From positions 1,488,001 through 1,552,000 of the forward strand of contig NZ_CP006269.1 in the NCBI RefSeq assembly GCF_000737535.1: 64,000 nt of DNA, in the 5' to 3' direction. This stretch comes from Synechococcus sp. KORDI-100. Its GTDB lineage: Bacteria > Cyanobacteriota > Cyanobacteriia > PCC-6307 > Cyanobiaceae. The translations under genes were made by a program, and so were the position numbers. Under the pieces are notes generated by a model that made no database searches, had not been told where the DNA came from, and was given only the letters and a program-made list of their open reading frames with translations. Positions 1 through 64,000 of this stretch are shown piece after piece (within the stretch, counting starts at the first letter, position 1; every line of letters starts with the position of its first letter).

Positions 1-1626
<1,626 letters not shown>

Positions 1627-1636
1627 TGGTTTTGGT

Positions 1637-2365
1637 TTAAAGCATCGCCTGATCTCTGATGGTGGTGGTGAGGCGTCGCGTCACCGCCACCCGCTTCGGA
1701 TCATCCGCCCAGTCCCCCAGAACGCTGCGGCGCAACCCTGCACTGGCGGGGGTCAGATGGTTACCTGGGAGGTGCAGAACCTCGCTGGCATCCTCAGGGC
1801 GCTGACGAAGAGCCGCGATCAGGTCATCACTCTGGTCAAGTTCGTCACGTCCGAAACGCACAACAAGATTGCGGGGTTGCAGATAATGCCGGCTGATCAA
1901 TCGCAGGGTTTCTGCAGGGCTTGGACTGAATTCCGTCTCTACTCCAAGACGCGGTGCCAGGTCGCCCAGCAGGGGAATCGAGCGATCCGCTGCGAAGTTG
2001 TTGAAACTCAGGGCCACAAGGCTGTTGCTGCCTCGTCCTCCGTCGGGAGCCAGAAGCAGGAGTTTGCAGCCGAGGCTGTGACCCAGTCGCAACGACGGGG
2101 GAAGTGACCCACTGCGTTCGATGAGTCGCCGCCGAGCCTCTCGCAATTCGCTCCAGGCCTCACGAGCCAAAGCCTGATGGTCGAATCCTGGAACATATGC
2201 CCAAGCGTGAACGGCGATGTTCAACTGGGCGAGGTCCTCCAGCAGCCTGCGGTAGCTCAGCTGAGGTGTTGCGGCGAGATAGCTCCCACCAATGAATTCC
2301 ACCAGGGCCTGAGGCCGGTTCGGGCGGAGCTGCCAGAGATTTCCCTGCTGTCGCCAGCTGTTCAT
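1637..2365 (-). CDS. DUF1350 family alpha/beta-hydrolase-like protein
   Basis: A 242-residue protein that resembles the cyanobacterial and chloroplast DUF1350 family. It shows the N-terminal 'EFIGGSYLAATPQLSYRRLLE' type of segment and a nucleophile-elbow-like GHSLGCK near residue 117, as in alpha/beta hydrolases. No substrate is known to me for this family. It overlaps the upstream prxQ-like gene by 4 bp on the same strand, so the two are probably co-transcribed and translationally coupled. The assigned start follows that overlap. The family call is fairly confident; the enzymatic role is open. Confidence 0.8.
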   Translation of the reverse strand: MNSWRQQGNLWQLRPNRPQALVEFIGGSYLAATPQLSYRRLLEDLAQLNIAVHAWAYVPGFDHQALAREAWSELREARRRLIERSGSLPPSLRLGHSLGCKLLLLAPDGGRGSNSLVALSFNNFAADRSIPLLGDLAPRLGVETEFSPSPAETLRLISRHYLQPRNLVVRFGRDELDQSDDLIAALRQRPEDASEVLHLPGNHLTPASAGLRRSVLGDWADDPKRVAVTRRLTTTIRDQAML

Positions 2366-2829
2366 GCCGCCGGAGTTGAGGCGAGGCTCCTGATCACGCG
2401 CAGAGACTCCCGAACGTGGGCGGGGCCGTCGAGGAGATTCTCGATGATGTGCCGGATGATTCCATCACCATCCACCACATAGGTGACGCGACCGGGCAGC
2501 AATCCCATCGCTCTGGGCACACCGAGGCGTTTGCGCAGAGCATTGTTGGTGTCGCACAGCAATGGATAAGCCAAGCTGTGGCGATTGGCGAAGCGTCGAT
2601 GGCTGACCGCGTCGTCAGCACTGACGCCCCACACCACTGCTCCGAGTTCGGTCAGAGCCTTGTGGTTGTCCCGGAAACTGCAGGCTTCAATCGTGCAGCC
2701 CGGCGTGTCGTCCTTGGGGTAGAAGAACAACACCAGGGGGCGACCGGCGAGATCATCACTTGATCGCTGTTCGCCGTCCTGGTCGAGAAGGTTGAAGGAA
2801 GGGAGACGATCACCGGCCCTGAGTGCCAT
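2362..2829 (-). CDS. prxQ: Peroxiredoxin Q / bacterioferritin comigratory protein
   Basis: A thiol peroxidase of the AhpC/TSA superfamily that reduces H2O2 and organic peroxides. The 155-residue protein has the typical FYPKDDTPGCTIEACSFRD block around residues 36-54, with the peroxidatic Cys in PGCT and a resolving Cys five residues later, as in atypical 2-Cys PrxQ. The reading frame is open further upstream, but the start at 2829 (MALRAGD...) gives the normal family length and N-terminus, so it was chosen. It overlaps the DUF1350 gene downstream by 4 bp. Confidence 0.93.
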   Translation of the reverse strand: MALRAGDRLPSFNLLDQDGEQRSSDDLAGRPLVLFFYPKDDTPGCTIEACSFRDNHKALTELGAVVWGVSADDAVSHRRFANRHSLAYPLLCDTNNALRKRLGVPRAMGLLPGRVTYVVDGDGIIRHIIENLLDGPAHVRESLRVIRSLASTPAA

Positions 2830-2912
2830 CACAGCGCATGAGAGAGGGTTGAGCCTAGGGATCGTCGGCCTTGCCTGGCGCGGGACAATCAGCGCAGGGA
2901 GGATCGTTCGGC

Positions 2913-3716
2913 ATGGGTGAGCAACTGAATCTGCTGAGTGGAGAGCCTCAGGTGTCTGCCTCGGAGCCCACCACGGCATCAGGGCCAATGGTCGTTCCCG
3001 ACAGCCTGCCTGTGCCCAACAGCCTGCTGATCATTGACACCGAAACCAGCGGTCTCGATCCCGAGCAGGATCACTGTCTTGAAGTGGGATCGATTTTGTT
3101 CTCCGTGGCCGATCGGGTGGTTCTCGCCCAGCAATCGTTCCTGCTTCCGGTGTCCAGCAACGCGGCAGAACCGATCAACCGCATTCCAGCCTCTGTGACC
3201 CGTCTGCCTCAACCGTGGAGGCAGGCTCTGGATTACTTCTCAGCACTGATTGATGCCGCTGATGTTCTGGTGGCCCACAACGCGGCTTTCGATCGTCAGT
3301 GGTTCGGCCATGGTTCGCTTCCCGCTGTCCAACGACCCTGGCTTTGCACGATGGAGGACATCCGATGGCCAGCGGAGCGGCAACTGCGCAGTCGCCCTTC
3401 CGTCCGTGATCTCGCCTTGGCCTACGAGATCCCGGTCTGGGCTGCCCATCGTGCCCTGAGCGACTGCACTTACATCGCCGAAGTGTTTCGTCGCTGCGAG
3501 GATCTCGAGGGTCTGTTGATCAGGGGACTTGAGCCGCGCCAGTTGATGCGGGCCCAGGTCTCCTACGACAATCGCCATCTCGCCAAAGATGCGGGATTCC
3601 GCTGGAATGATCCGATCAAGGGCGCCTGGACACGGCGCCTGAGCGAGCGAGAGGCTTCAGAGCTTGCCTTCTCCGTTGATGCTGTTGAGCCACTGCCGGA
3701 GCATCAGGCAGCCTGA
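2913..3716 (+). CDS. DnaQ-like 3'-5' exonuclease domain protein
   Basis: A 267-residue protein with a DEDD-type exonuclease fold. Exo I is IIDTETSGLD near residue 40, Exo II is VAHNAAFDRQW near residue 120, and Exo III is AHRALSDC near residue 172, matching a DEDDh arrangement similar to the DNA polymerase III epsilon subunit. The C-terminal 70 residues (KDAGFRWN..KGAWTRRL) resemble the short extension found on many stand-alone exonucleases. An alternative start lies 42 bp upstream; 2913 is preferred because a GGGAGG ribosome-binding site sits about 11 bases ahead of it. The substrate (proofreading or nucleic-acid turnover) cannot be told. Confidence 0.85.
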   Translation: MGEQLNLLSGEPQVSASEPTTASGPMVVPDSLPVPNSLLIIDTETSGLDPEQDHCLEVGSILFSVADRVVLAQQSFLLPVSSNAAEPINRIPASVTRLPQPWRQALDYFSALIDAADVLVAHNAAFDRQWFGHGSLPAVQRPWLCTMEDIRWPAERQLRSRPSVRDLALAYEIPVWAAHRALSDCTYIAEVFRRCEDLEGLLIRGLEPRQLMRAQVSYDNRHLAKDAGFRWNDPIKGAWTRRLSEREASELAFSVDAVEPLPEHQAA

Positions 3717-3803
3717 GCAGCGCGGTCGTTCCTTTTGCTTCATCTCTCCGAAGCCACTGCGTTGTTTTTCCGAATTCCGCTGCATTGTCAGCAGGCTGTT
3801 GTC

Positions 3804-4082
3804 ATGGCGGCCTTCATTCACCATCAGCAACGTCCACTTCGCTCACGTCTGCGTCACTGGCAGCAGGTGCGCACCTGGGCTCGTCTGATCCGTGAAGCTG
3901 AAGCCCTGTGGCATGTCGATGTCCGAGCGCTTCGACGGCTGGGGGCCGTTGAGCTGTCGCAGCTGATCGAGGAAGTTCCCGCGACGCACCGGCGCCGTGT
4001 AAACCGCTGGCTGGATTCCTACTCCGTGGCAACACGCTTGCACCGTGTTCCCAGTTCGCAGAGAGATGACAATGCTTGCTGA
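3804..4082 (+). CDS. Conserved-looking small basic protein of unknown function
   Basis: A 92-residue Arg-rich protein, probably mostly helical (RSRLRHWQQVRTWARLIREAEALWH). No domain is recognised. The frame is open 69 bp further upstream; 3804 was chosen because the upstream part has atypical composition, but the start is uncertain. A hairpin (TTGTTGA at 4093-4099 pairing with TCAACAA at 4114-4120) lies just downstream without a clear U tract. It sits between the exonuclease and the decayed pstS locus. Confidence 0.55.
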   Translation: MAAFIHHQQRPLRSRLRHWQQVRTWARLIREAEALWHVDVRALRRLGAVELSQLIEEVPATHRRRVNRWLDSYSVATRLHRVPSSQRDDNAC

Positions 4083-4180
4083 ATACCAGTTTTTGTTGAA
4101 CAGCAGTTTTTGCTCAACAACAAGCTGGCTGAATGTTTGGAGCTTGAGTGAAATAGATGTCAACCAATTGATTACCCAAT

Positions 4181-4199
4181 TTTAAACGAATCCTAACGA
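4181..4199 (+). promoter_or_regulatory. Candidate Pho box upstream of pstS
   Basis: Two related 8-mers, TTTAAACG and CCTAACGA, lie in direct orientation 11 bp apart. This spacing and the TTAA/CTAA cores resemble cyanobacterial PhoB-type binding sites. The site is 58 bp ahead of the pstS start, a fitting place for phosphate-starvation control. The match is imperfect and the call is tentative. Confidence 0.35.
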
Positions 4200-4256
4200 C
4201 GAAGATTGTTGATCCAGGCTACTTCTGGGGCGCAGATTTTCACCGAAAGGTCTCCC

Positions 4257-5231
4257 ATGAGCTTCGCAAAGAAGGCTCTTCTCTTGTCTTCTGTTCTCGT
4301 CCTCGGGGCTGGCATGTCCGCCTCGGCCGCTGGAAAGCTGAACGGTGCTGGCGCAACGTTTCCCGCCAAGATTTATCAGCGTTGGTTTGCTGAACTGGCT
4401 AAGTCCGGTGGGCCCAGGGTTAATTACCAGGCTGTCGGTTCCGGTTCAGGGCGCAAGGCGTTCATTGATCAAACGGTCAACTTCGGTGCATCGGATGACC
4501 CGATGAAGAAGACGGATATGGCCAAGGTGAAGCGCGGTGTGGTTTAGATTACAATGGTTGGTGGAACCATTGCATTCGGATACAACAAGCCTGGCTGCAA
4601 CCTGAAGCTGACCCAGAAGAAGGCTGTCTTGGTTGCCATGGGCAAGATCAAGAACTGGAAGGATCTTGGCTGCGCGCCCGGAACGCTCGTCTGGGTACAC
4701 CGTTCCGATGGCTCCGGAACGACCAAGGCTTTCACCAATTCCATTCAGGCGTTCTCCTCTAAATGGACGTTGGGAACCGGAAAGTCTGTGAAGTGGCCAG
4801 CAGGAGTTGGTGCGAAAGGGAATTCCGGCGTCGCTGCAGTGATCCAGAACCGCGTGGGTGCCATCGGTTATGTGAACCAGTCGTACATCAAGGGAAAAGT
4901 TGTTGCCGCTGCCCTTCAGAACAAGTCCGGCGAGTTCCTCAAGCCTTCCGTGTCCTCTGGCGCCAAGGCCCTGAATGGCATCAAGCTTGATTCCGATCTC
5001 GCTGGCAAGAACCCCAACCCTTCCGCCAAAGGTGCTTACCCAATTGCAACCCTCACCTGGGTTCTTGCTTACAAGAAGGGCAACGGTGCCAATGCTGCCG
5101 CGGTGCAAAAGGCCTTCAACTACATGCTGAGCTCGAAGGCTCAGCAGCAGGCACCCAGCCTTGGTTTTGTCCCGCTGAAGGGCGACATCCTGGCCAAGTC
5201 CAAGGCTGCTGTGAAGAAAATCGGCAAATGA
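4257..5231 (+). pseudogene. pstS: Phosphate ABC transporter substrate-binding protein with in-frame amber codon
   Basis: Periplasmic phosphate-binding protein of the PstSCAB system. The N-terminus is a signal peptide ending around ASAAG; mature motifs include LNGAGATFPAKIYQRWF, GSGSGRKAF, GASDDPM and HRSDGSGTTKAF. Reading frame 4257-5231 is intact and in one frame except for TAG at 4545-4547 after residue 96. As I recall the family, this position is a Gln (GVVQIPMVGG-type sequence), so a single CAG to TAG change explains it. Reinitiation at the ATG of 4554 would give a product with no signal peptide. No stem-loop that would suggest programmed readthrough was noticed. Either a recent nonsense mutation or a sequence error; no other pst gene is in the window. 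Confidence 0.85.
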
Positions 5232-5269
5232 ATCGTTGCTGATTCATGTTGTTGGTCAGCCTGGTCGTA

Positions 5270-5297
5270 GGGGGAGCTTGTGCTCCCCCCTTTTTTT
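5270..5297 (+). terminator. Rho-independent terminator after pstS
   Basis: A perfect GGGGGAGC/GCTCCCCC stem with a TTGT loop is followed by C and seven Ts, 38 bp after the pstS stop codon. Confidence 0.93.
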
Positions 5298-5423
5298 GTC
5301 AAGACATAAGTCGACGGATCTGGTGATTTCTTGAACCACGCTTAGTCAAGATTTAACCAGTTGAACATCATTTTTTTGCCTTGTTGTCCTCTCCTTCTTC
5401 ATACATTCTGTCTGACTCAGAGG

Positions 5424-6066
5424 ATGACTTCGTGGTTGCGGTCCCTTCCCGAGAACATTCTCACCGACGAGATGTTTTAGAGAACTTCTAGAAAGTAATT
5501 ATCAACGACGCAACCTTGTTCATCTCACATCAGACAGTGTTGTCCCTCTTTTGAAGAACAACATCTGGCTTGTTGTGCGTGGCATGGTGAAACTGGGTGC
5601 GGTCACCGTTCACGGCGATGAACTTCTTCTGGGACTTGTCGGACCAGGTGAACCTTTTGCTGAACACCTCAGCAACGTGGAGGCCTACGACGCGGTCGTT
5701 CTGTCGGACTGCGATCTCCTGTGTTTATCGATGACAGATGTCCAGCAAACACCAGAGTTGGCCCTCGCGATGATGGACGCGATCGCTGCCCGCTATCGGC
5801 AGGCTGAATCGCTGTTGGCCCTGCTTGGACTTCGCCGCGTTGAAGATCGTCTGCGTGGGTTTCTCGAGTTGCTGGCACAGGATTACGGCCAGCCCTGTGA
5901 GGATGGCCTGAGACTCAACCTGCGTCTGACGCACCAGGAGATTGCGAGTGCGCTCAGCACCACACGTGTCACGGTCACTCGCGTGCTTGTTCTTCTGCGC
6001 GACGAAGGTTGGCTCTAGACGGATTCTCAGCGTTTTCTGGTGATCTCCCATCTGCCTCACCGCTGA
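5424..6066 (+). pseudogene. ptrA: Crp/Fnr-family regulator (PtrA-like), disrupted by a frameshift and an amber codon
   Basis: A cAMP-receptor-type regulator sitting next to pstS, the place occupied by ptrA in marine Synechococcus, where it is linked to phosphate control. The likely start at 5424 reads MTSWLRSLPENILTDEMF and then hits TAG at 5478-5480. One base fewer in the TTTT run at 5475-5478 would restore RELLESNYQRRNL and the long downstream frame (cyclic-nucleotide-binding-like barrel, then HTH with LTHQEIASALSTTRVTVTRVL). That frame stops at TAG 6016-6018 right after DEGWL, but continues in frame to TGA 6064-6066 as TDSQRFLVISHLP, which looks like the missing wing of the HTH with TAG replacing a Gln codon. 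A TTG-started 155-residue ORF (5551-6018) would lack the N-terminus. The ptrA name rests on context. Confidence 0.75.
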
Positions 6067-6153
6067 CAGCCTTAACAACAGCTTCAGCGCGAGAGCCTCA
6101 CCATCGGCATCCTCATCATCGACAGCCTCACCACTTACGATTTTTTGGCTGGC

Positions 6154-6179
6154 AAAAAAAACCGGCGAGTGACGCCGGC
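6154..6179 (-). terminator. Rho-independent terminator of tRNA-Pro
   Basis: Read on the minus strand, CCGGCG/CGCCGG forms a stem with a short loop, followed by a run of eight Ts. It lies 44 bp beyond the 3' end of the tRNA gene. Confidence 0.85.
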
Positions 6180-6222
6180 TGGCTCCTGATCGGGTGAATC
6201 GGGGAGCGAATGGACGGTTGAA

Positions 6223-6299
<77 letters not shown>

Positions 6300-6310
6300 G
6301 ATTCAAGCTA

Positions 6311-6646
6311 TCACAGAGAATTGCGGCGTCTGGCACGGTTCAGGAGGCGGGCTGTGAGACGGTCTCTGCTCTCTGAGGCATAGCCGTAAACCCGGCGTTG
6401 TCTGGCCAGGCGTCGAAGCTCCAGAAGCGTCATGGAGGCCAGCCGTAATTCGGGGAGTGTCCTCCAGGCCCGAGAACTCATGGGCAGGGGATCCGTCGTT
6501 GCAGCGCTGCCAAGGGTGAGGGTTCCCTCGGCCAGCCACTCGGGGATCAACACCACGAGAACAGCGATCAATCCATACAGCTCCACCACCCCCCGCGGCA
6601 GTGGATGCAATTGATGTCGCGACTCTCGCTTCTCCGGTGCGTTCAC
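6311..6646 (-). CDS. Small membrane protein with a SAP/Rho-N-like C-terminal helix pair
   Basis: A 111-residue protein. Residues about 18-40 (VVELYGLIAVLVVLIPEWL) are one hydrophobic segment. The C-terminal 50 residues (LRLASMTLLELRRLARQRRVYGYASESRDRLTARLL) look like the short helix-extended-helix motifs of SAP or Rho-N type that bind nucleic acid. I have seen similar proteins in cyanobacteria without an assigned role. It lies downstream of msrA and the 59-residue membrane peptide on the same strand. Confidence 0.7.
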   Translation of the reverse strand: MNAPEKRESRHQLHPLPRGVVELYGLIAVLVVLIPEWLAEGTLTLGSAATTDPLPMSSRAWRTLPELRLASMTLLELRRLARQRRVYGYASESRDRLTARLLNRARRRNSL

Positions 6647-6714
6647 GCGGGGGAGCCCACCGCTCAGGTCCCATCACGATGCCATCTCTGCGTCAGGTCG
6701 CCCGTTGCAGGTGG

Positions 6715-6894
6715 TCAGATCCGCAATGTTCCTGAGGATTCTGGGGCAGGTTGCTGTGTTGGTGCCTGATCTCGCCAGAGCAGCTGCGAGGGGCCTGTCC
6801 GATCTGGAACTCGTGTCGTGAAGACCAATCCGAACACCAGAAACAGGGTGAGCAGCATGGCCAGGATCACCATCCGATCCGACAGCTCAGGCAT
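6715..6894 (-). CDS. 59-residue single-span membrane peptide coupled to msrA
   Basis: The ATG of this ORF shares its A with the TGA stop of msrA (TGATG), implying translational coupling. The product begins [19 protein letters not shown], has one strongly hydrophobic segment at residues 8-26, then a polar Pro/Gln-rich tail. No family is recognised. The overlap, orientation and clean TM-plus-tail design favour a real gene. Confidence 0.6.
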   Translation of the reverse strand: MPELSDRMVILAMLLTLFLVFGLVFTTRVPDRTGPSQLLWRDQAPTQQPAPESSGTLRI

Positions 6895-7607
6895 CAGCTC
6901 AGAGCGATGGGTGAGTTGTCACTGCGCAGCACACAGTGGCTGATGGACCAGTCGTACTGGGCCCAGATCGTTGATGGCAATCGATACCCAGCACCCTTGA
7001 AGTCTCCGAGTGATGTCTGGGTCGGCATTGCCGAACAGTACGGACGACTGCCTGGTTTTGCCAGGTACTGCTGGTGGTAGGGCTCTGCGAAGTAGAAGGT
7101 TTGATCGGCCTTGATCTCCGTGGTGATCGCACCGTATCCACGGGAGTTGAGCTGCTCCTGGTAGGCGTCGCGGCTGGCGAGCGCCAGGGCCATCTGCCGT
7201 TCTGTGGTGGTGTAGATCGCTGATCGGTACTGGCTGCCGCTGTCGTTGCCCTGTCGGTCACCCTGCGTCGGATCGTGGCATTCCCAGAACAGCTTCAGCA
7301 GATCGGAGAAATCGATGGCGGGCGTGCTCCAGACAACGCGAACCCCCTCCGTATGGCCTGTGCGGCCTGAACAGACCTGTTGATACGTGGGATCAGTCAT
7401 CTCCCCCCCCGCGTATCCCACGGCGGTCGTCACCACACCAGGAAGTCTCCAGAAGCCTTTCTCGGCTCCCCAGAAACATCCACAGGCGAAGATCGCTTCC
7501 TCCTGGTCCGTCATCAATGGGGCTCTCAGGGGCGAACCCAGCACGGCATGGCGTTCCTCGCTGGAGTCGACCGTGCCTCTGGAGGATGAAAGCCAGGAGG
7601 GAAACAT
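6894..7607 (-). CDS. msrA: Peptide-methionine (S)-S-oxide reductase
   Basis: Repairs methionine S-sulfoxide in proteins. The catalytic FACGCFWG motif lies near residues 40-47, followed by [13 protein letters not shown] and [23 protein letters not shown], all typical of MsrA. Length is 237 residues from the 7607 ATG; a second ATG at 7514 ([12 protein letters not shown]) would give about 206, closer to the minimal family size, so the first 31 residues may be untranslated. It overlaps the small membrane peptide downstream by one base. Confidence 0.95.
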
Positions 7608-7678
7608 GCTGAAGCGACTGGTCTCCAGAGCCTAAACAGACCTGTTGAGACCCCGAGGCGCCATTACCACGCGCGCGA

Positions 7679-7945
7679 TCAATCAGCTTGCGACGCTGGT
7701 TCCTGAGTCGGCTCAACCTGAATGTGATTGATCAGGGTGGTCACAAAAGCGAACAGCAGGAAAGGCAGGCTCAGCACAAGGATCAAGCCAACGCCGACCA
7801 GCGCGAATAGAGGTCGGGAGGAACCCATCAGTGCCAGTCCGGCGGCCAGGCTCACGAAGATCACCGCCATCCACGCCAGCACCTGGCCGTAGATATCACC
7901 GAAGGTGAGTGTGCAGCGGACGGAAAAAGGGTTGCTGCTGGTCAT
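7679..7945 (-). CDS. Small two-span membrane protein of unknown function
   Basis: An 88-residue protein beginning MTSSNPFSVRCTLTFGDIYG, with two hydrophobic segments (about residues 22-40 and 46-70). The frame is open 54 bp upstream, but the N-terminus at 7945 looks natural and has AGG a few bases before the ATG. It lies between msrA and an ABC exporter, all on the minus strand. No family name is known to me. Confidence 0.65.
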   Translation of the reverse strand: MTSSNPFSVRCTLTFGDIYGQVLAWMAVIFVSLAAGLALMGSSRPLFALVGVGLILVLSLPFLLFAFVTTLINHIQVEPTQEPASQAD

Positions 7946-8013
7946 GACCTGGGAGGACGTTTGTTCAGCTAAGGCGGACAGGCTTGGTTTGTCCGGCAAT
8001 GTTCAAAACTCTT

Positions 8014-9810
8014 TCAGGACGCCATCGCATCCAGTTGTTCAGCAGCCTGCTGGCGTTCCCAGAGTCGCTGATAGGTGCCATGGGTACGGATCAGATCGTT
8101 GTGATGACCTTGCTGGACGATTCTGCCTGCTTCCATGACCAGAATCCGATCGCAGGCTGCGGCAGCGGACAGTTGATGACTGATCATCACGATGGTGCGG
8201 TCATCCTGGCCGCGAATCGACTCAAGAACCGCTGCAGCGGTGTTGTTGTCGACACTGGCGAGCGCGTCGTCGAGAACGAGCACAGGGGACGACACCAGCA
8301 GTGCCCTCCCCAGGGCGGTCCGCTGCCGCTGGCCGCCGCTGAGGGTGATTCCCCTCTCTCCAACCACGGTCTGGAAGCCATCGGGAAATCCGCGGACATC
8401 ATCGGCGATGCGGGCCTGTTCCGCTGAGTGGCGCACCTGCGCATCGCTGGCCTCGGGATCTCCGTAGCGCAGGTTGTCCGCCAGGGTGCTGGTGAACAAA
8501 AAGCCTTCCTGGGGCACCATGGCCACGGATCGGCGGAGGGTGTCCAGCGGCAGGCAGGTGACGTCCACGCCGTCAAGGAACAGTTGCCCGGGCTCCACCG
8601 GCACCATGCGACCGAATGCTTTGGCCAGCGTTGTCTTCCCGCAGCCAACCGGCCCTACAACGGAGACAAGTTCGCCTTCCTTGATGCTGAAGTCGACGCC
8701 GTGCAGGGTGTCCTGCTGGGCACCCTCGTACCGGATCCTGAGGCCCCTGGCCTCCAGTGTTCCTCTCAGGCGCTCAGTCACAGGGTTGGCTGTCAGCGGT
8801 GCAGAGGTGGGCTGCTGATCGCGAATCAGCGGCACGCGCTGAAGCAGTTCCTCCACACGTTCGAGGCTGACCTGGCCGATCTGGAAGGTGTTGAGCGTGA
8901 ACCCCAGTAACGCCGTCGGGAAGACCAGCTGTCCGACGTACAGGATCAGGGCAACCAGATCACCGGTGCTGACAGTGCCAGCTTCAAGCTTCCCGCTTCC
9001 CAGCGACAGCAGCAGCAGCAGTGAGATGGAGGAAATCCCCTCCAGCAGCGGAAACAGGGTGCTGCGTGTTCGGGAGAGGCGGATCTGGCTGTCTCGATAG
9101 TTGTGATTGCGCTCGCTGAACGCCGCCAGTTCCGATGACTCCTGGCTGTAGATCTTGATGGCGCCGATCCCGGAGAGGTCCTCCTGGATCAGGTCACTCA
9201 GATCGGCCAGATTTTCCTGCTGACGGCGCTGCTGATGCATCATGCGACTGCCGAAAAGCCGCACACAGGCCAGCATCACCGGATAGGGCCCGACCGCGAC
9301 AAGGGTGAGCACGGGGTCGATCGCCAGCATGGCGGGCAGCGTGAGGCTGTACACCAAGGCGGTGTTGGTCAGGCTCAGGATTGAAAATCCCAGCAGCCGG
9401 CGGATGTTCTCAACATCACTTGTGGCGCGAGCGATCACCTCGCCGCTGCCGGTGCTCTGAACCCAGGCAGGCTCCTGCCTGAGCATGTGATCAAACACTC
9501 GTTGCCGCAGCTCGACTTCAACCTGACGCCCGACGCCGAAGACCAGCTGTCGGGAGAAGAGTCGGACCACGGCCATCACACTTGCCAGCAGGGCGATCCA
9601 GCCGGCCTGCTGCAAGACGCTTCCGTAATCGAATCCCCCCTGGAGCTCATCGACAGCACTGCGGACTTCCCTCGGGATCGTCACTCCCAGAAGGTTGACG
9701 ATGACAAGGGCGATCGCCCCGAGCAGCACGGTGCGCCGGTGGGGGCGCAGATAGCGGCCGATCAGATCCAGGCGCAGGGCGGCCACGGCGTCAACCATGA
9801 GGAGCGCCAA
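8014..9810 (-). CDS. ABC transporter, fused permease and ATPase (exporter type)
   Basis: A 598-residue half-transporter. The N-terminal ~330 residues hold six transmembrane helices of the type-1 exporter fold, starting with RRTVLLGAIALVIVNLLG. The ATPase follows, with Walker A VGPVGCGKTTL near residue 388, the LSGGQ signature near residue 490, Walker B VLVLDDALASVD near 508 and the H-switch in MISHQLS. It should act as a homodimer or with a second half-transporter; no partner is adjacent. Substrate is unknown (lipid, peptide or drug). A second ATG 12 bp downstream is an alternative start. Confidence 0.92.
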   Translation of the reverse strand: MALLMVDAVAALRLDLIGRYLRPHRRTVLLGAIALVIVNLLGVTIPREVRSAVDELQGGFDYGSVLQQAGWIALLASVMAVVRLFSRQLVFGVGRQVEVELRQRVFDHMLRQEPAWVQSTGSGEVIARATSDVENIRRLLGFSILSLTNTALVYSLTLPAMLAIDPVLTLVAVGPYPVMLACVRLFGSRMMHQQRRQQENLADLSDLIQEDLSGIGAIKIYSQESSELAAFSERNHNYRDSQIRLSRTRSTLFPLLEGISSISLLLLLSLGSGKLEAGTVSTGDLVALILYVGQLVFPTALLGFTLNTFQIGQVSLERVEELLQRVPLIRDQQPTSAPLTANPVTERLRGTLEARGLRIRYEGAQQDTLHGVDFSIKEGELVSVVGPVGCGKTTLAKAFGRMVPVEPGQLFLDGVDVTCLPLDTLRRSVAMVPQEGFLFTSTLADNLRYGDPEASDAQVRHSAEQARIADDVRGFPDGFQTVVGERGITLSGGQRQRTALGRALLVSSPVLVLDDALASVDNNTAAAVLESIRGQDDRTIVMISHQLSAAAACDRILVMEAGRIVQQGHHNDLIRTHGTYQRLWERQQAAEQLDAMAS

Positions 9811-9856
9811 CCTAATCAGGCAACTGCATCAAGCTGTCAGAAGCACCGCTCAGCCC

Positions 9857-10186
9857 ATGTCAGAACCGGAGTCCACGGATGCCTCCAGCCAGAGCCATCC
9901 CCTGGAGGCAAGCGATCGAGACCACCTGGACCGCATGCTGGCGAGGGAGTCGCCGCAGGATGGTGATCTGGCCGACCTGGCGCGCCTGCTGATTCGTTAC
10001 GACGGCTTTCCGGGGGCTGATGATCTCCAGAGGGATATGCAGCGGCTTCTGTCGATCTGGAAACTCAGCCGTGATGAGCTCAACCAGCGGGTGAGAGGTC
10101 TCTGGACTGCGGGGTATCGCCCCGGCCCAGCCGGTGATGAGGCGGTTGGATCGGGATTTGATACCAGCGAGGCCGAGGGCAGCTGA
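9857..10186 (+). CDS. DUF3288 family protein
   Basis: A 109-residue protein. The core DLADLARLLIRYDGFPGADDLQRDMQRLLSIWKLS matches the small cyanobacterial DUF3288 family as I remember it. Function unknown. The frame is open another 60 bp upstream; 9857 (MSEPEST) was chosen because the upstream part overlaps the promoter region of the divergent ABC gene. A terminator follows at 10246. Confidence 0.8.
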   Translation: MSEPESTDASSQSHPLEASDRDHLDRMLARESPQDGDLADLARLLIRYDGFPGADDLQRDMQRLLSIWKLSRDELNQRVRGLWTAGYRPGPAGDEAVGSGFDTSEAEGS

Positions 10187-10245
10187 GCGAATGCTGGTCA
10201 CGAAAGCGCTTTTTGGGGGATAGTGGAGATGTCCCCATCACCCGG

Positions 10246-10274
10246 CCCGGAGTGCGTTGCACCCGGGTTTTTTT
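10246..10274 (+). terminator. Rho-independent terminator between DUF3288 and trpD
   Basis: CCCGG-A-GTGC, loop GTT, GCAC-CCGGG forms a nine-base-pair stem with one bulged A, followed by seven Ts. It lies 60 bp after DUF3288 and only 20 bp before the trpD start, so it could also act as a leader attenuator if transcription starts upstream of it. Confidence 0.88.
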
Positions 10275-10293
10275 CTGTCACTGGTCCGTCGCC

Positions 10294-11340
10294 ATGTCCT
10301 TTGAACGTCCGTCCTGGCCAGCACTTCTCGACAGCGTCATCGAAGGGCACCATCTCAGCGACGAGCAGTCCACTGCCCTGATGCGGGCCTGGCTGGCCGA
10401 GGAGCTCACGCCGGTTCAGACCGGTGGCTTCCTCATCGCCTTGCGTGCCAAAGGACTGGTGTCCGAGGAACTGGCGGCGATGGCGGCTGTTCTGCGTGAG
10501 GCATGCCCCCTTCCCTGTGAACGGCCCGAACTCCTGATGGTCGACACCTGTGGCACCGGTGGTGATGGTGCCGACACCTTCAACATCTCGACAGCTGTTG
10601 CTTTCACTGCGGCGGCCTGTGGCGTGTCGGTGGCCAAGCACGGCAACCGCAGTGCCAGCGGCAAGGTGGGCTCTGCCGATGTTCTGGAGGGTCTCGGTCT
10701 GCAGCTCAAGGCACCACTGGCAACGGTGGTGAAGGCCCTTTCAACGGCTGGTGTCACCTTTCTCTTCGCTCCGGCATGGCATCCGGCTCTCGTGAACCTG
10801 GCGCCTCTGCGACGCAGCCTTGGTGTTCGCACGGTGTTCAACCTGCTTGGACCGTTGGTGAACCCCCTCCGACCCCAGGCCCAGGTGCTGGGGGTGGCTC
10901 GCGAGCAACTTCTGCTGCCGATGGCAGGGGCCTTGCGGGATCTTGGAGTCCAGCGATCCATCGTTGTTCATGGTGCTGGAGGACTGGATGAAGCGTCCCT
11001 TGCCGGTCCCAATCAGTTGCAGATGATTGAAGCCGGCACCATCACGCCGCAGACCATCGCCCCCGAGGATGTCGGCCTGATCCAGGCTCCGCTGGAGGCA
11101 CTCAAGGGTGGTGATCTGTCCGCCAATCAGGAGATCTTGCGTTCGGTGCTGCAAGGACGGGGCAGCCGCGCTCAGATGGATGTCGTGGCCTTCAACACGG
11201 CACTGGTGCTCTGGGCCGCCGGCCAGGAGCAGGATCTCGCACGGGCTGTGCAGCAGTCCCTGGATGTGATGGAACGTGGGCTGCCCTGGCAGCGCCTCGA
11301 GGGACTGCGTATGGCTTTGGCCGATCGAAATGGAGAATGA
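10294..11340 (+). CDS. trpD: Anthranilate phosphoribosyltransferase
   Basis: Transfers phosphoribose from PRPP to anthranilate in tryptophan synthesis. The 348-residue protein has the glycine-rich VDTCGTGGDGADTFNIST motif near residues 83-100, the KHGNRSASGKVGSADVLE segment, and DLGVQRSIVVHGAGGLDE, all standard for TrpD. Start 10294 (MSFERP) was chosen over an earlier in-frame start that lies within the terminator region. carA follows 30 bp downstream on the same strand. Confidence 0.96.
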   Translation: MSFERPSWPALLDSVIEGHHLSDEQSTALMRAWLAEELTPVQTGGFLIALRAKGLVSEELAAMAAVLREACPLPCERPELLMVDTCGTGGDGADTFNISTAVAFTAAACGVSVAKHGNRSASGKVGSADVLEGLGLQLKAPLATVVKALSTAGVTFLFAPAWHPALVNLAPLRRSLGVRTVFNLLGPLVNPLRPQAQVLGVAREQLLLPMAGALRDLGVQRSIVVHGAGGLDEASLAGPNQLQMIEAGTITPQTIAPEDVGLIQAPLEALKGGDLSANQEILRSVLQGRGSRAQMDVVAFNTALVLWAAGQEQDLARAVQQSLDVMERGLPWQRLEGLRMALADRNGE

Positions 11341-11370
11341 AGACAGATCGCTTCGCATCGGACAGCGCTG

Positions 11371-12522
11371 ATGACTGATTCATCGTCCGCTGATGCTCAT
11401 CTCATCCTTGCGGATGGCACCGTCCTCCGGGGCCGCTCATTCGGTCATCGGGGCTCCGTTGTCGGGGAGGTGGTGTTCAACACAGGAATGACTGGATATC
11501 AGGAAGTGATCACGGATCCGAGTTATGCGGGTCAGCTGGTCACATTCACCTATCCGGAGTTGGGAAACACCGGGGTGAATCCCGAGGACCAGGAGGCAGA
11601 GCGTCCCCATGCCCGTGGAGTGATTGCCCGCCAGCTGGCTCCGAGGCCGAGCAACTGGCGCTGTCAGCAGCCTCTCGACACGTGGATGGCTGAACACGAT
11701 GTCGTCGGGATCTGCGGCATCGATACCCGAGCGCTCGTTCGTCATCTGCGGGAGGGCGGTGCCATGAACGGGGTGATCAGCAGCGATGGACGCTCCCAGA
11801 CCGAGCTGTTGGCCGAGCTCCGCTCCGCTCCATCGATGGAAGGCCTCAACCTGGCTGATCAGGTGAGCACCAAAACGCCTTACTCACGCTCGACTCCCTC
11901 TCGTGTCGGGTTCGATCAGCGCCTCAAGTCGCGGCTGGAGCACCCCTACCGCGTTGCAGCGATCGATTTCGGGATCAAACGGGCCATTCTCGATCGTCTT
12001 GTGGCCCATGGCTGCGATGTGACCGTGTTTCCCGCAGACACGAATTTGAACACTGTGCTGCAGGATTCACCGGACGGCGTGTTCCTCTCCAACGGTCCCG
12101 GTGATCCGTCCGCCGTCGTCGGGGGAATCACGTTGGCCAGGCAACTCCTTGAGCAGGCCGATCTCCCCTTGTTCGGGATCTGTCTTGGCCATCAGATTCT
12201 GGGTTTAGCCCTCGGAGGAAGCACGTTCAAGCTGGCGTATGGCCATCGCGGCCTGAACCATCCATGTGGCACCACAGGACAGGTTGAGATCACCAGCCAG
12301 AACCATGGCTTCGCATTGGATGCGACGTCGTTGCCAAAGGACGTCGTGGATGTCACCCACTGGAACCTCAACGACCGCACCGTGGCCGCCTTTGCCCATC
12401 GTTATCAACCTGTCTTCGGAGTGCAATATCACCCTGAGGCCAGTCCAGGACCGCATGATGCCGATCATCACTTCGCCCGATTTGCGGCGTTGATGGGGGA
12501 ACGCCGCTCAGGGCGTGGTTGA
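11371..12522 (+). CDS. carA: Carbamoyl-phosphate synthase small subunit
   Basis: The glutaminase subunit that supplies ammonia to CarB for carbamoyl phosphate, feeding arginine and pyrimidines. The 383-residue protein starts with the CPSase small-chain domain ([32 protein letters not shown]) and ends with a class I glutamine amidotransferase carrying FGICLGHQ (nucleophile Cys) and [12 protein letters not shown] (His, Glu). carB is not in the window. Confidence 0.97.
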
Positions 12523-12554
12523 CAGTCGCCAGGATCCCTACACTCCGTGCGTGA

Positions 12555-12941
12555 ATGCCCGGAGGGGTTGGTCCCATCAGCGAATTGCAGCGACTGACCG
12601 TTTCGCTCCGCGGCGGCTTTGATCAGAAGGATGGCTGCCTGGTGTTTCACTTCACCGGTCAGTTGGATGCCTATTCCGAGAAGCAGTTCATGGACTACGT
12701 GGGCGATGTCCTCAAAGCCAGCAAACTGCCTTCAGTAATTGATCTGAGCAAGATTGATTTCCTCGACTCCTCAGGCCTTGGAGCGCTTGTTCAGGTCTCC
12801 AAGAGGTGCAAGGACGCCAAACGATCATTTGCAGTTGTGGGCAACTCCAGAGTCACTCAGACAGTGAAACTTGTACGCCTTGAGGAGTTTCTGAATTTGG
12901 TGAATGATCTGCCTACAGCGCTCAGTCGGATGACCGCTTGA
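12555..12941 (+). CDS. STAS-domain anti-sigma-factor antagonist
   Basis: A 128-residue single-domain STAS protein of the SpoIIAA type. DLSKIDFLDSSGLGALVQ (near residues 58-75) contains the phosphorylatable Ser in DSSGLG. It probably takes part in partner-switching control of a sigma factor or other target; no cognate kinase or anti-sigma factor is in the window. The ATG at 12555 has no clear ribosome-binding site, whereas GGAGG at 12561-12565 precedes an ATC codon at 12576 that begins ISELQRLTVSL, so the start is in doubt. The end overlaps the next gene by 4 bp (TTGA). Confidence 0.88.
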   Translation: MPGGVGPISELQRLTVSLRGGFDQKDGCLVFHFTGQLDAYSEKQFMDYVGDVLKASKLPSVIDLSKIDFLDSSGLGALVQVSKRCKDAKRSFAVVGNSRVTQTVKLVRLEEFLNLVNDLPTALSRMTA

Positions 12942-13363
12942 GCGACTGGATCCGAGGCCATCCGCATTCACCGGGTTCTTCTGATCTGGGCGTGCTGCAG
13001 CTCGCCTGGCTTGGCGATGCCGTCTGGGAACTTCATCAACGCCTGCGCCATTGCCGACAACCCGGTCGTTCAGACGATCTTCATCGTGCCGTCGTGGCCG
13101 AAGTGAGAGCCGATGCTCAAGCCATTGCTTTGCAACGGCTTGAACCCTGGCTCGAGGACGAGGAAAAGGCTCTGGTTCGCCGAGGTCGCAACCGCGCCGG
13201 CCGCGGACCCCGATCAGCTGATGCTGCGACCTATGGCCAGGCCACTGGATTTGAGACAATGGTTGGCTGGCTGTTTTTGCACAATCCAGACCGCCTCGCG
13301 CAGCTACTGGATCAGCTGGAAAGCACCGGACAACCGTCGAAACAACGCTTCGAAACCCCATGA
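12938..13363 (+). CDS. mrnC: Mini-ribonuclease III
   Basis: A dsRNA endonuclease lacking the dsRNA-binding domain of RNase III, known in Gram-positives and cyanobacteria for 23S rRNA maturation. The 141-residue protein has LQLAWLGDAVWELHQR near residues 20-35, with the catalytic Asp in LGDAV, and an ATGFETMVGWLFL segment matching the second acidic motif. The start is TTG, overlapping the STAS gene by 4 bp. The next gene, a TrmH-type rRNA methyltransferase, overlaps it by 4 bp (ATGA), so an rRNA-processing operon is likely. Confidence 0.9.
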   Translation: MSDWIRGHPHSPGSSDLGVLQLAWLGDAVWELHQRLRHCRQPGRSDDLHRAVVAEVRADAQAIALQRLEPWLEDEEKALVRRGRNRAGRGPRSADAATYGQATGFETMVGWLFLHNPDRLAQLLDQLESTGQPSKQRFETP

Positions 13364-15036
13364 GTCCTCGTTTTGAACGTCGTTCCGGTGGTCCGCCACG
13401 CGATCCACGATCCAGCCGTGATGGCCGTCCCCTGAGGGATGGCAGACGCCGCACAGGTGGAAGTTCGCGATCCGAATCGGACAGCCGTGGACGTCGCGAA
13501 TGGCGACGCGACTGGAATCCCACCCCTGACCAGCCTCGTGGCGAGCGACCGATGCGACGCCGGGACGATGAAATGGGATCGGAACGTTTTGATCGATCCC
13601 GACCTGGCCCATCCCGCAGCGGTCCATCCCGTTCGGGCCCATCCCGAAATGGTCCGACGCGTTCCGGCCCGACCCGCAGCGGTCCATCGCGTTCTCCGGC
13701 TCGTGCCGGTTCATCCCGTTCTGGCACGTCTCGGTCAGGATCACGTCCGGAATGGGGAGCTGGCCCGCGCGCTGGCCTTCGCAATGGACCGCGTGATTCC
13801 CGCCAAGAACGGATGCCGCGCTCGATGCAGGACCGTCGACCACCATCGCGGATGGGTCCCCAGCGCGAACTGGAGCCGGAAGCGTTCGCAGCCTCACCAC
13901 CGCCCGATGACCTGATCTGGGGGCGACACGCCAGTCTTGCGGCCTTGGAATCCGGGCGTCCGATTCACAGAATCTGGTGTACGCCTGAAATGCGGAGCGC
14001 AGCCAAGTTCCTGCAGCTTCTTCGAGATGCCAAGAGTTCCGGCGTCCTTGTCGAGGAGGTCACCTGGGCTCGCCTCGGTCAGGTCACCGGAGGCTCGGTG
14101 CATCAGGGCATCGCGCTGCAGACGGCCGCTGCAGACACCCTTGACCTCGATGCCCTGATCAACGGCTGCAAGGAGCTGGGTGAGGCGCCACTTCTGCTGG
14201 CCCTTGATGGCGTCACCGATCCCCACAATCTCGGGGCTGTGGTCCGGTCCGCCGAAGCGATGGGAGCCCACGGTGTGGTTCTGCCGCAGCGGCGCAGTGC
14301 TGGACTCACCGGTTCCGTCGCCAAGGTGGCGGCCGGCGCGCTGGAGCATATGCCGGTGGCCCGCGTTGTCAATCTCAATCGATCACTCGAGACACTCAAG
14401 GATGCTGGTTACCGCGTCATCGGTCTCGCTGCCGAGGGCGACACGACGCTGCTGGATGTGGATCTGGACGGACCTCTTGTTCTGGTGACCGGTTCCGAGA
14501 GCCAGGGACTGTCTCTGCTGACCCGGCGCCATTGTGATCACCTCGTCCGGATTCCACTGCGTGGCGTGACCCCCAGCCTGAATGCCTCGGTGGCCACGGC
14601 TCTCTGCGTCTATGAAGTGGCTCGTCGAGGCTGGATGAAAGACATCCACGGCCAGGCTCCATCCCCACCGATGACCAGGCCGAAAACCGCACCTGTTCAG
14701 GACTCGCCCTCCACTGATGTGGCTGTCGCGACTGAGCAGGCTGTTTCCACTGAGCAGGCTGTTTCCACTGAGCAGGTCTTCGAATCAGCCCAGGCCGTGT
14801 CGCCAGAACCGCAAACGTCATCAGGGCCAGCCTTCCAATCAGAACAGCCGCCTAGGTCAGAACAGCCAGCGACTTCAGAACAGACAGCGACGTCACAACA
14901 ACCCGATCAGAAACAACAACCGTCATCGCCCAAGGATGGTTCAGACACTCCGTTGACGGAAGTTGCGCTGGATCTCAGTCAATCGCCGCAGGGCGCTTCG
15001 ATCCGGTTTGATCAGAGCATCCAATTATCGTCCTGA
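13360..15036 (+). CDS. rlmB: TrmH/SpoU-family RNA 2'-O-methyltransferase with long disordered tails
   Basis: A 558-residue protein. Residues about 185-430 are a SpoU methyltransferase: substrate-binding domain from DLIWGRHASLAAL, then ALDGVTDPHNLGAVVRSAEAMG, LVTGSESQGLS and IPLRGVTPSLNASVATALCVYE, the knotted AdoMet site. This fits RlmB (23S rRNA Gm2251), though target specificity is inferred. The N-terminal ~180 residues are Arg/Ser/Gly/Pro-rich with repeated SRSGP units, probably disordered and RNA-binding. The C-terminal ~125 residues are Ser/Gln/Glu-rich with tandem AVSTEQ repeats encoded by near-identical 21 bp DNA units around 14735-14780. Confidence 0.88.
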   Translation: MSPRFERRSGGPPRDPRSSRDGRPLRDGRRRTGGSSRSESDSRGRREWRRDWNPTPDQPRGERPMRRRDDEMGSERFDRSRPGPSRSGPSRSGPSRNGPTRSGPTRSGPSRSPARAGSSRSGTSRSGSRPEWGAGPRAGLRNGPRDSRQERMPRSMQDRRPPSRMGPQRELEPEAFAASPPPDDLIWGRHASLAALESGRPIHRIWCTPEMRSAAKFLQLLRDAKSSGVLVEEVTWARLGQVTGGSVHQGIALQTAAADTLDLDALINGCKELGEAPLLLALDGVTDPHNLGAVVRSAEAMGAHGVVLPQRRSAGLTGSVAKVAAGALEHMPVARVVNLNRSLETLKDAGYRVIGLAAEGDTTLLDVDLDGPLVLVTGSESQGLSLLTRRHCDHLVRIPLRGVTPSLNASVATALCVYEVARRGWMKDIHGQAPSPPMTRPKTAPVQDSPSTDVAVATEQAVSTEQAVSTEQVFESAQAVSPEPQTSSGPAFQSEQPPRSEQPATSEQTATSQQPDQKQQPSSPKDGSDTPLTEVALDLSQSPQGASIRFDQSIQLSS

Positions 15037-15068
15037 TTTGACAGCACATTCGCCCCGAGGAGTGCAAA

Positions 15069-15338
15069 ATGCTGGGGCGATTTCTCGGTTGCATGAGTCC
15101 TCTGATCCAGCCGTTGCGCAGTCTCGCCAACGGACTCGGCATGGCCTGGTGGGCCAGGGTGGAAACCGAAGGGCCAGACGTCACGTACTGGTTCGGCCCC
15201 TTCGTCACGCGTCGTGGTCTTGAGAGAGAGCTCGGCAAATTCCTTGAGGACATCGGCTCAGAACAGCCGTCGTCGATGAACCACACCGTGTTGCGGACCC
15301 GGCGCGGAGAACCCCTCACCATCGCAGCCGAGGGCTGA
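15069..15338 (+). CDS. DUF1816 domain protein
   Basis: An 89-residue protein. WWARVETEGPDVTYWFGPFVTRRGLERELGKFLEDI matches the small cyanobacterial DUF1816 domain. Its function is not established; some members resemble phycobilisome linker-type pieces. The ATG at 15069 has a GAGGAG ribosome-binding site 7-8 bases ahead, which favours it over the second Met at 15093. Confidence 0.8.
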   Translation: MLGRFLGCMSPLIQPLRSLANGLGMAWWARVETEGPDVTYWFGPFVTRRGLERELGKFLEDIGSEQPSSMNHTVLRTRRGEPLTIAAEG

Positions 15339-15380
15339 ACCAACGACTGATAGCGTCGCCGCAGCGTCCGTTTGCCGGAG

Positions 15381-16841
15381 ATGACCATAAGCGCGTGGCG
15401 TCAGCAATTGCTGAATGGCGAGGTGTCGTCGCGGGAGCTGGTGGACCAGCAACTGGAGCGCATCCAAACCGTTGACCCTCAGATCCATGCCTTTGTGGAG
15501 CTCACCGCGGATCGTGCTCGGGCCGATGCCGATCGAATCGATGCTGCCCGGGCGGCAGGCGATGAGCTCGGTGCTTTGGCTGGGGTTCCCCTTGCAATCA
15601 AAGACAACCTCTGCACCCGTGGCGTTCGCACCACCTGTTCGAGTCGGATGCTGGAGACCTTCGTGCCTCCCTATGAATCCACGGTGACCGAGCGGCTTTG
15701 GTCCTCAGGCGCCGTGTTGATTGGGAAGACCAATCTGGACGAGTTCGCGATGGGGGGCTCCACGGAGACCTCTGCTTTCGGACCCACCGCCAATCCCTGG
15801 AACACAGCCCACGTACCGGGTGGTAGTTCTGGAGGCAGTGCGGCTGCCGTGGCTGCCGGTGAGTGCATGGCGGCCCTTGGCTCGGACACGGGAGGGTCGA
15901 TTCGTCAGCCTGCATCGTTCTGCGGTGTGGTGGGTCTCAAACCCACCTACGGCCGAGTCAGTCGCTGGGGTCTTGTTGCGTTTGCCAGTTCCCTAGACCA
16001 GGTTGGCCCGTTCTCGTCCTGCGTTGCGGATGCGGCGGAGCTGCTTCAGGTGATGGCTGGTCCTGATCCCCGTGATTCCACCTGCCTGAAGGCTCCAGTA
16101 CCGAATTACCTCTCCGGATTGAATCAAAACATTCGGGGACTGAAGGTTGGCCTGATCAGAGAATGCTTTGAAGCCGACGGCCTTGATCCTGAGGTGAAGC
16201 AGTCGGTCATGACGGCTGCCTCCCAGCTGGAGGCTCTCGGCGCTGAGCTTGTGGAGTTGAGTTGTCCCCGCTTCACCGATGGAATTGCGACCTACTACGT
16301 GATCGCGCCTTCCGAGGCGTCGGCGAACCTCGCCCGCTACGACGGCGTGAAATACGGTTATCGAGCGGAGGATGCGGAGTCCCTGGCAGCGATGACGGCG
16401 CGCAGTCGTGCTGAAGGGTTCGGCGCCGAGGTGCAGCGTCGGATTCTGATCGGCACCTATGCCCTCTCGGCGGGCTACGTCGATGCTTACTACAAGAAAG
16501 CTCAGCAGGTGCGGACGTTGATCCGACGTGACTTTGATGCGGCATTTCAGAGCGTGGATGTTCTGCTGACTCCAACGGCTCCCTCCACAGCCTTCCGTGC
16601 GGGTGCCCACGCCGACGACCCCCTGTCCATGTATCTGGCGGATCTGCTGACGATTCCGGTCAATCTCGCCGGTCTGCCTGCCATCAGTGTCCCCTGCGGG
16701 TTCAGCAATGCAGGTCTCCCGATCGGCGTACAACTCATCGGCAACGTGCTCGAGGAGGCTCGGATTCTTCAGGTGGCTCACCAGTACGAACAAGTTGCAG
16801 ACATCGATGCACAACGCCCGTCGGCGTCTTTGATTCCATAG
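15381..16841 (+). CDS. gatA: Asp-tRNA(Asn)/Glu-tRNA(Gln) amidotransferase subunit A
   Basis: The amidase subunit of GatCAB, which converts Glu-tRNA(Gln) to Gln-tRNA(Gln) in organisms lacking GlnRS. The 486-residue protein has the amidase-signature catalytic triad: Lys in LAIKDNLC near residue 75, and the Ser residues in [16 protein letters not shown] and [14 protein letters not shown] around residues 150-175. The ATG at 15381 is preferred over a TTG three codons upstream. A 24-bp perfect palindrome starts at the last base of its stop codon. Confidence 0.97.
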
Positions 16842-16864
16842 TCAGCACCACATGTGGTGCTGAC
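16841..16864. repeat. 24-bp perfect palindrome between gatA and dnaE
   Basis: GTCAGCACCACA followed by its exact reverse complement TGTGGTGCTGAC, beginning on the last base of the gatA stop codon. There is no U tract after it, so it is not a classic intrinsic terminator. It could be a factor-assisted terminator, an mRNA 3'-end stabiliser or a protein-binding site. Confidence 0.8.
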
Positions 16865-16910
16865 GGCTTGTTGCCACGCTTGATCTTGCGTTGGGTCCTA
16901 GGCTGTGGAC

Positions 16911-19900
16911 ATGGCTTTTGTTCCGCTCCACAACCACAGCGACTACAGCCTCCTGGATGGAGCTTCGCAGCTTCCTGGAATGGTGGAGCGGGCGCAACAG
17001 CTGGGAATGCCGGCCATTGCACTCACAGATCATGGCGTCATGTATGGCGCGATCGAGCTGCTGAAGTTGTGCAAGGGCACGAATCTCAAGCCGATCATCG
17101 GCAACGAGATGTATGTGATCAATGGATCGATCGACGATCCGCAGCAAAAAAAGGAGAAGCGCTACCACCTTGTCGTTCTTGCCAAGAACGCCACGGGCTA
17201 CCGAAATCTGGTGAAGCTCACGAGCATCAGCCATCTACGTGGCATGCGTGGCCGCGGAATTTTTTCCCGTGCCTGCATCGACAAGCATCTCCTCAAGCAA
17301 TACAGCGAAGGCTTGATCGTGGCGACCGCCTGTCTGGGGGGTGAGATTCCCCAGGCGATTCTTCGCGGCAGGCCAGAGGTCGCTCGCGACGTGGCGCGTT
17401 GGTATCAGGAGATCTTTGGTGAGGATTTCTATCTGGAGATCCAGGATCACGGCTCTCCCGAAGATCGCATCGTCAATGTCGAGATCGTCAGGATCGCGCG
17501 TGAACTCGGGATTGAGCTGGTCGCGACAAACGATGCCCATTACCTCAGTAAGCAGGACGTTGAGGCCCACGACGCCCTGCTCTGCGTTCTCACAGGCAAG
17601 CTGATCAGTGATGAGAAGCGACTTCGCTACACCGGGACCGAATACATCAAAAGTGAAGAAGAGATGCGACGTCTCTTCGCCGATCACCTCGAACCAGCGG
17701 TTGTGCAGGAAGCGATCGCCAACACCGTGAAGGTTGCCGAGAAAGTCGAGGCTTACGACATTCTTGGTCACTACCAGATGCCAAGGTTCCCAATTCCAGA
17801 GGGACACACAGCTGAGACCTATCTCCGAGAGGTGACTGAACAGGGGCTCAGAGATCGCCTGGAGCTGAAGGCTGAGTCGGAGATCGATCCGCTCTACGCC
17901 GACCGCATGATCCATGAGTTGAAGATCATGGAGCAGATGGGATTCCCCACGTATTTCCTGGTGGTGTGGGATTACATCCGCTTCGCACGAGAGCAGAACA
18001 TCCCGGTGGGTCCTGGCCGGGGATCCGCTGCAGGGTCACTGGTTGCCTACGCCCTCGGAATCACCAACATCGACCCGGTGAGCAATGGCCTTCTGTTTGA
18101 ACGATTTCTGAATCCGGAACGCAAGTCGATGCCAGATATCGACACCGATTTCTGCATCGAGCGCCGTGGCGAGGTGATTGACTACGTCACCGAACGCTAT
18201 GGCGACGACAAGGTCGCGCAGATCATCACGTTCAACCGGATGACGTCCAAGGCTGTACTCAAGGATGTCGCCCGTGTGCTGGATATTCCCTACGGCGATG
18301 CCGACAGGCTGGCCAAATTGATTCCTGTGGTGCGCGGCAAACCAGCCAATCTCAAGGCAATGATCGGGCCTGAGTCACCGAATCCTGAGTTTCGCGACAA
18401 GTACGACTCTGATCCGATGGTGAAGCGTTGGGTTGATATGGCGATGCGGATCGAGGGAACCAACAAGACGTTTGGTGTTCATGCCGCCGGAGTGGTGATT
18501 GCAGCCGATCCTCTTGATCAACTGGTGCCTCTTCAGCGCAACAACGATGGTCAGGTGATCACCCAGTACTTCATGGAGGACGTGGAGTCGATGGGTCTTC
18601 TGAAAATGGATTTTCTGGGGCTCAAAAACCTCACGATGATCGATAAAACCCTGGAGCTCGTTGAGGTGAGCAGTGGAGAGCGGGTGAACCCGGATCGGTT
18701 GCCCCCCCAGGACCCAGAGACCTATGCCCTGCTTGCACGAGGTGACCTCGAGGGTATTTTCCAGCTCGAGTCCAGTGGCATGCGTCAGATCGTCCGCGAT
18801 CTCAAGCCTTCATCCCTCGAGGACATTTCGTCGATCCTCGCTTTGTATCGTCCGGGTCCACTGGATGCGGGGCTGATTCCCAAGTTCATCAACCGCAAAC
18901 ACGGACGTGAAGCGATCGACTTCGCCCATGCCACTCTCGAGCCGATCCTCAGTGAGACCTACGGGATCATGGTCTACCAGGAGCAGATCATGCGAATCGC
19001 CCAGGATCTTGCTGGTTACTCACTGGGCCAGGCTGACCTGCTGCGCCGAGCCATGGGCAAGAAAAAGGTCTCGGAAATGCAGAAACATCGAGGAATTTTT
19101 GTCAAAGGAGCCGCCGATCGTGGGGTGGCTGAATCGGTAGCCGATGAGTTGTTCGATCAGATGGTGCTGTTCGCTGAGTACTGCTTCAACAAAAGTCATT
19201 CGACAGCTTATGGAGCTGTGACGTATCAGACGGCCTATCTGAAGGCTCACTACCCCGTTGCCTACATGGCGGCTTTGCTCACGGTGAATGCCGGTGCTGC
19301 AGACAAGGTTCAGCGATACATCTCGAACTGCAACGCCATGGGCATTGAAGTGCTGCCCCCTGATGTCAATGCGTCGAGAACCGATTTCACGCCGACTGGT
19401 GATCGCATCCTGTTTGGACTCTCAGCTGTTCGAAATCTGGGGGACGGGGCCATCCGTCAATTGATTTCAGAGCGGGAGCACGCAGGACCCTTCCGTTCAC
19501 TGGCTGATCTCTGCGATCGATTGCCATCCTCGGCGCTCAACAGACGCGGTCTTGAAGCCTTGATTCACTGCGGTGCCCTTGATGCCCTCGATGACAGTGG
19601 CAATCGCGCCCAACTGATGGCTGATCTGGATCTGTTGCTGGAATGGGCTTCATCGAGGGCGAAGGACAGGGACAGTGGCCAGGGAAATCTCTTCGATCTC
19701 ATGGCCTCAGCTCAGGATGCTGACGCGCCGGCAGACCTGAGCCTGGCGCCCAAGGCCTCCCCTGTTGCCGACTATCCCCCTGCAGAAAAGCTGCGTCTCG
19801 AGAAGGAGCTCGTTGGCTTCTACCTTTCGGATCATCCTCTGAAACAACTCACGGCCCCGGCCAAGCTTCTTGCGCCGATCGGTCTGGGCTCCCTTGAGGA

Positions 19901-20429
19901 GCAACCCGATAAAACCAAGGTGAGCGCGATTGCGATGATCAGCGAACTCCGTCAGGTCACGACGCGCAAGGGCGATCGAATGGCCATCCTGCAGCTGGAG
20001 GATCTCACCGGCAGCTGCGAGGCAGTGGTGTTCCCCAAGAGCTATGCCCGCCTCTCTGATCATCTGATTGCAGAAACAAGACTGCTTGTCTGGGCAGGCG
20101 TCGACCGACGTGATGAACGGGTGCAACTGATCATTGACGACTGCCGTGCCATCGACGATGTTCAGTTGCTGCTCGTTGAATTATCTGGTGAGCAAGCCAG
20201 CGACATCGCCGTGCAGCACAAACTCCGTGAGTGCCTGCAGCAGCACATGCCGGATCGAGAGGAGCTTGGGATCAAGGTTCCCGTGATTGCCGAAGTCCGG
20301 CTCGGTGATTCGGTTCGTTATGTGCGTCTTGGATCCCAGTTCTGTGTGCGCGACCCCTTGGCTGCCAGTCGGGATCTGCAGACTGAGCAGTTCTCGGCGC
20401 GTTGCAGTGGGCAGCTGGTGGTCGGTTAG
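16911..20429 (+). CDS. dnaE: DNA polymerase III alpha subunit
   Basis: The replicative polymerase catalytic subunit. The 1172-residue protein has an N-terminal PHP domain ([16 protein letters not shown]), the C-family polymerase palm with [19 protein letters not shown] near residue 367 and MPDIDTDFC near residue 408, [10 protein letters not shown], a tandem HhH region and a C-terminal OB fold ([28 protein letters not shown]). A GTG two codons upstream is an alternative start. The 3' end overlaps the convergent PAM68 gene by 4 bp. Confidence 0.98.
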
Positions 20430-20833
20430 TTGGAACGATTTTGTTTTTGAGCTCGAATGGAGCTGCGCATTCGATCCAGGTTGGTTCGAAGATTTTCCAA
20501 ACCAAGAAGGCTTCCATCGTTGGCTTCCCAACTGGCCGACAAAACTCCGTAGCTCAGGCCCCCAAGGCCAAGGAGGAAGCAGAAGCCTGATGCCGCAAGA
20601 GTTGTCCCCGGTGCGATGTCAGCAATGTCACGGGTGATGAGGACATAACTGCCCACAAACACTCCCATGCCCGCCAGTGTTGGAAGCCCGGTGAACACGG
20701 CAACACGCCGTGCCATGCGGTTGGCGACTGACTTCGGGATGGCCTGTGTCGCCTTGGCGTTTCCAGCCGATGGTGTCGACCCGGCCTTACCCCTGTCTGG
20801 TTCGAAGGGCAGCCCCCTGCGTTGATTGCCCAT
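20426..20833 (-). CDS. PAM68-like photosystem II assembly protein
   Basis: A 135-residue membrane protein matching the PAM68 (DUF3464) family, which assists early photosystem II assembly in thylakoids. Two hydrophobic segments ([19 protein letters not shown] and the [26 protein letters not shown] segment) follow a polar N-terminus rich in Lys/Arg, as expected. It lies between dnaE (convergent) and rpsO (upstream, same strand). Confidence 0.88.
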
Positions 20834-20877
20834 AAGGTGCGGGACCCCGAGTCAGGTCAGCTTGATGCAGAGACGTC

Positions 20878-21147
20878 TTAACCGCGAATGCCAAGTTTGC
20901 TGATCAGATCTGAGTAGCGCTGCTCGCTTTTGCCACGCATGTAGCTCAGGAGCCGCTTTCGGCGACCAATCATCTTGAGCAGTCCTTGTCTGGACGAAAA
21001 GTCGTGGTTGTTCTTCTGCAGGTGGCTGCTCAATCGACTGATGCGTTCCGTGAGCATCGCCACCTGAACCTCGGGGGACCCGGTGTCTGTCCCGTGGGTC
21101 TGGTGTGAGTTGATCAGTTGCTGCTTTTCGCTCGTGTCAAGCGACAT
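20878..21147 (-). CDS. rpsO: 30S ribosomal protein S15
   Basis: An 89-residue S15 protein that binds 16S rRNA in the platform. It shows [57 protein letters not shown], characteristic of the family, at standard length. In the picocyanobacteria I recall, ruvA normally lies next to rpsO; here they are separated by the 8.6-kb AT-rich operon. Confidence 0.97.
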
Positions 21148-21357
21148 ACCGCGCCGTAAGACTCCAATTCAACACTATACATTCATGGCTTGGAGGGGGG
21201 AGATGGCGACGGTTCTCAACCGCTGCTATATCAGAATAATTTTGCAACAATGTGGGCTCAAATGAGGGCTAATGATGACAAAGTCTGCGGCCGTGCTGAA
21301 ATGAACTTGACATCTCAGATTACGAGCAATTAAATTAAGGGTATAGAAATTTATGCG
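21148..21357. other. Intergenic leader between rpsO and the island operon
   Basis: This 210-bp stretch holds the divergent control regions of rpsO and the 12-gene operon. The sequence becomes AT-rich from about 21150. No clear promoter hexamers or gene were identified; a start region for the operon transcript should lie here. Confidence 0.5.
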
Positions 21358-21699
21358 ATGCAAGTCGGTCTAATTCTTTCAATTCCGCTAGTTGCCTTGC
21401 TGATTGTTGGTTGTTTTGGGATCCTCAACTCAAAATCTATTATTAGTTCTCTCTTTTCCCTCGACGTTATTGATACTGCCACAATCAGTATTTTTGTTCT
21501 GATCGCAGCTTATTCCGGCTCCCAGACACCAATTATCTCAGACGGGCCTCGCTACGCCAACTATTCAGATCCTTACCCTCAGGCCATTATCCTCACGGCA
21601 ATTGTGATTGGATTTGCGACTCAAGCGTTGCTTTGTGCGATTGCACTGCGGCTGAGCCGTTCGACACCCCTGTTGCGATACAAAGATTTAGAGAAATGA
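21358..21699 (+). CDS. mrpC: Mrp-type antiporter subunit C (NuoK-like)
   Basis: A 113-residue membrane protein with three hydrophobic segments (residues 2-20, 36-52, 74-98), resembling MrpC/MnhC and NuoK. The motif DPYPQAIILTAIVIGFATQALLCAIALRL matches the conserved DPLPQALILTAIVI block of MrpC. First gene of the island operon; mrpD starts inside its stop codon (ATGA overlap). AT-rich relative to flanking genes. Confidence 0.88.
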   Translation: MQVGLILSIPLVALLIVGCFGILNSKSIISSLFSLDVIDTATISIFVLIAAYSGSQTPIISDGPRYANYSDPYPQAIILTAIVIGFATQALLCAIALRLSRSTPLLRYKDLEK

Positions 21700-23222
21700 T
21701 TGACTCACCTATTTTTTACGCAATATTAACTTTTTTGCCTGCAACAGTAGGCTTTCTCGGCTGCGTTTTTCATCGTATTTTTTTTCCGATTTGCCTTGCT
21801 TATTTAGTCGGTCTGTCCGCCTTTTCTATCGCTGGAATATTTAATGCATGGGAGGCAAGTTATACCTTGATGTGGATTGGGGGAATACAATTTAGCTTTG
21901 ACCAATTCACCTATCCCCTTCTTTTTGGAACAAGCTTTTCATTGTTTACATCTTTATTGTTGTTCAGAAAGCAACTAAGTCATTACTTTTACCAAATCTC
22001 GTTTGTACTTCTAACCGCCTTGACGGTTGCCTTCTCAGCCGTCGATCTGATCAGTATTTACATTGCACTTGAACTAACAGGATTCTGTGCATTTTTGCTG
22101 ATTGCGGATCGGAATGATAATAAATCTCTCTTTTTGTCGTTCCAGTATTTAATTGGCGGCGGCTTGGCAATGTTGATCTATTTAATTGGTGTCATTGGCG
22201 CGTTTCAATTTTCGGCAACGTTCCTGATTCGAGATCTCTCGTATGCAACACCTATCGCCTTATGCTTGATCATTGCAGGATTAATGACGAAGGCTGGCAT
22301 TTTTATCTGTGGCTTGTGGGTCCCAAATATTTATTCGCACGCCTCACCGCAATCCTCTGCCATCCTTGCTGGTTGCGTCACTTGTGCAGGAATTGCACCA
22401 ATCGCCAGAATGAGTGGAGACCTGGTGCCGATCGCCAATTCAATGGTTGTTATCGGTGTTTTAAGTGCTGTTGTTGCAGCTCTCTACGCCGTTTTTGAAC
22501 GAGATGATGGACGTGCCCTTGGTTGGAGTTCTGTTTCGCAGCTGGGTTTGGCCATTTTGTCTCCAACCTATGCCTGCATCTATGCGATGCAGCATGGTGT
22601 TTGCAAGGCTCTTTTGTTTTCGACGTTAACTCCCGAGGATCCACCTGCACATCATGAACAATCAAATCATCACTCGGCAGACCAGGAAACTCCATCAAAC
22701 GTTTCAACTTTCCAGAATTATGCATCATTAATTGTTTTCGTAACGGCAAGCCTTTCAGTGATGGCATTTCCGTTGACTTCTGGTTTCATCACAAAAAGCT
22801 TGCTCAAAGGCGATATTCCAACAAATGCGAAAATCATTGTTTCAACATCCACGTTGCTAACAACGACTGTCTACGTCCGCTTGATCTGGTCAAGGATTCA
22901 AGTGTTCCTTGGATTTAGACGAGAAATCATGGCCAAGAAATATCACAATAAAACCTCCTCGTTTTATACAAATCAAATCTTCTTGATCATTTCCTCGATT
23001 GCCATTATTTCGTTCAGCATCACTGACCGATCAGTATTAACCTACGACAATATTGTTAACGCTTTGACGGCGACGGGTTTAGGAATTATCCTCTATGCAT
23101 CAGTTGTTGGATTACAGACTGTCAAAATTGTCAAGCCAGTCACTCGAACTCTTGATCTGGTTGGAGCTCCATTTGTTGTGGCGGCATTGTTACTTGCCAA
23201 TCTTCTCTACTTCAAAATTTAA
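21696..23222 (+). CDS. mrpD: Mrp-type antiporter subunit D (NuoL/M/N-like)
   Basis: A 508-residue multi-span protein with the antiporter-like fold shared with complex I subunits. SFDQFTYPLLFGTSF, SAVDLISIYIALELTGFCAFLLI (with the Glu that takes part in proton transfer in the family) and a Lys in MTKAGIFICGLWVPNIYSHA are recognisable. A His-rich loop (PPAHHEQSNHHSADQ) lies near residue 345, where related proteins have a short loop. The start uses ATGA overlap with mrpC. Only one D-type subunit is present, and no large MrpA. Confidence 0.88.
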   Translation: MIDSPIFYAILTFLPATVGFLGCVFHRIFFPICLAYLVGLSAFSIAGIFNAWEASYTLMWIGGIQFSFDQFTYPLLFGTSFSLFTSLLLFRKQLSHYFYQISFVLLTALTVAFSAVDLISIYIALELTGFCAFLLIADRNDNKSLFLSFQYLIGGGLAMLIYLIGVIGAFQFSATFLIRDLSYATPIALCLIIAGLMTKAGIFICGLWVPNIYSHASPQSSAILAGCVTCAGIAPIARMSGDLVPIANSMVVIGVLSAVVAALYAVFERDDGRALGWSSVSQLGLAILSPTYACIYAMQHGVCKALLFSTLTPEDPPAHHEQSNHHSADQETPSNVSTFQNYASLIVFVTASLSVMAFPLTSGFITKSLLKGDIPTNAKIIVSTSTLLTTTVYVRLIWSRIQVFLGFRREIMAKKYHNKTSSFYTNQIFLIISSIAIISFSITDRSVLTYDNIVNALTATGLGIILYASVVGLQTVKIVKPVTRTLDLVGAPFVVAALLLANLLYFKI

Positions 23223-23231
23223 CCAACAATC

Positions 23232-23645
23232 ATGAAAAATCTCTTTCGATTGGTTCTGGTTTTGTTGTTTCGAACGAGTTGTTGGATTTTAATCACATCA
23301 AACTTTACAACTATTAACTTCTTGCTTGGTTTCTTCCTCTCAGTACTAATACCACTGGGCTCTTATAAATCACTGCGGTTAAGAGCACTTATCCCGTCTC
23401 TCTTGAATATTGTAAAAATCATTCCTAGTTTAATTACTGAAACCTGGCAAATCATACGAATTCGACGACCAGTCGATCTATTTAAAGTTCAACATATGTG
23501 CCCATACACGCTTCGTGGATCAAAATTTGCCCAATTTATCCAGGTGATTGCGATCACTTCAACTCCGATGTCAATTGTTGCAGGAAAAAGTGACGATGAA
23601 AATTGGATAGTCCATCTGGTGGGGGATAAAAGAAATCAACCATGA
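23232..23645 (+). CDS. mrpE: Mrp-type antiporter subunit E
   Basis: A 137-residue protein with two N-terminal hydrophobic segments and a cytoplasmic C-terminal half, as in MrpE/MnhE. TINFLLGFFLSVLIPL and the later TPMSIVAGKSDDENWIVHLV segment correspond to the conserved TPGT/WLYVHVL region of the family. It follows mrpD by 9 bp and overlaps mrpF by 4 bp. Confidence 0.78.
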   Translation: MKNLFRLVLVLLFRTSCWILITSNFTTINFLLGFFLSVLIPLGSYKSLRLRALIPSLLNIVKIIPSLITETWQIIRIRRPVDLFKVQHMCPYTLRGSKFAQFIQVIAITSTPMSIVAGKSDDENWIVHLVGDKRNQP

Positions 23646-23914
23646 TTGAACCCATTTTATTGCTGCCTATTCATTTTGCGTTTATTTTGCTGATGTTATT
23701 GGCAAGTTCATTGTCCATCGCGGCTGTCGCACGTTCTTCATCGTTGAGTGAGCGCATTGCGGTTGCTGGCAGTTTTAGTAATAAAATGGCTCTGGTTATA
23801 TTGTCATTTGGAATTTTTCGAAATGATTGGATGATTGGAAGCGTTGGAGCTGTTATTTTTATTGCAGGAGATGCTGGGATGCTTATTCTGGCTCTTACAG
23901 AACTAAAGGAGTAA
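23642..23914 (+). CDS. mrpF: Mrp-type antiporter subunit F
   Basis: A 90-residue protein with three hydrophobic spans, the size and pattern of MrpF/MnhF. SLSERIAVAGSFSNKMALVIL resembles the conserved DRVVALD..-type loop, in a diverged form. The order E-F-G and 4-bp overlap with mrpE support the call more than sequence alone. Confidence 0.75.
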   Translation: MIEPILLLPIHFAFILLMLLASSLSIAAVARSSSLSERIAVAGSFSNKMALVILSFGIFRNDWMIGSVGAVIFIAGDAGMLILALTELKE

Positions 23915-23920
23915 TACACA

Positions 23921-24193
23921 ATGAACCTCCAACTTCTCAGTTCTCACCTCTTAATATCAATAGGCTTGATTCTTTGGTTCTGGGGAACAACTCCACTGTT
24001 GAACAAATCACATAATTTGTTCTACAAATTACACATGTTAACTGTTTCGGATACTGTTGGATCTGTTTTGATTGTCTCAGGTCTTCTCGTTTTTGCACCC
24101 AATCAGTGGCCCATATTGTTTGTAGTGACAGTTTCATTTGTCTTATGGAACACCATTTTTTCGTATCTCTTCGCTGTTCTGGCAAATCGATAG
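23921..24193 (+). CDS. mrpG: Mrp-type antiporter subunit G
   Basis: A 90-residue, three-span protein beginning MNLQLLSSHLLISIGLILWFWGT. The KLHMLTVSDTVGSVLIVSGLL region corresponds to the RLHA...TLG conserved block of MrpG/MnhG. The next gene starts on the base directly after its stop codon. Confidence 0.8.
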   Translation: MNLQLLSSHLLISIGLILWFWGTTPLLNKSHNLFYKLHMLTVSDTVGSVLIVSGLLVFAPNQWPILFVVTVSFVLWNTIFSYLFAVLANR

Positions 24194-24754
24194 ATGCCTA
24201 CCCGTACTCTTTTTCTCCTGCCTGTCGAGCTTGTCCTTCCGATTCTTGGAATCCTGCTGATTCGCACGCAATCTCCTATTCGTGGCCTCATTTACAGGTC
24301 TTTTCTTGGATCCCTTGCAGCTCTTATTTATGCAATTTTTGGAGCCCCTGATGTAGCGCTTACAGAGGTTCTAGTTGGGACGTTGTTGTCGTCTATCCTG
24401 TACATTATTACAATTCGTGCTTGCTACAGCGCTGTAATCGTCGTTTCTGATGAAGTCGAAGTGCCTCAGGCGATGATGGAGCACTTAAAATCGATGTTTA
24501 GTGAGTTGCGAATGAATATCGTATTGCAACCGACTAAACTTTCCCATAGCAAAGAAGATTATGACAATCTTTTCACTCTCAAGACACTTGCAGGATCACC
24601 GCATGCCATCTTAGATGGAAATGAACTTTGCATTGAATCACCGATACTTTTGGAAGAGCTAATGGAAACTGATTATTACACAGCCAATCCTTTTTTAGAC
24701 ATGATGTACTGCCCTGAATGCCAACTCGGTTTGACCTCAGAAAGACCCTCATGA
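24194..24754 (+). CDS. mrpA: MbhD-like (MrpA C-terminal, DUF4040) subunit with extra cytosolic tail
   Basis: A 186-residue protein. Residues 1-75 form three spans with LGSLAALIYAIFGAPDVALTEVLVGTLLSSILY, the signature of the MbhD/DUF4040 domain normally found near the C-terminus of large MrpA. The ~500-residue NuoL-like part of MrpA is absent. Residues 90-186 are a soluble tail of unknown role, ending with a CPEC motif at 174-177. In cyanobacterial mrp operons this short gene is usually called mrpA; the label is by position. It overlaps the next gene by 4 bp (ATGA). Confidence 0.75.
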   Translation: MPTRTLFLLPVELVLPILGILLIRTQSPIRGLIYRSFLGSLAALIYAIFGAPDVALTEVLVGTLLSSILYIITIRACYSAVIVVSDEVEVPQAMMEHLKSMFSELRMNIVLQPTKLSHSKEDYDNLFTLKTLAGSPHAILDGNELCIESPILLEELMETDYYTANPFLDMMYCPECQLGLTSERPS

Positions 24755-25446
24755 AACAAATAAAATTCACTACAGACTTTTTCAAGTCGTCGTTTTATCT
24801 GCTGGCGATTTCCTTTGTATTTATCAGTGGTTTGTTGATCATTCCAGAATCCACTCAAAGAAATACAAACGCTATCGTCGATTACCTGGTCAGAACAGCC
24901 GACATTCCCAACTCAGTCACTGCTGTCATCCTTGGATCACGTCTTTTCGATACCATCGGCGAGGTGATTGTTTTTACGATTGCTGGGCTTGGCGTTAAAA
25001 TACTTCTTCACTCCGAGGATGCTGAAACGCGATTGATCGGCGTTCAGGATCCAGTGATTATCAATTTATTGGATTTTGTTGCCCTTCTTATCGGCTTTTT
25101 GGCCTTCGAACTCGCAATCCGTGGGCACCTAAGCCCCGGTGGAGGCTTTGCAGCTGGAGTCGCCGGGGCCACATCCATTAGTTTGTTAATGGTTAGCGGA
25201 CGTCTCCAGCGGATCGAGGATTTCTACAGTCGATACAACGCAGCAGTCGTTGAAAAGTTTGCCGTTGTCGTTTTTATTTTGATTGCAATGACGAGTTTTA
25301 CATCTGTCATCATTCCTGAGAGTCCATTTTCCTTTGTTCCACAGAATATCTATATTCCTGTTCTTAATGTTGTTGCTGGTTTAAAGGTTACGATTGGTGC
25401 CTGGTCAGTGATTCGATTATTTATCACAAAACGCGGGATTATTTAG
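24751..25446 (+). CDS. mrpB: Fused MbhE-like and MrpB/MnhB antiporter subunit
   Basis: A 231-residue membrane protein. Residues 1-90 carry NSVTAVILGSRLFDTIGEVI, typical of the MbhE-like segment at the extreme C-terminus of large MrpA. Residues 100-231 carry ELAIRGHLSPGGGFAAGV, the diagnostic HxxPGGGFxAG motif of MnhB/MrpB. Thus the C-terminal pieces of MrpA are distributed over this gene and the previous one. Start 24751 gives ATGA overlap with the previous gene. A cation antiporter role is inferred. Confidence 0.85.
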   Translation: MKQIKFTTDFFKSSFYLLAISFVFISGLLIIPESTQRNTNAIVDYLVRTADIPNSVTAVILGSRLFDTIGEVIVFTIAGLGVKILLHSEDAETRLIGVQDPVIINLLDFVALLIGFLAFELAIRGHLSPGGGFAAGVAGATSISLLMVSGRLQRIEDFYSRYNAAVVEKFAVVVFILIAMTSFTSVIIPESPFSFVPQNIYIPVLNVVAGLKVTIGAWSVIRLFITKRGII

Positions 25447-25448
25447 GT

Positions 25449-26207
25449 GTGAAAGACAGTAGGGGTATCGGCCAAGATCTCTGGTACTTCGGAGATTATT
25501 TGGGTGGTTTTTCTGGTGCTAACTATAACTACATTGTCTATCTTGCTATTGCATTATTGCTATTTGCAATTGCTCTCTCGACGGAAGTTGGACTTCAGCC
25601 GATTGTTTATAACCTTTACATCCCTTATACCTATGAGTTGATCGAAGTGTTTTTTATTGCTGACTATATTGGAAAAGTTGCCAATACATGGTCGCTCTAT
25701 GGCTATAAGCCGATTTATTTGTTGACCTCTATCCTGAAAATTAGAGCAGTCATTGATCTGTCGACATTATTGCTTTTGATTACTGACTTTTTGCCAAATT
25801 CTTCGTTGCCAGTGATTTCATTATATCTAACAAAGGTCTTGATTCTATTTTATTTTTCAGATCTGAGGGATATCATTCTAAGAGTTAGATACATTGTATT
25901 CAGTCAACCGGCTAAGACATTTTTTCCACTGACATTGCTGGCAATTGTTACCTATTCACTTGCTGTTGTCATGTATCTTGTCGAAGGAAAAGTTGATCCA
26001 GAGCATTTTGGGTCAATATTGAAGTCTCTTTGGTTTTCATTTGTAAGCGCGACAACCATTGGCTATGGAGACGTAACACCAGTTTCATTTCTTGGCCGCA
26101 TCTTAACCTCAACATTTGCGCTTTTTGGTATTGTTTGCATTGCGATATTGACAGCCAATATTATTGACCTTAATGCAAGGTATGATGAACAATCTTCAGG
26201 CCAATAG
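25449..26207 (+). CDS. K+ channel of the six-span type with a weak voltage sensor
   Basis: A 252-residue membrane protein whose pore has the selectivity filter TTIGYGDVTP at residues 202-211, flanked by pore helix (SLWFSFVSA) and a last inner helix (residues 212-240). Upstream are four to five hydrophobic spans; the segment at S4 position (SDLRDIILRVRYIVF, residues 137-151) keeps only a few Arg, fewer than classic voltage sensors. GTG start two bases after mrpB, so it belongs to the same operon. There is no RCK/TrkA domain. Moving K+ alongside an electrogenic Mrp antiporter is a plausible role. Confidence 0.85.
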   Translation: MKDSRGIGQDLWYFGDYLGGFSGANYNYIVYLAIALLLFAIALSTEVGLQPIVYNLYIPYTYELIEVFFIADYIGKVANTWSLYGYKPIYLLTSILKIRAVIDLSTLLLLITDFLPNSSLPVISLYLTKVLILFYFSDLRDIILRVRYIVFSQPAKTFFPLTLLAIVTYSLAVVMYLVEGKVDPEHFGSILKSLWFSFVSATTIGYGDVTPVSFLGRILTSTFALFGIVCIAILTANIIDLNARYDEQSSGQ

Positions 26208-26275
26208 CGAGATGTTTAAAAGTGTTGATCGGCTAACATCCTCACATGCGAGCCTGATTCGATGTAAATTTAGTC

Positions 26276-27013
26276 ATGCTTTGGATGATTATGAAATCAC
26301 TCAATCATATTATCGATGCATCAACGCCTTATTCAATTTTTAAAGCTTATATAGATTCTTACTCAGAGTATGTCGGTTTGCTTAAGTTTGGTTGGGGAAG
26401 TTTGCTGATCGATCCAGAACTTAAGGAAAAAAAGGTTTTATTGGATGAGCATAATATTGAATCGACACCTGGTGGCACTCTGTTTGAATACTTTTACCAG
26501 AAAAATGACTTAGAGTCATTTCGTGAGCTTCTCAGGAATTTAAATTTTAAAGCTGTTGAATTAAGCCGCGGCACGGTTTCAATTTCCGATAATGAGTATT
26601 TCAACTTGATCTCTCAATTTTCAACTGACTTTAAGGTTTTTAGTGAGGTTGGTTTTAAATCACCAGAACTTTCCGATCAAATGAGTCCATCAGATTGGAT
26701 TCGTAGTTGTCAGCTGTCGTTGGATGCTGGAGCAGAGATGGTTATCCTTGAAGCTCGAGAATCTGGTACTGCAGGAATTGTTGATCAAGACGGGATGATC
26801 AAGACACCACTTTTAACGCATCTCGCCAGCACACTTGGTCTGGATTCAATTTTATTTGAAGCTCCAGTTAAATCGATGCAGGCTCATCTTATTAATCTCT
26901 TTGGTACAGACGTGAATCTTGGCAATATAAACCTTCAAAGCATTCTTCCTCTTCAAGCTTTGCGTCGGCGTTTGCGCTCCGATACTTTGCTGACATCTTT
27001 AATGTCCGCATGA
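26276..27013 (+). CDS. comA: Phosphosulfolactate synthase (ComA family)
   Basis: Family members add sulfite to phosphoenolpyruvate, giving (2R)-phospho-3-sulfolactate, the first step to sulfolactate or coenzyme M. The 245-residue TIM-barrel protein keeps the family blocks in order: KFGWGS (37-42), TPGGTLFEY (64-72), FKAVELS (91-97), SEVGFK (123-128), DAGAEMVILEARESG (150-164), LFEAP (193-197), VNLGNI (213-218) and LQALRRRLRSDTL (226-238). It aligns by eye to archaeal ComA and bacterial YitD. No ComB-type phosphatase or ComC dehydrogenase is in the window. The start is uncertain (ATGs at 26276, 26285, 26291). It overlaps the VOC gene by 4 bp. Confidence 0.9.
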   Translation: MLWMIMKSLNHIIDASTPYSIFKAYIDSYSEYVGLLKFGWGSLLIDPELKEKKVLLDEHNIESTPGGTLFEYFYQKNDLESFRELLRNLNFKAVELSRGTVSISDNEYFNLISQFSTDFKVFSEVGFKSPELSDQMSPSDWIRSCQLSLDAGAEMVILEARESGTAGIVDQDGMIKTPLLTHLASTLGLDSILFEAPVKSMQAHLINLFGTDVNLGNINLQSILPLQALRRRLRSDTLLTSLMSA

Positions 27014-27438
27014 CGTTCAATTTTCATCCAACGATATCGACGGGTCTTTTGATCCATGTAGCGATCCCGTCCTATGAGCTTGATCAAAGTTTGACCTTCT
27101 ATCGCGATGTGTTGGGTGCCACTCCTTTTCGTGTCATGGACGACCGAATCACCTTTGGACTTCACAATCTTCAGCTCGTGTGTCATCTAACCAGTCCAGA
27201 TGACACGCAGCCGAGTAGCAGCTTTTACCCTCGTCACTTTGGAATCACGTTTGTTAGCAGCACTGATTATCACCATTTTTATGAGTCTGTGGTTGCTCAC
27301 CACGGCTGCTTCGTTTATTCTGAACTCACGTCACGCTTTTCCGGTCGACCCGATGAACATATGACTTTTATTTTAAAAGATCCATCCGGAAACTTTGTTG
27401 AATTCAAGCATTACGCACAAGCTAATTCGTCTTTTTAA
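27010..27438 (+). CDS. VOC-superfamily (glyoxalase/dioxygenase fold) protein
   Basis: A 142-residue protein. LLIHVAIPSYELDQSLTFYRDVLGATPFRVMDDRITFGL and the C-terminal FILKDPSGNFVEFKHY are the two halves of a vicinal-oxygen-chelate fold, with His in the first strand and Glu in the last as likely metal ligands. Substrate unknown. Position directly between comA (4 bp overlap) and the solute-binding protein (1 bp overlap) suggests it acts on a related small metabolite. Confidence 0.85.
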   Translation: MTFNFHPTISTGLLIHVAIPSYELDQSLTFYRDVLGATPFRVMDDRITFGLHNLQLVCHLTSPDDTQPSSSFYPRHFGITFVSSTDYHHFYESVVAHHGCFVYSELTSRFSGRPDEHMTFILKDPSGNFVEFKHYAQANSSF

Positions 27439-28325
27439 TGTTCATGAGGTTTCCCATACCACAACGCCAAATTTTCAGCATATTGTTAGGGGTGTTGTTG
27501 TTTGTCACGCCATACATGTTCGTTGACATGGCGTTTGCGGCAGAAATCAAATATATTGACAAAATTCTAGAGCGTGGATATTTAAAAATTGGGCTACCAC
27601 CCTATACAACACCTCCTTTTTACTTCAATGAAGACAACGGTGACCTAGCAGGTTATGATGTTGAAATTGTTAAAAACTTTGCCGATTTTCTTGGAGTTGA
27701 TGTTCAGTTTGATCGCGACTCCAAGAGTTTTAATGATCTTGTGAGGCGTTCAGGCGCCAACGATTTTGATATGGCAATCGGGAAACTTGGAACAACTTAC
27801 AAGCGCATGTCTGATGCTCATCCCCATGAATACATGAACTTCAGGCATGCAATTCTTGCAAATCGTAAAGCGATCGCCAATCTACAAGGCAATACCCCCG
27901 ACAGCCAATTTGCTCGAGTTCTCCTCGATTCAAATATTTCCCTAGGTTTTATTGGACGATCAGCTTATGACACATATGCGAATTCACTTTTCCCAAATGC
28001 TAATAAAATTGGCTACGACGATTGGACGAAATGTAAGGAAGCACTTTTTGCAGGAGAGGTGGATGGTATCTACAGAGATGCAACCGAGATCAAGAAAATT
28101 GTTTATCAAGAGCCTACCCTATCTCTGGATTTTGTTCCAGTTCTGTTCGAGGATATTGTTGACCAAAAATCAATTTATTTGTCCACTGAAGCGGATATTG
28201 ATATGGCATCAATCCTCAACTATTATCTTGCCAAGGAAGTAACCATCAAAGATGACACGGAAATCATTGAAGAGTTTCCTGAATTTTACAAACCCAATAA
28301 AGAGCTTTCTACTCAATCATCTTAA
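27438..28325 (+). CDS. Family-3 periplasmic solute-binding protein, orphan
   Basis: A 295-residue protein with a signal peptide (hydrophobic residues 12-33, cleavage near AFAAE). ILERGYLKIGLPPYTTPPFYFNEDNGDLAGYDVEIVKNFADFLGV is the standard opening of SBP_bac_3 amino-acid or organic-acid binding proteins. No ABC permease or ATPase is nearby; the next gene is a secondary symporter. The start ATG overlaps the previous TAA stop by one base. The ligand is unknown, perhaps an acidic amino acid, dicarboxylate or sulfonate. Confidence 0.85.
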   Translation: MFMRFPIPQRQIFSILLGVLLFVTPYMFVDMAFAAEIKYIDKILERGYLKIGLPPYTTPPFYFNEDNGDLAGYDVEIVKNFADFLGVDVQFDRDSKSFNDLVRRSGANDFDMAIGKLGTTYKRMSDAHPHEYMNFRHAILANRKAIANLQGNTPDSQFARVLLDSNISLGFIGRSAYDTYANSLFPNANKIGYDDWTKCKEALFAGEVDGIYRDATEIKKIVYQEPTLSLDFVPVLFEDIVDQKSIYLSTEADIDMASILNYYLAKEVTIKDDTEIIEEFPEFYKPNKELSTQSS

Positions 28326-28343
28326 AAGAGGTCTTTGCTTGTC

Positions 28344-29702
28344 ATGACGATTCTTCCCTTCAGCTTCAAAAAGATTGCGCTTAACTGGCAAGGTTTTCGA
28401 AGTTCGCTTCGGAAGCTTCGTTCGGTCAAAGCTTTTGTTTTCTTCATTCTGCCGGTCGCTCTTGTTCTTGGTTTATTTCTTCCAGATGCAGCGGATACGC
28501 TCAATTCATTTGGATTGACACTGATTCAGCTGATTTCTTTTCCTGCAATACCACTTGTCCTGACGGCCGTCGTCGTATCAACCTATTCAATTTTTTCTCT
28601 GTCTGATTCAGCTGAGCAGGAATTTAAGTTCACGCGTCGGCTCTTTTTATCACTTCTCGCATTAATACTCTTCATTTCTGTCTTTGCTCTTCTGCTGTCT
28701 CTTTATCAAAAGCCTGGGGAATTATCTCCGGAAGGAAGACTCTCGATTGGCACATATATGCTTGACGTCACCGATATCAGGTTGACCTTGTCTTCAGCAG
28801 CTTCAGACGCTGTAGATCCTTTTGAGTGGGCGAAAAAAATTCTGCCAAATAACATTGTGGGCGATGCATCCCGTGGACAGACTCTCAAGGTGATAAGTGG
28901 ATCGGTCCTGCTTGGCTGGGGTTTATCACTTTTGCCCAGAGATAAATCAGCTCCACTGCTCACCATCATCAGGGGAATCTACGACGTTTCGGTGAAGGTT
29001 CTAGATGAACTCTTGTTGATTGCACCGCTTGTTGTTATTTGTTTGATCGCAGGTGCATTTTCCACCATTAATTCAGAGATCATTGTGTCTCTGTTGACTT
29101 TAACGATTTGTATGCTTCTTGCGTCCTTGGCGTCCCTTGGCATCAGTCGTTTGATTGTCAAACGCTTTACGACATCGGCAGAGCGAGCAACCTCGGAGGT
29201 CAACCCTGCAGATTCAGTTTTCCTGCTCGGGCTCTCCACAGGCAGCAGCCTGGCTTGTTATCCAACCATCATGCGCGCGATGGAAAAGATGGGGCGTAAT
29301 TGTTCTCACACTGAAGCGGCCGCATCATTGAGCCTTCTGATTTCAAGAATGGGGAATATCATTTACAACATTATTGCTATTGTATTTGCACTGAATCTTT
29401 TTGAAGTCAAATTTTCCCCAGCCATTCTTCTGCAGATTCTTGTTCTTGGAATCGTGACTGGTATTTCCGCTGCTGGTTTGAACGGGGTGGCTGTTGTCCC
29501 AACCATCGGTTTGGCCCTGACAAGTTTTCAGTTGCCCATTCCGCCCATTCTCGTTCTCTTGCTTGCCGTTGATCCGATTTTGACACTTCCTCGAGCTGCA
29601 ACGACTGGCGTTCTTGCCATGGCCGTGACGGTGATCTCATCTGACCGCGACCCGGAACATACCTGCAATCAACAGTCCTATGAATCGCTGGTTGAGGTCT
29701 GA
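28344..29702 (+). CDS. Dicarboxylate/amino acid:cation symporter (DAACS, SDF family), diverged
   Basis: A 452-residue multi-span protein of the GltP/DctA type. LSTGSSLACYPTIMRAMEKMG corresponds to the serine-rich reentrant hairpin HP1, and LLLAVDPILTLPRAATTGVLAMAVTVI to the last helix, which in the family carries the substrate-contacting D and R and the sodium site. Both are diverged from well-known glutamate carriers, so substrate may differ. A TTG at 28335 with AGAGG close upstream is an alternative start. Last gene of the operon; converges on ruvA. Sodium coupling would fit with the Mrp antiporter in the same transcript. Confidence 0.82.
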   Translation: MTILPFSFKKIALNWQGFRSSLRKLRSVKAFVFFILPVALVLGLFLPDAADTLNSFGLTLIQLISFPAIPLVLTAVVVSTYSIFSLSDSAEQEFKFTRRLFLSLLALILFISVFALLLSLYQKPGELSPEGRLSIGTYMLDVTDIRLTLSSAASDAVDPFEWAKKILPNNIVGDASRGQTLKVISGSVLLGWGLSLLPRDKSAPLLTIIRGIYDVSVKVLDELLLIAPLVVICLIAGAFSTINSEIIVSLLTLTICMLLASLASLGISRLIVKRFTTSAERATSEVNPADSVFLLGLSTGSSLACYPTIMRAMEKMGRNCSHTEAAASLSLLISRMGNIIYNIIAIVFALNLFEVKFSPAILLQILVLGIVTGISAAGLNGVAVVPTIGLALTSFQLPIPPILVLLLAVDPILTLPRAATTGVLAMAVTVISSDRDPEHTCNQQSYESLVEV

Positions 29703-29743
29703 TTGCAGGAACTCTCAATGGTCATTGACCTTTGACTGTTCAT

Positions 29744-30376
29744 TCACGGCTTGTTGAGCCACTGCAGGCAGGCTTTGATCCAACCTTCATTGTCTTGGTC
29801 GTCCGGTGGGTTGAGCCCTTCGCTCAATGCTTTCACCGCCCGTCGGATTTCTAGATCCTCGTAGCCGAGGGTGAGCAGCGTTTCTTCGAGTTCCTTCATC
29901 ACCGTTGACGTCATTCGGTTGTCTCCGCCATCCACCAGTGAAGGCTTCACGTCAACCTCTTCCATCCCTTCAACGCTTGTTCGCAATTCCACCGCCAGCC
30001 GCTCTGCGGTCCGTTTGCCGATTCCCTGAGCACGACAAAGTCTGCGGAGATCACCACCACGAATCGCTTCAATCAGTTCATGGCTTGTGCACTCCTGCAG
30101 GAGGGCCATGCCCGCCTGGGGCCCCACTCCGTTGACACCAATCAATTGGCGAAACAAATCTCGTTCAATTCGATTGACGAATCCATACAGATTTGTTGCA
30201 TCTTCGCGTTGCACCTGATGGATCCAGAGTTCCACACTGGAGCCAGCTCCCAGGTGTTGCAGATGACGTGTGATGACCTGCACCTCATAGCCAACGTCGC
30301 CACAGGCGAGCAGAATCCCGCTGCGGTTCCCCTGGGTCCAGCTCTCCATGGGACGTCCTCGCATCCATCCGATCAT
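29744..30376 (-). CDS. ruvA: Holliday junction branch migration protein RuvA
   Basis: Binds Holliday junctions and loads RuvB helicase. The 210-residue protein starts MIGWMRGRP, contains the tandem HhH region (FRQLIGVNGVGPQAGMALLQ, LCRAQGIGKRTAERLAVELR) and the C-terminal RuvB-binding domain (TLGYEDLEIRRAVKALSEGL). Longer in-frame starts exist upstream, but MIGW is the family N-terminus. It follows the island operon in convergent orientation. Confidence 0.96.
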   Translation of the reverse strand: MIGWMRGRPMESWTQGNRSGILLACGDVGYEVQVITRHLQHLGAGSSVELWIHQVQREDATNLYGFVNRIERDLFRQLIGVNGVGPQAGMALLQECTSHELIEAIRGGDLRRLCRAQGIGKRTAERLAVELRTSVEGMEEVDVKPSLVDGGDNRMTSTVMKELEETLLTLGYEDLEIRRAVKALSEGLNPPDDQDNEGWIKACLQWLNKP

Positions 30377-30398
30377 GGAGTTTTCCAGCGTCTTCACC

Positions 30399-30842
30399 AT
30401 GCTGCCTGACGTGCGCTCACGTCTCAGGAGGTTCCTGTTCAGCAGCGTCTGTGTCGTGGTTCTTCTGCTGACTCTCAGCGCCTGTGGGACAGCCAACGAA
30501 CCACCTCGCCAGCAGCTGCTTCAGGCCCTCAGCCTGCAGATCCAGCTCACGCAGGCCGCCATCTCTCGTTCTCTGGAGCTACCAGATGTGGGGAGTACGC
30601 CGACGGTCAGCCGTGTTCGCATCGAAGATCAGAACGTGATTCATATCGGAGAACACCACGGTGTGAAAGTGTCTGGTCGATTTGACTGGCAACTTTCGGG
30701 TGATCGTATGCAAGTGGATAGTCCGTTCGAGATTTATATGGAGCGTGGCGAACGAGGTGAAAGCTGGCGCCTGGCCCGTCCTGGCGGGAGCGAGGATGGC
30801 ATCAGCCAGGATTGGCTGACGTTCCCTCTGCCGCTGAGCTGA
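30399..30842 (+). CDS. Putative lipoprotein of unknown function
   Basis: A 147-residue protein with an Arg-rich N-region (MLPDVRSRLRRFLF), a hydrophobic core and a lipobox LSAC near residue 29, so probably lipid-anchored. The rest is a small soluble domain with no recognised family. It diverges from ruvA; two earlier in-frame ATGs (30348, 30375) overlap the ruvA start region. The marked start keeps the signal peptide compact. Confidence 0.65.
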   Translation: MLPDVRSRLRRFLFSSVCVVVLLLTLSACGTANEPPRQQLLQALSLQIQLTQAAISRSLELPDVGSTPTVSRVRIEDQNVIHIGEHHGVKVSGRFDWQLSGDRMQVDSPFEIYMERGERGESWRLARPGGSEDGISQDWLTFPLPLS

Positions 30843-31299
30843 TTGAAATCGCTCTGAATCGTCTGTGTTGATCGGTTGATCAAGCAGATCGTGATGAGTG
30901 GCTTCGCCCAGGACCAGCCTGTTTGACCTTTTTGATCTGGTCTGATGTCGACGGATGCTGTTCAGCTTGCCTTGAATGTGATGGCTTGGACTGACTGAAT
31001 CCTGCGGTGCAATCCTGACCGCGAGGCCAGGATGACGATCATCGCGGCTGATTTTTTCATGACCCATTGGCCATCTCTCTCGCCTTGCCCAGCAGTGTTC
31101 TCTGATTCGAACCTTTGCAACGCCCTTTTTTAGGCCACTAATTGGCCGTTCCTGCCCGATGACTTCAGGACCGATGACGGCCTCCACGATTCACCTGATC
31201 TTGAAGCGAGTAGAGTGGTTTGCCTGATGAGCCATTCCCTGCCAGTCGTTGGGAGTTGGTCGGTTAAGAGCTTGCTGAATTGCGCCACCATTTACGACG
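30843..31299. other. Gene-free stretch between lipoprotein and EamA gene
   Basis: The open frames here are not convincing: the long minus-strand one runs antisense into the lipoprotein gene and lacks recognisable sequence. No tRNA or strong terminator was seen. Confidence 0.5.
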
Positions 31300-32214
31300 T
31301 CAGCTTGGATTGCGCGCCTGAAGACTGACCAGCGTGGAGGCCAACACCATGACTCCGCCGATCACGACCCATGACGTGAGTCCCTCTGAAAACCAGAGAT
31401 ATCCCCAGAGAGCGGCAAACACCACCTGGATGTAATTGATCGATGTGGCCTGTGCCGCAGGCATCAAGCTCAGTCCGTGGGTGACCCAGATCTGTCCGAG
31501 CTGAGTCAGCACACCGACGCACAGCAGCCAGAGCCACTCCACTCCCTGCGGCATCACACCATCGCGAATCACCATCGGCAAGGTGAGCGGGAGCGACAGG
31601 ATCGGGAAATACAAAATGATCACCAGGGGATGTTCGCGGCTGGAAAGGTGACGGACGCAGACGTAAGCCAAGGCTGTGAACAGGGCTCCCCCCAGAGCGA
31701 TCAGAACAGCCGTTGCGGGAAGCTCTTCGATGCCACCGCTCAACCACTCAGGCTGGGCCACAAGCGTGATTCCGATCCAACCGAGCAGAACGGCAACGGC
31801 AATGCTCCGTCGCAGCTGTTCTCCCAGCACAAGGGCGGCTGCGATAGCCGTAAACGTTGGGTAGGTGTACTGAAGAACCGTTGCCGATGCCAGTGGCAGG
31901 GTTGTGATGGCCTCGAAAAAGAAGAGCAGCGCGAGACTTCCGCAGATGCCTCTGGCCAGCAACCAGCCCAGATGGGTTCCCCAGGGAGAGATACCGGCTC
32001 GAACCAGGCCAAGGGCGGTCAGGCCAATGCTGATGAGCGCTCGGCTCATCACGATTTCCGGCACTGGCAGGCGACCGTCCAGCTGCTTGACGCAAACAGT
32101 CATCAGGCTGAACGCCAGGGAACTGAGAATCAGGGATCGAACCCCATGAGCTGTTTCTTGTCCGGACGCATCAGTCACTGGACGGAGGGGCGTGAGTTCG
32201 CAGAATGACCGCAT
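31300..32214 (-). CDS. EamA-family drug/metabolite transporter
   Basis: A 304-residue protein with about ten hydrophobic spans and two EamA repeats, as in the DMT superfamily (VRSLILSSLAFSLMTVCVKQ; the second repeat starts near ELPATAVLIALGGALFTALAYV). The SINYIQVVFAALWGYLWFSEGLT segment is typical. Substrate unknown. The ATG at 32214 overlaps, on the opposite strand, the likely ATG of dnaG; a GTG at 32178 is an alternative start. Confidence 0.88.
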   Translation of the reverse strand: MRSFCELTPLRPVTDASGQETAHGVRSLILSSLAFSLMTVCVKQLDGRLPVPEIVMSRALISIGLTALGLVRAGISPWGTHLGWLLARGICGSLALLFFFEAITTLPLASATVLQYTYPTFTAIAAALVLGEQLRRSIAVAVLLGWIGITLVAQPEWLSGGIEELPATAVLIALGGALFTALAYVCVRHLSSREHPLVIILYFPILSLPLTLPMVIRDGVMPQGVEWLWLLCVGVLTQLGQIWVTHGLSLMPAAQATSINYIQVVFAALWGYLWFSEGLTSWVVIGGVMVLASTLVSLQARNPS

Positions 32215-34261
32215 GCTGAATGCCCGCCTCCATCCCCGCACGATCGAGGCCGTCAAGGAACGGGCCGACATCGTTGATGTCGTCGGAGATCACGTTGTCC
32301 TTAAGAAAAAGGGCCGAGAGTTCGTCGGCATCTGTCCGTTCCATGACGACAGCAAGCCGTCCATGACGGTGTCCCCGGCCAAGCAGTTCTATTACTGCTT
32401 CTCCTGTGGCGCCGGGGGCAATTCCATCAAGTTTCTGATGGAGTTCCAGAGACAGAGCTTCAGCGATGTGGTTCTGGAGCTGGCACGGAAATACCAGTTA
32501 CCTGTCGAGACCGTTGATGGTCCTCAGCAGGAGCGACTCCGCCAGCAGCTGTCACGTCGGGAAAAACTTCAACGTGCCACGGCTCTGGCGGCTGGCTGGT
32601 TCCGCAGCCAGCTTCTGGGTGAGGGCGGCGAGCAGGCTCGCTCCTATCTCAGTGAGAAACGGGGGCTCAGTCCTGCGACCCAGGACACGTTTCAACTCGG
32701 CTACGCACCGGATCGGTGGGATGGTCTTCTGACCCATCTTCAGCAGGTGGAGGGACTGTCTCCGGAGCTGTTGGAGGCGGCAGGGCTCGTGGTGCCGCGC
32801 AAAGGTGGACGTGGCTTCTACGACCGCTTTCGCCATCGCCTGATGGTGCCGATTCATGATCGGCAGGGACGGGTGATCGGGTTTGGAGGTCGCAGCCTGG
32901 ATGGTGCCGAACCCAAATACCTGAATTCACCGGAGACGGAGCTCTTTGAAAAGGGCAAACATCTCTTCGGCCTGGACAAAGCAGCGGGAGCGATCCGCAA
33001 AGACGACCGTGCTGTGGTGGTTGAGGGCTATTTCGATGTCATCGCTCTTCACGCGGCTGGCATCACCAACGCCGTCGCCGCCCTCGGGACAGCCCTCAGT
33101 CATCAACAGATCACGCAGCTCTCCCGCGTCAGCGACGGCAAGCGGATCGTGCTCAATTTTGATGCCGACGGTGCTGGCGTTCGGGCGGCCAATCGTGCGA
33201 TTGGCGAGGTGGAACAGCTGGCAATGCAGGGACAGCTGGACCTGAGGGTTCTGCATCTCCCCTCCGGCAAGGACCCCGACGAGTTTCTGAAGGAGCATGG
33301 CTCCGGTGAGTACAGGGCGCTTCTCGATCAAGCACCGCTCTGGCTTGACTGGCAGATCGAGCAGGTTCTCGAGGATCGCGATCTCAGTCGCTCCGATCAG
33401 TTTCAGCAAGCCGTGAGCGAACTGGTGGGCCTGCTGGGCAAATTGCCCCAGAGCGCCGTCAGAACACACTATCTCCAGCGTGTGGCGGAACGACTCAGCG
33501 GAGGGCAGGCAAGGCTGGCCCTGCAGCTGGAGGAGGATTTACGTCAGCAGGTGAAAGGTCAACGCTGGCATGGGCGCTCCAGTCGTCACGAACAGCCGGC
33601 CGAAGCCAGTCAGAGGGAACGCTGCGAAGCCGATCTGCTGCGGCTTTACCTCCACTGCCCCCGCCATCGCAGCACCATTCGTCAACAGCTCAGGCAGCGG
33701 GAATTGGAGGATTTCGCCCTGCAGCCCCATCGTCTGCTCTGGGCATCGATCACGGAACTGGAGGAGTCCAACCTCGGCAGTGGACGGCTTGAGGCGATCA
33801 CCCGGGGTGAGGATGCCGGAGCGGAGCTTGCTGATCTCGATCTCCCGAACCTGCTCACCGACCAGTTGCTACTGGAGAACAGCGCTCTGATGTCGAGGCT
33901 GACGCCCTTGTTGGCGCCTGGCGAGCTTGAAAAACTCTCCCTTTCGGAACCGCTTGAGCAACTGCGAGGCACCACAGCCGTGCTCGAACGTCAGAAAAGT
34001 CTGAAACGGTGCCGCCATCTTCTTGAAGCCTGGGGTGGGCAACGCCTGCAGACCCTGGAAACCTGTATCGCCGCCCTGATCGATCAGCCTCCCGGTGATG
34101 CCCCGATGGATATGGAACAGCGCATCCAGAGTCTGTTCGATGAGCTCAATCGCGATGCCCTTCGTTATCAGGAGCTTTACTACTCCGAGCGAAAGCACAT
34201 CAGCTACCTCGACCAACAGCGTTGTCGCGGATTCGGCGATCCAAACGTCCTTTCGGCCTGA
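32213..34261 (+). CDS. dnaG: DNA primase
   Basis: Synthesises RNA primers for replication. The 682-residue protein has the N-terminal CHC2 zinc ribbon (CPFHDDSKPSMTVSPAKQFYYCFSCGAGG, residues ~38-66), the primase catalytic core starting near RGLSPATQDTFQLGYAPD, a TOPRIM domain (VVVEGYFDVIALHAAGITNAVAALGT, FDADGAG) and a C-terminal helicase-binding region. An ATG at 32192 is an alternative start. It diverges from the EamA gene with overlapping start codons. Confidence 0.96.
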   Translation: MLNARLHPRTIEAVKERADIVDVVGDHVVLKKKGREFVGICPFHDDSKPSMTVSPAKQFYYCFSCGAGGNSIKFLMEFQRQSFSDVVLELARKYQLPVETVDGPQQERLRQQLSRREKLQRATALAAGWFRSQLLGEGGEQARSYLSEKRGLSPATQDTFQLGYAPDRWDGLLTHLQQVEGLSPELLEAAGLVVPRKGGRGFYDRFRHRLMVPIHDRQGRVIGFGGRSLDGAEPKYLNSPETELFEKGKHLFGLDKAAGAIRKDDRAVVVEGYFDVIALHAAGITNAVAALGTALSHQQITQLSRVSDGKRIVLNFDADGAGVRAANRAIGEVEQLAMQGQLDLRVLHLPSGKDPDEFLKEHGSGEYRALLDQAPLWLDWQIEQVLEDRDLSRSDQFQQAVSELVGLLGKLPQSAVRTHYLQRVAERLSGGQARLALQLEEDLRQQVKGQRWHGRSSRHEQPAEASQRERCEADLLRLYLHCPRHRSTIRQQLRQRELEDFALQPHRLLWASITELEESNLGSGRLEAITRGEDAGAELADLDLPNLLTDQLLLENSALMSRLTPLLAPGELEKLSLSEPLEQLRGTTAVLERQKSLKRCRHLLEAWGGQRLQTLETCIAALIDQPPGDAPMDMEQRIQSLFDELNRDALRYQELYYSERKHISYLDQQRCRGFGDPNVLSA

Positions 34262-34476
34262 CCATGGCGAGGGACCTGCGCCTTCCATCCCGACGGTCGG
34301 ATTGTTCACGTGCCAGCTGTGCCTCCGAATAACTCTTGTGATGGTTGCCATGAGCTCTGACGGCTTGAATTCCGGAGCTGCACTGGCCACGGTGGTGGGT
34401 GTACCGGTGGAGGTTCCAGTGATGTGGACGCTTGTCTTGACCGGGAATCGCCACCATCAACGTTGTTCTGTTTTAG

Positions 34477-34734
34477 ATGTCGGAATTTTTCGAGGCGATC
34501 TGGCACGGTGAAGGCGTAGGCGATGGCAGCGATCTTGAGGAGGCTCTGCAGGCTTTTGCTGCCGTGAAGCCGGAGGACGGAGACTGGCTTGAGGCCTGTG
34601 CCGCCGATGGTGCGGATCCGGTGATCGAGCGCTTTGCCTCCTTCGAGGCCTACCTCGACAATGCCGACCCCAGGGAAACGATTGCGGTGACGCCCCAGAT
34701 GATCATTGAAGCAATCGCCCTGCTGCCAAGTTGA
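34477..34734 (+). CDS. Small acidic conserved-looking protein
   Basis: An 85-residue acidic protein (MSEFFEAIWHGEGVGDGSDLEEALQAFA). No domain recognised. Its stop shares a base with the next gene's start (TGATG), so they form a coupled pair. About 215 bp without an evident gene separates it from dnaG. Confidence 0.6.
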   Translation: MSEFFEAIWHGEGVGDGSDLEEALQAFAAVKPEDGDWLEACAADGADPVIERFASFEAYLDNADPRETIAVTPQMIIEAIALLPS

Positions 34735-35030
34735 TGCGTGCGAGCGACTTCGATCTCACCCCGTTCACACCTGTGAATCATCTCTGGCCCGCTCTCGTGG
34801 AGCGCTTGGGTCGTGAACGCTCACAGCAGGCGATCCGCCAGGCATTGGATTTGCAGAGGATGCGTGGTCACGAGGGCACCCTGCCCGTATTGTTCACGGA
34901 GACCTGTGGTCTGGCTTTGGCGAGCACGGATCTCGTCAGAGAACAGACAGGCCTGAACAGCCACGGAGAACGCATGGTCCTGATCCTGAGCTCGCGCAGT
35001 CAGGAAGTGCAGTTATTGCAGGAGCTGTGA
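34734..35030 (+). CDS. Small protein of unknown function
   Basis: A 98-residue protein (MRASDFDLTPFTPVNHLWPAL) translationally coupled to the preceding gene by a one-base overlap. Predominantly helical; contains LGRERSQQAIRQALDLQRM. No family recognised. Confidence 0.6.
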   Translation: MRASDFDLTPFTPVNHLWPALVERLGRERSQQAIRQALDLQRMRGHEGTLPVLFTETCGLALASTDLVREQTGLNSHGERMVLILSSRSQEVQLLQEL

Positions 35031-35758
35031 CGACTCAGAAGCAATCGCTCAGATGCCCCTTGGCTTCAGAGGACACGATCGAACTGGATGTTCTGATGCG
35101 CAGTGAACGAACGGTGCATGGATGCATGCATCCGGGTTGATGACGTGAAATGACGTCTGTTTCAATCAATTCGTCTTGATGATCTTGCTGGTTTGGAAAG
35201 ATTTCGGTGGCCTGACAGTGCAGATGCCATTCAGGCAGCAGATATCGATCTGCACATTTTCTATTCGGTTAATGGAACTTTCGTTGGAGCTTGTGGTGCA
35301 AAGTTCTCTGGCCATCAATGGAGAATCAGAGGTCCAAGAGAGCACTCCTGCCAGGCTCGTCGCGGCTAGAGCTGTTCTCGATAGTCCTTTTTTCATTGTG
35401 GTGGCAGTTGCATCACGAGCTGTGCACTCATGGTTGGGGCTTGTCTCTAAGCCTGTCTTGGCATCTGTTTAAACGTGTCTGAGTTCTGGCTGAGTTCAAA
35501 CATCTCCTGGACATGGATCTGTGCTCACGTCTCGGACGCCTCTATCTGGTCTTGGCGACGGTCCATGGGATCGGGTTTAGGAAAAAGTTCTTGAAACGGT
35601 CGTTACGTCCACTTGGCTTGTGATTCATGCTGTTGTCTTCAGTCAGTCATTCTTCACGTCATGTGTGAAGAAAGTGCATTGATCGACGATTGGTCATGCA
35701 ACCCTCGGTTCCTGCTTCCGGGAGCCTGAAGCTTCTGAATGTTTTGATGTCGAGCTCA
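35031..35758. other. 728-bp region without a well-supported gene
   Basis: Composition is more AT-rich than flanking genes and open frames are short. The only frame with gene-like design is a minus-strand peptide at 35166-35396, listed separately. No tRNA, strong terminator or repeat was seen. Confidence 0.5.
35166..35396 (-). CDS. Candidate small secreted Cys-containing peptide
   Basis: A 76-residue ORF beginning MKKGLSRTALAATSLAGVL, which looks like a signal peptide, followed by a short mature part with five Cys (LC, ICC, IC spacing). No good ribosome-binding site precedes the ATG and no family is recognised, so it may be chance. Confidence 0.3.
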   Translation of the reverse strand: MKKGLSRTALAATSLAGVLSWTSDSPLMARELCTTSSNESSINRIENVQIDICCLNGICTVRPPKSFQTSKIIKTN

Positions 35759-36691
35759 CTAAAGACTGAGTTCCAGCATTTTTTGGATCGGTTCCAGGGC
35801 CCGTCGCCTCAGGCTTTCCTCCATCTCAATGGCGGGGTGCATCGTCTTCAGGCAGTGATGCAGCTTCTCAAGGGTGTTTAGACGCATGTAGGGACAGGCA
35901 TTGCAGCTGCATCCGTCCACACCGGGAACATCGATCAGGGTCTTTTGGGGGACCCGTTGCTTCATCTGGTGAAGAATCCCAGGTTCCGTGAGAACGATGA
36001 ATGTGTTGGAACTGCTGGTTTCGGTGTACCGCAGCAGCTTGCTGGTCGACCCGATGAAATCGGCGAGATCCAAGAGGTGTTGCTGACACTCCGGATGGGC
36101 GATCACCTCAGCATCGGGATGCTCCAGCTGCAGCCGGAGCACGGCCTCCTCGTTGAAGGTTTCATGAACAATGCAGCGTCCCGGCCAGAGGGTGAGTTCA
36201 CGGCCGCTCTGCCGTTGAACCCAGCGGCCCAGGTTCTGGTCCGGTGCAAACAGCACCGGACGGTCCTCCGGAAGTTGTTTCACCAGATCAACGGCATTGC
36301 TGCTGGTGCAGATCAGGTCGCTCTGCGCTTTCACGGCTGCCGTGCAGTTGATGTAACTGACGACGAAATGGTCGGGATGTTTGGAGCGGAAAGCGGCGAA
36401 CTCGTCGGCTGGGCAATCATCCGCCAGGGAGCAGCCGGCATCGAGATCCGGCAGCAGCACAGTTTTCTGGGGACTCAGGATCTTGGCTGTCTCAGCCATG
36501 AAATGGACGCCACAGAACACGATCACATCGGCGGATGTGCTGGCGGCCTTGCGTGACAGCTCCAGGGAGTCGCCAATGAAATCAGCGATGTCCTGGATCT
36601 CCGGTTCCTGGTAGTAGTGCGCCAGGATCACGGCATTGCGTTCCCGTTTCAGCTGCTCGATCGACCCTGCAAGAGCGTGGTCAGCGGTCAT
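35759..36691 (-). CDS. nadA: Quinolinate synthase
   Basis: Condenses iminoaspartate with dihydroxyacetone phosphate to quinolinate for NAD synthesis, using an oxygen-sensitive [4Fe-4S] cluster. The 310-residue protein shows [40 protein letters not shown], a HPEC motif and [13 protein letters not shown], whose Cys residues are the expected cluster ligands. Divergent from the metallophosphoesterase gene. Confidence 0.97.
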
Positions 36692-36736
36692 CGGGTGCTG
36701 GAGCGGGGCAGGATGGAATCAGCCTAGGTATCTGCT

Positions 36737-37594
36737 CTGACGGTTCTTCGCCTCGCGATTGCCGGAGATCTTCATGGTTCATGGAGTGATGCCGATGAGC
36801 AGCTCCTGAATGCTCTGCAGCCCGATGCGGTGTTGTTCGTGGGAGATCTCAGTGATGGCGACCTCCGGCTGACACGTCGGATCACCGCCTTGCCCTTCCC
36901 ACTGGCGGTGATTCTCGGGAACCATGATCGGGGAGGGGATTGCAGTGGAGACCTTCTAAGACAGCAGCTTGCCCTGCTCGGAGGCTGCAACTGCGGCTGG
37001 ACGCGGCTGTCCTGGACCCATCCGGCGCTTTCGATTGTGGGGGCACGCCCCTGCAGCGCCGGCGGCGGATTTCATCTCTCCAAAGCCGTGGAAGCGGTGT
37101 TCGGTCCGATCACTCTTGAGGAATCGGCTTCACGCATCGTCGCCGCCGCGCAACAGGTCCCAGAGGATCAGCCTTTGATCGTTCTGGCGCACAGCGGTCC
37201 GACGGGGCTTGGATCGGACGCGTCCAGTCCCTGCGGACGGGACTGGAAACGTCCAGCCATCGACTGGGGAGACCGTGATCTGGCCCTCGCCCTTGATTCG
37301 ATGGCCAGCCAGCGCAGACCGGATCTGGTCGTTTTTGGACATATGCATCATCAGCTCAAACGCGGCCATGGTCTGCGGCGCAGCCTTCTCCAGGATCGTG
37401 GTGGCACGGCATTCGTGAATGCGGCCTGTGTTCCTCGCTGCGGTCTGGATGGCAAGGATCAGCCTGTTCTGCACCTGTCCTGGGCTGAATTTGACGGCCG
37501 GCGACTCACCCACGTGAGTCATCGCTGGTACACGCCGGAGGCTGTGTTGGTGCATCAGGAATCGCTGCCCCTGCAGGATGCTGTGGCGTGCTGA
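36737..37594 (+). CDS. Calcineurin-like metallophosphoesterase, start codon non-canonical
   Basis: The frame reads TVLRLAIAGDLHGSW, then LFVGDLSDGD, LGNHDRGGDCSG, LAHSGPTG and FGHMHHQL, a full metal-binding set of the calcineurin-like superfamily (GDxH, GDxxD, GNHD, H, GHxH). The first motif lies upstream of any ATG, GTG or TTG in frame; the only candidates between the stop at 36725 and the motif are CTG at 36737 or ATT at 36758. The GTG at 36830 would remove GDLH. Hence CTG initiation, or a mutated start, is inferred. It overlaps the next gene by 7 bp. Confidence 0.78.
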   Translation: MTVLRLAIAGDLHGSWSDADEQLLNALQPDAVLFVGDLSDGDLRLTRRITALPFPLAVILGNHDRGGDCSGDLLRQQLALLGGCNCGWTRLSWTHPALSIVGARPCSAGGGFHLSKAVEAVFGPITLEESASRIVAAAQQVPEDQPLIVLAHSGPTGLGSDASSPCGRDWKRPAIDWGDRDLALALDSMASQRRPDLVVFGHMHHQLKRGHGLRRSLLQDRGGTAFVNAACVPRCGLDGKDQPVLHLSWAEFDGRRLTHVSHRWYTPEAVLVHQESLPLQDAVAC

Positions 37595-38685
37595 TCTACC
37601 TCTGCAGCAGCAGCCATGGTTTTGGACATGCCGCCCGCGATGCGGCGGTCCTGCAGTGGATCCGCAACCTACGTCCCCACTGGCGTCTGGCCTTCAGTTC
37701 CGTGGTTCAGGACTCTGTGCTCAGATGTCTGCTCGCCATGGATGGTGTGGCGATGCGCCGGTGTCGCTGGGATGTGGGCATGGTTCAGCGGGATGCACTG
37801 GCCAGTGATCCCCTCGGCACGGTTGAAGCGATCGAAGCGCTGGAGAAGCAGCTTCCATCGCAGCTGGATCAGGAGGCGAGCTGGATCAAGGATCAGGGTG
37901 AACCTGTCCTCGTTCTGGCTGATATCCCTCCGGCGGCGGCCGAGCTTGCCATGCGGCTGGATGCTCCGCTGGTCTGGCTGAGCAATTTTGGCTGGGATGA
38001 GATCTATGCCCCGTTCGGGGGTGTGTTGAAGCGGAAGGGTGAACAAGCGAAACAGGCCTATCAACGAGGGGATCTCCTGTTGCGCTGTCCGTTTGATCTG
38101 TCCATGAGCTGGGGACTGCCCGAGGTGTCCCTCGGCCTGGTGTGTGCGTCACCTCGAGCGCTTCCTCAAGGGTTGCAGGATCGAATCACCGCGATCGAGC
38201 AGCCCCTTGTGATGGTGGGATTCGGGGGACTCGGCTTGTCAATCGATCACGGGTTGTTCCTGCGTTGGCCACGGCATCACTTCCTTTTGGCGCCGTCAGG
38301 TTCTGATCCGCCGTGTTCCAACGTCACCGTGCTCCCGGCAGGAATCAGGCCTCTGGATGTCTTCCCGTATTGCCAACGACACCTCGGCAAGCCTGGCTTC
38401 AGCACCTTCTGTGAAGCGATGTCCCAGCGTGTGGGGCTTCATGTCGTCGAAAGAAGCGATTTCGCTGAAGTGTCCGCGCTCCTGAGCGGCCTTCGCCGAC
38501 ATGCTGATCACCGCATGCTCTCGAAGCAGGCGTTTGCTGCGGGTGACTGGCTACTCGACCAGCCGTTGCAGGCAGCGACCGGATCCCCCCTTCCCGCCAA
38601 CGGTGCACTGCAGGCTGCTGAGCAGATCGTGCTCTGCGCCGAACGCCGTTGGGAGGTCGATCCAGGCTCAGACTTGATTTGTTAA
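37588..38685 (+). CDS. Glycosyltransferase-like (GT-B type) protein
   Basis: A 365-residue protein beginning (GTG start) MLIYLCSSSHGFGHAARDAAVL, the glycine-rich N-terminal loop of GT-B fold enzymes such as MurG, and similar to the N-terminal domain of plant arabinokinase-type proteins. The PLVMVGFGGLGLS segment and KPGFSTFCEAM resemble the nucleotide-sugar binding region (GGxG and PG..T..E). Donor and acceptor unknown. Coupled to the metallophosphoesterase by overlap. Confidence 0.75.
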   Translation: MLIYLCSSSHGFGHAARDAAVLQWIRNLRPHWRLAFSSVVQDSVLRCLLAMDGVAMRRCRWDVGMVQRDALASDPLGTVEAIEALEKQLPSQLDQEASWIKDQGEPVLVLADIPPAAAELAMRLDAPLVWLSNFGWDEIYAPFGGVLKRKGEQAKQAYQRGDLLLRCPFDLSMSWGLPEVSLGLVCASPRALPQGLQDRITAIEQPLVMVGFGGLGLSIDHGLFLRWPRHHFLLAPSGSDPPCSNVTVLPAGIRPLDVFPYCQRHLGKPGFSTFCEAMSQRVGLHVVERSDFAEVSALLSGLRRHADHRMLSKQAFAAGDWLLDQPLQAATGSPLPANGALQAAEQIVLCAERRWEVDPGSDLIC

Positions 38686-38829
38686 TCGTTTCAAGTCGTA
38701 ACTTGACTGCATAAATGAATGAGACTCACAGATTTTGCGCGATTTGTTGATGTCGTGGCCGATTAGTTGACTGGCATATTTACCGATTGATTTGGTTGTT
38801 CTGTTCGACAAAGTCTCTGGCAAGGAATG

Positions 38830-38852
38830 TTGTTTGCTTTGCAAACAATTTT
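38830..38852 (+). terminator. Rho-independent terminator
   Basis: TTGTTTGC, loop TTT, GCAAACAA, then TTTT: a perfect 8-bp stem. It lies 145 bp after the glycosyltransferase-like gene and 55 bp before the lysozyme-like gene. Confidence 0.75.
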
Positions 38853-38906
38853 CGTCATCCGCTTCTGACGATTCCCTTTGCCTCGTCCTGAGGTCTAGTC
38901 CCCCGA

Positions 38907-39629
38907 ATGCTTTTTATGGCTACCCCTGCATCGATTGGTCGTGCTGTGATCTGTACGACAGTCTTCGCCGGTGTACTCCCCTGTTCGTTTGCCGCTGCTC
39001 CTGCATCAGCAAGTCTTCTGCCTCCTGCCTCACGCTCTCAGCTTCTGAGCGCTCCGGACGCTGTTCCAACGATGGCGATCCCTTACATCATCACGCCCGA
39101 ACGTCGGGCCATGCTCAACACCATTCGTTTTGCGGAAGGCACCTGGCGTGGTGGCCTTGATGTGGGTTATCGGGTGATGTTCGGTGGTGGTCTGATGCCG
39201 AACATGGATCGCCACCCTGACCGCGTGATCTACAGCTCCCGTTACGCCAGCGCTGCGGCAGGGGCCTACCAGTTCATGCCGTTCACCTGGAACCTGGTGC
39301 AGCGCAGCATTGGCGTGAGGGGGTTTGGACCGGCAGCTCAGGATCAGGGCGCTCTCTTTCTGATTGAGCGGCGAAAGGCACTGCCGCTCACGGATGCCGG
39401 CAACCTCACCCCGAACCTGACGGCTCTGCTTGCGCCGGAATGGGCCTCGTTCCCCACTCTGGCCGGCCGCAGCTTTTACGGTCAGCCGGTGATGAAATAC
39501 TCCCGACTGAAATCCTTTTACAATGTCAATCTCGTAGAACTGCGTCGTTTGCGTGATCAGAGGCGCCTCGATCTCAGCAAGTCCAAGGTCTGCACTGGGT
39601 CCCGAATCGCCTGTGCCACTCAGCTCTGA
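38907..39629 (+). CDS. Secreted lysozyme-like muramidase (GH104-like)
   Basis: A 240-residue protein with a signal peptide (cleavage near residues 29-37 in an Ala-rich stretch). TIRFAEGTWRGGLDVGYRVMFGGG and SSRYASAAAGAYQFMPFTWNLV match phage-type lysozymes of the GH104/GH24 group; the Glu in FAEGT is the probable catalytic acid. Likely acts on peptidoglycan. No holin or phage genes are adjacent, so it appears to be a cellular enzyme. Its 3' end overlaps the convergent TPM gene by 10 bp. Confidence 0.8.
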   Translation: MLFMATPASIGRAVICTTVFAGVLPCSFAAAPASASLLPPASRSQLLSAPDAVPTMAIPYIITPERRAMLNTIRFAEGTWRGGLDVGYRVMFGGGLMPNMDRHPDRVIYSSRYASAAAGAYQFMPFTWNLVQRSIGVRGFGPAAQDQGALFLIERRKALPLTDAGNLTPNLTALLAPEWASFPTLAGRSFYGQPVMKYSRLKSFYNVNLVELRRLRDQRRLDLSKSKVCTGSRIACATQL

Positions 39630-40441
39630 TCGGGATCAGAGCTGAGCTTCCGTCCAACCGTGGATTGCGCGATCAGGTAGGCCAGCACGGCTCCACCGAT
39701 GAATCCCAGGCTGTTGCGCAGCAATGGCAGAACATCTGAGGTTCTGGTGATCACAGGAGCAATGCCGAAGACCCCGAACAACATCACCCAGAGTGGTGAG
39801 AGAAGCAGCAGCCACGACCAGGCCACGACGTCACCCTCCTTGCGGGGATAGGCCGCGAAGCCCGCGATCACGCCGCCGAGGACGGAGGTCGTCAGGGTCC
39901 AGAGCCACTGTTCGAGGGGGAGTCCCGGCACAACCTGGCAGCCACCGCGTTCGAGGCAGATTTCAACGGCGTTCAGTGCATCGAGGATCGCACCATCCTC
40001 GCCGTGATCCTTGACGTAGTACTGGTTGCCGAATCGTGTTTGCAGCTCCACCCAGTAGGTGCGAGGCATCAGGGCGAAGAAGGCATCTCCGACGTTGAAG
40101 TTGAGCAGATTTCCGCCACGGGGGTCTGCAACCAACAGCAGGCTTCGCTCATCCAGCCCCCAGAACTCACGAATGGCAAGGCCAGGTGTCCGCTCGTACT
40201 GGGTCAGAACCCGAAGTTTCCAGCCGGTGTTCGCTTCGAACTGATCAAGGGATTGCTCGAGTCCGGCGCGCTGGTTGTCGCTGAAGGCGCGCGCCAGGTC
40301 GATCACTGGTGTGGGATGGTCCGGCAGCAGATCAGGGTTGTCGTATGCCAGGCAGGGGCTTGCAGGACTGAACACGCTCAGCAGAACCAACAGTCCGGCC
40401 CACATTGCAGTCCACAGTCCTCCGACGCGATGTGTTGCCAT
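39620..40441 (-). CDS. TPM-domain membrane protein (Psb32-like)
   Basis: A 273-residue protein: signal peptide or N-terminal span (WTAMWAGLLVLLSVFSPASPCLA), a TPM domain (PTPVIDLARAFSDNQRAGLEQSLDQFEANTGWKLRVLTQYERTPG, then LLLVADPRGGNLLNFNVGD), and two or three C-terminal spans. Cyanobacterial and plant relatives are implicated in photosystem II repair; that role is inferred here. The ATG at 40441 overlaps the start of the divergent methyltransferase; a second ATG at 40405 is possible. Confidence 0.83.
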   Translation of the reverse strand: MATHRVGGLWTAMWAGLLVLLSVFSPASPCLAYDNPDLLPDHPTPVIDLARAFSDNQRAGLEQSLDQFEANTGWKLRVLTQYERTPGLAIREFWGLDERSLLLVADPRGGNLLNFNVGDAFFALMPRTYWVELQTRFGNQYYVKDHGEDGAILDALNAVEICLERGGCQVVPGLPLEQWLWTLTTSVLGGVIAGFAAYPRKEGDVVAWSWLLLLSPLWVMLFGVFGIAPVITRTSDVLPLLRNSLGFIGGAVLAYLIAQSTVGRKLSSDPDQS

Positions 40442-41663
40442 GGACCTGCAGCAGCGAACGGCATTCTCACCAATGGAACCCGCTCCTGCGTCCTGTCCGG
40501 CCTGGCTTGCCTCTCATCTTCAACAAGCCGGTGGCGTCGTAACGTTCCGCCACTTCATGGATCTTGCTCTCAATGACCCTGAGAACGGCTACTACGGCTG
40601 TGGTCAGGGGCGAATCGGTGTAAGGGGCGACTATGTGACCTCCCCGTCGCTGGGATCCGACTTCGCTGTTCTGCTGGCGCATCAGCTCTCCCTCTGGTTG
40701 CAGGAGGTCCCTGCTGATGGCCAGCTGTCCCTCGTGGAGGTGGGTCCCGGGGAAGGTGACATGGCCGCTGATCTGATTGCCTCGCTGGCAACGTTGATTC
40801 CGGATCAACTGGGTCGGATGGAGCTGGTCCTGGTCGAACGCAACCAGGGCATGCGGGAGCGCCAGCGCCAACGATTGGCAGGGGTCCGAGATCTCCCGAT
40901 TCGCTGGTGCTCACTCCAGGAGCTCCAGGCTGCGCCGGTCAGTGGCGTCGTCCTGGCGCATGAGTTGCTGGATGCACTCCCCGTCGATCGCCTCACCTGG
41001 CAGGAGGGCAGCCTTCAGCTCCAGGGCGTTGCCTTGAGCACCCGTGGCACTCTCGAGTCGGTTCTGCTGCCGCTCCAACCTGCCCTGTTGCAGCAGATTG
41101 CAGAGATCAGCTCCCGTGCCGGCGTTGATCTTCCACCATCTGGTTCACCAGAGGGCTGGACCAGCGAGTGGCACTCCGACCAGTTCTCCTGGCTTCAGTC
41201 CATGCGCGCGGGGCTGCGGCAGGGACTGCTGCTCGTGATCGACTACGCCATGGAGGCCAGGCGTTACTACAGCAGTCGTCGGATCGATGGCACCCTGCTC
41301 GGCTTCCGTCATCAGCAGGCCCATGGCGATCCCCTGTCGATGGTCGGGCAACAGGACCTGACGGCCCATCTCTGCCTTGAAACCCTGCATGCCGCTGCAG
41401 AGCTGGCCGATTGGCAGTTGCTGGCGGAGGGGCGTCAGGGCGAGATCCTGCTGGGACTCGGTATGGCCCAACGGTTGCATGCACTTCAGTCGCTTCCCCC
41501 GGCTCGCTTGCCTGAAGCTCTCAGTCGCCGGGAGGCGATGTTGCGTCTTGTCGATCCAGCTGGGCTGGGTGAGTTCCGATGGTTGCTTTACGGCGCAGGG
41601 CTGGAGCCAAGCCGTTTCAGCTTCTCAGTGCCTCAAGACAACGCAGAATCTCGTCCCGGCTGA
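40440..41663 (+). CDS. MidA/NDUFAF7-family SAM-dependent methyltransferase
   Basis: A 407-residue protein. [41 protein letters not shown] is the family's diagnostic N-terminal block, followed by [17 protein letters not shown] (AdoMet motif I) and [16 protein letters not shown]. Mitochondrial NDUFAF7 methylates an Arg of a complex I subunit; the bacterial target is unknown. ATG 40440 overlaps the opposite-strand TPM start; ATG 40473 is an alternative. The 3' end overlaps convergent aroB by 47 bp. Confidence 0.87.
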
Positions 41664-42738
41664 TGTCGTCCCTGATCTCCACATCACCGATCCTCCTAGG
41701 CAGAACAAAACGGAGCCTGCCATCACGGACCTTCTTGTCTCCTTGAAGGGTTGTCAGAACCGCTTCATCGTCGAGTGAGGGCCATCGGGTCGGCAGCCCC
41801 GAGCGTTCGATCAGCTGGCGCTGTCGTTCGGCGAGTTCCCTGCTCCAGCTGCCCCGTTGCACGGCCAGTTCCCCCACAGCGACCATTCCGATCGCGACAG
41901 CCTCCCCATGAAGCCAGGTGCCGTAACCACAGAGGGCTTCGACGACATGGCCGAAAGTGTGCCCGTAATTGAGGATGGCCCGCAAGCCCCCTTCCCGTTC
42001 ATCAGCGGCCACAATCCGGGCTTTTTCCGAGCAGGAGCGTTCGAGCAGCGTTTCCAGCAGCTCGTTGCCGAGGCCTGCGGGGTGGCTGGGCTCGGCGCAA
42101 CGTTCCAGCAGTTCAAACAGCGTCGGATCTCCGAGAACTCCGTACTTGATGACTTCCGCCATTCCGGCTCGGAATTCACGAACCGGCAGGCTGGCCAGGG
42201 TGGCTGGGTCGATCAGCACAAGGCGGGGCTGATGGAACGCCCCGATCAGATTCTTGCCGCCCGGGTGATTCACACCGGTCTTGCCGCCGATGGATGCATC
42301 GACCATCGCCAGAAGCGTGGTCGGAACCTGGATAACACCAATGCCCCGAAGCCAGGTTGCCGCTGCAAAACCGGTCATGTCTCCCACAACACCACCACCT
42401 AGGGCGAGCATCAAGGAGCTGCGTTCAAGCCTGTGTTCAAAGGCGGCGTCATGAATCAGCGCGACCGTCGAGGGTGTTTTGTACTGTTCACCGGCTGCGA
42501 TCAGCACCAGCTCCGCCTTGAAGCCATGTCGTTTCAGGGATTTGATGCAGACCTCTCCGTACCGGTCCGCCACGTCCGGGTTACTGACCACCAGAACCTG
42601 ACGCCCCTCCAGGACACCAGCCTGAAGCAGTGCTTCACCGATGTCCTTGAGAGAGCCTTCTCCGATCACCACCTCGTAGGGATCTCGATCGAGGGCGACA
42701 GCGATCCGGCGATGCGGCAGGGGCGGAGCAGCGGTCAT
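41617..42738 (-). CDS. aroB: 3-dehydroquinate synthase
   Basis: Second step of the shikimate pathway, NAD- and divalent-metal-dependent. The 373-residue protein has [54 protein letters not shown] and [13 protein letters not shown], with the conserved metal-binding Glu and two His. Length is normal. The 3' end overlaps the MidA gene by 47 bp, an unusually long convergent overlap. Confidence 0.97.
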
Positions 42739-42822
42739 CGGAGTGAAGCGGCTTCGGTCCTACTCTGCCGGGCAAACCATCCTCAGGGGCCGTAGGGTCT
42801 CTCCACCACCTGTTTCGTTCCC

Positions 42823-43713
42823 ATGGCGGCATCGGGACACTGGCGCAGTTCCCTCACCGCCTGGGGATTTCTGTTGCCGGCGTTGGTTCTGATCAGTCTG
42901 TCCGTGCTGATTCCGGCTGTGATGGCACTGGTGATGAGTTTCAGTTCCACGGGCCTAGATGTCAGTGAGCCCCTCCGATTCATCGGACTGGCCAATTTCC
43001 GCCGCCTGATCTCGGACCCCATGGCGCGCCAGGTTCTGATCACCACCTTTCTGTATCTGTTCGGAGTGGTGCCTCCGATCGTGCTCGGATCCCTGGCCCT
43101 GGCCGTGCTGGTGAATCGCAGCCTGCCGGGCATGCATCTTCTGAGGGGCGCTTTTTACACCCCGGTGCTCGTGTCGATCGTCGTGGCCGCGATTGCCTTC
43201 CGCTGGCTGTATTCCGAAAACGGGTTGATCAATGGCTGGCTGTCGGCTGCCCTGGGTGATTCGTTCACGCCGATCGGTTTTCTCACATCCCCCCAGCTGG
43301 CACTGCCTGCGGTCATGTTCGTCACCCTGTGGAAGGGCCTCGGTTACTACATGGTGATCTTCCTCGCAGGGCTTCAGGGAATTCCCGGCGAGCTCTATGA
43401 GGCTGCAGAGCTCGATGGCAGCGAGGGCTGGCGTCAGCATCTGGACATCACCCTTCCCCTCCTGCGTCCCTACATCACGCTGGTGGCGGTGGTGTCCTCG
43501 ATCGCTGCCACCAAGGTGTTCGAAGAGGTGTTTCTGATGACCCAGGGAGGACCTGCAGATGCCACCCGAACCATTGTGTATTACGTCTACGACCAGGCTT
43601 TCGCTGAACTGGAGATCAGCTATGCCTGCACACTCGGCCTCGCCCTGTTTCTGCTGGTGATGTTGTTCACGGCTCTTCGGCTGGCGTTCAGCAGCGATCG
43701 CTCGCTGATCTAA
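42823..43713 (+). CDS. Sugar ABC transporter permease (MalF/GgtC-like)
   Basis: A 296-residue inner-membrane permease with about six spans. The EAA loop YEAAELDGSEGWRQHLDITLPLLRP near residues 197-221 is the ATPase-contact motif of binding-protein-dependent transporters of the carbohydrate-1 class. The companion permease, binding protein and ATPase are not in the window, so it must work with subunits encoded elsewhere; glucosylglycerol or trehalose-type uptake is possible in this group. Confidence 0.88.
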   Translation: MAASGHWRSSLTAWGFLLPALVLISLSVLIPAVMALVMSFSSTGLDVSEPLRFIGLANFRRLISDPMARQVLITTFLYLFGVVPPIVLGSLALAVLVNRSLPGMHLLRGAFYTPVLVSIVVAAIAFRWLYSENGLINGWLSAALGDSFTPIGFLTSPQLALPAVMFVTLWKGLGYYMVIFLAGLQGIPGELYEAAELDGSEGWRQHLDITLPLLRPYITLVAVVSSIAATKVFEEVFLMTQGGPADATRTIVYYVYDQAFAELEISYACTLGLALFLLVMLFTALRLAFSSDRSLI

Positions 43714-43771
43714 GCGGCTGAAAAGCCACGGCGATGGCAAGCTGCGAGGGTCTGTCGCTGCCCTTTCGGTC

Positions 43772-44950
43772 ATGACCAGCTCGGCCGCCATGATCGGAGT
43801 TGTCGGAGGTGGCCAACTGGCACGGATGCTTGTTCAGGCTGCTGCGAAGCGACAGATTGACGTGTCTGTTCAGACAGGGGCCGCTGATGATCCCGCCGTT
43901 GATGGTGCATCACGTCTGATCAGCGCGGACCCCCGTGATGTGGCTGGAACGCGGCGGCTCGTTGAGGGGTGCAACGGCATCACCTTCGAAAACGAGTGGG
44001 TGAACATCGATGCGTTGATTCCGCTGGAGCAGCAGGGAGTTCGTTTCCGTCCTGCCCTGGCGGCCCTCTCCCCCCTGGTGGACAAGCTGCTGCAGCGTCA
44101 ACTGCTGACGGATCTTTCGATTGCCTGTCCCCCCTGGATTCCGCTCAGTCGCATCTCCCCGTCGCAGCCGGCTTTGCCCACCGGATGGAGCTTTCCTGTG
44201 ATGGCCAAGGCAGCGCGCGGCGGGTACGACGGCAAGGGAACGCTGATCATCAAGTCCGTGGATGAGCTGGCCCAGTTGTTGCGCCGCGTCACGGCGAGTG
44301 AGTGGCTTCTTGAAGTCTGGGTGCACTACAAGCGGGAACTGGCTCTGGTGGTGAGTCGTGATGGTCAGGGACGCGTGAGAAGTTTCCCTCTCGTCGAGAC
44401 CCATCAATCCAGTCAGGTCTGCGACTGGGTTCTTGCCCCAGCAGCGGTTGAGCAATCCATCGAAGCGCTCGCCTACAACGTGGCGGCCTCATTGCTCACG
44501 AAGCTGAACTACGTCGGTGTGATGGCGCTTGAGTTCTTCCATGGACCCCTGGGGCTGCAGGTCAATGAAATCGCTCCTCGCACCCACAATTCAGGGCACT
44601 TCTCAATCGATGCCTGCAGCAGCAGTCAATTTGATCAGCAGCTCTGCATCGTGGCCGGGCTGCCGGTGCCATCGCCCCAGCTCGTCAGCCATGGTGCTCT
44701 GATGGTGAATCTTCTCGGGTTGGATCCTGATCATGCAGCTCCTCTTGAGGAACGTCTCAGCTGCTTGCGGAGTCTCCCGGACAGCCATCTGCACTGGTAT
44801 CAAAAACCGAGCGAAACGCCGGGACGAAAGCTTGGCCATGTCACGGTTTTGCTGAAGGAGCAGACAGCGGCGAAGCGACGGGACGAAGCCTTGGCAGCGC
44901 TGCATGAGATTCGTCGAATCTGGCCGTTGCAGGATTCAGAAGCCGATTAA
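43772..44950 (+). CDS. purK: N5-carboxyaminoimidazole ribonucleotide synthase
   Basis: ATP-grasp enzyme that carboxylates AIR to N5-CAIR in purine synthesis. The 392-residue protein has IGVVGGGQLARMLVQAA (pre-ATP-grasp), PVMAKAARGGYDGKGTLII and LQVNEIAPRTHNSGHFSIDAC, all conserved. ATG 43772 starts MTSSAAMIG; a second ATG six codons on is possible. Confidence 0.96.
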   Translation: MTSSAAMIGVVGGGQLARMLVQAAAKRQIDVSVQTGAADDPAVDGASRLISADPRDVAGTRRLVEGCNGITFENEWVNIDALIPLEQQGVRFRPALAALSPLVDKLLQRQLLTDLSIACPPWIPLSRISPSQPALPTGWSFPVMAKAARGGYDGKGTLIIKSVDELAQLLRRVTASEWLLEVWVHYKRELALVVSRDGQGRVRSFPLVETHQSSQVCDWVLAPAAVEQSIEALAYNVAASLLTKLNYVGVMALEFFHGPLGLQVNEIAPRTHNSGHFSIDACSSSQFDQQLCIVAGLPVPSPQLVSHGALMVNLLGLDPDHAAPLEERLSCLRSLPDSHLHWYQKPSETPGRKLGHVTVLLKEQTAAKRRDEALAALHEIRRIWPLQDSEAD

Positions 44951-45138
44951 AGTTCAAACGAACTGCTGTGTTGGTGACGGCCTTTTTCTAGTGCTCTGAT
45001 CTGACTCTCTTTCGACTTGGGGAGACTGTCGTGACGGTGCCGTAGACCGGCCATGCAGCCGGAAACGAAGCCCCACTTTGTCACCCCTTCTGGTTCTTCC
45101 AGGTCGAACACTGGGGCTCGCACGGCATGGTGGTTCAC
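44947..45138 (-). CDS. Candidate small protein, start uncertain
   Basis: From a GTG at 45138 the frame reads HHAVRAPVFDLEEPEGVTKWGF and SGCMAGLRHRHDSLPKSKESQIRALEKG, which looks protein-like, whereas the upstream extension does not. 63 residues. No ATG is near the apparent N-terminus, so the gene may be 5'-damaged. Its stop overlaps the purK stop region. Confidence 0.35.
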   Translation of the reverse strand: MNHHAVRAPVFDLEEPEGVTKWGFVSGCMAGLRHRHDSLPKSKESQIRALEKGRHQHSSSFEL

Positions 45139-45697
45139 CCATTTAAAAAACTGTTCCGAACTGGCATTCCTGGGAGTTGACCCTTGTCTGGGTTTCTGAT
45201 GGCCGGACCGTTTGTTGATACACGTTGCTGAACTGACCAACGGAACGCACCGTCGAGCCGCTGATGACTGAGCTTCATGCTGGTTGAGAACGTGTTGGGC
45301 TGGCCGGCGACCGTGGCAGATCCAGAAGGCCGGTTTCAGAAGGTGCTCTTCAGCCTGTCCGGGATTCACCATTCGGAAAGTTGGCCATGGTGCTGAGAGA
45401 TCGACCAGAGTTGTGTTCTACCCACTGAATCGTCTCCGACAAAGACAACGATGCTTGATGCCAATGGATCACTGACGACAATGGAAACAGATCTTTGTTC
45501 TTGAGCTGGGACATCATCTAGGCACGGACCATTCATTGGATGAAGATGATGATGACTGGGCTGTTGAAAATTCCGTGACACCCACAGTTCAGACCTTCAT
45601 GGGATAGGCAAGTGGAGACCCAGCCGGGAACGTCATGGCATTGGTGAATGGACTCGATAGAGTGGTATCAATGCTGGAAATCGTTGAAGGGCTGAAA
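45139..45697. other. Gene-poor spacer upstream of small-ORF region
   Basis: About 560 bp with only short, unconvincing frames. It begins an accessory-looking zone that runs to 47.3 kb. No RNA gene or repeat was recognised. Confidence 0.45.
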
Positions 45698-45790
45698 ATG
45701 AACGGAAAAATTTTGGTCGTTGGCATCGTCGCCTTTTTTCTTTTGTTCTTTGTCTACGAGTCATGGTTGATGAGAGGATTGCCTCATTGA
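45698..45790 (+). CDS. 30-residue single-span membrane peptide
   Basis: MNGKILVVGIVAFFLLFFVY then a short tail ending RGLPH. GAAGG at 45686-45690 lies 7 bases ahead of the ATG, a good ribosome-binding site. One transmembrane segment spans residues 5-20. The size resembles photosynthetic low-mass subunits, but it matches none that I know. An ATG at 45671 in frame is an alternative start. Confidence 0.45.
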   Translation: MNGKILVVGIVAFFLLFFVYESWLMRGLPH

Positions 45791-45973
45791 ATTGAAAGTA
45801 GAGTTCACATCCACCACATATCTGGATGGCCATGGCAGTATTTATGTATGAACGTTTAGGCGTCTTCTGTTTAGGGGGATTTGGCCTGACGAATAAATCC
45901 CTCATTTGGGGGATGAACGCTGAGCTGATTACAGCGATATTGGATAGTGCCGATCCAATGGAGGAGAAGGTCA

Positions 45974-46336
45974 TTGACGACGTCGATCAAAAGCCCTGCC
46001 TCTCAAGCAAAGGCAGCTGATTCAAATACAGGTCGTATCGTTTCCAAGTCCACCCGCTCATCAATCAGTCTTGGCAGAGCACAACGCAAAGCAGCTGCCT
46101 GCGACCTGACCCCAGATGAGTGGATGGCGATTGGCGATGCAGGAATGCGTGCGGCTTATTTCATGCGTTACCAGGCCGGAATTCGTGATGCTTCCTTGCT
46201 TCGTTGTGATTCCTCGATCCGGATCGATGTGATTCGAATGGCTGGCGAGATGGGGATTGATCCACTGGCTTACGCCAACATGTGCCGTGCGGACAAGCAG
46301 AACCTGTGTCGTCGATATAACAATTGGAAAAAATAG
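45974..46336 (+). CDS. Protein of unknown function, basic N-terminus and helical C-terminus
   Basis: A 120-residue protein from a TTG start preceded by GGAGGAGAAGG. Residues 1-45 are Ser/Lys-rich and likely disordered. Residues 46-120 (CDLTPDEWMAIGDAGMRAAYFMRYQAGI, RIDVIRMAGEMGIDPLAYANMCR) look like a compact helical domain. No family recognised. Confidence 0.6.
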   Translation: MTTSIKSPASQAKAADSNTGRIVSKSTRSSISLGRAQRKAAACDLTPDEWMAIGDAGMRAAYFMRYQAGIRDASLLRCDSSIRIDVIRMAGEMGIDPLAYANMCRADKQNLCRRYNNWKK

Positions 46337-46710
46337 GCTGATGTGTTTGATCTTGCTTTTGAGGCTTGGGAGTCTTTGGGCAGATCTGGTCAGATGAAGC
46401 TGATTAAAAGCGCTGCTTGATCCTGGTTGTCGTCATTCGGGAGCACCAGCGATATTGACATTCAGTGATGCGTCGTCCTGGGCGTATGGAGTGACGCGTT
46501 CTAACCAATGTTTTCATCTGACAAGGCACCGGGATTCAACCGTGATCCGATGTTGACTGAAACGGATGTGCCTGAAATGATCAGCCCGCTTGAGGGTGTG
46601 GCGATGATCGTGGAGGTGCCTGCATCGAATGAACATCTGGTTTGAATGACGCCAGTTCGTTGAAAACCTTGCTGATGTCCAATGACGACAGCGCTTAGAC
46701 GTGATCAGCC
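46337..46710. other. Spacer before the tandem RNA elements
   Basis: A 374-bp stretch with no convincing gene. A minus-strand frame from 46771 to 46514 crosses the first RNA element and looks like chance coding. Confidence 0.45.
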
Positions 46711-46863
46711 AAAAAAATGAGGACCAGTATACGCTGATCCTCGTTCTGCACCATAGTGTCCGGGCGTTCATTCCCGGTTGTCAGTCAGGACAAATCATGA
46801 ACCTCTCTGACATAGCAAGTGTCATCTGATTCGGGAATTTCCGCATCCCCTAAATGGGGGATT
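46711..46863 (-). ncRNA. Tandem small RNA candidate, copy 1
   Basis: Read on the minus strand from about 46863: a hairpin (CCCC/GGGG around ATTTA, 46847-46859), a TGTCAG/CTGACA stem (46779-46812), a CCGGG/CCCGG stem (46760-46777), then a 9-bp terminator hairpin (46719-46742) followed by A and seven Ts. The terminator pairs completely on the minus strand using one U-G wobble, while the plus strand would have a C-A mismatch, which fixes the orientation. Same order and spacing as copy 2, with loops and linkers diverged. No conserved ORF. Ends are approximate. Confidence 0.55.
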
Positions 46864-46901
46864 TTGTCGCGCGCCGGGACAGGTCAGACTGACGTCCCCA
46901 T

Positions 46902-47057
46902 AAAAAAAGAGGATCGGTGTACGCCGATCCTCTCTCAACCAATACATACCCGGCACACTAAATCCGGGTAGTCAATTGGGAAATGAATCAAACCCAACTG
47001 ACACCTCAACTCTGAGCGAACTTTGCTGATATCGCTTCCCCCAAATGGGGGATTTTT
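46902..47057 (-). ncRNA. Tandem small RNA candidate, copy 2
   Basis: On the minus strand from about 47057: hairpin CCCCC/GGGGG around ATTT (47038-47051), TTGGG/CCCAA stem (46976-46997), CCCGG/CCGGG stem (46949-46968), and a perfect GAGGATCGG/CCGATCCTC terminator hairpin (46909-46932) followed by seven Ts. The architecture repeats copy 1 about 190 bp away. The 5' hairpin followed by ATTTTT could also terminate plus-strand transcripts. No match to Yfr1 or other known cyanobacterial RNAs was recognised. Confidence 0.58.
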
Positions 47058-47326
47058 GGACAGACGAATCGTTTCCAGAGGTTTCAGATCGGTCCAGTTG
47101 TCCGCCAACGGCCGGTCCCGCTCCTTTCTGTCCGGGATCGGGCAGACCAGATCAGACGTTGTTCCTTGTGGTGAGTGGCGGTGGGGGACTCACCCATCAA
47201 CGTCCACTGAAACGTCAGGCCGGCCGCATCCACCTCTGAGCCGCTCAAGGACAATCCGATCGATCACTGCTGCACGCACGGCGCGGGCAAAGTGGTTCTC
47301 CACGATTGAACGAAGGAGATCCCCTG

Positions 47327-47545
47327 GTGATTCCGTTGGCGTTGTCGATTCTTCTTGCCTATACAGATTCCTCAGCCCAGGGGACCATCAGGTTTCTCCC
47401 GGATGACGCCCAGGTGGCCTGTCGGGCCATTCTCCCAGCCTGTTTCAAACAACGGGATTGGGCTGATCTCTGTCTGAAGGAGCCCGACATCCGGAGTGGT
47501 CACCCAGAAGCCTGTGATCAGGCCATTGAGGCGGCTCAACCCTGA
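47327..47545 (+). CDS. Small secreted protein with four Cys, unknown function
   Basis: A GTG start preceded by AAGGAG eight bases upstream gives a 72-residue protein. Residues 2-14 (IPLALSILLAYTD) are hydrophobic with a likely cleavage after SSAQG; the mature part has Cys in VACRA, PACF, DLCL and EACD, suggesting two disulfides. No family recognised. It converges on the DUF2103 gene with no gap. Confidence 0.55.
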   Translation: MIPLALSILLAYTDSSAQGTIRFLPDDAQVACRAILPACFKQRDWADLCLKEPDIRSGHPEACDQAIEAAQP

Positions 47546-47917
47546 TCAAGGCCGCAGCTGGTCCACGGTCGTCTGGAGAGTTTCACGGTCGAGGTTGGTG
47601 ACCACGAAAACCTCCTGGGCGCTGCTGCCCTTCCGCGCCACAAGCTTGAAGCCACCGCGGATCGGGACAGAAACCCTCAGTTGCAGGGTCTGGCACCTTC
47701 CCCTGACCTTTGAAATCACCGCAGGGGTGATCGTCTGGATGCTGGGAAGGCGAGCGATGGCCTTGAGCCAGGGAATCAACCCTTCCACATAGGTGCTGTG
47801 TGTGATGACAACGCGGCCCAAATCGGTATCAAATCCCGAGATCTGGTCGAAGCTAGCGGCCATGGCTATGCCGAAGAGAGCACCGGGCCCTGGTGATGCT
47901 CCGATCCATCGATGCAT
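47546..47917 (-). CDS. DUF2103 family protein
   Basis: A 123-residue protein. GRVVITHSTYVEGLIPWLKAI and LRVSVPIRGGFKLVARKGSSAQEVFVVT match the cyanobacterial and archaeal DUF2103 family, predicted to bind metal. Function unknown. Start 47917 (MHRWIGA) overlaps the divergent gene's 5' end by about 25 bp; a longer frame reaches 47974. Confidence 0.78.
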   Translation of the reverse strand: MHRWIGASPGPGALFGIAMAASFDQISGFDTDLGRVVITHSTYVEGLIPWLKAIARLPSIQTITPAVISKVRGRCQTLQLRVSVPIRGGFKLVARKGSSAQEVFVVTNLDRETLQTTVDQLRP

Positions 47918-48123
47918 TGCGACAGGCCGTTTCCGGTCCTCTCGAGGATCGATGCGGTCCCAGCGCCCGTACATTGACGGTGGAGCTGCATGGTGCTGAG
48001 GTCCGTGGCCTGGCGATCTGTCCCGGACGCGTGTTCCGCTACGTCTTTGACAGTCGTCGCAAACGCTTTCGAACCGTTGACGTCCTCAAGCTGACCAAAG
48101 CAACACGAAAGCCTGCTGCCTGA
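47893..48123 (+). CDS. Small basic protein of unknown function
   Basis: A 76-residue protein (GTG 47893 or ATG 47896). RSIDALRQAVSGPLEDRCGPSARTL then a strand-rich part (FRYVFDSRRKRFRTVDVLKL). No family recognised. The 5' end overlaps the divergent DUF2103 gene. It ends 2 bp before the convergent clpS stop. Confidence 0.6.
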   Translation: MMLRSIDALRQAVSGPLEDRCGPSARTLTVELHGAEVRGLAICPGRVFRYVFDSRRKRFRTVDVLKLTKATRKPAA

Positions 48124-48124
48124 G

Positions 48125-48421
48125 TCAGCAGCGTTCCAGAGGCGCCATGGTGAGACCCTCCCCGGAGAGCTGCTGGTGATAAAGCTCAGCCTGCTCTAGG
48201 GGACCAGACCACACTTCAGCGGCCCCCTGACTGTCGACTCGATTGGCCAGATCCCAGGCTTTGTCTTCGCTCATGCCAGGAATGATCCTGCGTAGGCAAT
48301 CCACGACGTGCTGGAAGGTGTTGACGTCATCGTCCAGCACAATCACCCGTGCCTGTGGATAACGCTGAGTCGTTCTCTCCCGCTCCAGCAGCGACGTTGA
48401 TCCCGGGCTGGAGATGGTCAT
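48125..48421 (-). CDS. clpS: ATP-dependent Clp protease adaptor ClpS
   Basis: Delivers N-degron substrates to ClpAP/ClpCP. The 98-residue protein has RVIVLDDDVNTFQHVVDCL near residues 25-43, the conserved DD..T..FVV block, and ends with an AELYHQQLSGEGLTMAPLE segment typical of ClpS. clpP and ftsH, also proteolysis genes, lie 2.5-5 kb away. Confidence 0.93.
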   Translation of the reverse strand: MTISSPGSTSLLERERTTQRYPQARVIVLDDDVNTFQHVVDCLRRIIPGMSEDKAWDLANRVDSQGAAEVWSGPLEQAELYHQQLSGEGLTMAPLERC

Positions 48422-48493
48422 GACAATTGTCGTGATTTTGTTTTTCAGTTCCAGGACCCTAGGTAGGATCTCAAGAACCTAGTGGTCAAGTAC

Positions 48494-48595
48494 ATGCTGT
48501 TCACCCTCGCCTGGGCGGCACTGGCAGCAACCTTCAGCTTCTCGATCGCGATGGTGGTCTGGGGTCGCAACGGCGACGGAACCTTGAATTTCTGA
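48494..48595 (+). CDS. petN: Cytochrome b6-f complex subunit PetN
   Basis: A 33-residue single-span subunit of the cytochrome b6f complex. The sequence [20 protein letters not shown], then VVWGRNG, matches PetN, with the usual charged C-terminal tail. Divergent from clpS, as in other cyanobacteria. Confidence 0.93.
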
Positions 48596-48610
48596 CGTCG
48601 TCAGGCTTCC

Positions 48611-48745
48611 TTGTCGAACCCTGAAGTGCCCTTGCTGAGCCAGTCTCTGGCTGTGCTGGCAGCGATTCTGCTTGTTTTCGTGAGCGTCAGTGTCATCTAC
48701 CTTTCCACCGTTGAATGGCGGGATCGACGCCGACGGGATCGTTGA
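48611..48745 (+). CDS. 44-residue single-span membrane peptide after petN
   Basis: From a TTG start: MSNPEVPLLSQSLAVLAAIL, continuing as a hydrophobic segment (residues 9-31) and an Arg/Asp-rich tail. Its 3' end overlaps the DUF3352 gene start by 31 bp. Placement directly between petN and the next gene, on one strand, suggests co-expression. No family name is known to me. Confidence 0.5.
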   Translation: MSNPEVPLLSQSLAVLAAILLVFVSVSVIYLSTVEWRDRRRRDR

Positions 48746-50274
48746 ACCTGCACGTTGTTGACGTCCTCAAGAGGCTGAAAGCCCATCCCTTCAGCAGCTT
48801 GGTCATCGCTGTTCTGGTGCTGCTGCCCATCGGCAATCTCTGGCTGAGCGACCAACAAGACGGCCCCAAACAGGATTCAGCCATCGCTCCAGACCCTTTG
48901 CTTCAGGTGAGCGAGGGCATGCGGATGTTGCAGAGTTTCCGAGCGGATGCAGCAAAGCCAGTCCCGGCGATATGGATCAAGCTCCTTGATTCAAAAACCG
49001 CTTCAGAGCTTTGGCAGCAGCTTGATGAGCGGATCTGGTACCAAGCCTGGCCCCAGGACGGAGACCCTCTTCTCATTCTTCCTGAGACGAATGTTGTTCT
49101 ACCAAGTGCAACAGCACCATTGAGGCGTCAAAAGAATGGATTCGTTCTCGTTTTCGCAGACCTGCTGAATGCCGTCACATTTGATCAGCAGACGCCGTCG
49201 GCCCGCATTCTTCCCTCGCCTCTGGAAGCGCGGTGCTTCCAATCCCTCAACAGCGGCCCCGCTGTTCTCTGGACGCCAGCTGCCCTTGCCTCGATCGCTG
49301 GACCGTTGCTGCCTCTTCTTCAGAACGCATCCCATGGTTGCTTCTCTCTGGAGCTGAAGGGCAAGGTGCTCTCCTGGAGTGGTGTCGTCGGATCACGACC
49401 GCTGCGACAGGCCACGAAACGTCTTGCTCCTCCCGATCAGCCTGCTGATCTCCCTTCGTTGGCTTCAAGGTCTCCCAAGTCCGACAAGGACTCCGCTTCC
49501 AAAGCATCATCTTCCACAACACCATCTTCCAAAACACCGTCTTCAACAACTCAGTCCTCGACAATCCAGTCGTCGACCAACCAACCTTCCGCGGCACCGT
49601 TGCTGGAACTGTCCAGCTGGTCGTCCCGATCGCTGCTTGGTGCCATGTTGAGTCGTCCTCTGATTCGTGATGGCCTTGAGGAGGACTATGGCCTTCCGCC
49701 AACCCTGCAGCTTGAGCTGCTTGATGCTCCGATTGTTCTGAGGGTGATTCCTGTCGATCAGGGCCCCTTCCTTGCTGGTGTTCAGCTGGATCTGCAGTTG
49801 CCAGCGAAGACCAAAGGGGTGGTTTCTGCACTCAAGCGTGCTGGTGAGCGGTTGAAGCAGGGTGGACTGGAGCGTCGTGAACAGGCTTTGAACGGTTCAG
49901 CTGGACGTCCTGCTGGTCATTCCGTTCTTTGGTTCGAAACGGATGACCAGGAAGAGCGATTGCTGGGCGGTTGGACCTTGAAAAGAGCTGATGCGGTCAA
50001 GAAAGGTCCTCCAAGCCTGCGGCTCACGCTGGCCACATCCCCGAATCTGGAGGGGGCGCAAGTGGCTGGCTTTGAATCACTTCCGAAGCCGCCCGTTCGT
50101 CTCAGCGCCGCGATGCAGCCAAGGGACATTGAGAAGCTTGGCCTGCTCGGTTCAAATTGGCCCAGGCCCGTGAAACTGGCCAGCCAGCTGAATCTGGTTC
50201 TGCAACCTCTGGCCGGATCTGCCACCAGCCACGAAGACTGGAACTGGATGCGCGGTCAGCTGGCAGTGCCTTGA
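48715..50274 (+). CDS. DUF3352-like membrane-anchored protein
   Basis: A 519-residue protein with one N-terminal span (PFSSLVIAVLVLLPIGNLWL, residues 25-44) and a large exported-side domain resembling the cyanobacterial DUF3352 family. Residues about 250-295 are a Ser/Thr/Lys-rich linker of repeated TPSS/TQSS units. Function unknown. Its end overlaps the convergent thf1 gene by 19 bp. Confidence 0.72.
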   Translation: MAGSTPTGSLNLHVVDVLKRLKAHPFSSLVIAVLVLLPIGNLWLSDQQDGPKQDSAIAPDPLLQVSEGMRMLQSFRADAAKPVPAIWIKLLDSKTASELWQQLDERIWYQAWPQDGDPLLILPETNVVLPSATAPLRRQKNGFVLVFADLLNAVTFDQQTPSARILPSPLEARCFQSLNSGPAVLWTPAALASIAGPLLPLLQNASHGCFSLELKGKVLSWSGVVGSRPLRQATKRLAPPDQPADLPSLASRSPKSDKDSASKASSSTTPSSKTPSSTTQSSTIQSSTNQPSAAPLLELSSWSSRSLLGAMLSRPLIRDGLEEDYGLPPTLQLELLDAPIVLRVIPVDQGPFLAGVQLDLQLPAKTKGVVSALKRAGERLKQGGLERREQALNGSAGRPAGHSVLWFETDDQEERLLGGWTLKRADAVKKGPPSLRLTLATSPNLEGAQVAGFESLPKPPVRLSAAMQPRDIEKLGLLGSNWPRPVKLASQLNLVLQPLAGSATSHEDWNWMRGQLAVP

Positions 50275-50906
50275 GTTGATTCCGCCAGGCGTTGCTCGCG
50301 CTTTTTGCGCTCGCTGGCGAGGGTTTCCTCCATCAGCTCAACGGCTTGAGCCATCCGTTCACGACTCGTCAGAAACAGGTTGATGTCCTTGTCCACCCTT
50401 GCAGGGACAAGATTCAGGGACTCCGAGAGCTCAGAGGCTTTCGTCTTTACTTGTCCAACATCGGTCGCCTTGTCTGCCATGCCCTTGGAGACCTCCAGGA
50501 GGCTGAATAGTCCAATCGCCATCAGCCTGGAGTAATGGGTGTCTTCCGGACGCCGAAATTGTTTGATCCAGTCATCGAAAACAGCTTCTGACTGGTTGCC
50601 GGCTTGCTCGAGTGTGGTTCCAGCCTCCTTTCTGAGTTGTTCGGCCTCAAAGCCGTTGCTGCTGCAGAGAGCTTTGAACAACAGTGGAGGGTGCTCTTCA
50701 GGCCGGTACCCCTGAGTGAAGGAGCGAAAGACAGTGTCCAGGCCAACCGCAAACAAGGCATTGCTCTCGAACTGTTTCTGATGGCTCAACAGGTGCAGCT
50801 CAACAAGGAGCTCGTCAGCAAGCCTGCGGTACAGGGGAGCAATGACGTAAGGGAACTGCTGATGAAAATCGCGCTTGCTGTCAGCGATGGTCTGACGGTC
50901 GCCCAA
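50256..50906 (-). CDS. thf1: Thf1/Psb29 thylakoid biogenesis protein
   Basis: Involved in photosystem II assembly and turnover of FtsH and thylakoid membranes. The 216-residue protein from TTG 50906 reads [40 protein letters not shown], the family N-terminal block, and ends in a charged coiled coil ([23 protein letters not shown]). No ATG is near the conserved start; the frame is open further upstream into the clpP leader. Being close to ftsH is notable, as Thf1 affects FtsH levels. Confidence 0.92.
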
Positions 50907-50986
50907 CTCTTGATCCCGAATCAATGGTGATGACCATAGCGCCGAAGATGTCGCCGTTAGGATCAAACCATTCGTGCAGAGGCCAG

Positions 50987-51580
50987 ATGATCCCGATCGT
51001 GATTGAGGAGTCCGGACGGGGCGAGAGGGCATTTGATATCTACTCGAGGCTGCTTCGAGAGCGCATCATTTTTCTCGGCGAAGCTGTTACCAGTGATTCG
51101 GCGAACAGAATCGTTGCCCAGATGCTGTTTCTTGAGGCAGAGGATCCCGAAAAGGATATCTATCTGTACATCAATTCCCCTGGAGGCTCTGTGTATGACG
51201 GCCTGGGGATTTTCGATACGATGCAACATATTCGCCCTGATGTGCAGACTGTCTGCGTTGGACTGGCAGCGAGTATGGGCGCATTTTTACTTTGTGCCGG
51301 CGCGAAAGGAAAGCGCAGCAGCCTTCAGCATTCACGGATCATGATCCATCAGCCTCTCGGCGGTGCCAGGGGCCAGGCCAGTGACATCAGAATTCAGGCC
51401 GATGAAATTCTTTTCCTCAAGGATCGACTGAATCAGGAGCTGGCGGACAGGACAGGCCAACCTCTCGACAGAATCCAACAGGACACCGACCGTGACTTCT
51501 TCATGTCACCAACGGAAGCTGCCAGTTACGGCCTGATCGACCAGGTGATCGACAAGCGCCCGGTCCATTCTGTCGATTGA
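50987..51580 (+). CDS. clpP: ATP-dependent Clp protease proteolytic subunit
   Basis: Serine protease ring of Clp. The 197-residue protein has the catalytic Ser in GLAASMGAF near residue 98, His in [11 protein letters not shown] near 123, and Asp near 172. Start 50987 ([21 protein letters not shown]) is the conserved N-terminus and has AGAGG 5-7 bases ahead; a longer frame begins at 50924. Cyanobacteria carry several clpP paralogues; which this is cannot be said. Confidence 0.96.
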
Positions 51581-51904
51581 AATCAGGTCTCCCCAGCAAA
51601 ATCTGTCCCGTCTGCGAAAGGCCTTTCCAGTGGAGAAAGGCCTGGAAAAATTGCTGGGATGATGTTGTTTATTGCTCGGAACGCTGCCGTCGGCGAAAAA
51701 ACAGCACAAAGAACTCGAATATTTAATCTGATTCAATGTCAGGCCGTTGCCCGTCAACGCTTGTTCGTCAGTCTTACTTGCTGACATCGAATGATGTCCT
51801 GCCTTTAACAGTGCTGCAGATAATGTCAGAGCCATGTCTCTGGCATGTATGTGCTCCCGGTAGGGACCCGTGCGAATGCGTATTGAACGTAAACGAGAAT
51901 CAAT
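51581..51904. other. Intergenic region between clpP and ftsH
   Basis: It contains an inverted repeat AGGCCTTTC (51619-51627) and GAAAGGCCT (51635-51643), 39 bp after clpP. No U tract follows, so terminator function is unsure. No gene was seen in the rest. Confidence 0.5.
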
Positions 51905-51935
51905 AAAAAACCACACTTACTTGGTAAGTGTGGTT
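51905..51935 (-). terminator. Rho-independent terminator of ftsH
   Basis: On the minus strand AACCACACTTAC, loop CAA, GTAAGTGTGGTT forms a perfect 12-bp stem followed by a T tract. It lies 42 bp past the ftsH stop codon. Confidence 0.92.
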
Positions 51936-51977
51936 CAAAAACTCTGCAGAATTGAACTGGATTGAATTGAGCTGAAT

Positions 51978-53891
51978 TCAACTGAGGGATGGAATGGAAC
52001 GCTCCTTTTCAGGAACATCGGTGAATTCAGAAACAACGGCACGGAATTCATCGCCATCCATGGTTTCCCTTTCGATCAAAAGCTCAACCAGGCGATCCAT
52101 CACTTCACGGTGATCAGAAACGATGGCGACCGTCTCCTTGTAGCAGTGTTTCACCATGGTGCGGACTTGCTCGTCAATCTGACGGGCAATCGAATCTGAA
52201 ACATCACTACGGGTCATCAGATCGCGCCCTAGAAACACTTCCTGACTGCCACCCTCAAGAGAGACAGGCCCCAGATCGCTCATTCCAAAACGTGTCACCA
52301 TCTGCCGTGCCATCGAAGCGACTTGTTGAATGTCGCCACCGGCTCCCGTGGTCACTTCCTGATGGCCAAAGACAACATCCTCAGCCGCACGACCACCCAG
52401 GGCACCCATGATGCGCGCCTTCAGCTGTGATCTGGTGACAAGGGTCTGCTCTTCATCGGGGGAGAACCATGTCAATCCCTGAGCCTGGCCTCTTGGGATC
52501 AGAGTCACCTTCTGCACGGGATCATGGTCCTTCACCAAAGTGCCGATCAGGGCGTGGCCGACTTCGTGATAAGCGATCAATCGCTTGCTGCGACCATCCG
52601 TCAGTGGACGACCTTCCATGCCGGCGATGATCCGATCGACGGCATCGTCGATCTCGCTCAAACCAATCGCTTCTTTGCGACGCCGTGCCGTGAGGATGGC
52701 AGCCTCATTCATCAGGTTTGCCAGATCAGCGCCTGTGAATCCTGGGGTGCGCCGGGCAATGCTTTCCAGAGACAACTCAGCCTCGAGAGTTTTGTTTCTG
52801 CAGTGAACTTCAAGGATGGAGAGACGGCCCTTGATGTCGGGGGCATCAACCGTGACCTGACGGTCGAATCGACCTGGACGCATCAATGCTGAATCAAGGA
52901 CATCGGGACGGTTGGTGGCGGCGATGATGATGATGCCGCTGTTGCCTTCAAAACCATCCATTTCTGTGAGCAACTGGTTGAGTGTCTGCTCACGTTCATC
53001 GTTGCCACCTCCGATTCCTGCACCACGTTGACGTCCGACGGCATCGATTTCGTCAATGAAGATCAGGCATGGGCTGTTTTCCTTGGCCTTTTTGAAGAGA
53101 TCACGAACCCGGCTCGCGCCAACTCCGACGAACATCTCCACGAATTCAGATCCTGAAAGGGAGAAGAACGGAACACCTGCTTCGCCCGCGATCGCCTTGG
53201 CAAGCAGGGTTTTACCGGTTCCCGGTGGTCCAACCAGCAGCATTCCACGGGGAATCTGGGCGCCGACAGATGTGAAACGTTCCGGCTGTTTCAGGAACGT
53301 GACGACTTCTTCTAGTTCCTGCTTCGCCTCGGTGACGCCGGCGACATCATCGAATTTGACACCGGTTTCAGCTTCCATCATGAAACGGGCCTTGCTTTTC
53401 CCGAACTGCATGGCCTGGCCGGGACCTCCAGGCATGCCGCTGTTGCGACGGGCCAGGAAGATTAGGGATCCGATCAGCAGCAGCGGGAACAACAGATTGC
53501 CCAGCAGACCAAGGGCCGGAGGGGCGGAACGGGGCGGATGAATGTCAAAACTGATCCCCTCGTTCTTCAACGTGTTGATCAATTCGGGGGCCAGACCTGG
53601 AAGATCGACACGCAGACGCTGGACGCGGTTGTCGAGATCCGGATCAACGGCTTCGACGACCGCATTACGACCACCGTCGTAGATGTCGACGGCGGTGACC
53701 CGTCCGGCTTCGACGTAGTCCAGGAAACGGCCGTAGCTCATCCGGGCAACAGCAGCATTCCTCGGTGCCACCGTCGGTCCGTTGGAACCCAGGCCACTGA
53801 GGCCTCCGCTGTTCAGGACCTGCCAGCCGATCAACAGAACAACTCCGATCGGAAGCAGCCAGAGAGCAAGAAGACGCCAGCGCTGATTCAT
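51978..53891 (-). CDS. ftsH: ATP-dependent zinc metalloprotease FtsH
   Basis: Thylakoid or plasma-membrane AAA protease that removes damaged photosystem II proteins. The 637-residue protein has an N-terminal span ([20 protein letters not shown]), a periplasmic/lumenal domain, a second span ([19 protein letters not shown]), Walker A GPPGTGKT near residue 222, Walker [10 protein letters not shown], the SRH region [17 protein letters not shown] and zinc motif HEVGH near 440. Start 53891 was chosen over a longer frame. It is last in the order pyk, permease, ftsH on the minus strand. Confidence 0.97.
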
Positions 53892-53949
53892 GAAGCTGAG
53901 GAAATAATTAAAGAGTGTAAAGCAGTTGCAGCGACTGCCGTGTTGTTCG

Positions 53950-55179
53950 TCAAAGGCTTCTGAGAGCCACGATCGGGTCCAGTTTCGCGGCACGCCTTGC
54001 CGGCACAACGCCGAAAAACAAACCGATGGAGCCCGACAGTCCCACCGTCATCAGGACCGTGCTGGTTCCAATGCTCGCTGGAAGCGGCGTCACTGCGGCA
54101 ACAAGAGCGATGGTTCCAAGCCCGGCTGCCGTTCCGATGGCTCCACCCAGGCTCGCCAGGACCAGTGACTCAACGAGAAACTGCTGCAGCACATCGCTAC
54201 TGCGGGCTCCGAGAGCTTTTCTCAGTCCGATCTCCTGGGTGCGCTCGCTGACCGACACCAGCATGATGTTCATGATTCCTATACCGCCGACAAGCAGGGA
54301 AATCCCGCCGATCGCTCCCAGCATGAGGGTGAGTCCCCCCGTGATCGTTCCGACGATGCTTAGGGCGTCTTTCTGAGATCGCACCGCGAAATCGTCGTCG
54401 CGAAGAATCTTGTGACGCTGCCGCAGCAGATTGGTGATCTGGAATTTGGCTGCACCTGTGCTGCTCTCGTCCTTGGCTTCGACACTAATGAAGCTGAGGC
54501 TTACGCCGTAGGTGGGATCCCGACCTGTGAGACGGGTGACCATGGTGCTGAGCGGGATGTAGGTGTTGCCGTCCTGATTGCTTCCGAACACGGCTCCCTT
54601 TGGAGCCATCACACCGACAACCTGAAAGGACTGGTTGCCGATGCGCAGCTGTTGTCCGACCGCTGATCCCGTCGGAACGAGTTTCGACTCCAGATCCGGA
54701 CCGATCACGGCCACATTTCTTGCCGCTTTGACGTCCTCGTCCGTGATGAACCGTCCCTGGGACACCTCGAAACTGCGCACCGGCAGAAACTCAGGCGTGA
54801 TGCCGGAAATCGAGCTGGTTGAACTTCGGGCTCCCAGCTGGACCACCTGACTGCTTGAGATCTGAGGAGCCACGCGTTTGACGCTGGGAACCTGCTCAGC
54901 GATGGCCTCAGCGTCTTCCAGCACAAGCGTTCTCGGGAAGGCGACCCCGCGTCGTCGCGTGTCGTTGTTACCGGGAACGACAAACAGAACGTTCGCTCCA
55001 AGGTTGCTCAACTGCTCTTCGGCCAGTCCCTGAGCACCCCGACCGACACCCACCAGGGTGATCACCGACGCATTGCCGATCACAATTCCCACCATCGTGA
55101 GAAGACTGCGCAGCCGGTTGCTCCTGAGGGTGGTCAGAGCCATCCTCACCGTCTCCATCGGAGGCATCCGTCTGCTCAT
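53950..55179 (-). CDS. MacB/FtsX-type ABC transporter permease
   Basis: A 409-residue protein: N-terminal span ([23 protein letters not shown]), a ~220-residue periplasmic MacB core domain, and three C-terminal spans with the FtsX-like [28 protein letters not shown] motif. No ATPase is adjacent. Likely works in mechanotransmission-type export with a LolD/MacB-like ATPase encoded elsewhere. A 20-bp gap separates it from pyk on the same strand. Confidence 0.9.
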
Positions 55180-55199
55180 GTCAGGCCCTCGTGCGCTTC

Positions 55200-56984
55200 T
55201 CAGAGCATTGTGTCCAGCTTGCCGCCTGCATCGAGGCCGGTGCCTCGATGGACCAGACCATCACGGACCTGCAGCGTGACCACCTCACCATGTCGAAGGT
55301 CGCGTGTGGCGTTGGCGACTCCTGAAATGGTGGGGATTCCCAGGCGCTGCGCGATCACGGCCGCGTGAGATGTTTCGGCCGGGGCTTCCGTCACGATTCC
55401 GGCGGCGTGGCGGATCGCATCCAGATCGTCGGCCGTCGTGTCCTGCATCACTAGGATTTCTCCGGATTCGATCTTGCTGGAGTCCCCGGGGGTGAGAGCG
55501 AGTCTCACCTTGCCGCTGACGGTTCCATTTCCGATTCCGCTGCCCTTCGCCAGAACGGCACTGACGATCCCAACCTTGACGAGATCGGTGGATCCGGAGA
55601 TGCCGGTGAGGGTTCCAGCGGTTTGGATCACAAGATCCCCCTCCTTGAGCAGTCCCATGTCCTGGGCAGCGCCCATCGCCACCGTGAAGGTTCCGGAGGT
55701 GCTCTTCTGCTGAGGAACCACCAGTGGCGTGACTCCCCAGACCAGCTGAAGCTTGCGAGCGACCTGAACCTCGCTGGTGATCGCCAGGATCGGCGCCGCA
55801 GGCCTGAACTTGCTGACGTTGTGGGCCGTTGCTCCACTTTTGGTGAGCGGGAGGATCGCTGAGGCGTTGAGCTGGCTGGCGATCGTGCTGACAGCTCCGC
55901 TGATCGCATTCGGAATGGTGGATTGCAGGTGGCTATCCATCGTGCGGCGCGGATAGTCCTTTTCGATCCTGCGGGCAATGGTGGCCATGGTCTGAACCGC
56001 TTCCACGGGGAAATCCCCCACCGCTGTCTCGTTGGAGAGCATCACAGCGTCGGTGCCGTCGAGGATGGCATTGGCCACATCACTGACCTCAGCGCGCGTG
56101 GGACGCGGACTGGAGGCCATTGAATCCAGCATCTGGGTGGCTGTGATGATCGGAATCCCCAGGCTGTTGGCCCGGCGGATCAATTCCTTCTGAAGCAGAG
56201 GGACTTCCTCTGCTGGCATCTCGACGCCTAGATCCCCCCGGGCAACCATCACGCCATCGCAGAGCGGCATAATCGCGTCGATCTGGTCGATGGCCTCGAA
56301 CTTCTCGATCTTGGCCACCACCGGTGTGCTGTGTCCGTGATGGCGGATCAGCTCACGGATCTCCTGCATGTCGGAGGGATTGCGCACGAAGCTGAGGGCA
56401 ACCCAATCGACACCCTGCTGGAGACCGAACACCAGATCCTCCCGGTCCTTGTCGGTGAGAGCGCGAACCGAGAGCTGGACGTCAGGGAAGTTGACCCCCT
56501 TGTTGTTAGACAGAACCCCTCCTACGGTGACGCTGCAGTGCAGGGTCTGATCAATCTGGTCAACCTCCTCAACCTTCATCTCAACGCGCCCGTCATCGAG
56601 AAGGATGCGACTTCCGGCGGTCACTTCCTCCGCCAGCTTGTCGTAGGTGACCGTGGCGATGGTCTTGTTGCAGCTCACAGGCCGTGAGGTGAGCGCAAAA
56701 GGATCTCCTTTACTCAGGGTGATGGGACCATCGGCGAAGCGACCCAAACGGATCTTGGGCCCCTGCAGGTCCTGAAGGATCCCGATGTGCTGGCCGAGTT
56801 CTGTGGAGACCTGACGAATGGTGGCGATTCTTTTCGCGTGCTCGCTGTGGTCGCCGTGGGAGAAGTTGAGTCGAAAGGTTGTGGCTCCAGCCAGAACAAG
56901 CTCCCGGATCCTCTCGGCGCTCTCGGTGGCAGGCCCGATGGTGGCGACGATCTTGGTTCTTCGGGCCTGATCGAACTGAGCCAT
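55200..56984 (-). CDS. pyk: Pyruvate kinase with C-terminal PEP-utiliser domain
   Basis: Converts PEP and ADP to pyruvate and ATP. The 594-residue protein has RRTKIVATIGPATES, GATTFRLNFSHGDH, MVARGDLGVEMPAEEVPLLQK and the potassium/Mg site region, then the usual C-terminal alpha/beta domain, and lastly an extra ~100-residue PEP-utilising mobile domain with TEAPAETSHAAVIAQRLGIP, as in Bacillus and many cyanobacterial enzymes. Start 56984 (MAQFDQARRTK) is preferred over an in-frame start at 57017. Confidence 0.96.
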   Translation of the reverse strand: MAQFDQARRTKIVATIGPATESAERIRELVLAGATTFRLNFSHGDHSEHAKRIATIRQVSTELGQHIGILQDLQGPKIRLGRFADGPITLSKGDPFALTSRPVSCNKTIATVTYDKLAEEVTAGSRILLDDGRVEMKVEEVDQIDQTLHCSVTVGGVLSNNKGVNFPDVQLSVRALTDKDREDLVFGLQQGVDWVALSFVRNPSDMQEIRELIRHHGHSTPVVAKIEKFEAIDQIDAIMPLCDGVMVARGDLGVEMPAEEVPLLQKELIRRANSLGIPIITATQMLDSMASSPRPTRAEVSDVANAILDGTDAVMLSNETAVGDFPVEAVQTMATIARRIEKDYPRRTMDSHLQSTIPNAISGAVSTIASQLNASAILPLTKSGATAHNVSKFRPAAPILAITSEVQVARKLQLVWGVTPLVVPQQKSTSGTFTVAMGAAQDMGLLKEGDLVIQTAGTLTGISGSTDLVKVGIVSAVLAKGSGIGNGTVSGKVRLALTPGDSSKIESGEILVMQDTTADDLDAIRHAAGIVTEAPAETSHAAVIAQRLGIPTISGVANATRDLRHGEVVTLQVRDGLVHRGTGLDAGGKLDTML

Positions 56985-57056
56985 GTCCGGACCGTAAAGC
57001 CGTGCGGAAACTACCATCCATGCATCTCAGAGGCCCTCTTATCAAGGGGTTGGTGC

Positions 57057-57386
57057 ATGGACCTCAACGCGTATCAGCACGCAGCGCGCAGCACAGCGGC
57101 CTATCCCGATGTGGGGTCCAATCCCATCTACCCCACCCTCGGCCTCAGTGGAGAAGCAGGCGAGGTGGCCGACAAGGTCAAGAAGGTCCTGCGTGATCGT
57201 GGCGGTGATTTCGATCGTGAGGTGTGTGAAGCGATCAAGCTCGAACTCGGTGATGTGCTCTGGTACGTCGCTCTGCTGGGCAGTGAGCTGGGATTTGATC
57301 TTGATGAGATTGCAACGGCCAACCTCGACAAACTTGCCAGCCGCGCTTCAAGAGGTCGGATTGCCGGCAGCGGCGATCAGCGCTGA
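57057..57386 (+). CDS. MazG-type nucleotide pyrophosphohydrolase
   Basis: A 109-residue all-alpha NTP pyrophosphatase. GLSGEAGEVADKVKKVLRD near residues 28-46 and LELGDVLWYVALLGSELG near 61-78 give the EExxE..ExxD-like metal site of the MazG family. AAGGGG lies about 8 bases before the ATG. Probable housecleaning of non-canonical nucleotides. Followed 5 bp later by a small gene. Confidence 0.88.
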   Translation: MDLNAYQHAARSTAAYPDVGSNPIYPTLGLSGEAGEVADKVKKVLRDRGGDFDREVCEAIKLELGDVLWYVALLGSELGFDLDEIATANLDKLASRASRGRIAGSGDQR

Positions 57387-57391
57387 GTCCG

Positions 57392-57652
57392 ATGCCCCGT
57401 TATCGCTGTCCCTCCTGTTGCTGCGGCCCGGCAATCGTTCTTCACCCACCCAAGGGTGCGATTCCGATCTGTTCGCGTTGCCGAACACCGCTTGAAAAGC
57501 AGCCCCTCGTCAAACCACTGCCGCTGCTTGTGCTGGTGTCGGTGGGCACGGTGCTGGTGCTTTCATCATTCCCGATGCTGTTCAACCCATCACCATCTCC
57601 CCCATTGATTCCTGATCCAGGTCCCGATCGACGACAGGACGAGACTGTCTGA
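57392..57652 (+). CDS. Small zinc-ribbon and single-span membrane protein
   Basis: An 86-residue protein with two CxxC-type knuckles (CPSCCC and CSRC, residues 6-31), then one hydrophobic span (LPLLVLVSVGTVLVLSSFPML, residues 43-63) and a Pro-rich tail. Function unknown. Located 5 bp after the MazG gene, probably co-transcribed. Confidence 0.7.
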   Translation: MPRYRCPSCCCGPAIVLHPPKGAIPICSRCRTPLEKQPLVKPLPLLVLVSVGTVLVLSSFPMLFNPSPSPPLIPDPGPDRRQDETV

Positions 57653-58204
57653 CAATGATGGGGACGAATCATGTCAGGCCAAACGATTGATCATGTGGTC
57701 GTCAGTGACGAAGACGTTATGGGTCAAGAATCCCTCCTGAACCATCCATGAACAGGAATCACGAGGGCAGGCGATGAACGCTATTGCGTTGCCTGGGAAG
57801 AATCGTGCTTCAGCGTGAACAACGCGATCAAGGGTGCATGAACCACACAACCTCATCTCCGCTTCGACGTAGTCCCACATTGCGTGGCAATCACGCTCCT
57901 GATGACGTTGACGGCAGGATCGACGCAGTCCCAGACGTCACTGGATACGAGAAGGTCAACCGCTAGAGCGTCGACGTCGTCTTCTGTGGCAGACAAAACG
58001 TTTCCCGTGCGGATTAACGATCAGGCCAGTGTTTATCTCGTTCGTTTCCACTCACGCTTGTCTCCGGCAACCTGTGCTTTGCACCAGTGATCAACATCAC
58101 AGGTTGCTCTGACTCAGCTCATCATGTTGAGCCGTGAAGTTGGAGATGGTGTGTGCATCGGAGGGGGACACCCCAAAGACACAAACCACACACCAGGCAA
58201 ATCG
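57653..58204. other. Gene-poor stretch before the RTX remnant
   Basis: A minus-strand frame of 68 residues (57674-57880) has no convincing features. The sequence contains no RNA gene or terminator that I recognise. Confidence 0.45.
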
Positions 58205-59079
58205 ATGGCTTTCAAAGCATTTCAAAAACCCAATGTGTTTTCAACGTTCAAACAGAAAAAAGAATTTGAGTATCAAGATGTCAAAGTCAGAAACCAAGAA
58301 TTCATCGAAACCGCCAGTGCAATAGCTTTGAAGAGTATCGGCACTAACGAAGCTGATTATATGAGCGCTGAGGAAACATTTGATGGAAACCTCTGGGGCT
58401 TGAAAGGCAGTGATCACCTTGTCGTGATGATCGCAACAACACTATTTATGGCGGGTCTGAAGCTGATGGAAGAGATGGACAACATGCATCTCGACATCGG
58501 GGACGATCGTTGGATAACGATACGTTGAATGGTGGCAATGGCCATGACACCATGTATGGACAATCGGGTCGTGACCGTCTTCTCTCAGGACATGGAAACG
58601 ACTATTTAAATGGTGGCGGTGACAACGATATTTTAATCGCCAATGGATTGGGAAAAAATGTCCACGATGGAGGTCGCGGTGTTGATGCAATTGCACTTTT
58701 CGATTACGACACTCAAAATCCAGATGAAGTCTGGGACTTTGTAGATTTTGGCGATCGAGTATTCCTAACTGAGCAGTTTATGGGCCAGGCTGGGGGCATC
58801 AGCAGGGTTGAGACAACACTCTGGAATGGTAATGCTCAAAGACCGCATCGTGATGCCAGAACGTTTGGTGATTACTATCAATCAACGGAAGTTAAAAATG
58901 ATCGTGGTGAAACCCTATTTTTTATTGAAGGGCCTACTGAAAATGGTGTGACCATTGGATGGAATGCTGGTGGGATGGAGGTGATCGATAATAATGGACA
59001 TTGGGATGGAGCTAAATTCGTGCATACGGAGCAGCTGACTGGAGAGAGGCAATGGATACGGGACAACTTTGCGATCTGA
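58205..59079 (+). pseudogene. RTX (haemolysin-type Ca2+-binding) protein remnant with frameshift
   Basis: The first frame (ATG 58205) codes about 65 residues of unknown sequence ending near GLKGSDHL, then loses sense and stops at 58526-58528. From about 58405 another frame reads RDDRNNTIYGGSEADG and then LDNDTLNGGNGHDTMYGQSG, GHGNDYLNGGGDNDIL, clear GGxGxDxhx nonapeptide repeats, running to 59079. So at least one indel near 58400-58510 separates the two halves. The C-terminal part (~120 residues) keeps the usual post-repeat region of secreted RTX proteins. It could be a decayed type I-secreted protein; a TTG at 58510 starts an open downstream ORF. Confidence 0.6.
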
Positions 59080-59459
59080 GCAAGATTCATGCGCCGATGC
59101 TGATGATTGAATGACGCAATCATGTTGGGGAGCCTGAGGTTCAAAATTGAACTGAAAGCCATACAAGACTCAGTTTTGTGAAAGGCAGGGCAGGATGTGT
59201 GTTCCTGATGTAACCCCCGACAGAATTCTCGGCCGATCGATCCCGTCAGCAATGGCAGGTTTTTTTATTACATGGACAGGACGAACAATGAATGCCTTGA
59301 CCAGTCACGCCTGAATCCATGTTCCAAAAAAAATGGATCTCGCTTTCAAGCGAATCACGATCGCATGATTTCAGCCGGGTGATATGAATTTCATCAAAAC
59401 AAGGTCAAATCGATCGTTTGATCAAGACGTTGAAGGGTTCCCCGAAGAATGCCAGGGAA
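59080..59459. other. Gene-free stretch between RTX remnant and EF-hand protein
   Basis: Only short frames. A run of seven Ts at 59261-59267 follows a weak hairpin and might terminate the RTX transcript. Nothing else was recognised. Confidence 0.4.
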
Positions 59460-60002
59460 TCAAACGGGAGTATTCAACTTCTCGATTACGACAATTCCAT
59501 CAGTTTTGTAAGGTCCAAGTGCTTGAAAATCAAAAACATCGCCACTCTCGTCTGTGAGAGTGAGAGTAAAGGATGTTGGAATCAATTCCATTGTACAACC
59601 GGCAAGTTTGTCGGGATTCTTTTGTGCCAACCAATCGCATTGATGCATCGTTTTGCTCAACTTTATGTCACCATAGAAGTTCAGCAGTTTGTCCCCTGAC
59701 TGACGATCCAGACACTTGCCTTTGTAGATCCTTTCGTTCCCCTTGATGATGCCATCGTTGTTCAGATCCTGATAGAGCTCAACGCGTGCATGGCCCTTCC
59801 TTGTTTTTGATACGACCATGCTCGCATCTGGGCTCCCATGAGGATTAATGGATTTGTTGAATTCAAAGTCAGAATTGTTTGCTACATCGTCGGCCTTGAT
59901 TGTACGGGTCTTGGCTCCTGTACCTATTTTTCCTTTAATAGTAGAATTGTGAGATCCCATTTGCAGTAAAATAATGATTATTATTAATTTATCATACATC
60001 AT
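59460..60002 (-). CDS. Protein of unknown function with an EF-hand/dockerin-like calcium loop
   Basis: A 180-residue protein. DLNNDGIIKGNE at residues 79-90 fits the 12-residue calcium loop (D1, N3, D5, G6, I8, E12). The N-terminus (IIIIILL) is hydrophobic and may be an imperfect signal or an untranslated part; a second ATG at 59960 is possible. Four Cys lie in the second half. It converges on the RTX remnant, so both neighbours are Ca2+-related. AT-richer than core genes. Confidence 0.6.
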   Translation of the reverse strand: MMYDKLIIIIILLQMGSHNSTIKGKIGTGAKTRTIKADDVANNSDFEFNKSINPHGSPDASMVVSKTRKGHARVELYQDLNNDGIIKGNERIYKGKCLDRQSGDKLLNFYGDIKLSKTMHQCDWLAQKNPDKLAGCTMELIPTSFTLTLTDESGDVFDFQALGPYKTDGIVVIEKLNTPV

Positions 60003-60460
60003 ATGCCTTCGGCGGTCAACGAATCAACGTCGTATTGATGAAAGTGCCAATACATTTTTCAGGCAACAGACTTTTGATTTAATGGCAAGGAGGGCAGGGC
60101 CTTGCCAAATGTGTATCAAGTGATGTTGCCAATAGCCTGACACTTGATTCAATTGCTGTACGACTCGGTCGACGCAGTCAGTTTTCTTTTCAGATGACGT
60201 CTTTTCGCATCGGTGTTTTCGTTGTGCACGGATGGCGGATGGCGGGACCACGTCAAACAGGTCTCATCGCTCCACGACAATCAGTGTGAGCCTGCCGTGA
60301 GAGAAAACGACGCCTTCTTTCGTCGATCAACCATCTCGTCCCATTGCTGATCGGTCAGCAGCGGCTTTCACTGCTGAAAGAAGAGGACATCAAGCCATTT
60401 TGAACCACCACGTTGAACCAAGACCTGCCTGCATGCAATTGGATTTTTGCAAACGACCCC
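60003..60460. other. Gene-poor stretch
   Basis: A 75-residue minus-strand frame (60024-60251) shows no gene-like features. No RNA or repeat was recognised. Confidence 0.45.
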
Positions 60461-61264
60461 CTATTCAGCTGTTATTTGTTGTTCATCAGTCCTCGTCATG
60501 AGGTTCTCCAAAATCATGTTGAACTGCATGAGCTGTTGATCACTGAGTTGTTGTCGGCTTGTCGCCCCCAGTTCCTTTTGAAGGCAATCTCTGGCCTGAG
60601 CAGACGACCACCCCATCGTTCGAATCATCTCGTCCCCCTGGCTGAGCAAGTCGCTGCGGCGAAGCGGCACAGCCGCCGTTTCCGGGCTCTCGCCTGGTTG
60701 CATTGCGCGCAACTGCCTGAGGAAACCCACCAGATCGCTGTACCGCGTCAGCCGATGGCGACTGGCATGCCCAAAGGCCCGCTCCAGATAGATCCTTTCC
60801 CGATCACGGTCCCAACCAATTCGCTGGACCTCCAGATCAATCGCTGCCAATTCTTCGCTCCAGTCCTCTGGATCGGTGGGGGCTTCGGATGGTGGATCTG
60901 CTGTTGGTGGTTGTTGCACCTCTCCTGTCGCTGCGAGCGGTTCTGGCTTGGATGGCTTGTGAGGTTTTTCGGATGCTGCCGCTCGCTCCGGGGATGTCGT
61001 CGGCTGTTCCGTTGAATCTGCTGAAGCTTCTTGGGAAACAGCTTCTTGGGAAACAGCCTCTGCAGGAACAGCCTTTGCAGGAACAGCCTCGGGTTGGGAT
61101 GGTGCGATGCGGCGCATCAGTCGTTCCAGTCCCCGCGTTTCCGCTTCCTCCGAGGTCTGGGCCTCGCCGAGGGCGCTCCCCAGGAGCTGATTGCCCTGCC
61201 AGGCCTCGATCCGCACGATGCAGCGGAGCGTGTCCACATGACAAAGCTCAGCGCGGATCTGCAT
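60461..61264 (-). CDS. Conserved-looking protein with a repetitive Pro/Glu linker
   Basis: A 267-residue protein in three parts. Residues 1-58 form a small domain (MQIRAELCHVDTLRCIVRIEAWQG). Residues 59-135 are a Pro/Ala/Glu/Ser linker with AVPAKAVPAEAVSQEAVSQE repeats, encoded by 15-bp near-repeats at 61018-61092. The C-terminal 125 residues (EDWSEELAAIDLEVQRIGWDRDRERIYLERAFGHASRHRL) form a helical domain typical of a cyanobacterial hypothetical family. Function unknown. Start 61264 is preferred over an ATG seven codons upstream. Confidence 0.65.
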   Translation of the reverse strand: MQIRAELCHVDTLRCIVRIEAWQGNQLLGSALGEAQTSEEAETRGLERLMRRIAPSQPEAVPAKAVPAEAVSQEAVSQEASADSTEQPTTSPERAAASEKPHKPSKPEPLAATGEVQQPPTADPPSEAPTDPEDWSEELAAIDLEVQRIGWDRDRERIYLERAFGHASRHRLTRYSDLVGFLRQLRAMQPGESPETAAVPLRRSDLLSQGDEMIRTMGWSSAQARDCLQKELGATSRQQLSDQQLMQFNMILENLMTRTDEQQITAE

Positions 61265-61301
61265 GGCCTTGTCGAAGCTCTGCACTTTCTAGGCTGCCGT
61301 C

Positions 61302-62039
61302 ATGGATGTCACGACTCTGCCGTCAATCAGTGACTGGTTTGACGGAGTTGACCAATGGCGGGAGGTTCTCGCGCTGCTCCCCGTCCTCGTCGTTCTGGAG
61401 CTCGTCCTCTCCGCCGACAACGCTGTCGCACTTGCGGCAATCGCACGACGTTGTCGCGGACAGGAACGAGAACGGGTGGCCCTCAACACCGGTATTGCCC
61501 TGGCCCTGGCGCTTCGCATCGGATTGATTCTGGTGGCTCAGTGGGTTCTGCAGAACCCTGTGGTGCAGCTGCTGGCAGCGACCTACCTTCTCTGGCTGTT
61601 CATCGACCATCTCCGGTCGCAATCCCCGGACCAGGAAACGTCTGATGACGCTTCTGCGGAGGATTCCGCTCCTGCATCCCTGGCTCGGGTGATTTTCCTG
61701 CTGGCCTTCACAGACCTGGCCTTTTCAATCGACAGTGTTGCAGCAGCTGTTGCCATCAGTGATCAATTTCTCCTGGTGATCACAGGCGCCGTGATCGGGA
61801 TTGTGGCGCTTCGCTTCACGTCTGCCCTGTTCATTCGCTGGATCGCGATGTATCCAAGGCTTGAAACCGCAGGGTTTCTTGCCGTTGGCTTCGTGTCCCT
61901 GAGATTGTTCATTCATGTGCTTCGCCCGGAATTGCATCAGCCGGATTGGTTCACCTTGGTGGTGGTGACGGCTCTGTTCAGCTGGGGGCTCTCCCGCCGA
62001 CAGCTCATCTCTGCCCCTGGATCTGATCATGCTGGTTGA
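61302..62039 (+). CDS. TerC-family integral membrane protein
   Basis: A 245-residue protein with about seven spans. The two family motifs LELVLSADNAVALAAIARR (near residue 32) and FTDLAFSIDSVAAAVAISD (near 137) carry the acidic residues thought to bind metal. Bacterial relatives export Mn2+ or help protein metalation, and a plant relative is needed for thylakoids; role here is inferred. It overlaps DUF6464 by 11 bp. Confidence 0.9.
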   Translation: MDVTTLPSISDWFDGVDQWREVLALLPVLVVLELVLSADNAVALAAIARRCRGQERERVALNTGIALALALRIGLILVAQWVLQNPVVQLLAATYLLWLFIDHLRSQSPDQETSDDASAEDSAPASLARVIFLLAFTDLAFSIDSVAAAVAISDQFLLVITGAVIGIVALRFTSALFIRWIAMYPRLETAGFLAVGFVSLRLFIHVLRPELHQPDWFTLVVVTALFSWGLSRRQLISAPGSDHAG

Positions 62040-62367
62040 GCTGCGTCAGGCGGACAGCGATGTGTTGCTCCATCTCGTCGAGATGGATGATCCACCGCAG
62101 CCGGGTCGCTGGTTCTCTCTGGATCAGACGTCCTATCTCGTTCTGCAGCGGCGGCATCGCTATCGGCTCCACAACGGTCGTTATGAAATCGGCTGCATCG
62201 CGTTGATGGTGAAGCCGCAGCAGCGGCCCAAGGATGCTGTGGCCTGGCGACATGGATGGGTCATCGGTGATGCGGAGTGCCGTTTCAATGCCCGCAGTCC
62301 TCTGCTGAGGTGTGCTGTCTGGCCTGAAGGCCCTTGCGATCGCTGTACCCATCGCGAACCGCGATGA
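62029..62367 (+). CDS. DUF6464 family protein
   Basis: A 112-residue protein ending CRFNARSPLLRCAVWPEGPCDRCTH, the Cys-rich signature of the cyanobacterial DUF6464 family, probably a metal- or cluster-binding site. Function unknown. It overlaps TerC by 11 bp and the next gene by 4 bp (ATGA), so the three are likely one operon. Confidence 0.78.
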   Translation: MLVELRQADSDVLLHLVEMDDPPQPGRWFSLDQTSYLVLQRRHRYRLHNGRYEIGCIALMVKPQQRPKDAVAWRHGWVIGDAECRFNARSPLLRCAVWPEGPCDRCTHREPR

Positions 62368-63020
62368 CCTCGAAAGGCATCTGGTACGGCGGCACGGTGG
62401 TATCCGGCCATGGGGTTGCTTCAGGACGATCGGACGACTCCCCCTATCCAGCTGGGACAATCGCCCTGCAGACCCCCCACTTCGCTTTGCGGGGCTTTGA
62501 TCTGCATAATTGCTGGCCCGGAACGATCAATCTCAGTTTTGCTCCGCTCGAGGTGAGGCTGCACAGCGCTGATCATTGCTTTCCTGATCTTTTCTGGACA
62601 GAACTTCATTCGCCTGAGACCTTTTCTTTCTGGCGGATCGAGATTTGTCTTGATGACGGGCCAGCCATTGACGGTTGGATCTATCGGCCCCATCCGGAAA
62701 CCAAACAACGCCACTGGCAGCCAGATTCCATGCTGGAGTTGCTTGCACCTTCATTGCCAGGGGTTGTCACAGGTGGATCCTTATCGATCCGCGATCCTGC
62801 GGATCGGATCCGGGTGATCAACACGGCGCGATTGAGAGCGCGACTGCTGGAGTTTCTGAAATTCCGTGTCCTTGCTTCACAAGGCCTGTTTTTCCAAAAC
62901 ACCGAGGGCAACCATCGCCGTGAATGGTTGGGCGCTTGTTATCCAGAAGCCCTTGATCTTGGAGATCAGGACCTGGATCAGATCTGGTCACAGGCGAAAT
63001 CTCTGTACACTGAGGATTGA
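62364..63020 (+). CDS. Unrecognised protein with faint resemblance to CTP-dependent riboflavin kinase
   Basis: A 218-residue protein. GIWYGGTVVSGHGVASGRSD near residues 5-24 and LHNCWPGTINLSFAPLEV near 49-66 recall the G.V..G.G and PGT.N blocks of archaeal RibK, but the rest is not obviously related and the C-terminal ~80 residues are helical. The start overlaps DUF6464 by 4 bp. I do not assign a function. Confidence 0.5.
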   Translation: MTSKGIWYGGTVVSGHGVASGRSDDSPYPAGTIALQTPHFALRGFDLHNCWPGTINLSFAPLEVRLHSADHCFPDLFWTELHSPETFSFWRIEICLDDGPAIDGWIYRPHPETKQRHWQPDSMLELLAPSLPGVVTGGSLSIRDPADRIRVINTARLRARLLEFLKFRVLASQGLFFQNTEGNHRREWLGACYPEALDLGDQDLDQIWSQAKSLYTED

Positions 63021-63314
63021 GACATTTCCCGGTTGAAAGTAACAAATTGGTCGCATGATCAGGTTGGTTTCAAGCAGGGGCCATTAATGTCTTCCTGAAT
63101 GTATTAAATACAAAGATCAATGTGCAGTCTTTTATAGTTAATTTGCTCGAGATTTACTGCTTGTCTGCCATTCTCTATCAAGGATTTCGCTTGTCATGCC
63201 ATCTCCGGTTGGTGAGGATGTTTGTTCCGCACGTTCTCCCTGTCTGAATGATGGGATGGACGCCGATTCAATCCAGCCAATCGCATGCAGGATCCAACGG
63301 GGAGATCGATGGGA
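63021..63314. other. Intergenic region before fmt
   Basis: About 290 bp with no convincing gene. The plus-strand frame at 63196-63549 runs antisense into fmt and looks like chance. Confidence 0.45.
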
Positions 63315-64000
63315 TCAACCCAGTGTCATCCCTTCTGAGGCTTTGAGTTGTTGCAACAGGGTTGATCCTTCACTGCGTCCTTTGCCCTCCAGTTGTGCAG
63401 AACGGATGAGCAGTGGGCAGCCTTGCGTACTCACCACAAGGCCGAGATGCGCAGCACAACACAGCACGGTTCCCGACGGCTGGTCGCTTGTCGGGTCGCT
63501 GGTCGTTGGCCAACGCCCGATCAACGCCTGCGCTTCCTCTGACAGCTGATCGCGAAGCCGTTCAATCAGCGGTTCGGTGCTGAGCAACTTCAGCCGTTTT
63601 CCCTGCCAACAGGTGTAGGCATTCGGATAGAGCGCCATCACCTGTCGGTGAAGAGACAGGGCAGAACGCTTCCAGTCGATCATGAAATCCTCCTTGTTCA
63701 ACATGCGGGCGTAGCTCACTGTTCCGTTCTTCGCGTCCTGGGCTGTGACGCCAAGTCGCATGAGACGGTCCGTTTCCGTTCCCGGTCCTGCAGCTTCGAT
63801 GCGAGTCATCGCAGCAACCATCAGTTCTGCGGTGAGTTGGCTCAGTTTTTGGGCGAGCTGCTCGGCGTTATCCAGCAGTCCAATCGGCAGAGGCTGTTCA
63901 ATCAGAACCGGACCGGTGTCAAGACCTTCCTCCATGGCCATGATGCCGACGCCGGTTTCGGGATCTCCTTCCAGCAGGCTCCATTGAATCGGTCCTGCAC
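63315..64000 (-). CDS. fmt: Methionyl-tRNA formyltransferase, N-terminus beyond the window
   Basis: Formylates initiator Met-tRNA. The frame runs through the right edge without a start: AGPIQWSLLEGDPETGVGIMAMEEGLDTGPVL is the conserved middle of the formyltransferase domain, followed by the C-terminal tRNA-binding domain (KEDFMIDWKRSALSLHRQVMALYPNAY, GRWPTT). About 228 residues of the usual ~310-340 are visible. Confidence 0.94.
   Translation of the reverse strand, partial: AGPIQWSLLEGDPETGVGIMAMEEGLDTGPVLIEQPLPIGLLDNAEQLAQKLSQLTAELMVAAMTRIEAAGPGTETDRLMRLGVTAQDAKNGTVSYARMLNKEDFMIDWKRSALSLHRQVMALYPNAYTCWQGKRLKLLSTEPLIERLRDQLSEEAQALIGRWPTTSDPTSDQPSGTVLCCAAHLGLVVSTQGCPLLIRSAQLEGKGRSEGSTLLQQLKASEGMTLG

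Follow-up and report, generated by a model that had tools for sequence, protein, structure and literature searches.

A ComA-family (2R)-phospho-3-sulfolactate synthase homologue in an Mrp antiporter operon of marine Synechococcus

Here we show that Synechococcus sp. KORDI-100 carries, as a single copy in its 2.79-Mb genome, a homologue of (2R)-phospho-3-sulfolactate synthase (ComA), and that the gene is embedded in an operon together with Mrp-type antiporter subunits, a potassium-channel-like protein, and a solute uptake system. The gene itself belongs to a known family; the arrangement around it appears to be new: in the open literature searched we found neither a description of comA within an Mrp operon nor any paper on ComA or sulfolactate in Synechococcus. 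We offer as best explanation, with a probability of about one half, that ComA and a ComB-family phosphatase would yield sulfolactate as a K+/Na+-balancing anion or osmolyte, with a metalloprotein of the VOC superfamily modifying the product.

Marine sulfonates feed much of the heterotrophic sulfur cycle of the plankton, with those of short chain length usually attributed to eukaryotic phytoplankton. DHPS and isethionate, for example, have been associated with diatoms (PMC8269262). With comA present in a delimited group of marine Synechococcus, sulfolactate synthesis in abundant cyanobacteria gains a direct genetic route that can be tested, and gene order would tie this sulfonate pathway to ion homeostasis. 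If the proposed explanation is correct, marine C3-sulfonates would have a cyanobacterial source in these Synechococcus, and the VOC protein would be an undescribed enzyme of phosphosulfolactate metabolism that they share with Bacillaceae and Actinomycetota. The comA-VOC pair offers a piece so far missing from sulfolactate metabolism, and one open to testing.

Family, fold, and conserved residues of ComA

The comA open reading frame (26276..27013, forward strand, 245 amino acids, with an alternative start possible at 26291 [MKSLNH]) lies in a window of 64 kb, this being the whole stretch of DNA analysed. The original prediction of a ComA-type enzyme at this position was borne out by Pfam family PF02679 (222 bits, E 9.4e-66, curated cut-off 25.2, profile positions 12-243 of 243 covered) and by phmmer matches to the PDB entries 1QWG, 1U83, 24FO, and 9CM1 (E 1e-41 to 1e-44; about 1e-43 for 1QWG and 1U83). 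An AlphaFold2 model, for which an alignment of the window protein and the proteins of the other loci served as input, displayed a (beta/alpha)8 barrel (pLDDT 92.5, pTM 0.88) closely resembling ComA of Methanocaldococcus jannaschii (1QWG; Foldseek TM 0.89, VIA Z 32.8 over 241 residues) and Bacillus subtilis YitD (1U83; VIA Z 29.7), the top non-ComA fold reaching just Z 14.2. The dN/dS of comA between close pairs (0.05-0.16) reveals strong purifying selection. That the gene is a real ComA homologue, and the enzyme class to which it belongs, are thus strongly supported. The window protein does not reach the equivalog cut-off of NCBIfam TIGR03849 (arch_ComA; 190 vs 280 bits), but given that B. subtilis YitD also falls below it (224 bits, domain stretch 45-273), and that both M. 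jannaschii ComA (343 bits) and XcbB1 of the bacterial coenzyme M pathway (325 bits) pass, this model separates the archaeal-type group only and cannot decide function.

The near-invariant charged and polar residues of the ComA sequences compared (K43, K60, E79, E103, E133, K137, E168, R170, E171, E205, Q212, N227, R240, and R244 in M. jannaschii numbering) correspond to K37, K52, E71, E95, E124, K128 (the equivalent of K137), E159, R161, E162, E195, Q202, N217, R230, and R234 in the window protein, and all 14 are retained in each of the 10 intact Synechococcus copies. Active sites of TIM barrels are located at the C-terminal ends of the strands, and most of these residues sit at or just past those ends in the model. 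Based on conservation, and on K137 of M. jannaschii ComA, which we take to be an active-site residue, they are catalytic candidates. The checks put forward with the original prediction, namely a structural comparison with M. jannaschii ComA and an alignment that might expose a loss of catalytic residues, thus returned a ComA fold in which the K137 equivalent and all other invariant charged residues are kept.

Phylogenetically, the ten Synechococcus ComAs form a single clade (support 100/100) on a stem of 1.66 changes per column, grouping with neither the copy from a member of the Cyanobiaceae of another genus (G155), M. jannaschii ComA, nor XcbB1. The clade was placed near the base of the bacterial comA-VOC group, its exact position being unsure given the long branches. 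A closer relation to a non-sulfonate branch of the family had been named as a counter-possibility; in a tree built without plant Hsa32 sequences, the gene instead branches, on its long stem, with bacterial ComA, to which Bacillus yitCD (spore sulfolactate) belongs. Several positions conserved family-wide (D30, D157, R186, and, in most copies, E237; M. jannaschii numbering) are altered in the Synechococcus clade. Together with the long stem, these changes mean that the substrate could have shifted, such that another nucleophile is added to phosphoenolpyruvate, or another enol phosphate is used, and the product is not sulfolactate. While the lack of an adjacent ComB also favours such a shift, the retention of the invariant charged residues and of the fold, and the presence in two species of the VOC partner found in sulfolactate-type loci, argue against it, and we regard it as unlikely.

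Operon structure, distribution, and origin

The comA gene is the ninth of a co-directional run on the forward strand (21358-29702) with intergenic gaps of -67 to +68 bases, just upstream of which lies a promoter-like site, by consensus match only (TTGACA-18-TAAATT; 21307..21336, forward strand). The run begins with an MnhC/MrpC-like subunit (Oxidored_q2, PF00420; 21358..21699), an MnhD/MrpD-like antiporter subunit (PF00361, and the NF005564 family under its cut-off; 21633..23222) whose true start is probably ~60 bases downstream, and an MnhE-like subunit (23232..23645) identified by conserved position and a PF01899 match slightly under the cut-off (E 3.5e-5). These are followed by two small membrane proteins of 90 amino acids each (23642..24193), the first without a Pfam match, which are MnhF-/MnhG-like judging from their position and length and from being conserved in every operon; an MbhD / MrpA C-terminal-like subunit (PF13244; 24194..24754); an MnhB/MrpB-like subunit (PF04039, and NF009218 at 222 bits against a cut-off of 184; 24718..25446), whose relatives elsewhere in the sampled family share at most 46% identity; and a potassium-channel-like protein (PF07885; 25449..26207) with a TIGYGD pore motif. 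Downstream of comA, and overlapping it by 4 bases (ATGA), is the VOC-superfamily gene (PF00903; 27010..27438), and the run is completed by a periplasmic solute-binding protein (SBP) of family 3 (PF00497; 27438..28325) and an SLC1-type sodium:dicarboxylate/glutamate symporter (PF00375; 28335..29702). The original prediction correctly listed the VOC gene and the transport genes that follow it (27438-29702), and its ComA-type assignment, with sulfolactate as a reasonable product, still holds; it missed the upstream Mrp and K+-channel genes, as well as the recurrence of the comA-VOC pair elsewhere.

Genes of the run have a GC content of 38-47% (GC3 33-46%) vs 56% for the window, roughly 15 points under the flanks, and a comparable gap is seen at the operon in other species. 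The run is located close to rpsO and dnaG; the rpsO/ruvA/dnaG region of comA-negative species, G131 for example, lacks it. Low GC content and absence from the same conserved site give the run the appearance of an acquired island, and the operon was probably obtained horizontally. G214 has the same Mrp-SBP-SLC1 operon (L054, 4019-10644) at a different chromosomal site, lacking both K+ channel and comA, which suggests a mobile operon or one put together from modules.

Within the Synechococcus genus, comA was detected in 11 of 34 species. Sampling more broadly recovered it in 4 of 201 genomes at family level and in 3 of 386 at phylum level, the latter 3 all belonging to this genus. In genome contigs, where an alignment served as query because the window protein alone was too divergent to match, the named carriers are marine Synechococcus single-cell genomes. 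In each of the 11 genomes of the genus that carry comA (10 copies intact, and that of G215 truncated by a contig end), comA follows the K+ channel in the Mrp/K+-channel/SBP/SLC1 operon, and three genomes (G207, G222, and G214) have the operon without comA; co-occurrence of gene and operon is significant (Fisher p 1.3e-6, phylogeny not corrected). No ComA relatives were found in viral contigs and phage records, and to that extent comA is not carried by phages.

The VOC gene is kept in the genus by KORDI-100 (G000) and G203 only, and is thus dispensable; it was not found elsewhere in the genomes of comA-positive, VOC-negative species. In the VOC tree, the two Synechococcus copies are on a long branch beside the rest. 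The simplest reading is a single acquisition of the comA-VOC pair and subsequent loss of the VOC gene in one lineage. A separate observation concerns L096, a contig labelled Melainabacteria, whose comA is nested among those of Actinomycetota through either transfer or a binning error.

Partner proteins and potential fate of phosphosulfolactate

Invariant residues of the VOC protein include H16, H76, and E131, which by analogy with FosA-type proteins presumably form a 2-His-1-Glu metal site, in addition to R41, R46, H59, R75, R109, H117, and K133. The nearest structure is 3RRI of Alicyclobacillus acidocaldarius (Z 18.1), followed, among others, by the fosfomycin-resistance proteins FosA, FosB, and FosX, whose ligand is a small phosphonate. 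The predicted pocket would suit a small polyanion such as phosphosulfolactate. Outside the genus, where 76 comA loci (L063-L138) were compared, the same VOC subfamily lies directly beside comA in 66, and we therefore reject the view that the VOC gene is an unrelated neighbour. A role as plain replacement for ComB is also unlikely, as 23 Bacillota loci, arranged ComB-ComA-VOC, carry both. The pair occurs in several phyla, and the family libraries searched assign it no specific function.

Neither ComB nor ComC is encoded within the window, as had been claimed. The absence of ComC (PF02615) extends to all 34 genomes of the genus; that of ComB does not extend to the genome, where a search recovered a lone PF04029 (ComB-family) protein (G000:C1:1482435-1483121), which lies 4.9 kb to the left of where the window starts and 31 kb from comA, and which scores 415.5 bits against NF002053 ('2-phosphosulfolactate phosphatase family protein'; cut-off 319). 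This phosphatase could supply the step following ComA. However, 31 of the 34 genomes, among them all 19 highly complete ones, encode a member of this family regardless of comA. Its occurrence consequently does not speak for the pathway, and the enzyme may natively act on a different compound. A functional linkage of ComB and comA across 31 kb was rejected, given that comA-negative genomes carry ComB too. Sulfopyruvate decarboxylase alpha (TIGR03845) was absent from the KORDI-100 genome; without it and ComC, the route, if running at all, would stop at sulfolactate.

We propose that ComA would condense sulfite with phosphoenolpyruvate, its predicted activity, giving (2R)-phospho-3-sulfolactate, and that the ComB-family phosphatase would convert this into (R)-sulfolactate as end product. 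Made from abundant sulfate, sulfolactate would balance K+ during ion and pH stress, either as an osmolyte or as an organic anion free of nitrogen. The VOC metalloprotein would most likely act on the sulfonate product of ComA, for example by epimerising or modifying phosphosulfolactate or sulfolactate. A cation-balancing anion is suggested purely by gene order, comA being flanked by a K+ channel on one side and an uptake system on the other, behind a Na+/H+ antiporter; uptake systems of the SBP/SLC1 kind often carry anionic solutes. Speaking against this explanation are the divergence of the Synechococcus clade, the occurrence of ComB irrespective of comA, the survival of the operon without comA in three genomes, and, in the literature searched, the absence of any account of sulfolactate from Synechococcus. 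Its more specific form, in which sulfolactate is produced by marine Synechococcus specifically for use as counter-anion or osmolyte, via a one-operon island coupling Na+/H+ antiport, K+ conductance, and sulfonate synthesis, is put forward tentatively, the odds being somewhat against it.

Alternatively, ComA may trap excess sulfite on phosphoenolpyruvate, with sulfolactate exported or lost and the operon transporters moving either sulfolactate or co-transported ions. The ComA enzyme does consume sulfite, Bacillaceae comA genes lie beside PAPS reductase genes, and marine bacteria degrading 3-sulfolactate are described in work listed among the references of PMC9870897. The Synechococcus operon, however, contains ion transporters rather than any sulfite-producing or sulfite-export gene, and SBP and SLC1 suggest uptake more than export, making a sulfite sink or excreted C3-sulfonate improbable.

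Phosphosulfolactate or sulfolactate could also be precursors of a larger sulfonated molecule. An AMP-binding enzyme is encoded near comA in 36 of the 76 loci, nearly all of Actinomycetota, mostly together with an acyltransferase-3-like protein and always without ComB, such that ComB and AMP-binding enzyme are mutually exclusive near comA; ComA-VOC-AMP-binding-acyltransferase clusters also occur in some Alicyclobacillaceae. In G155 (L013, G155:C7:34000-53000, 1444-13492), comA-VOC is found inside an NRPS cluster comprising C-A-PCP, A-PCP, and AMP-binding/PCP proteins and a PEP-mutase/isocitrate-lyase-family gene; the product of this cluster may be a sulfonated peptide. The Synechococcus operon, in contrast, has no AMP-binding or NRPS gene, and we consider a precursor role there very unlikely. 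On a plasmid of Legionella lytica (NZ_CP071528.1; L140, 3742-6654), ComA forms the C-terminal part of a 970-amino-acid protein adjoining ComB and an aminotransferase, seemingly a different sulfolactate or cysteate pathway. Coenzyme M biosynthesis, although begun by ComA in archaea, is refuted as far as gene content goes, since ComC is missing genus-wide, sulfopyruvate decarboxylase alpha is missing from the genome, and comA has no lyase neighbours of the kind found in bacterial coenzyme M clusters.

Comparison with known systems

The window ComA shares 36-40% identity, in addition to fold and invariant residues, with M. jannaschii ComA, which serves coenzyme M synthesis with ComB-ComE; KORDI-100, in contrast, has ion-transporter neighbours and neither ComC nor the decarboxylase. 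XcbB1, encoded on a plasmid of Xanthobacter autotrophicus Py2, is likewise a bacterial member of the ComA family, but is distant in the tree and neighboured by argininosuccinate-lyase and fumarate-lyase family genes and a 1-aminocyclopropane-1-carboxylate deaminase gene.

Likeness to B. subtilis YitD (35-37% identity) extends to sulfolactate as presumed end product and to a ComB family member in the genome. In B. subtilis, yitC (ComB) lies in the same operon under sporulation-controlled expression, and yitCD were inferred to serve the synthesis of sulfolactate, which amounts to 5% of spore dry weight (PMC517825); in KORDI-100, ComB is remote and comA sits in the Mrp operon. Many of the Bacillota ComB-ComA-VOC loci lie beside divergent cysH/sat/cysC genes (sulfate to sulfite), and those of Bacillaceae, together with yitCD, would by analogy provide precedent for a sulfolactate end product, although the Bacillus-type placement of ComB beside comA with sulfate-reduction genes nearby is absent in Synechococcus. 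Overlapping or adjacent comA and VOC genes, with the same VOC subfamily, are shared with these Bacillaceae loci and with the Actinomycetota and Alicyclobacillaceae clusters, whereas a setting of Mrp antiporter, K+ channel, and SLC1 genes was seen in the Synechococcus genus only. Marine and other cyanobacterial Mrp (Mnh) operons have in common with it subunits C, D, E, F/G-like, MbhD/A-like, and B, and it is to this set that the Synechococcus operon adds comA, the K+ channel, the SBP, and the SLC1 gene.

Follow-up and report, generated by a model that had tools for sequence, protein, structure and literature searches.

The genome of the marine-type Synechococcus sp. KORDI-100 carries two tandem neighbouring copies of a short, structured RNA gene that is apparently undescribed. 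We analyzed 64,000 nucleotides of this genome (contig NZ_CP006269.1; this whole stretch is called the window, and coordinates without a genome label are positions in it) and regard the pair as a real tandem duplicate within a small, lineage-restricted sRNA family, next to a promoter element that had been mistaken for RNA. In our judgment the whole is likely to consist of two paralogous, activator-dependent sRNA genes that follow one another on the minus strand, have separate promoters and terminators, and give transcripts of about 100 nt.

The palindromes of the two minus-strand units start 191 bp apart (at 47053 and 46862), in agreement with the original prediction of a minus-strand tandem pair spaced by about 190 bp. 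A palindrome of the C5/G4-5 kind, a central stem, and a stem of the CCGGG type are found in each unit, together with the terminator GAGGATC..GATCCTC and its T7 run. Read 5' to 3', the order in each copy is the palindrome, 30 variable bases, and a segment of 104 to 105 nt made up of hairpin 1, hairpin 2, a linker, and the terminator. All features of the pair given below are on the minus strand.

In copy 2, the palindrome (TCCCCCATTTGGGGGA; 47037 to 47052) corresponds to the 5' hairpin of the original prediction; it is a candidate operator ahead of the promoter, a reading that draws on the fixed-distance −10-like box across the family of such sites. The −10-like box CAGAGT lies at offset 23 to 28 from the palindrome (47009 to 47014), with a putative transcription start near 47002. 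The modelled RNA (105 nt; 46902 to 47006) comprises hairpin 1 (10 pairs and a 12-nt loop; 46971 to 47002), hairpin 2 (TACCCGG/CCGGGTA; 46947 to 46970), and an intrinsic terminator (GAGGATCGG/CCGATCCTC with T7; 46902 to 46932). Copy 1 has its putative operator (TCCCCCATTTAGGGGA) at 46846 to 46861, the box GACACT at 46818 to 46823, a putative start near 46811, and a modelled RNA of 104 nt (46712 to 46815). Its hairpin 1 (46779 to 46812) pairs TGTCAG with CTGACA and adds three inner pairs (AGG..CCT/GG..CC), its hairpin 2 (CCGGG/CCCGG; 46760 to 46777) is one base out of register relative to copy 2 in the alignment, and its intrinsic terminator (46712 to 46742) contains a U-G wobble and ends in T7.

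A third palindrome copy in the window (TCCCTCATTTGGGGGA; 45898 to 45913, plus strand) has GATATT at the same offset of 23 to 28 and points toward the plus-strand open reading frame (ORF) 45947 to 46336, for which no Pfam match was found. This ORF and a minus-strand DUF2103 gene (47546 to 47974) flank the region. An ordinary feature close by is 6S RNA (RF00013, 95.8 bits; 44957 to 45140, plus strand).

Copy 1 and copy 2 are homologous. Their local alignment scored 209, against 68 ± 11.6 for dinucleotide shuffles (z, 12.2), and none of 500 shuffles scored as high; with the terminator left out, z was 6.2. Minimum free energy z-scores were −6.2 for copy 2 and −3.4 for copy 1.

A third RNA was seen in genome G022 (locus L054) by looking at palindromes in same-genus genomes. 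A covariance model (R1) was built from copies 1 and 2 and this third sequence and run on 34 genomes of the genus. Its sole strong match beyond its own members was G023:C1:1558596-1558702 (E = 3.1e-5 for that genome); this sequence, absent from R1, carries the palindrome variant TCCCTCAGTTGGGGGA at 1558550 to 1558565, a site that the pattern search had picked up. The palindrome TCCCYCAKTTRGGGGA or a variant of it stands exactly 30 nt upstream of the modelled RNA in all four members. The claim of a duplicated noncoding RNA family is supported, since R1 recovered a relative new to it whose palindrome is spaced as in the other members, and all three helices contain pairs changed on both sides. A second model (R2) of all four members gave strong matches at the same four places, which lie in 3 of the 34 genus genomes and in the same 3 of 400 family genomes, so that the proposed covariance-model check on cyanobacterial genomes did return clear relatives. 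These had E values below 1e-11, and all other matches had E values of 0.0125 or worse. Bit scores under R1 and R2 were 115.3 and 109.5 for copy 2 and 102.8 and 93.7 for copy 1, both being in the models by construction. Over 151 family genomes the strong matches of R1 were the window's own copies only; the filters were stricter whenever a search covered more than 40 genomes, and weak members can be lost under them. The copy number in G022 is a lower bound because that genome is 68% complete. A search of 50,697 phage records gave no match. Weak covariance matches were not counted as members: in 17 that were inspected, little sequence was shared and the 90 nt upstream held no palindrome even with 5 mismatches allowed, and locus L266 (G002, 18.3 bits) was likewise set aside.

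The fold is common to the four sequences. Standard pairs fill 91.3% of the cells of their alignment (A5), compared with 28 to 52% in slid versions. Both sides have changed in 7 of 26 pairs (2 in helix 1, 1 in helix 2, and 4 in helix 3, the terminator, which would covary anyway), a count from four members and an alignment fitted to the model. Further standard pair types were no more numerous than in shuffles, of which 409 in 500 had at least as many. Once the terminator is left out, folding in the G022 and G023 members is only mildly more stable than in shuffles (z, −1.5 and −1.6). The earlier statement that pairing is kept by compensating changes therefore holds for these other pairs but fails for the example that it named, TGTCAG/CTGACA against TTGGG/CCCAA. 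That example is a misregister: TGTCAG occupies an identical position in the two copies, and TTGGG/CCCAA forms the inner section of the stem in copy 2.

When the pair was compared by plain BLAST with its own genome and with relatives, the matches were to the palindrome and otherwise to short, chance-like stretches, and in this way the palindrome was recognized as a dispersed element. With up to 2 mismatches, TCCCCCATTTGGGGGA occurs in 33 of the 34 genus genomes; matches summed over both strands numbered 240, against 33 for the backwards control, sums in which a near-perfect palindrome can count on both strands. The window's own genome has up to 17 matches, strand-counted. Of 94 distinct sites, which were those within loci brought in by earlier searches and not the whole genus, 51 had a NANNNT box at offset 23 (22 bp beyond the palindrome) on one side or both; counted by clusters of flank identity, the figure was 34 of 67. 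The 30 remaining offsets in the range 9 to 39 gave a mean of 7.9 (clusters, 6.0) and a maximum of 15 (clusters, 12). Boxes on both sides at offset 23 were found at 3 sites (2 clusters). At many sites the palindrome is followed, tens of bases on, by the start of an ORF, and it also stands before protein genes; among six relatives' ORFs after palindromes that were run against Pfam, four matched (thioredoxin-like, RTX-repeat, phosphotransferase-type, and large helicase/RNase H-fold proteins). The −10-like box seldom begins with T. The boxes of the four RNAs (CAGAGT, GACACT, CACACT, and GAGACT) match the usual consensus in part only, and a generic sigma-70 scan found no minus-strand promoter at the pair.

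Palindrome pairs exactly 34 bp apart also occur (four listed, three in G029 and one in G021) and look like tandem operators before a repeated leader. Such pairs were seen in loci L253 (G021), L260, and L264 (G029), and also in L398, L403, and L407; a GGAGATGGTGTGTTCACGGG-like sequence follows at a similar distance. Among the matches listed in a scan of wider genome contigs, the palindrome was mostly in unrelated taxa. A scan of viral contigs gave 51 stretches, and in some of the contigs (loci L309, L311, L314, L319, L322, and L335) two copies of the exact 16-mer are separated by 25 or 66 bp. In the open-access literature searched, no description of the motif was found, and its core was seen only in an unrelated context.

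The palindrome is most likely an operator in DNA rather than part of an RNA. The original prediction had instead made it the 5' end of RNAs of about 155 nt that open with a C5/G5 hairpin and are transcribed from further upstream. We consider this unlikely. The palindrome can indeed fold and keeps a constant distance to hairpin 1 in all four members. Against this version, its spacing to a −10-like box is likewise fixed at many unrelated sites, and it is found before protein genes too. In copy 1, moreover, its innermost pair is a C-A mismatch on the RNA strand and a T-G wobble on the opposite (plus) strand, as suits an element of the DNA, and the 30-nt spacer between palindrome and modelled RNA keeps its length with little sequence conservation (11 to 19 of 30 positions identical pairwise). 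If the palindrome is an operator, the predicted 5' hairpin falls outside the RNA, which would start at or just before hairpin 1. Of the architecture first proposed, the central stem, the CCGGG-type stem, and the terminator with T7 are retained and the C/G hairpin is reassigned, so that the unit of about 155 nt becomes an RNA of about 104 nt plus a promoter of about 50 bp.

With the palindrome taken as an operator, its geometry suggests the kind of protein that may bind it. The canonical NtcA promoter has GTAN8TAC centred near −40.5 and a TAN3T box, with spacings of N21 to N24 listed (PMC9430850). The sites described here have a palindrome centred near −41, likewise with 8 bp between half-site triplets, and a −10-like box about 22 bp downstream. 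Because this geometry is that of the published NtcA promoters, we read the palindrome as a probable site for a CRP/NtcA-type activator. The half-sites are CCC/GGG and not GTA/TAC, which sets them apart from an NtcA promoter proper with its GTAN8TAC half-sites. The genome has six matches to a CRP-type helix-turn-helix, one of them below the curated cutoff, and none of these six genes lies near a listed palindrome. Tentatively, and with rather less confidence than we place in the RNA genes, TCCCYCAKTTRGGGGA and its near variants might be where an undescribed global activator of the CRP/FNR type binds as to its operator in the genus, activating mostly accessory genes and, in a few lineages, the sRNA pair as the RNA arm of the regulon.

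A reading in which the C/G hairpins terminate transcripts of the plus strand (TCCCCCAAATGGGGGATTTTT), with the real RNAs on that strand, is very unlikely. Terminator-like plus-strand matches do exist at 47036 and 46846, and the C/G palindrome of copy 1 pairs better on that strand. It is on the minus strand, however, that the stronger T-runs are found, behind GAGGATC..GATCCTC; a T-run is absent from many palindromes elsewhere, and the fold of the reverse complement is weaker in all four members. In copy 1, as had been noted at the outset, the terminator pairs by U-G on the minus strand only, sequence and fold agreeing on this point; the plus strand has an A-C mismatch there.

The patchy distribution and the tandem duplication would suit decaying, unexpressed copies of a mobile element. 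We hold this to be highly improbable, as folds, terminators, and promoter spacing are kept while the sequence diverges. Hardly plausible either are attenuators or 5' leaders of downstream genes in place of free-standing RNAs. Each copy does end in an intrinsic terminator, and in G023 a 77-codon ORF begins at the U-run; yet copy 1 runs toward the plus-strand ORF 45947 to 46336 and lacks a convincing gene on the minus strand shortly beyond it, what comes next after copy 2 is the promoter element of copy 1 itself, and the ORFs around the G022 and G023 relatives and in the window share nothing by eye.

The RNAs had been said to match no known family. Rfam 15, run at the gathering threshold on the window and the relatives L106 and L107, confirmed this in that no sRNA family matched them, and no described RNA matching them was found in the open-access literature searched. 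The best weak Rfam match was McaS/IsrA (RF00115), similar in having hairpins and a terminator; it was rejected because its 19.1 bits fall well short of the gathering score, 42, and its E value of 1.3 is at chance level. In gene layout the pair resembles OmrA and OmrB, which are tandem sibling sRNAs encoded by neighbouring paralogous genes with their own promoters in another phylum.

A further comparison is with Yfr103, described (PMC5069720) as an abundant marine picocyanobacterial noncoding RNA of 290 to 328 nt that has seven paralogues in CC9605 and homologues in several marine strains of Synechococcus and Prochlorococcus, and that is preceded by an imperfect palindrome at −58 to −29 of its start. 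The likeness lies in a paralogous marine Synechococcus noncoding RNA with a palindrome about 43 bp upstream of the start. By position, the palindrome of Yfr103 is centred at about −43.5, close to that of the pair, which spans about −50 to −35 of the putative start and is centred at about −42.5. That the pair are copies of Yfr103 is scarcely credible, for all the similar palindrome centre and multiple paralogues, because an RNA of 290 to 328 nt found in several strains and in multiple copies contrasts with one of about 104 nt, its ends being modelled, in 3 of 34 genus genomes; the two are set apart by length and distribution (PMC5069720).

Each modelled RNA (104 to 107 nt, its ends placed between the −10-like box and the T-run) combines a promoter-like element, a conserved fold, and an intrinsic terminator, as a structured sRNA gene would, and transcription is predicted. 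In the model that we favour, a dimeric regulator, probably of the CRP/NtcA type, would bind TCCCYCAKTTRGGGGA centred near −42, and RNA polymerase would use the weak NANNNT box 22 bp downstream of the palindrome. The transcript of about 100 nt would carry hairpin 1 at its very 5' end (with the loop of about 12 nt in copy 2), followed by hairpin 2, a short linker, and the terminator. It would most probably act in trans, with its two exposed stretches, the hairpin-1 loop and the linker, pairing with mRNAs; base pairing is the default expectation for RNAs of such build and not a result. The copies differ in precisely these two parts and may therefore have partly different targets.

The hairpin-1 loop region contains TTCAT in three of the four members, complementary by eye to ATGAA. 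Complements of the loops were searched in the own genome with up to 2 mismatches and checked for start codons. Copy 2 gave 31 matches (30 fetched as loci) and copy 1 gave 13, each including one self-match; the backwards control gave 2 and 1, low counts that composition may explain. Few matches combined an ATG with a long ORF, and this search of the own genome yielded no convincing start-codon target. The match at L388 is presumably at an epimerase-like start, and that at L390 looks internal to what we take to be a Rieske-type gene (names from the peptide). The four RNAs (47004 to 46971 and 46813 to 46780, minus strand; L054; L238) begin, by eye, with NTG, TC(A/G), NNN, (G/A)GN, TT(T/C); translated as a leaderless frame, this would give M/V/L-S-x-(G/R)-F. 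These shared triplets may only reflect the stem, or alternatively a very short leaderless ORF.

If this reading is right, an sRNA family is added to the marine-type Synechococcus and tied to a genus-wide promoter motif. The motif would be the wider and more interesting lead, as it predicts a regulon from sequence and offers a direct way to the regulator, and a patchy, duplicated sRNA would show RNA outputs being added to an existing regulon.

A dispersed upstream cassette was also observed, with a copy in the window at 58081 to 58181 (plus strand) and others in loci L398, L400, L401, L403 to L405, L407 to L409, and L411. It matched 7 times in the window's genome, 7 in G009, 16 in G022, 5 in G029, and once in G021; searches of G023 and G026 found none. 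Rfam on L398, L400, and L407 gave no match except a tRNA in L398. Several copies contain TGTGA-N6-TCACA, the CRP consensus as quoted in PMC2633013, followed by GGAGATGGTGTGT, and ORFs seem to come after.
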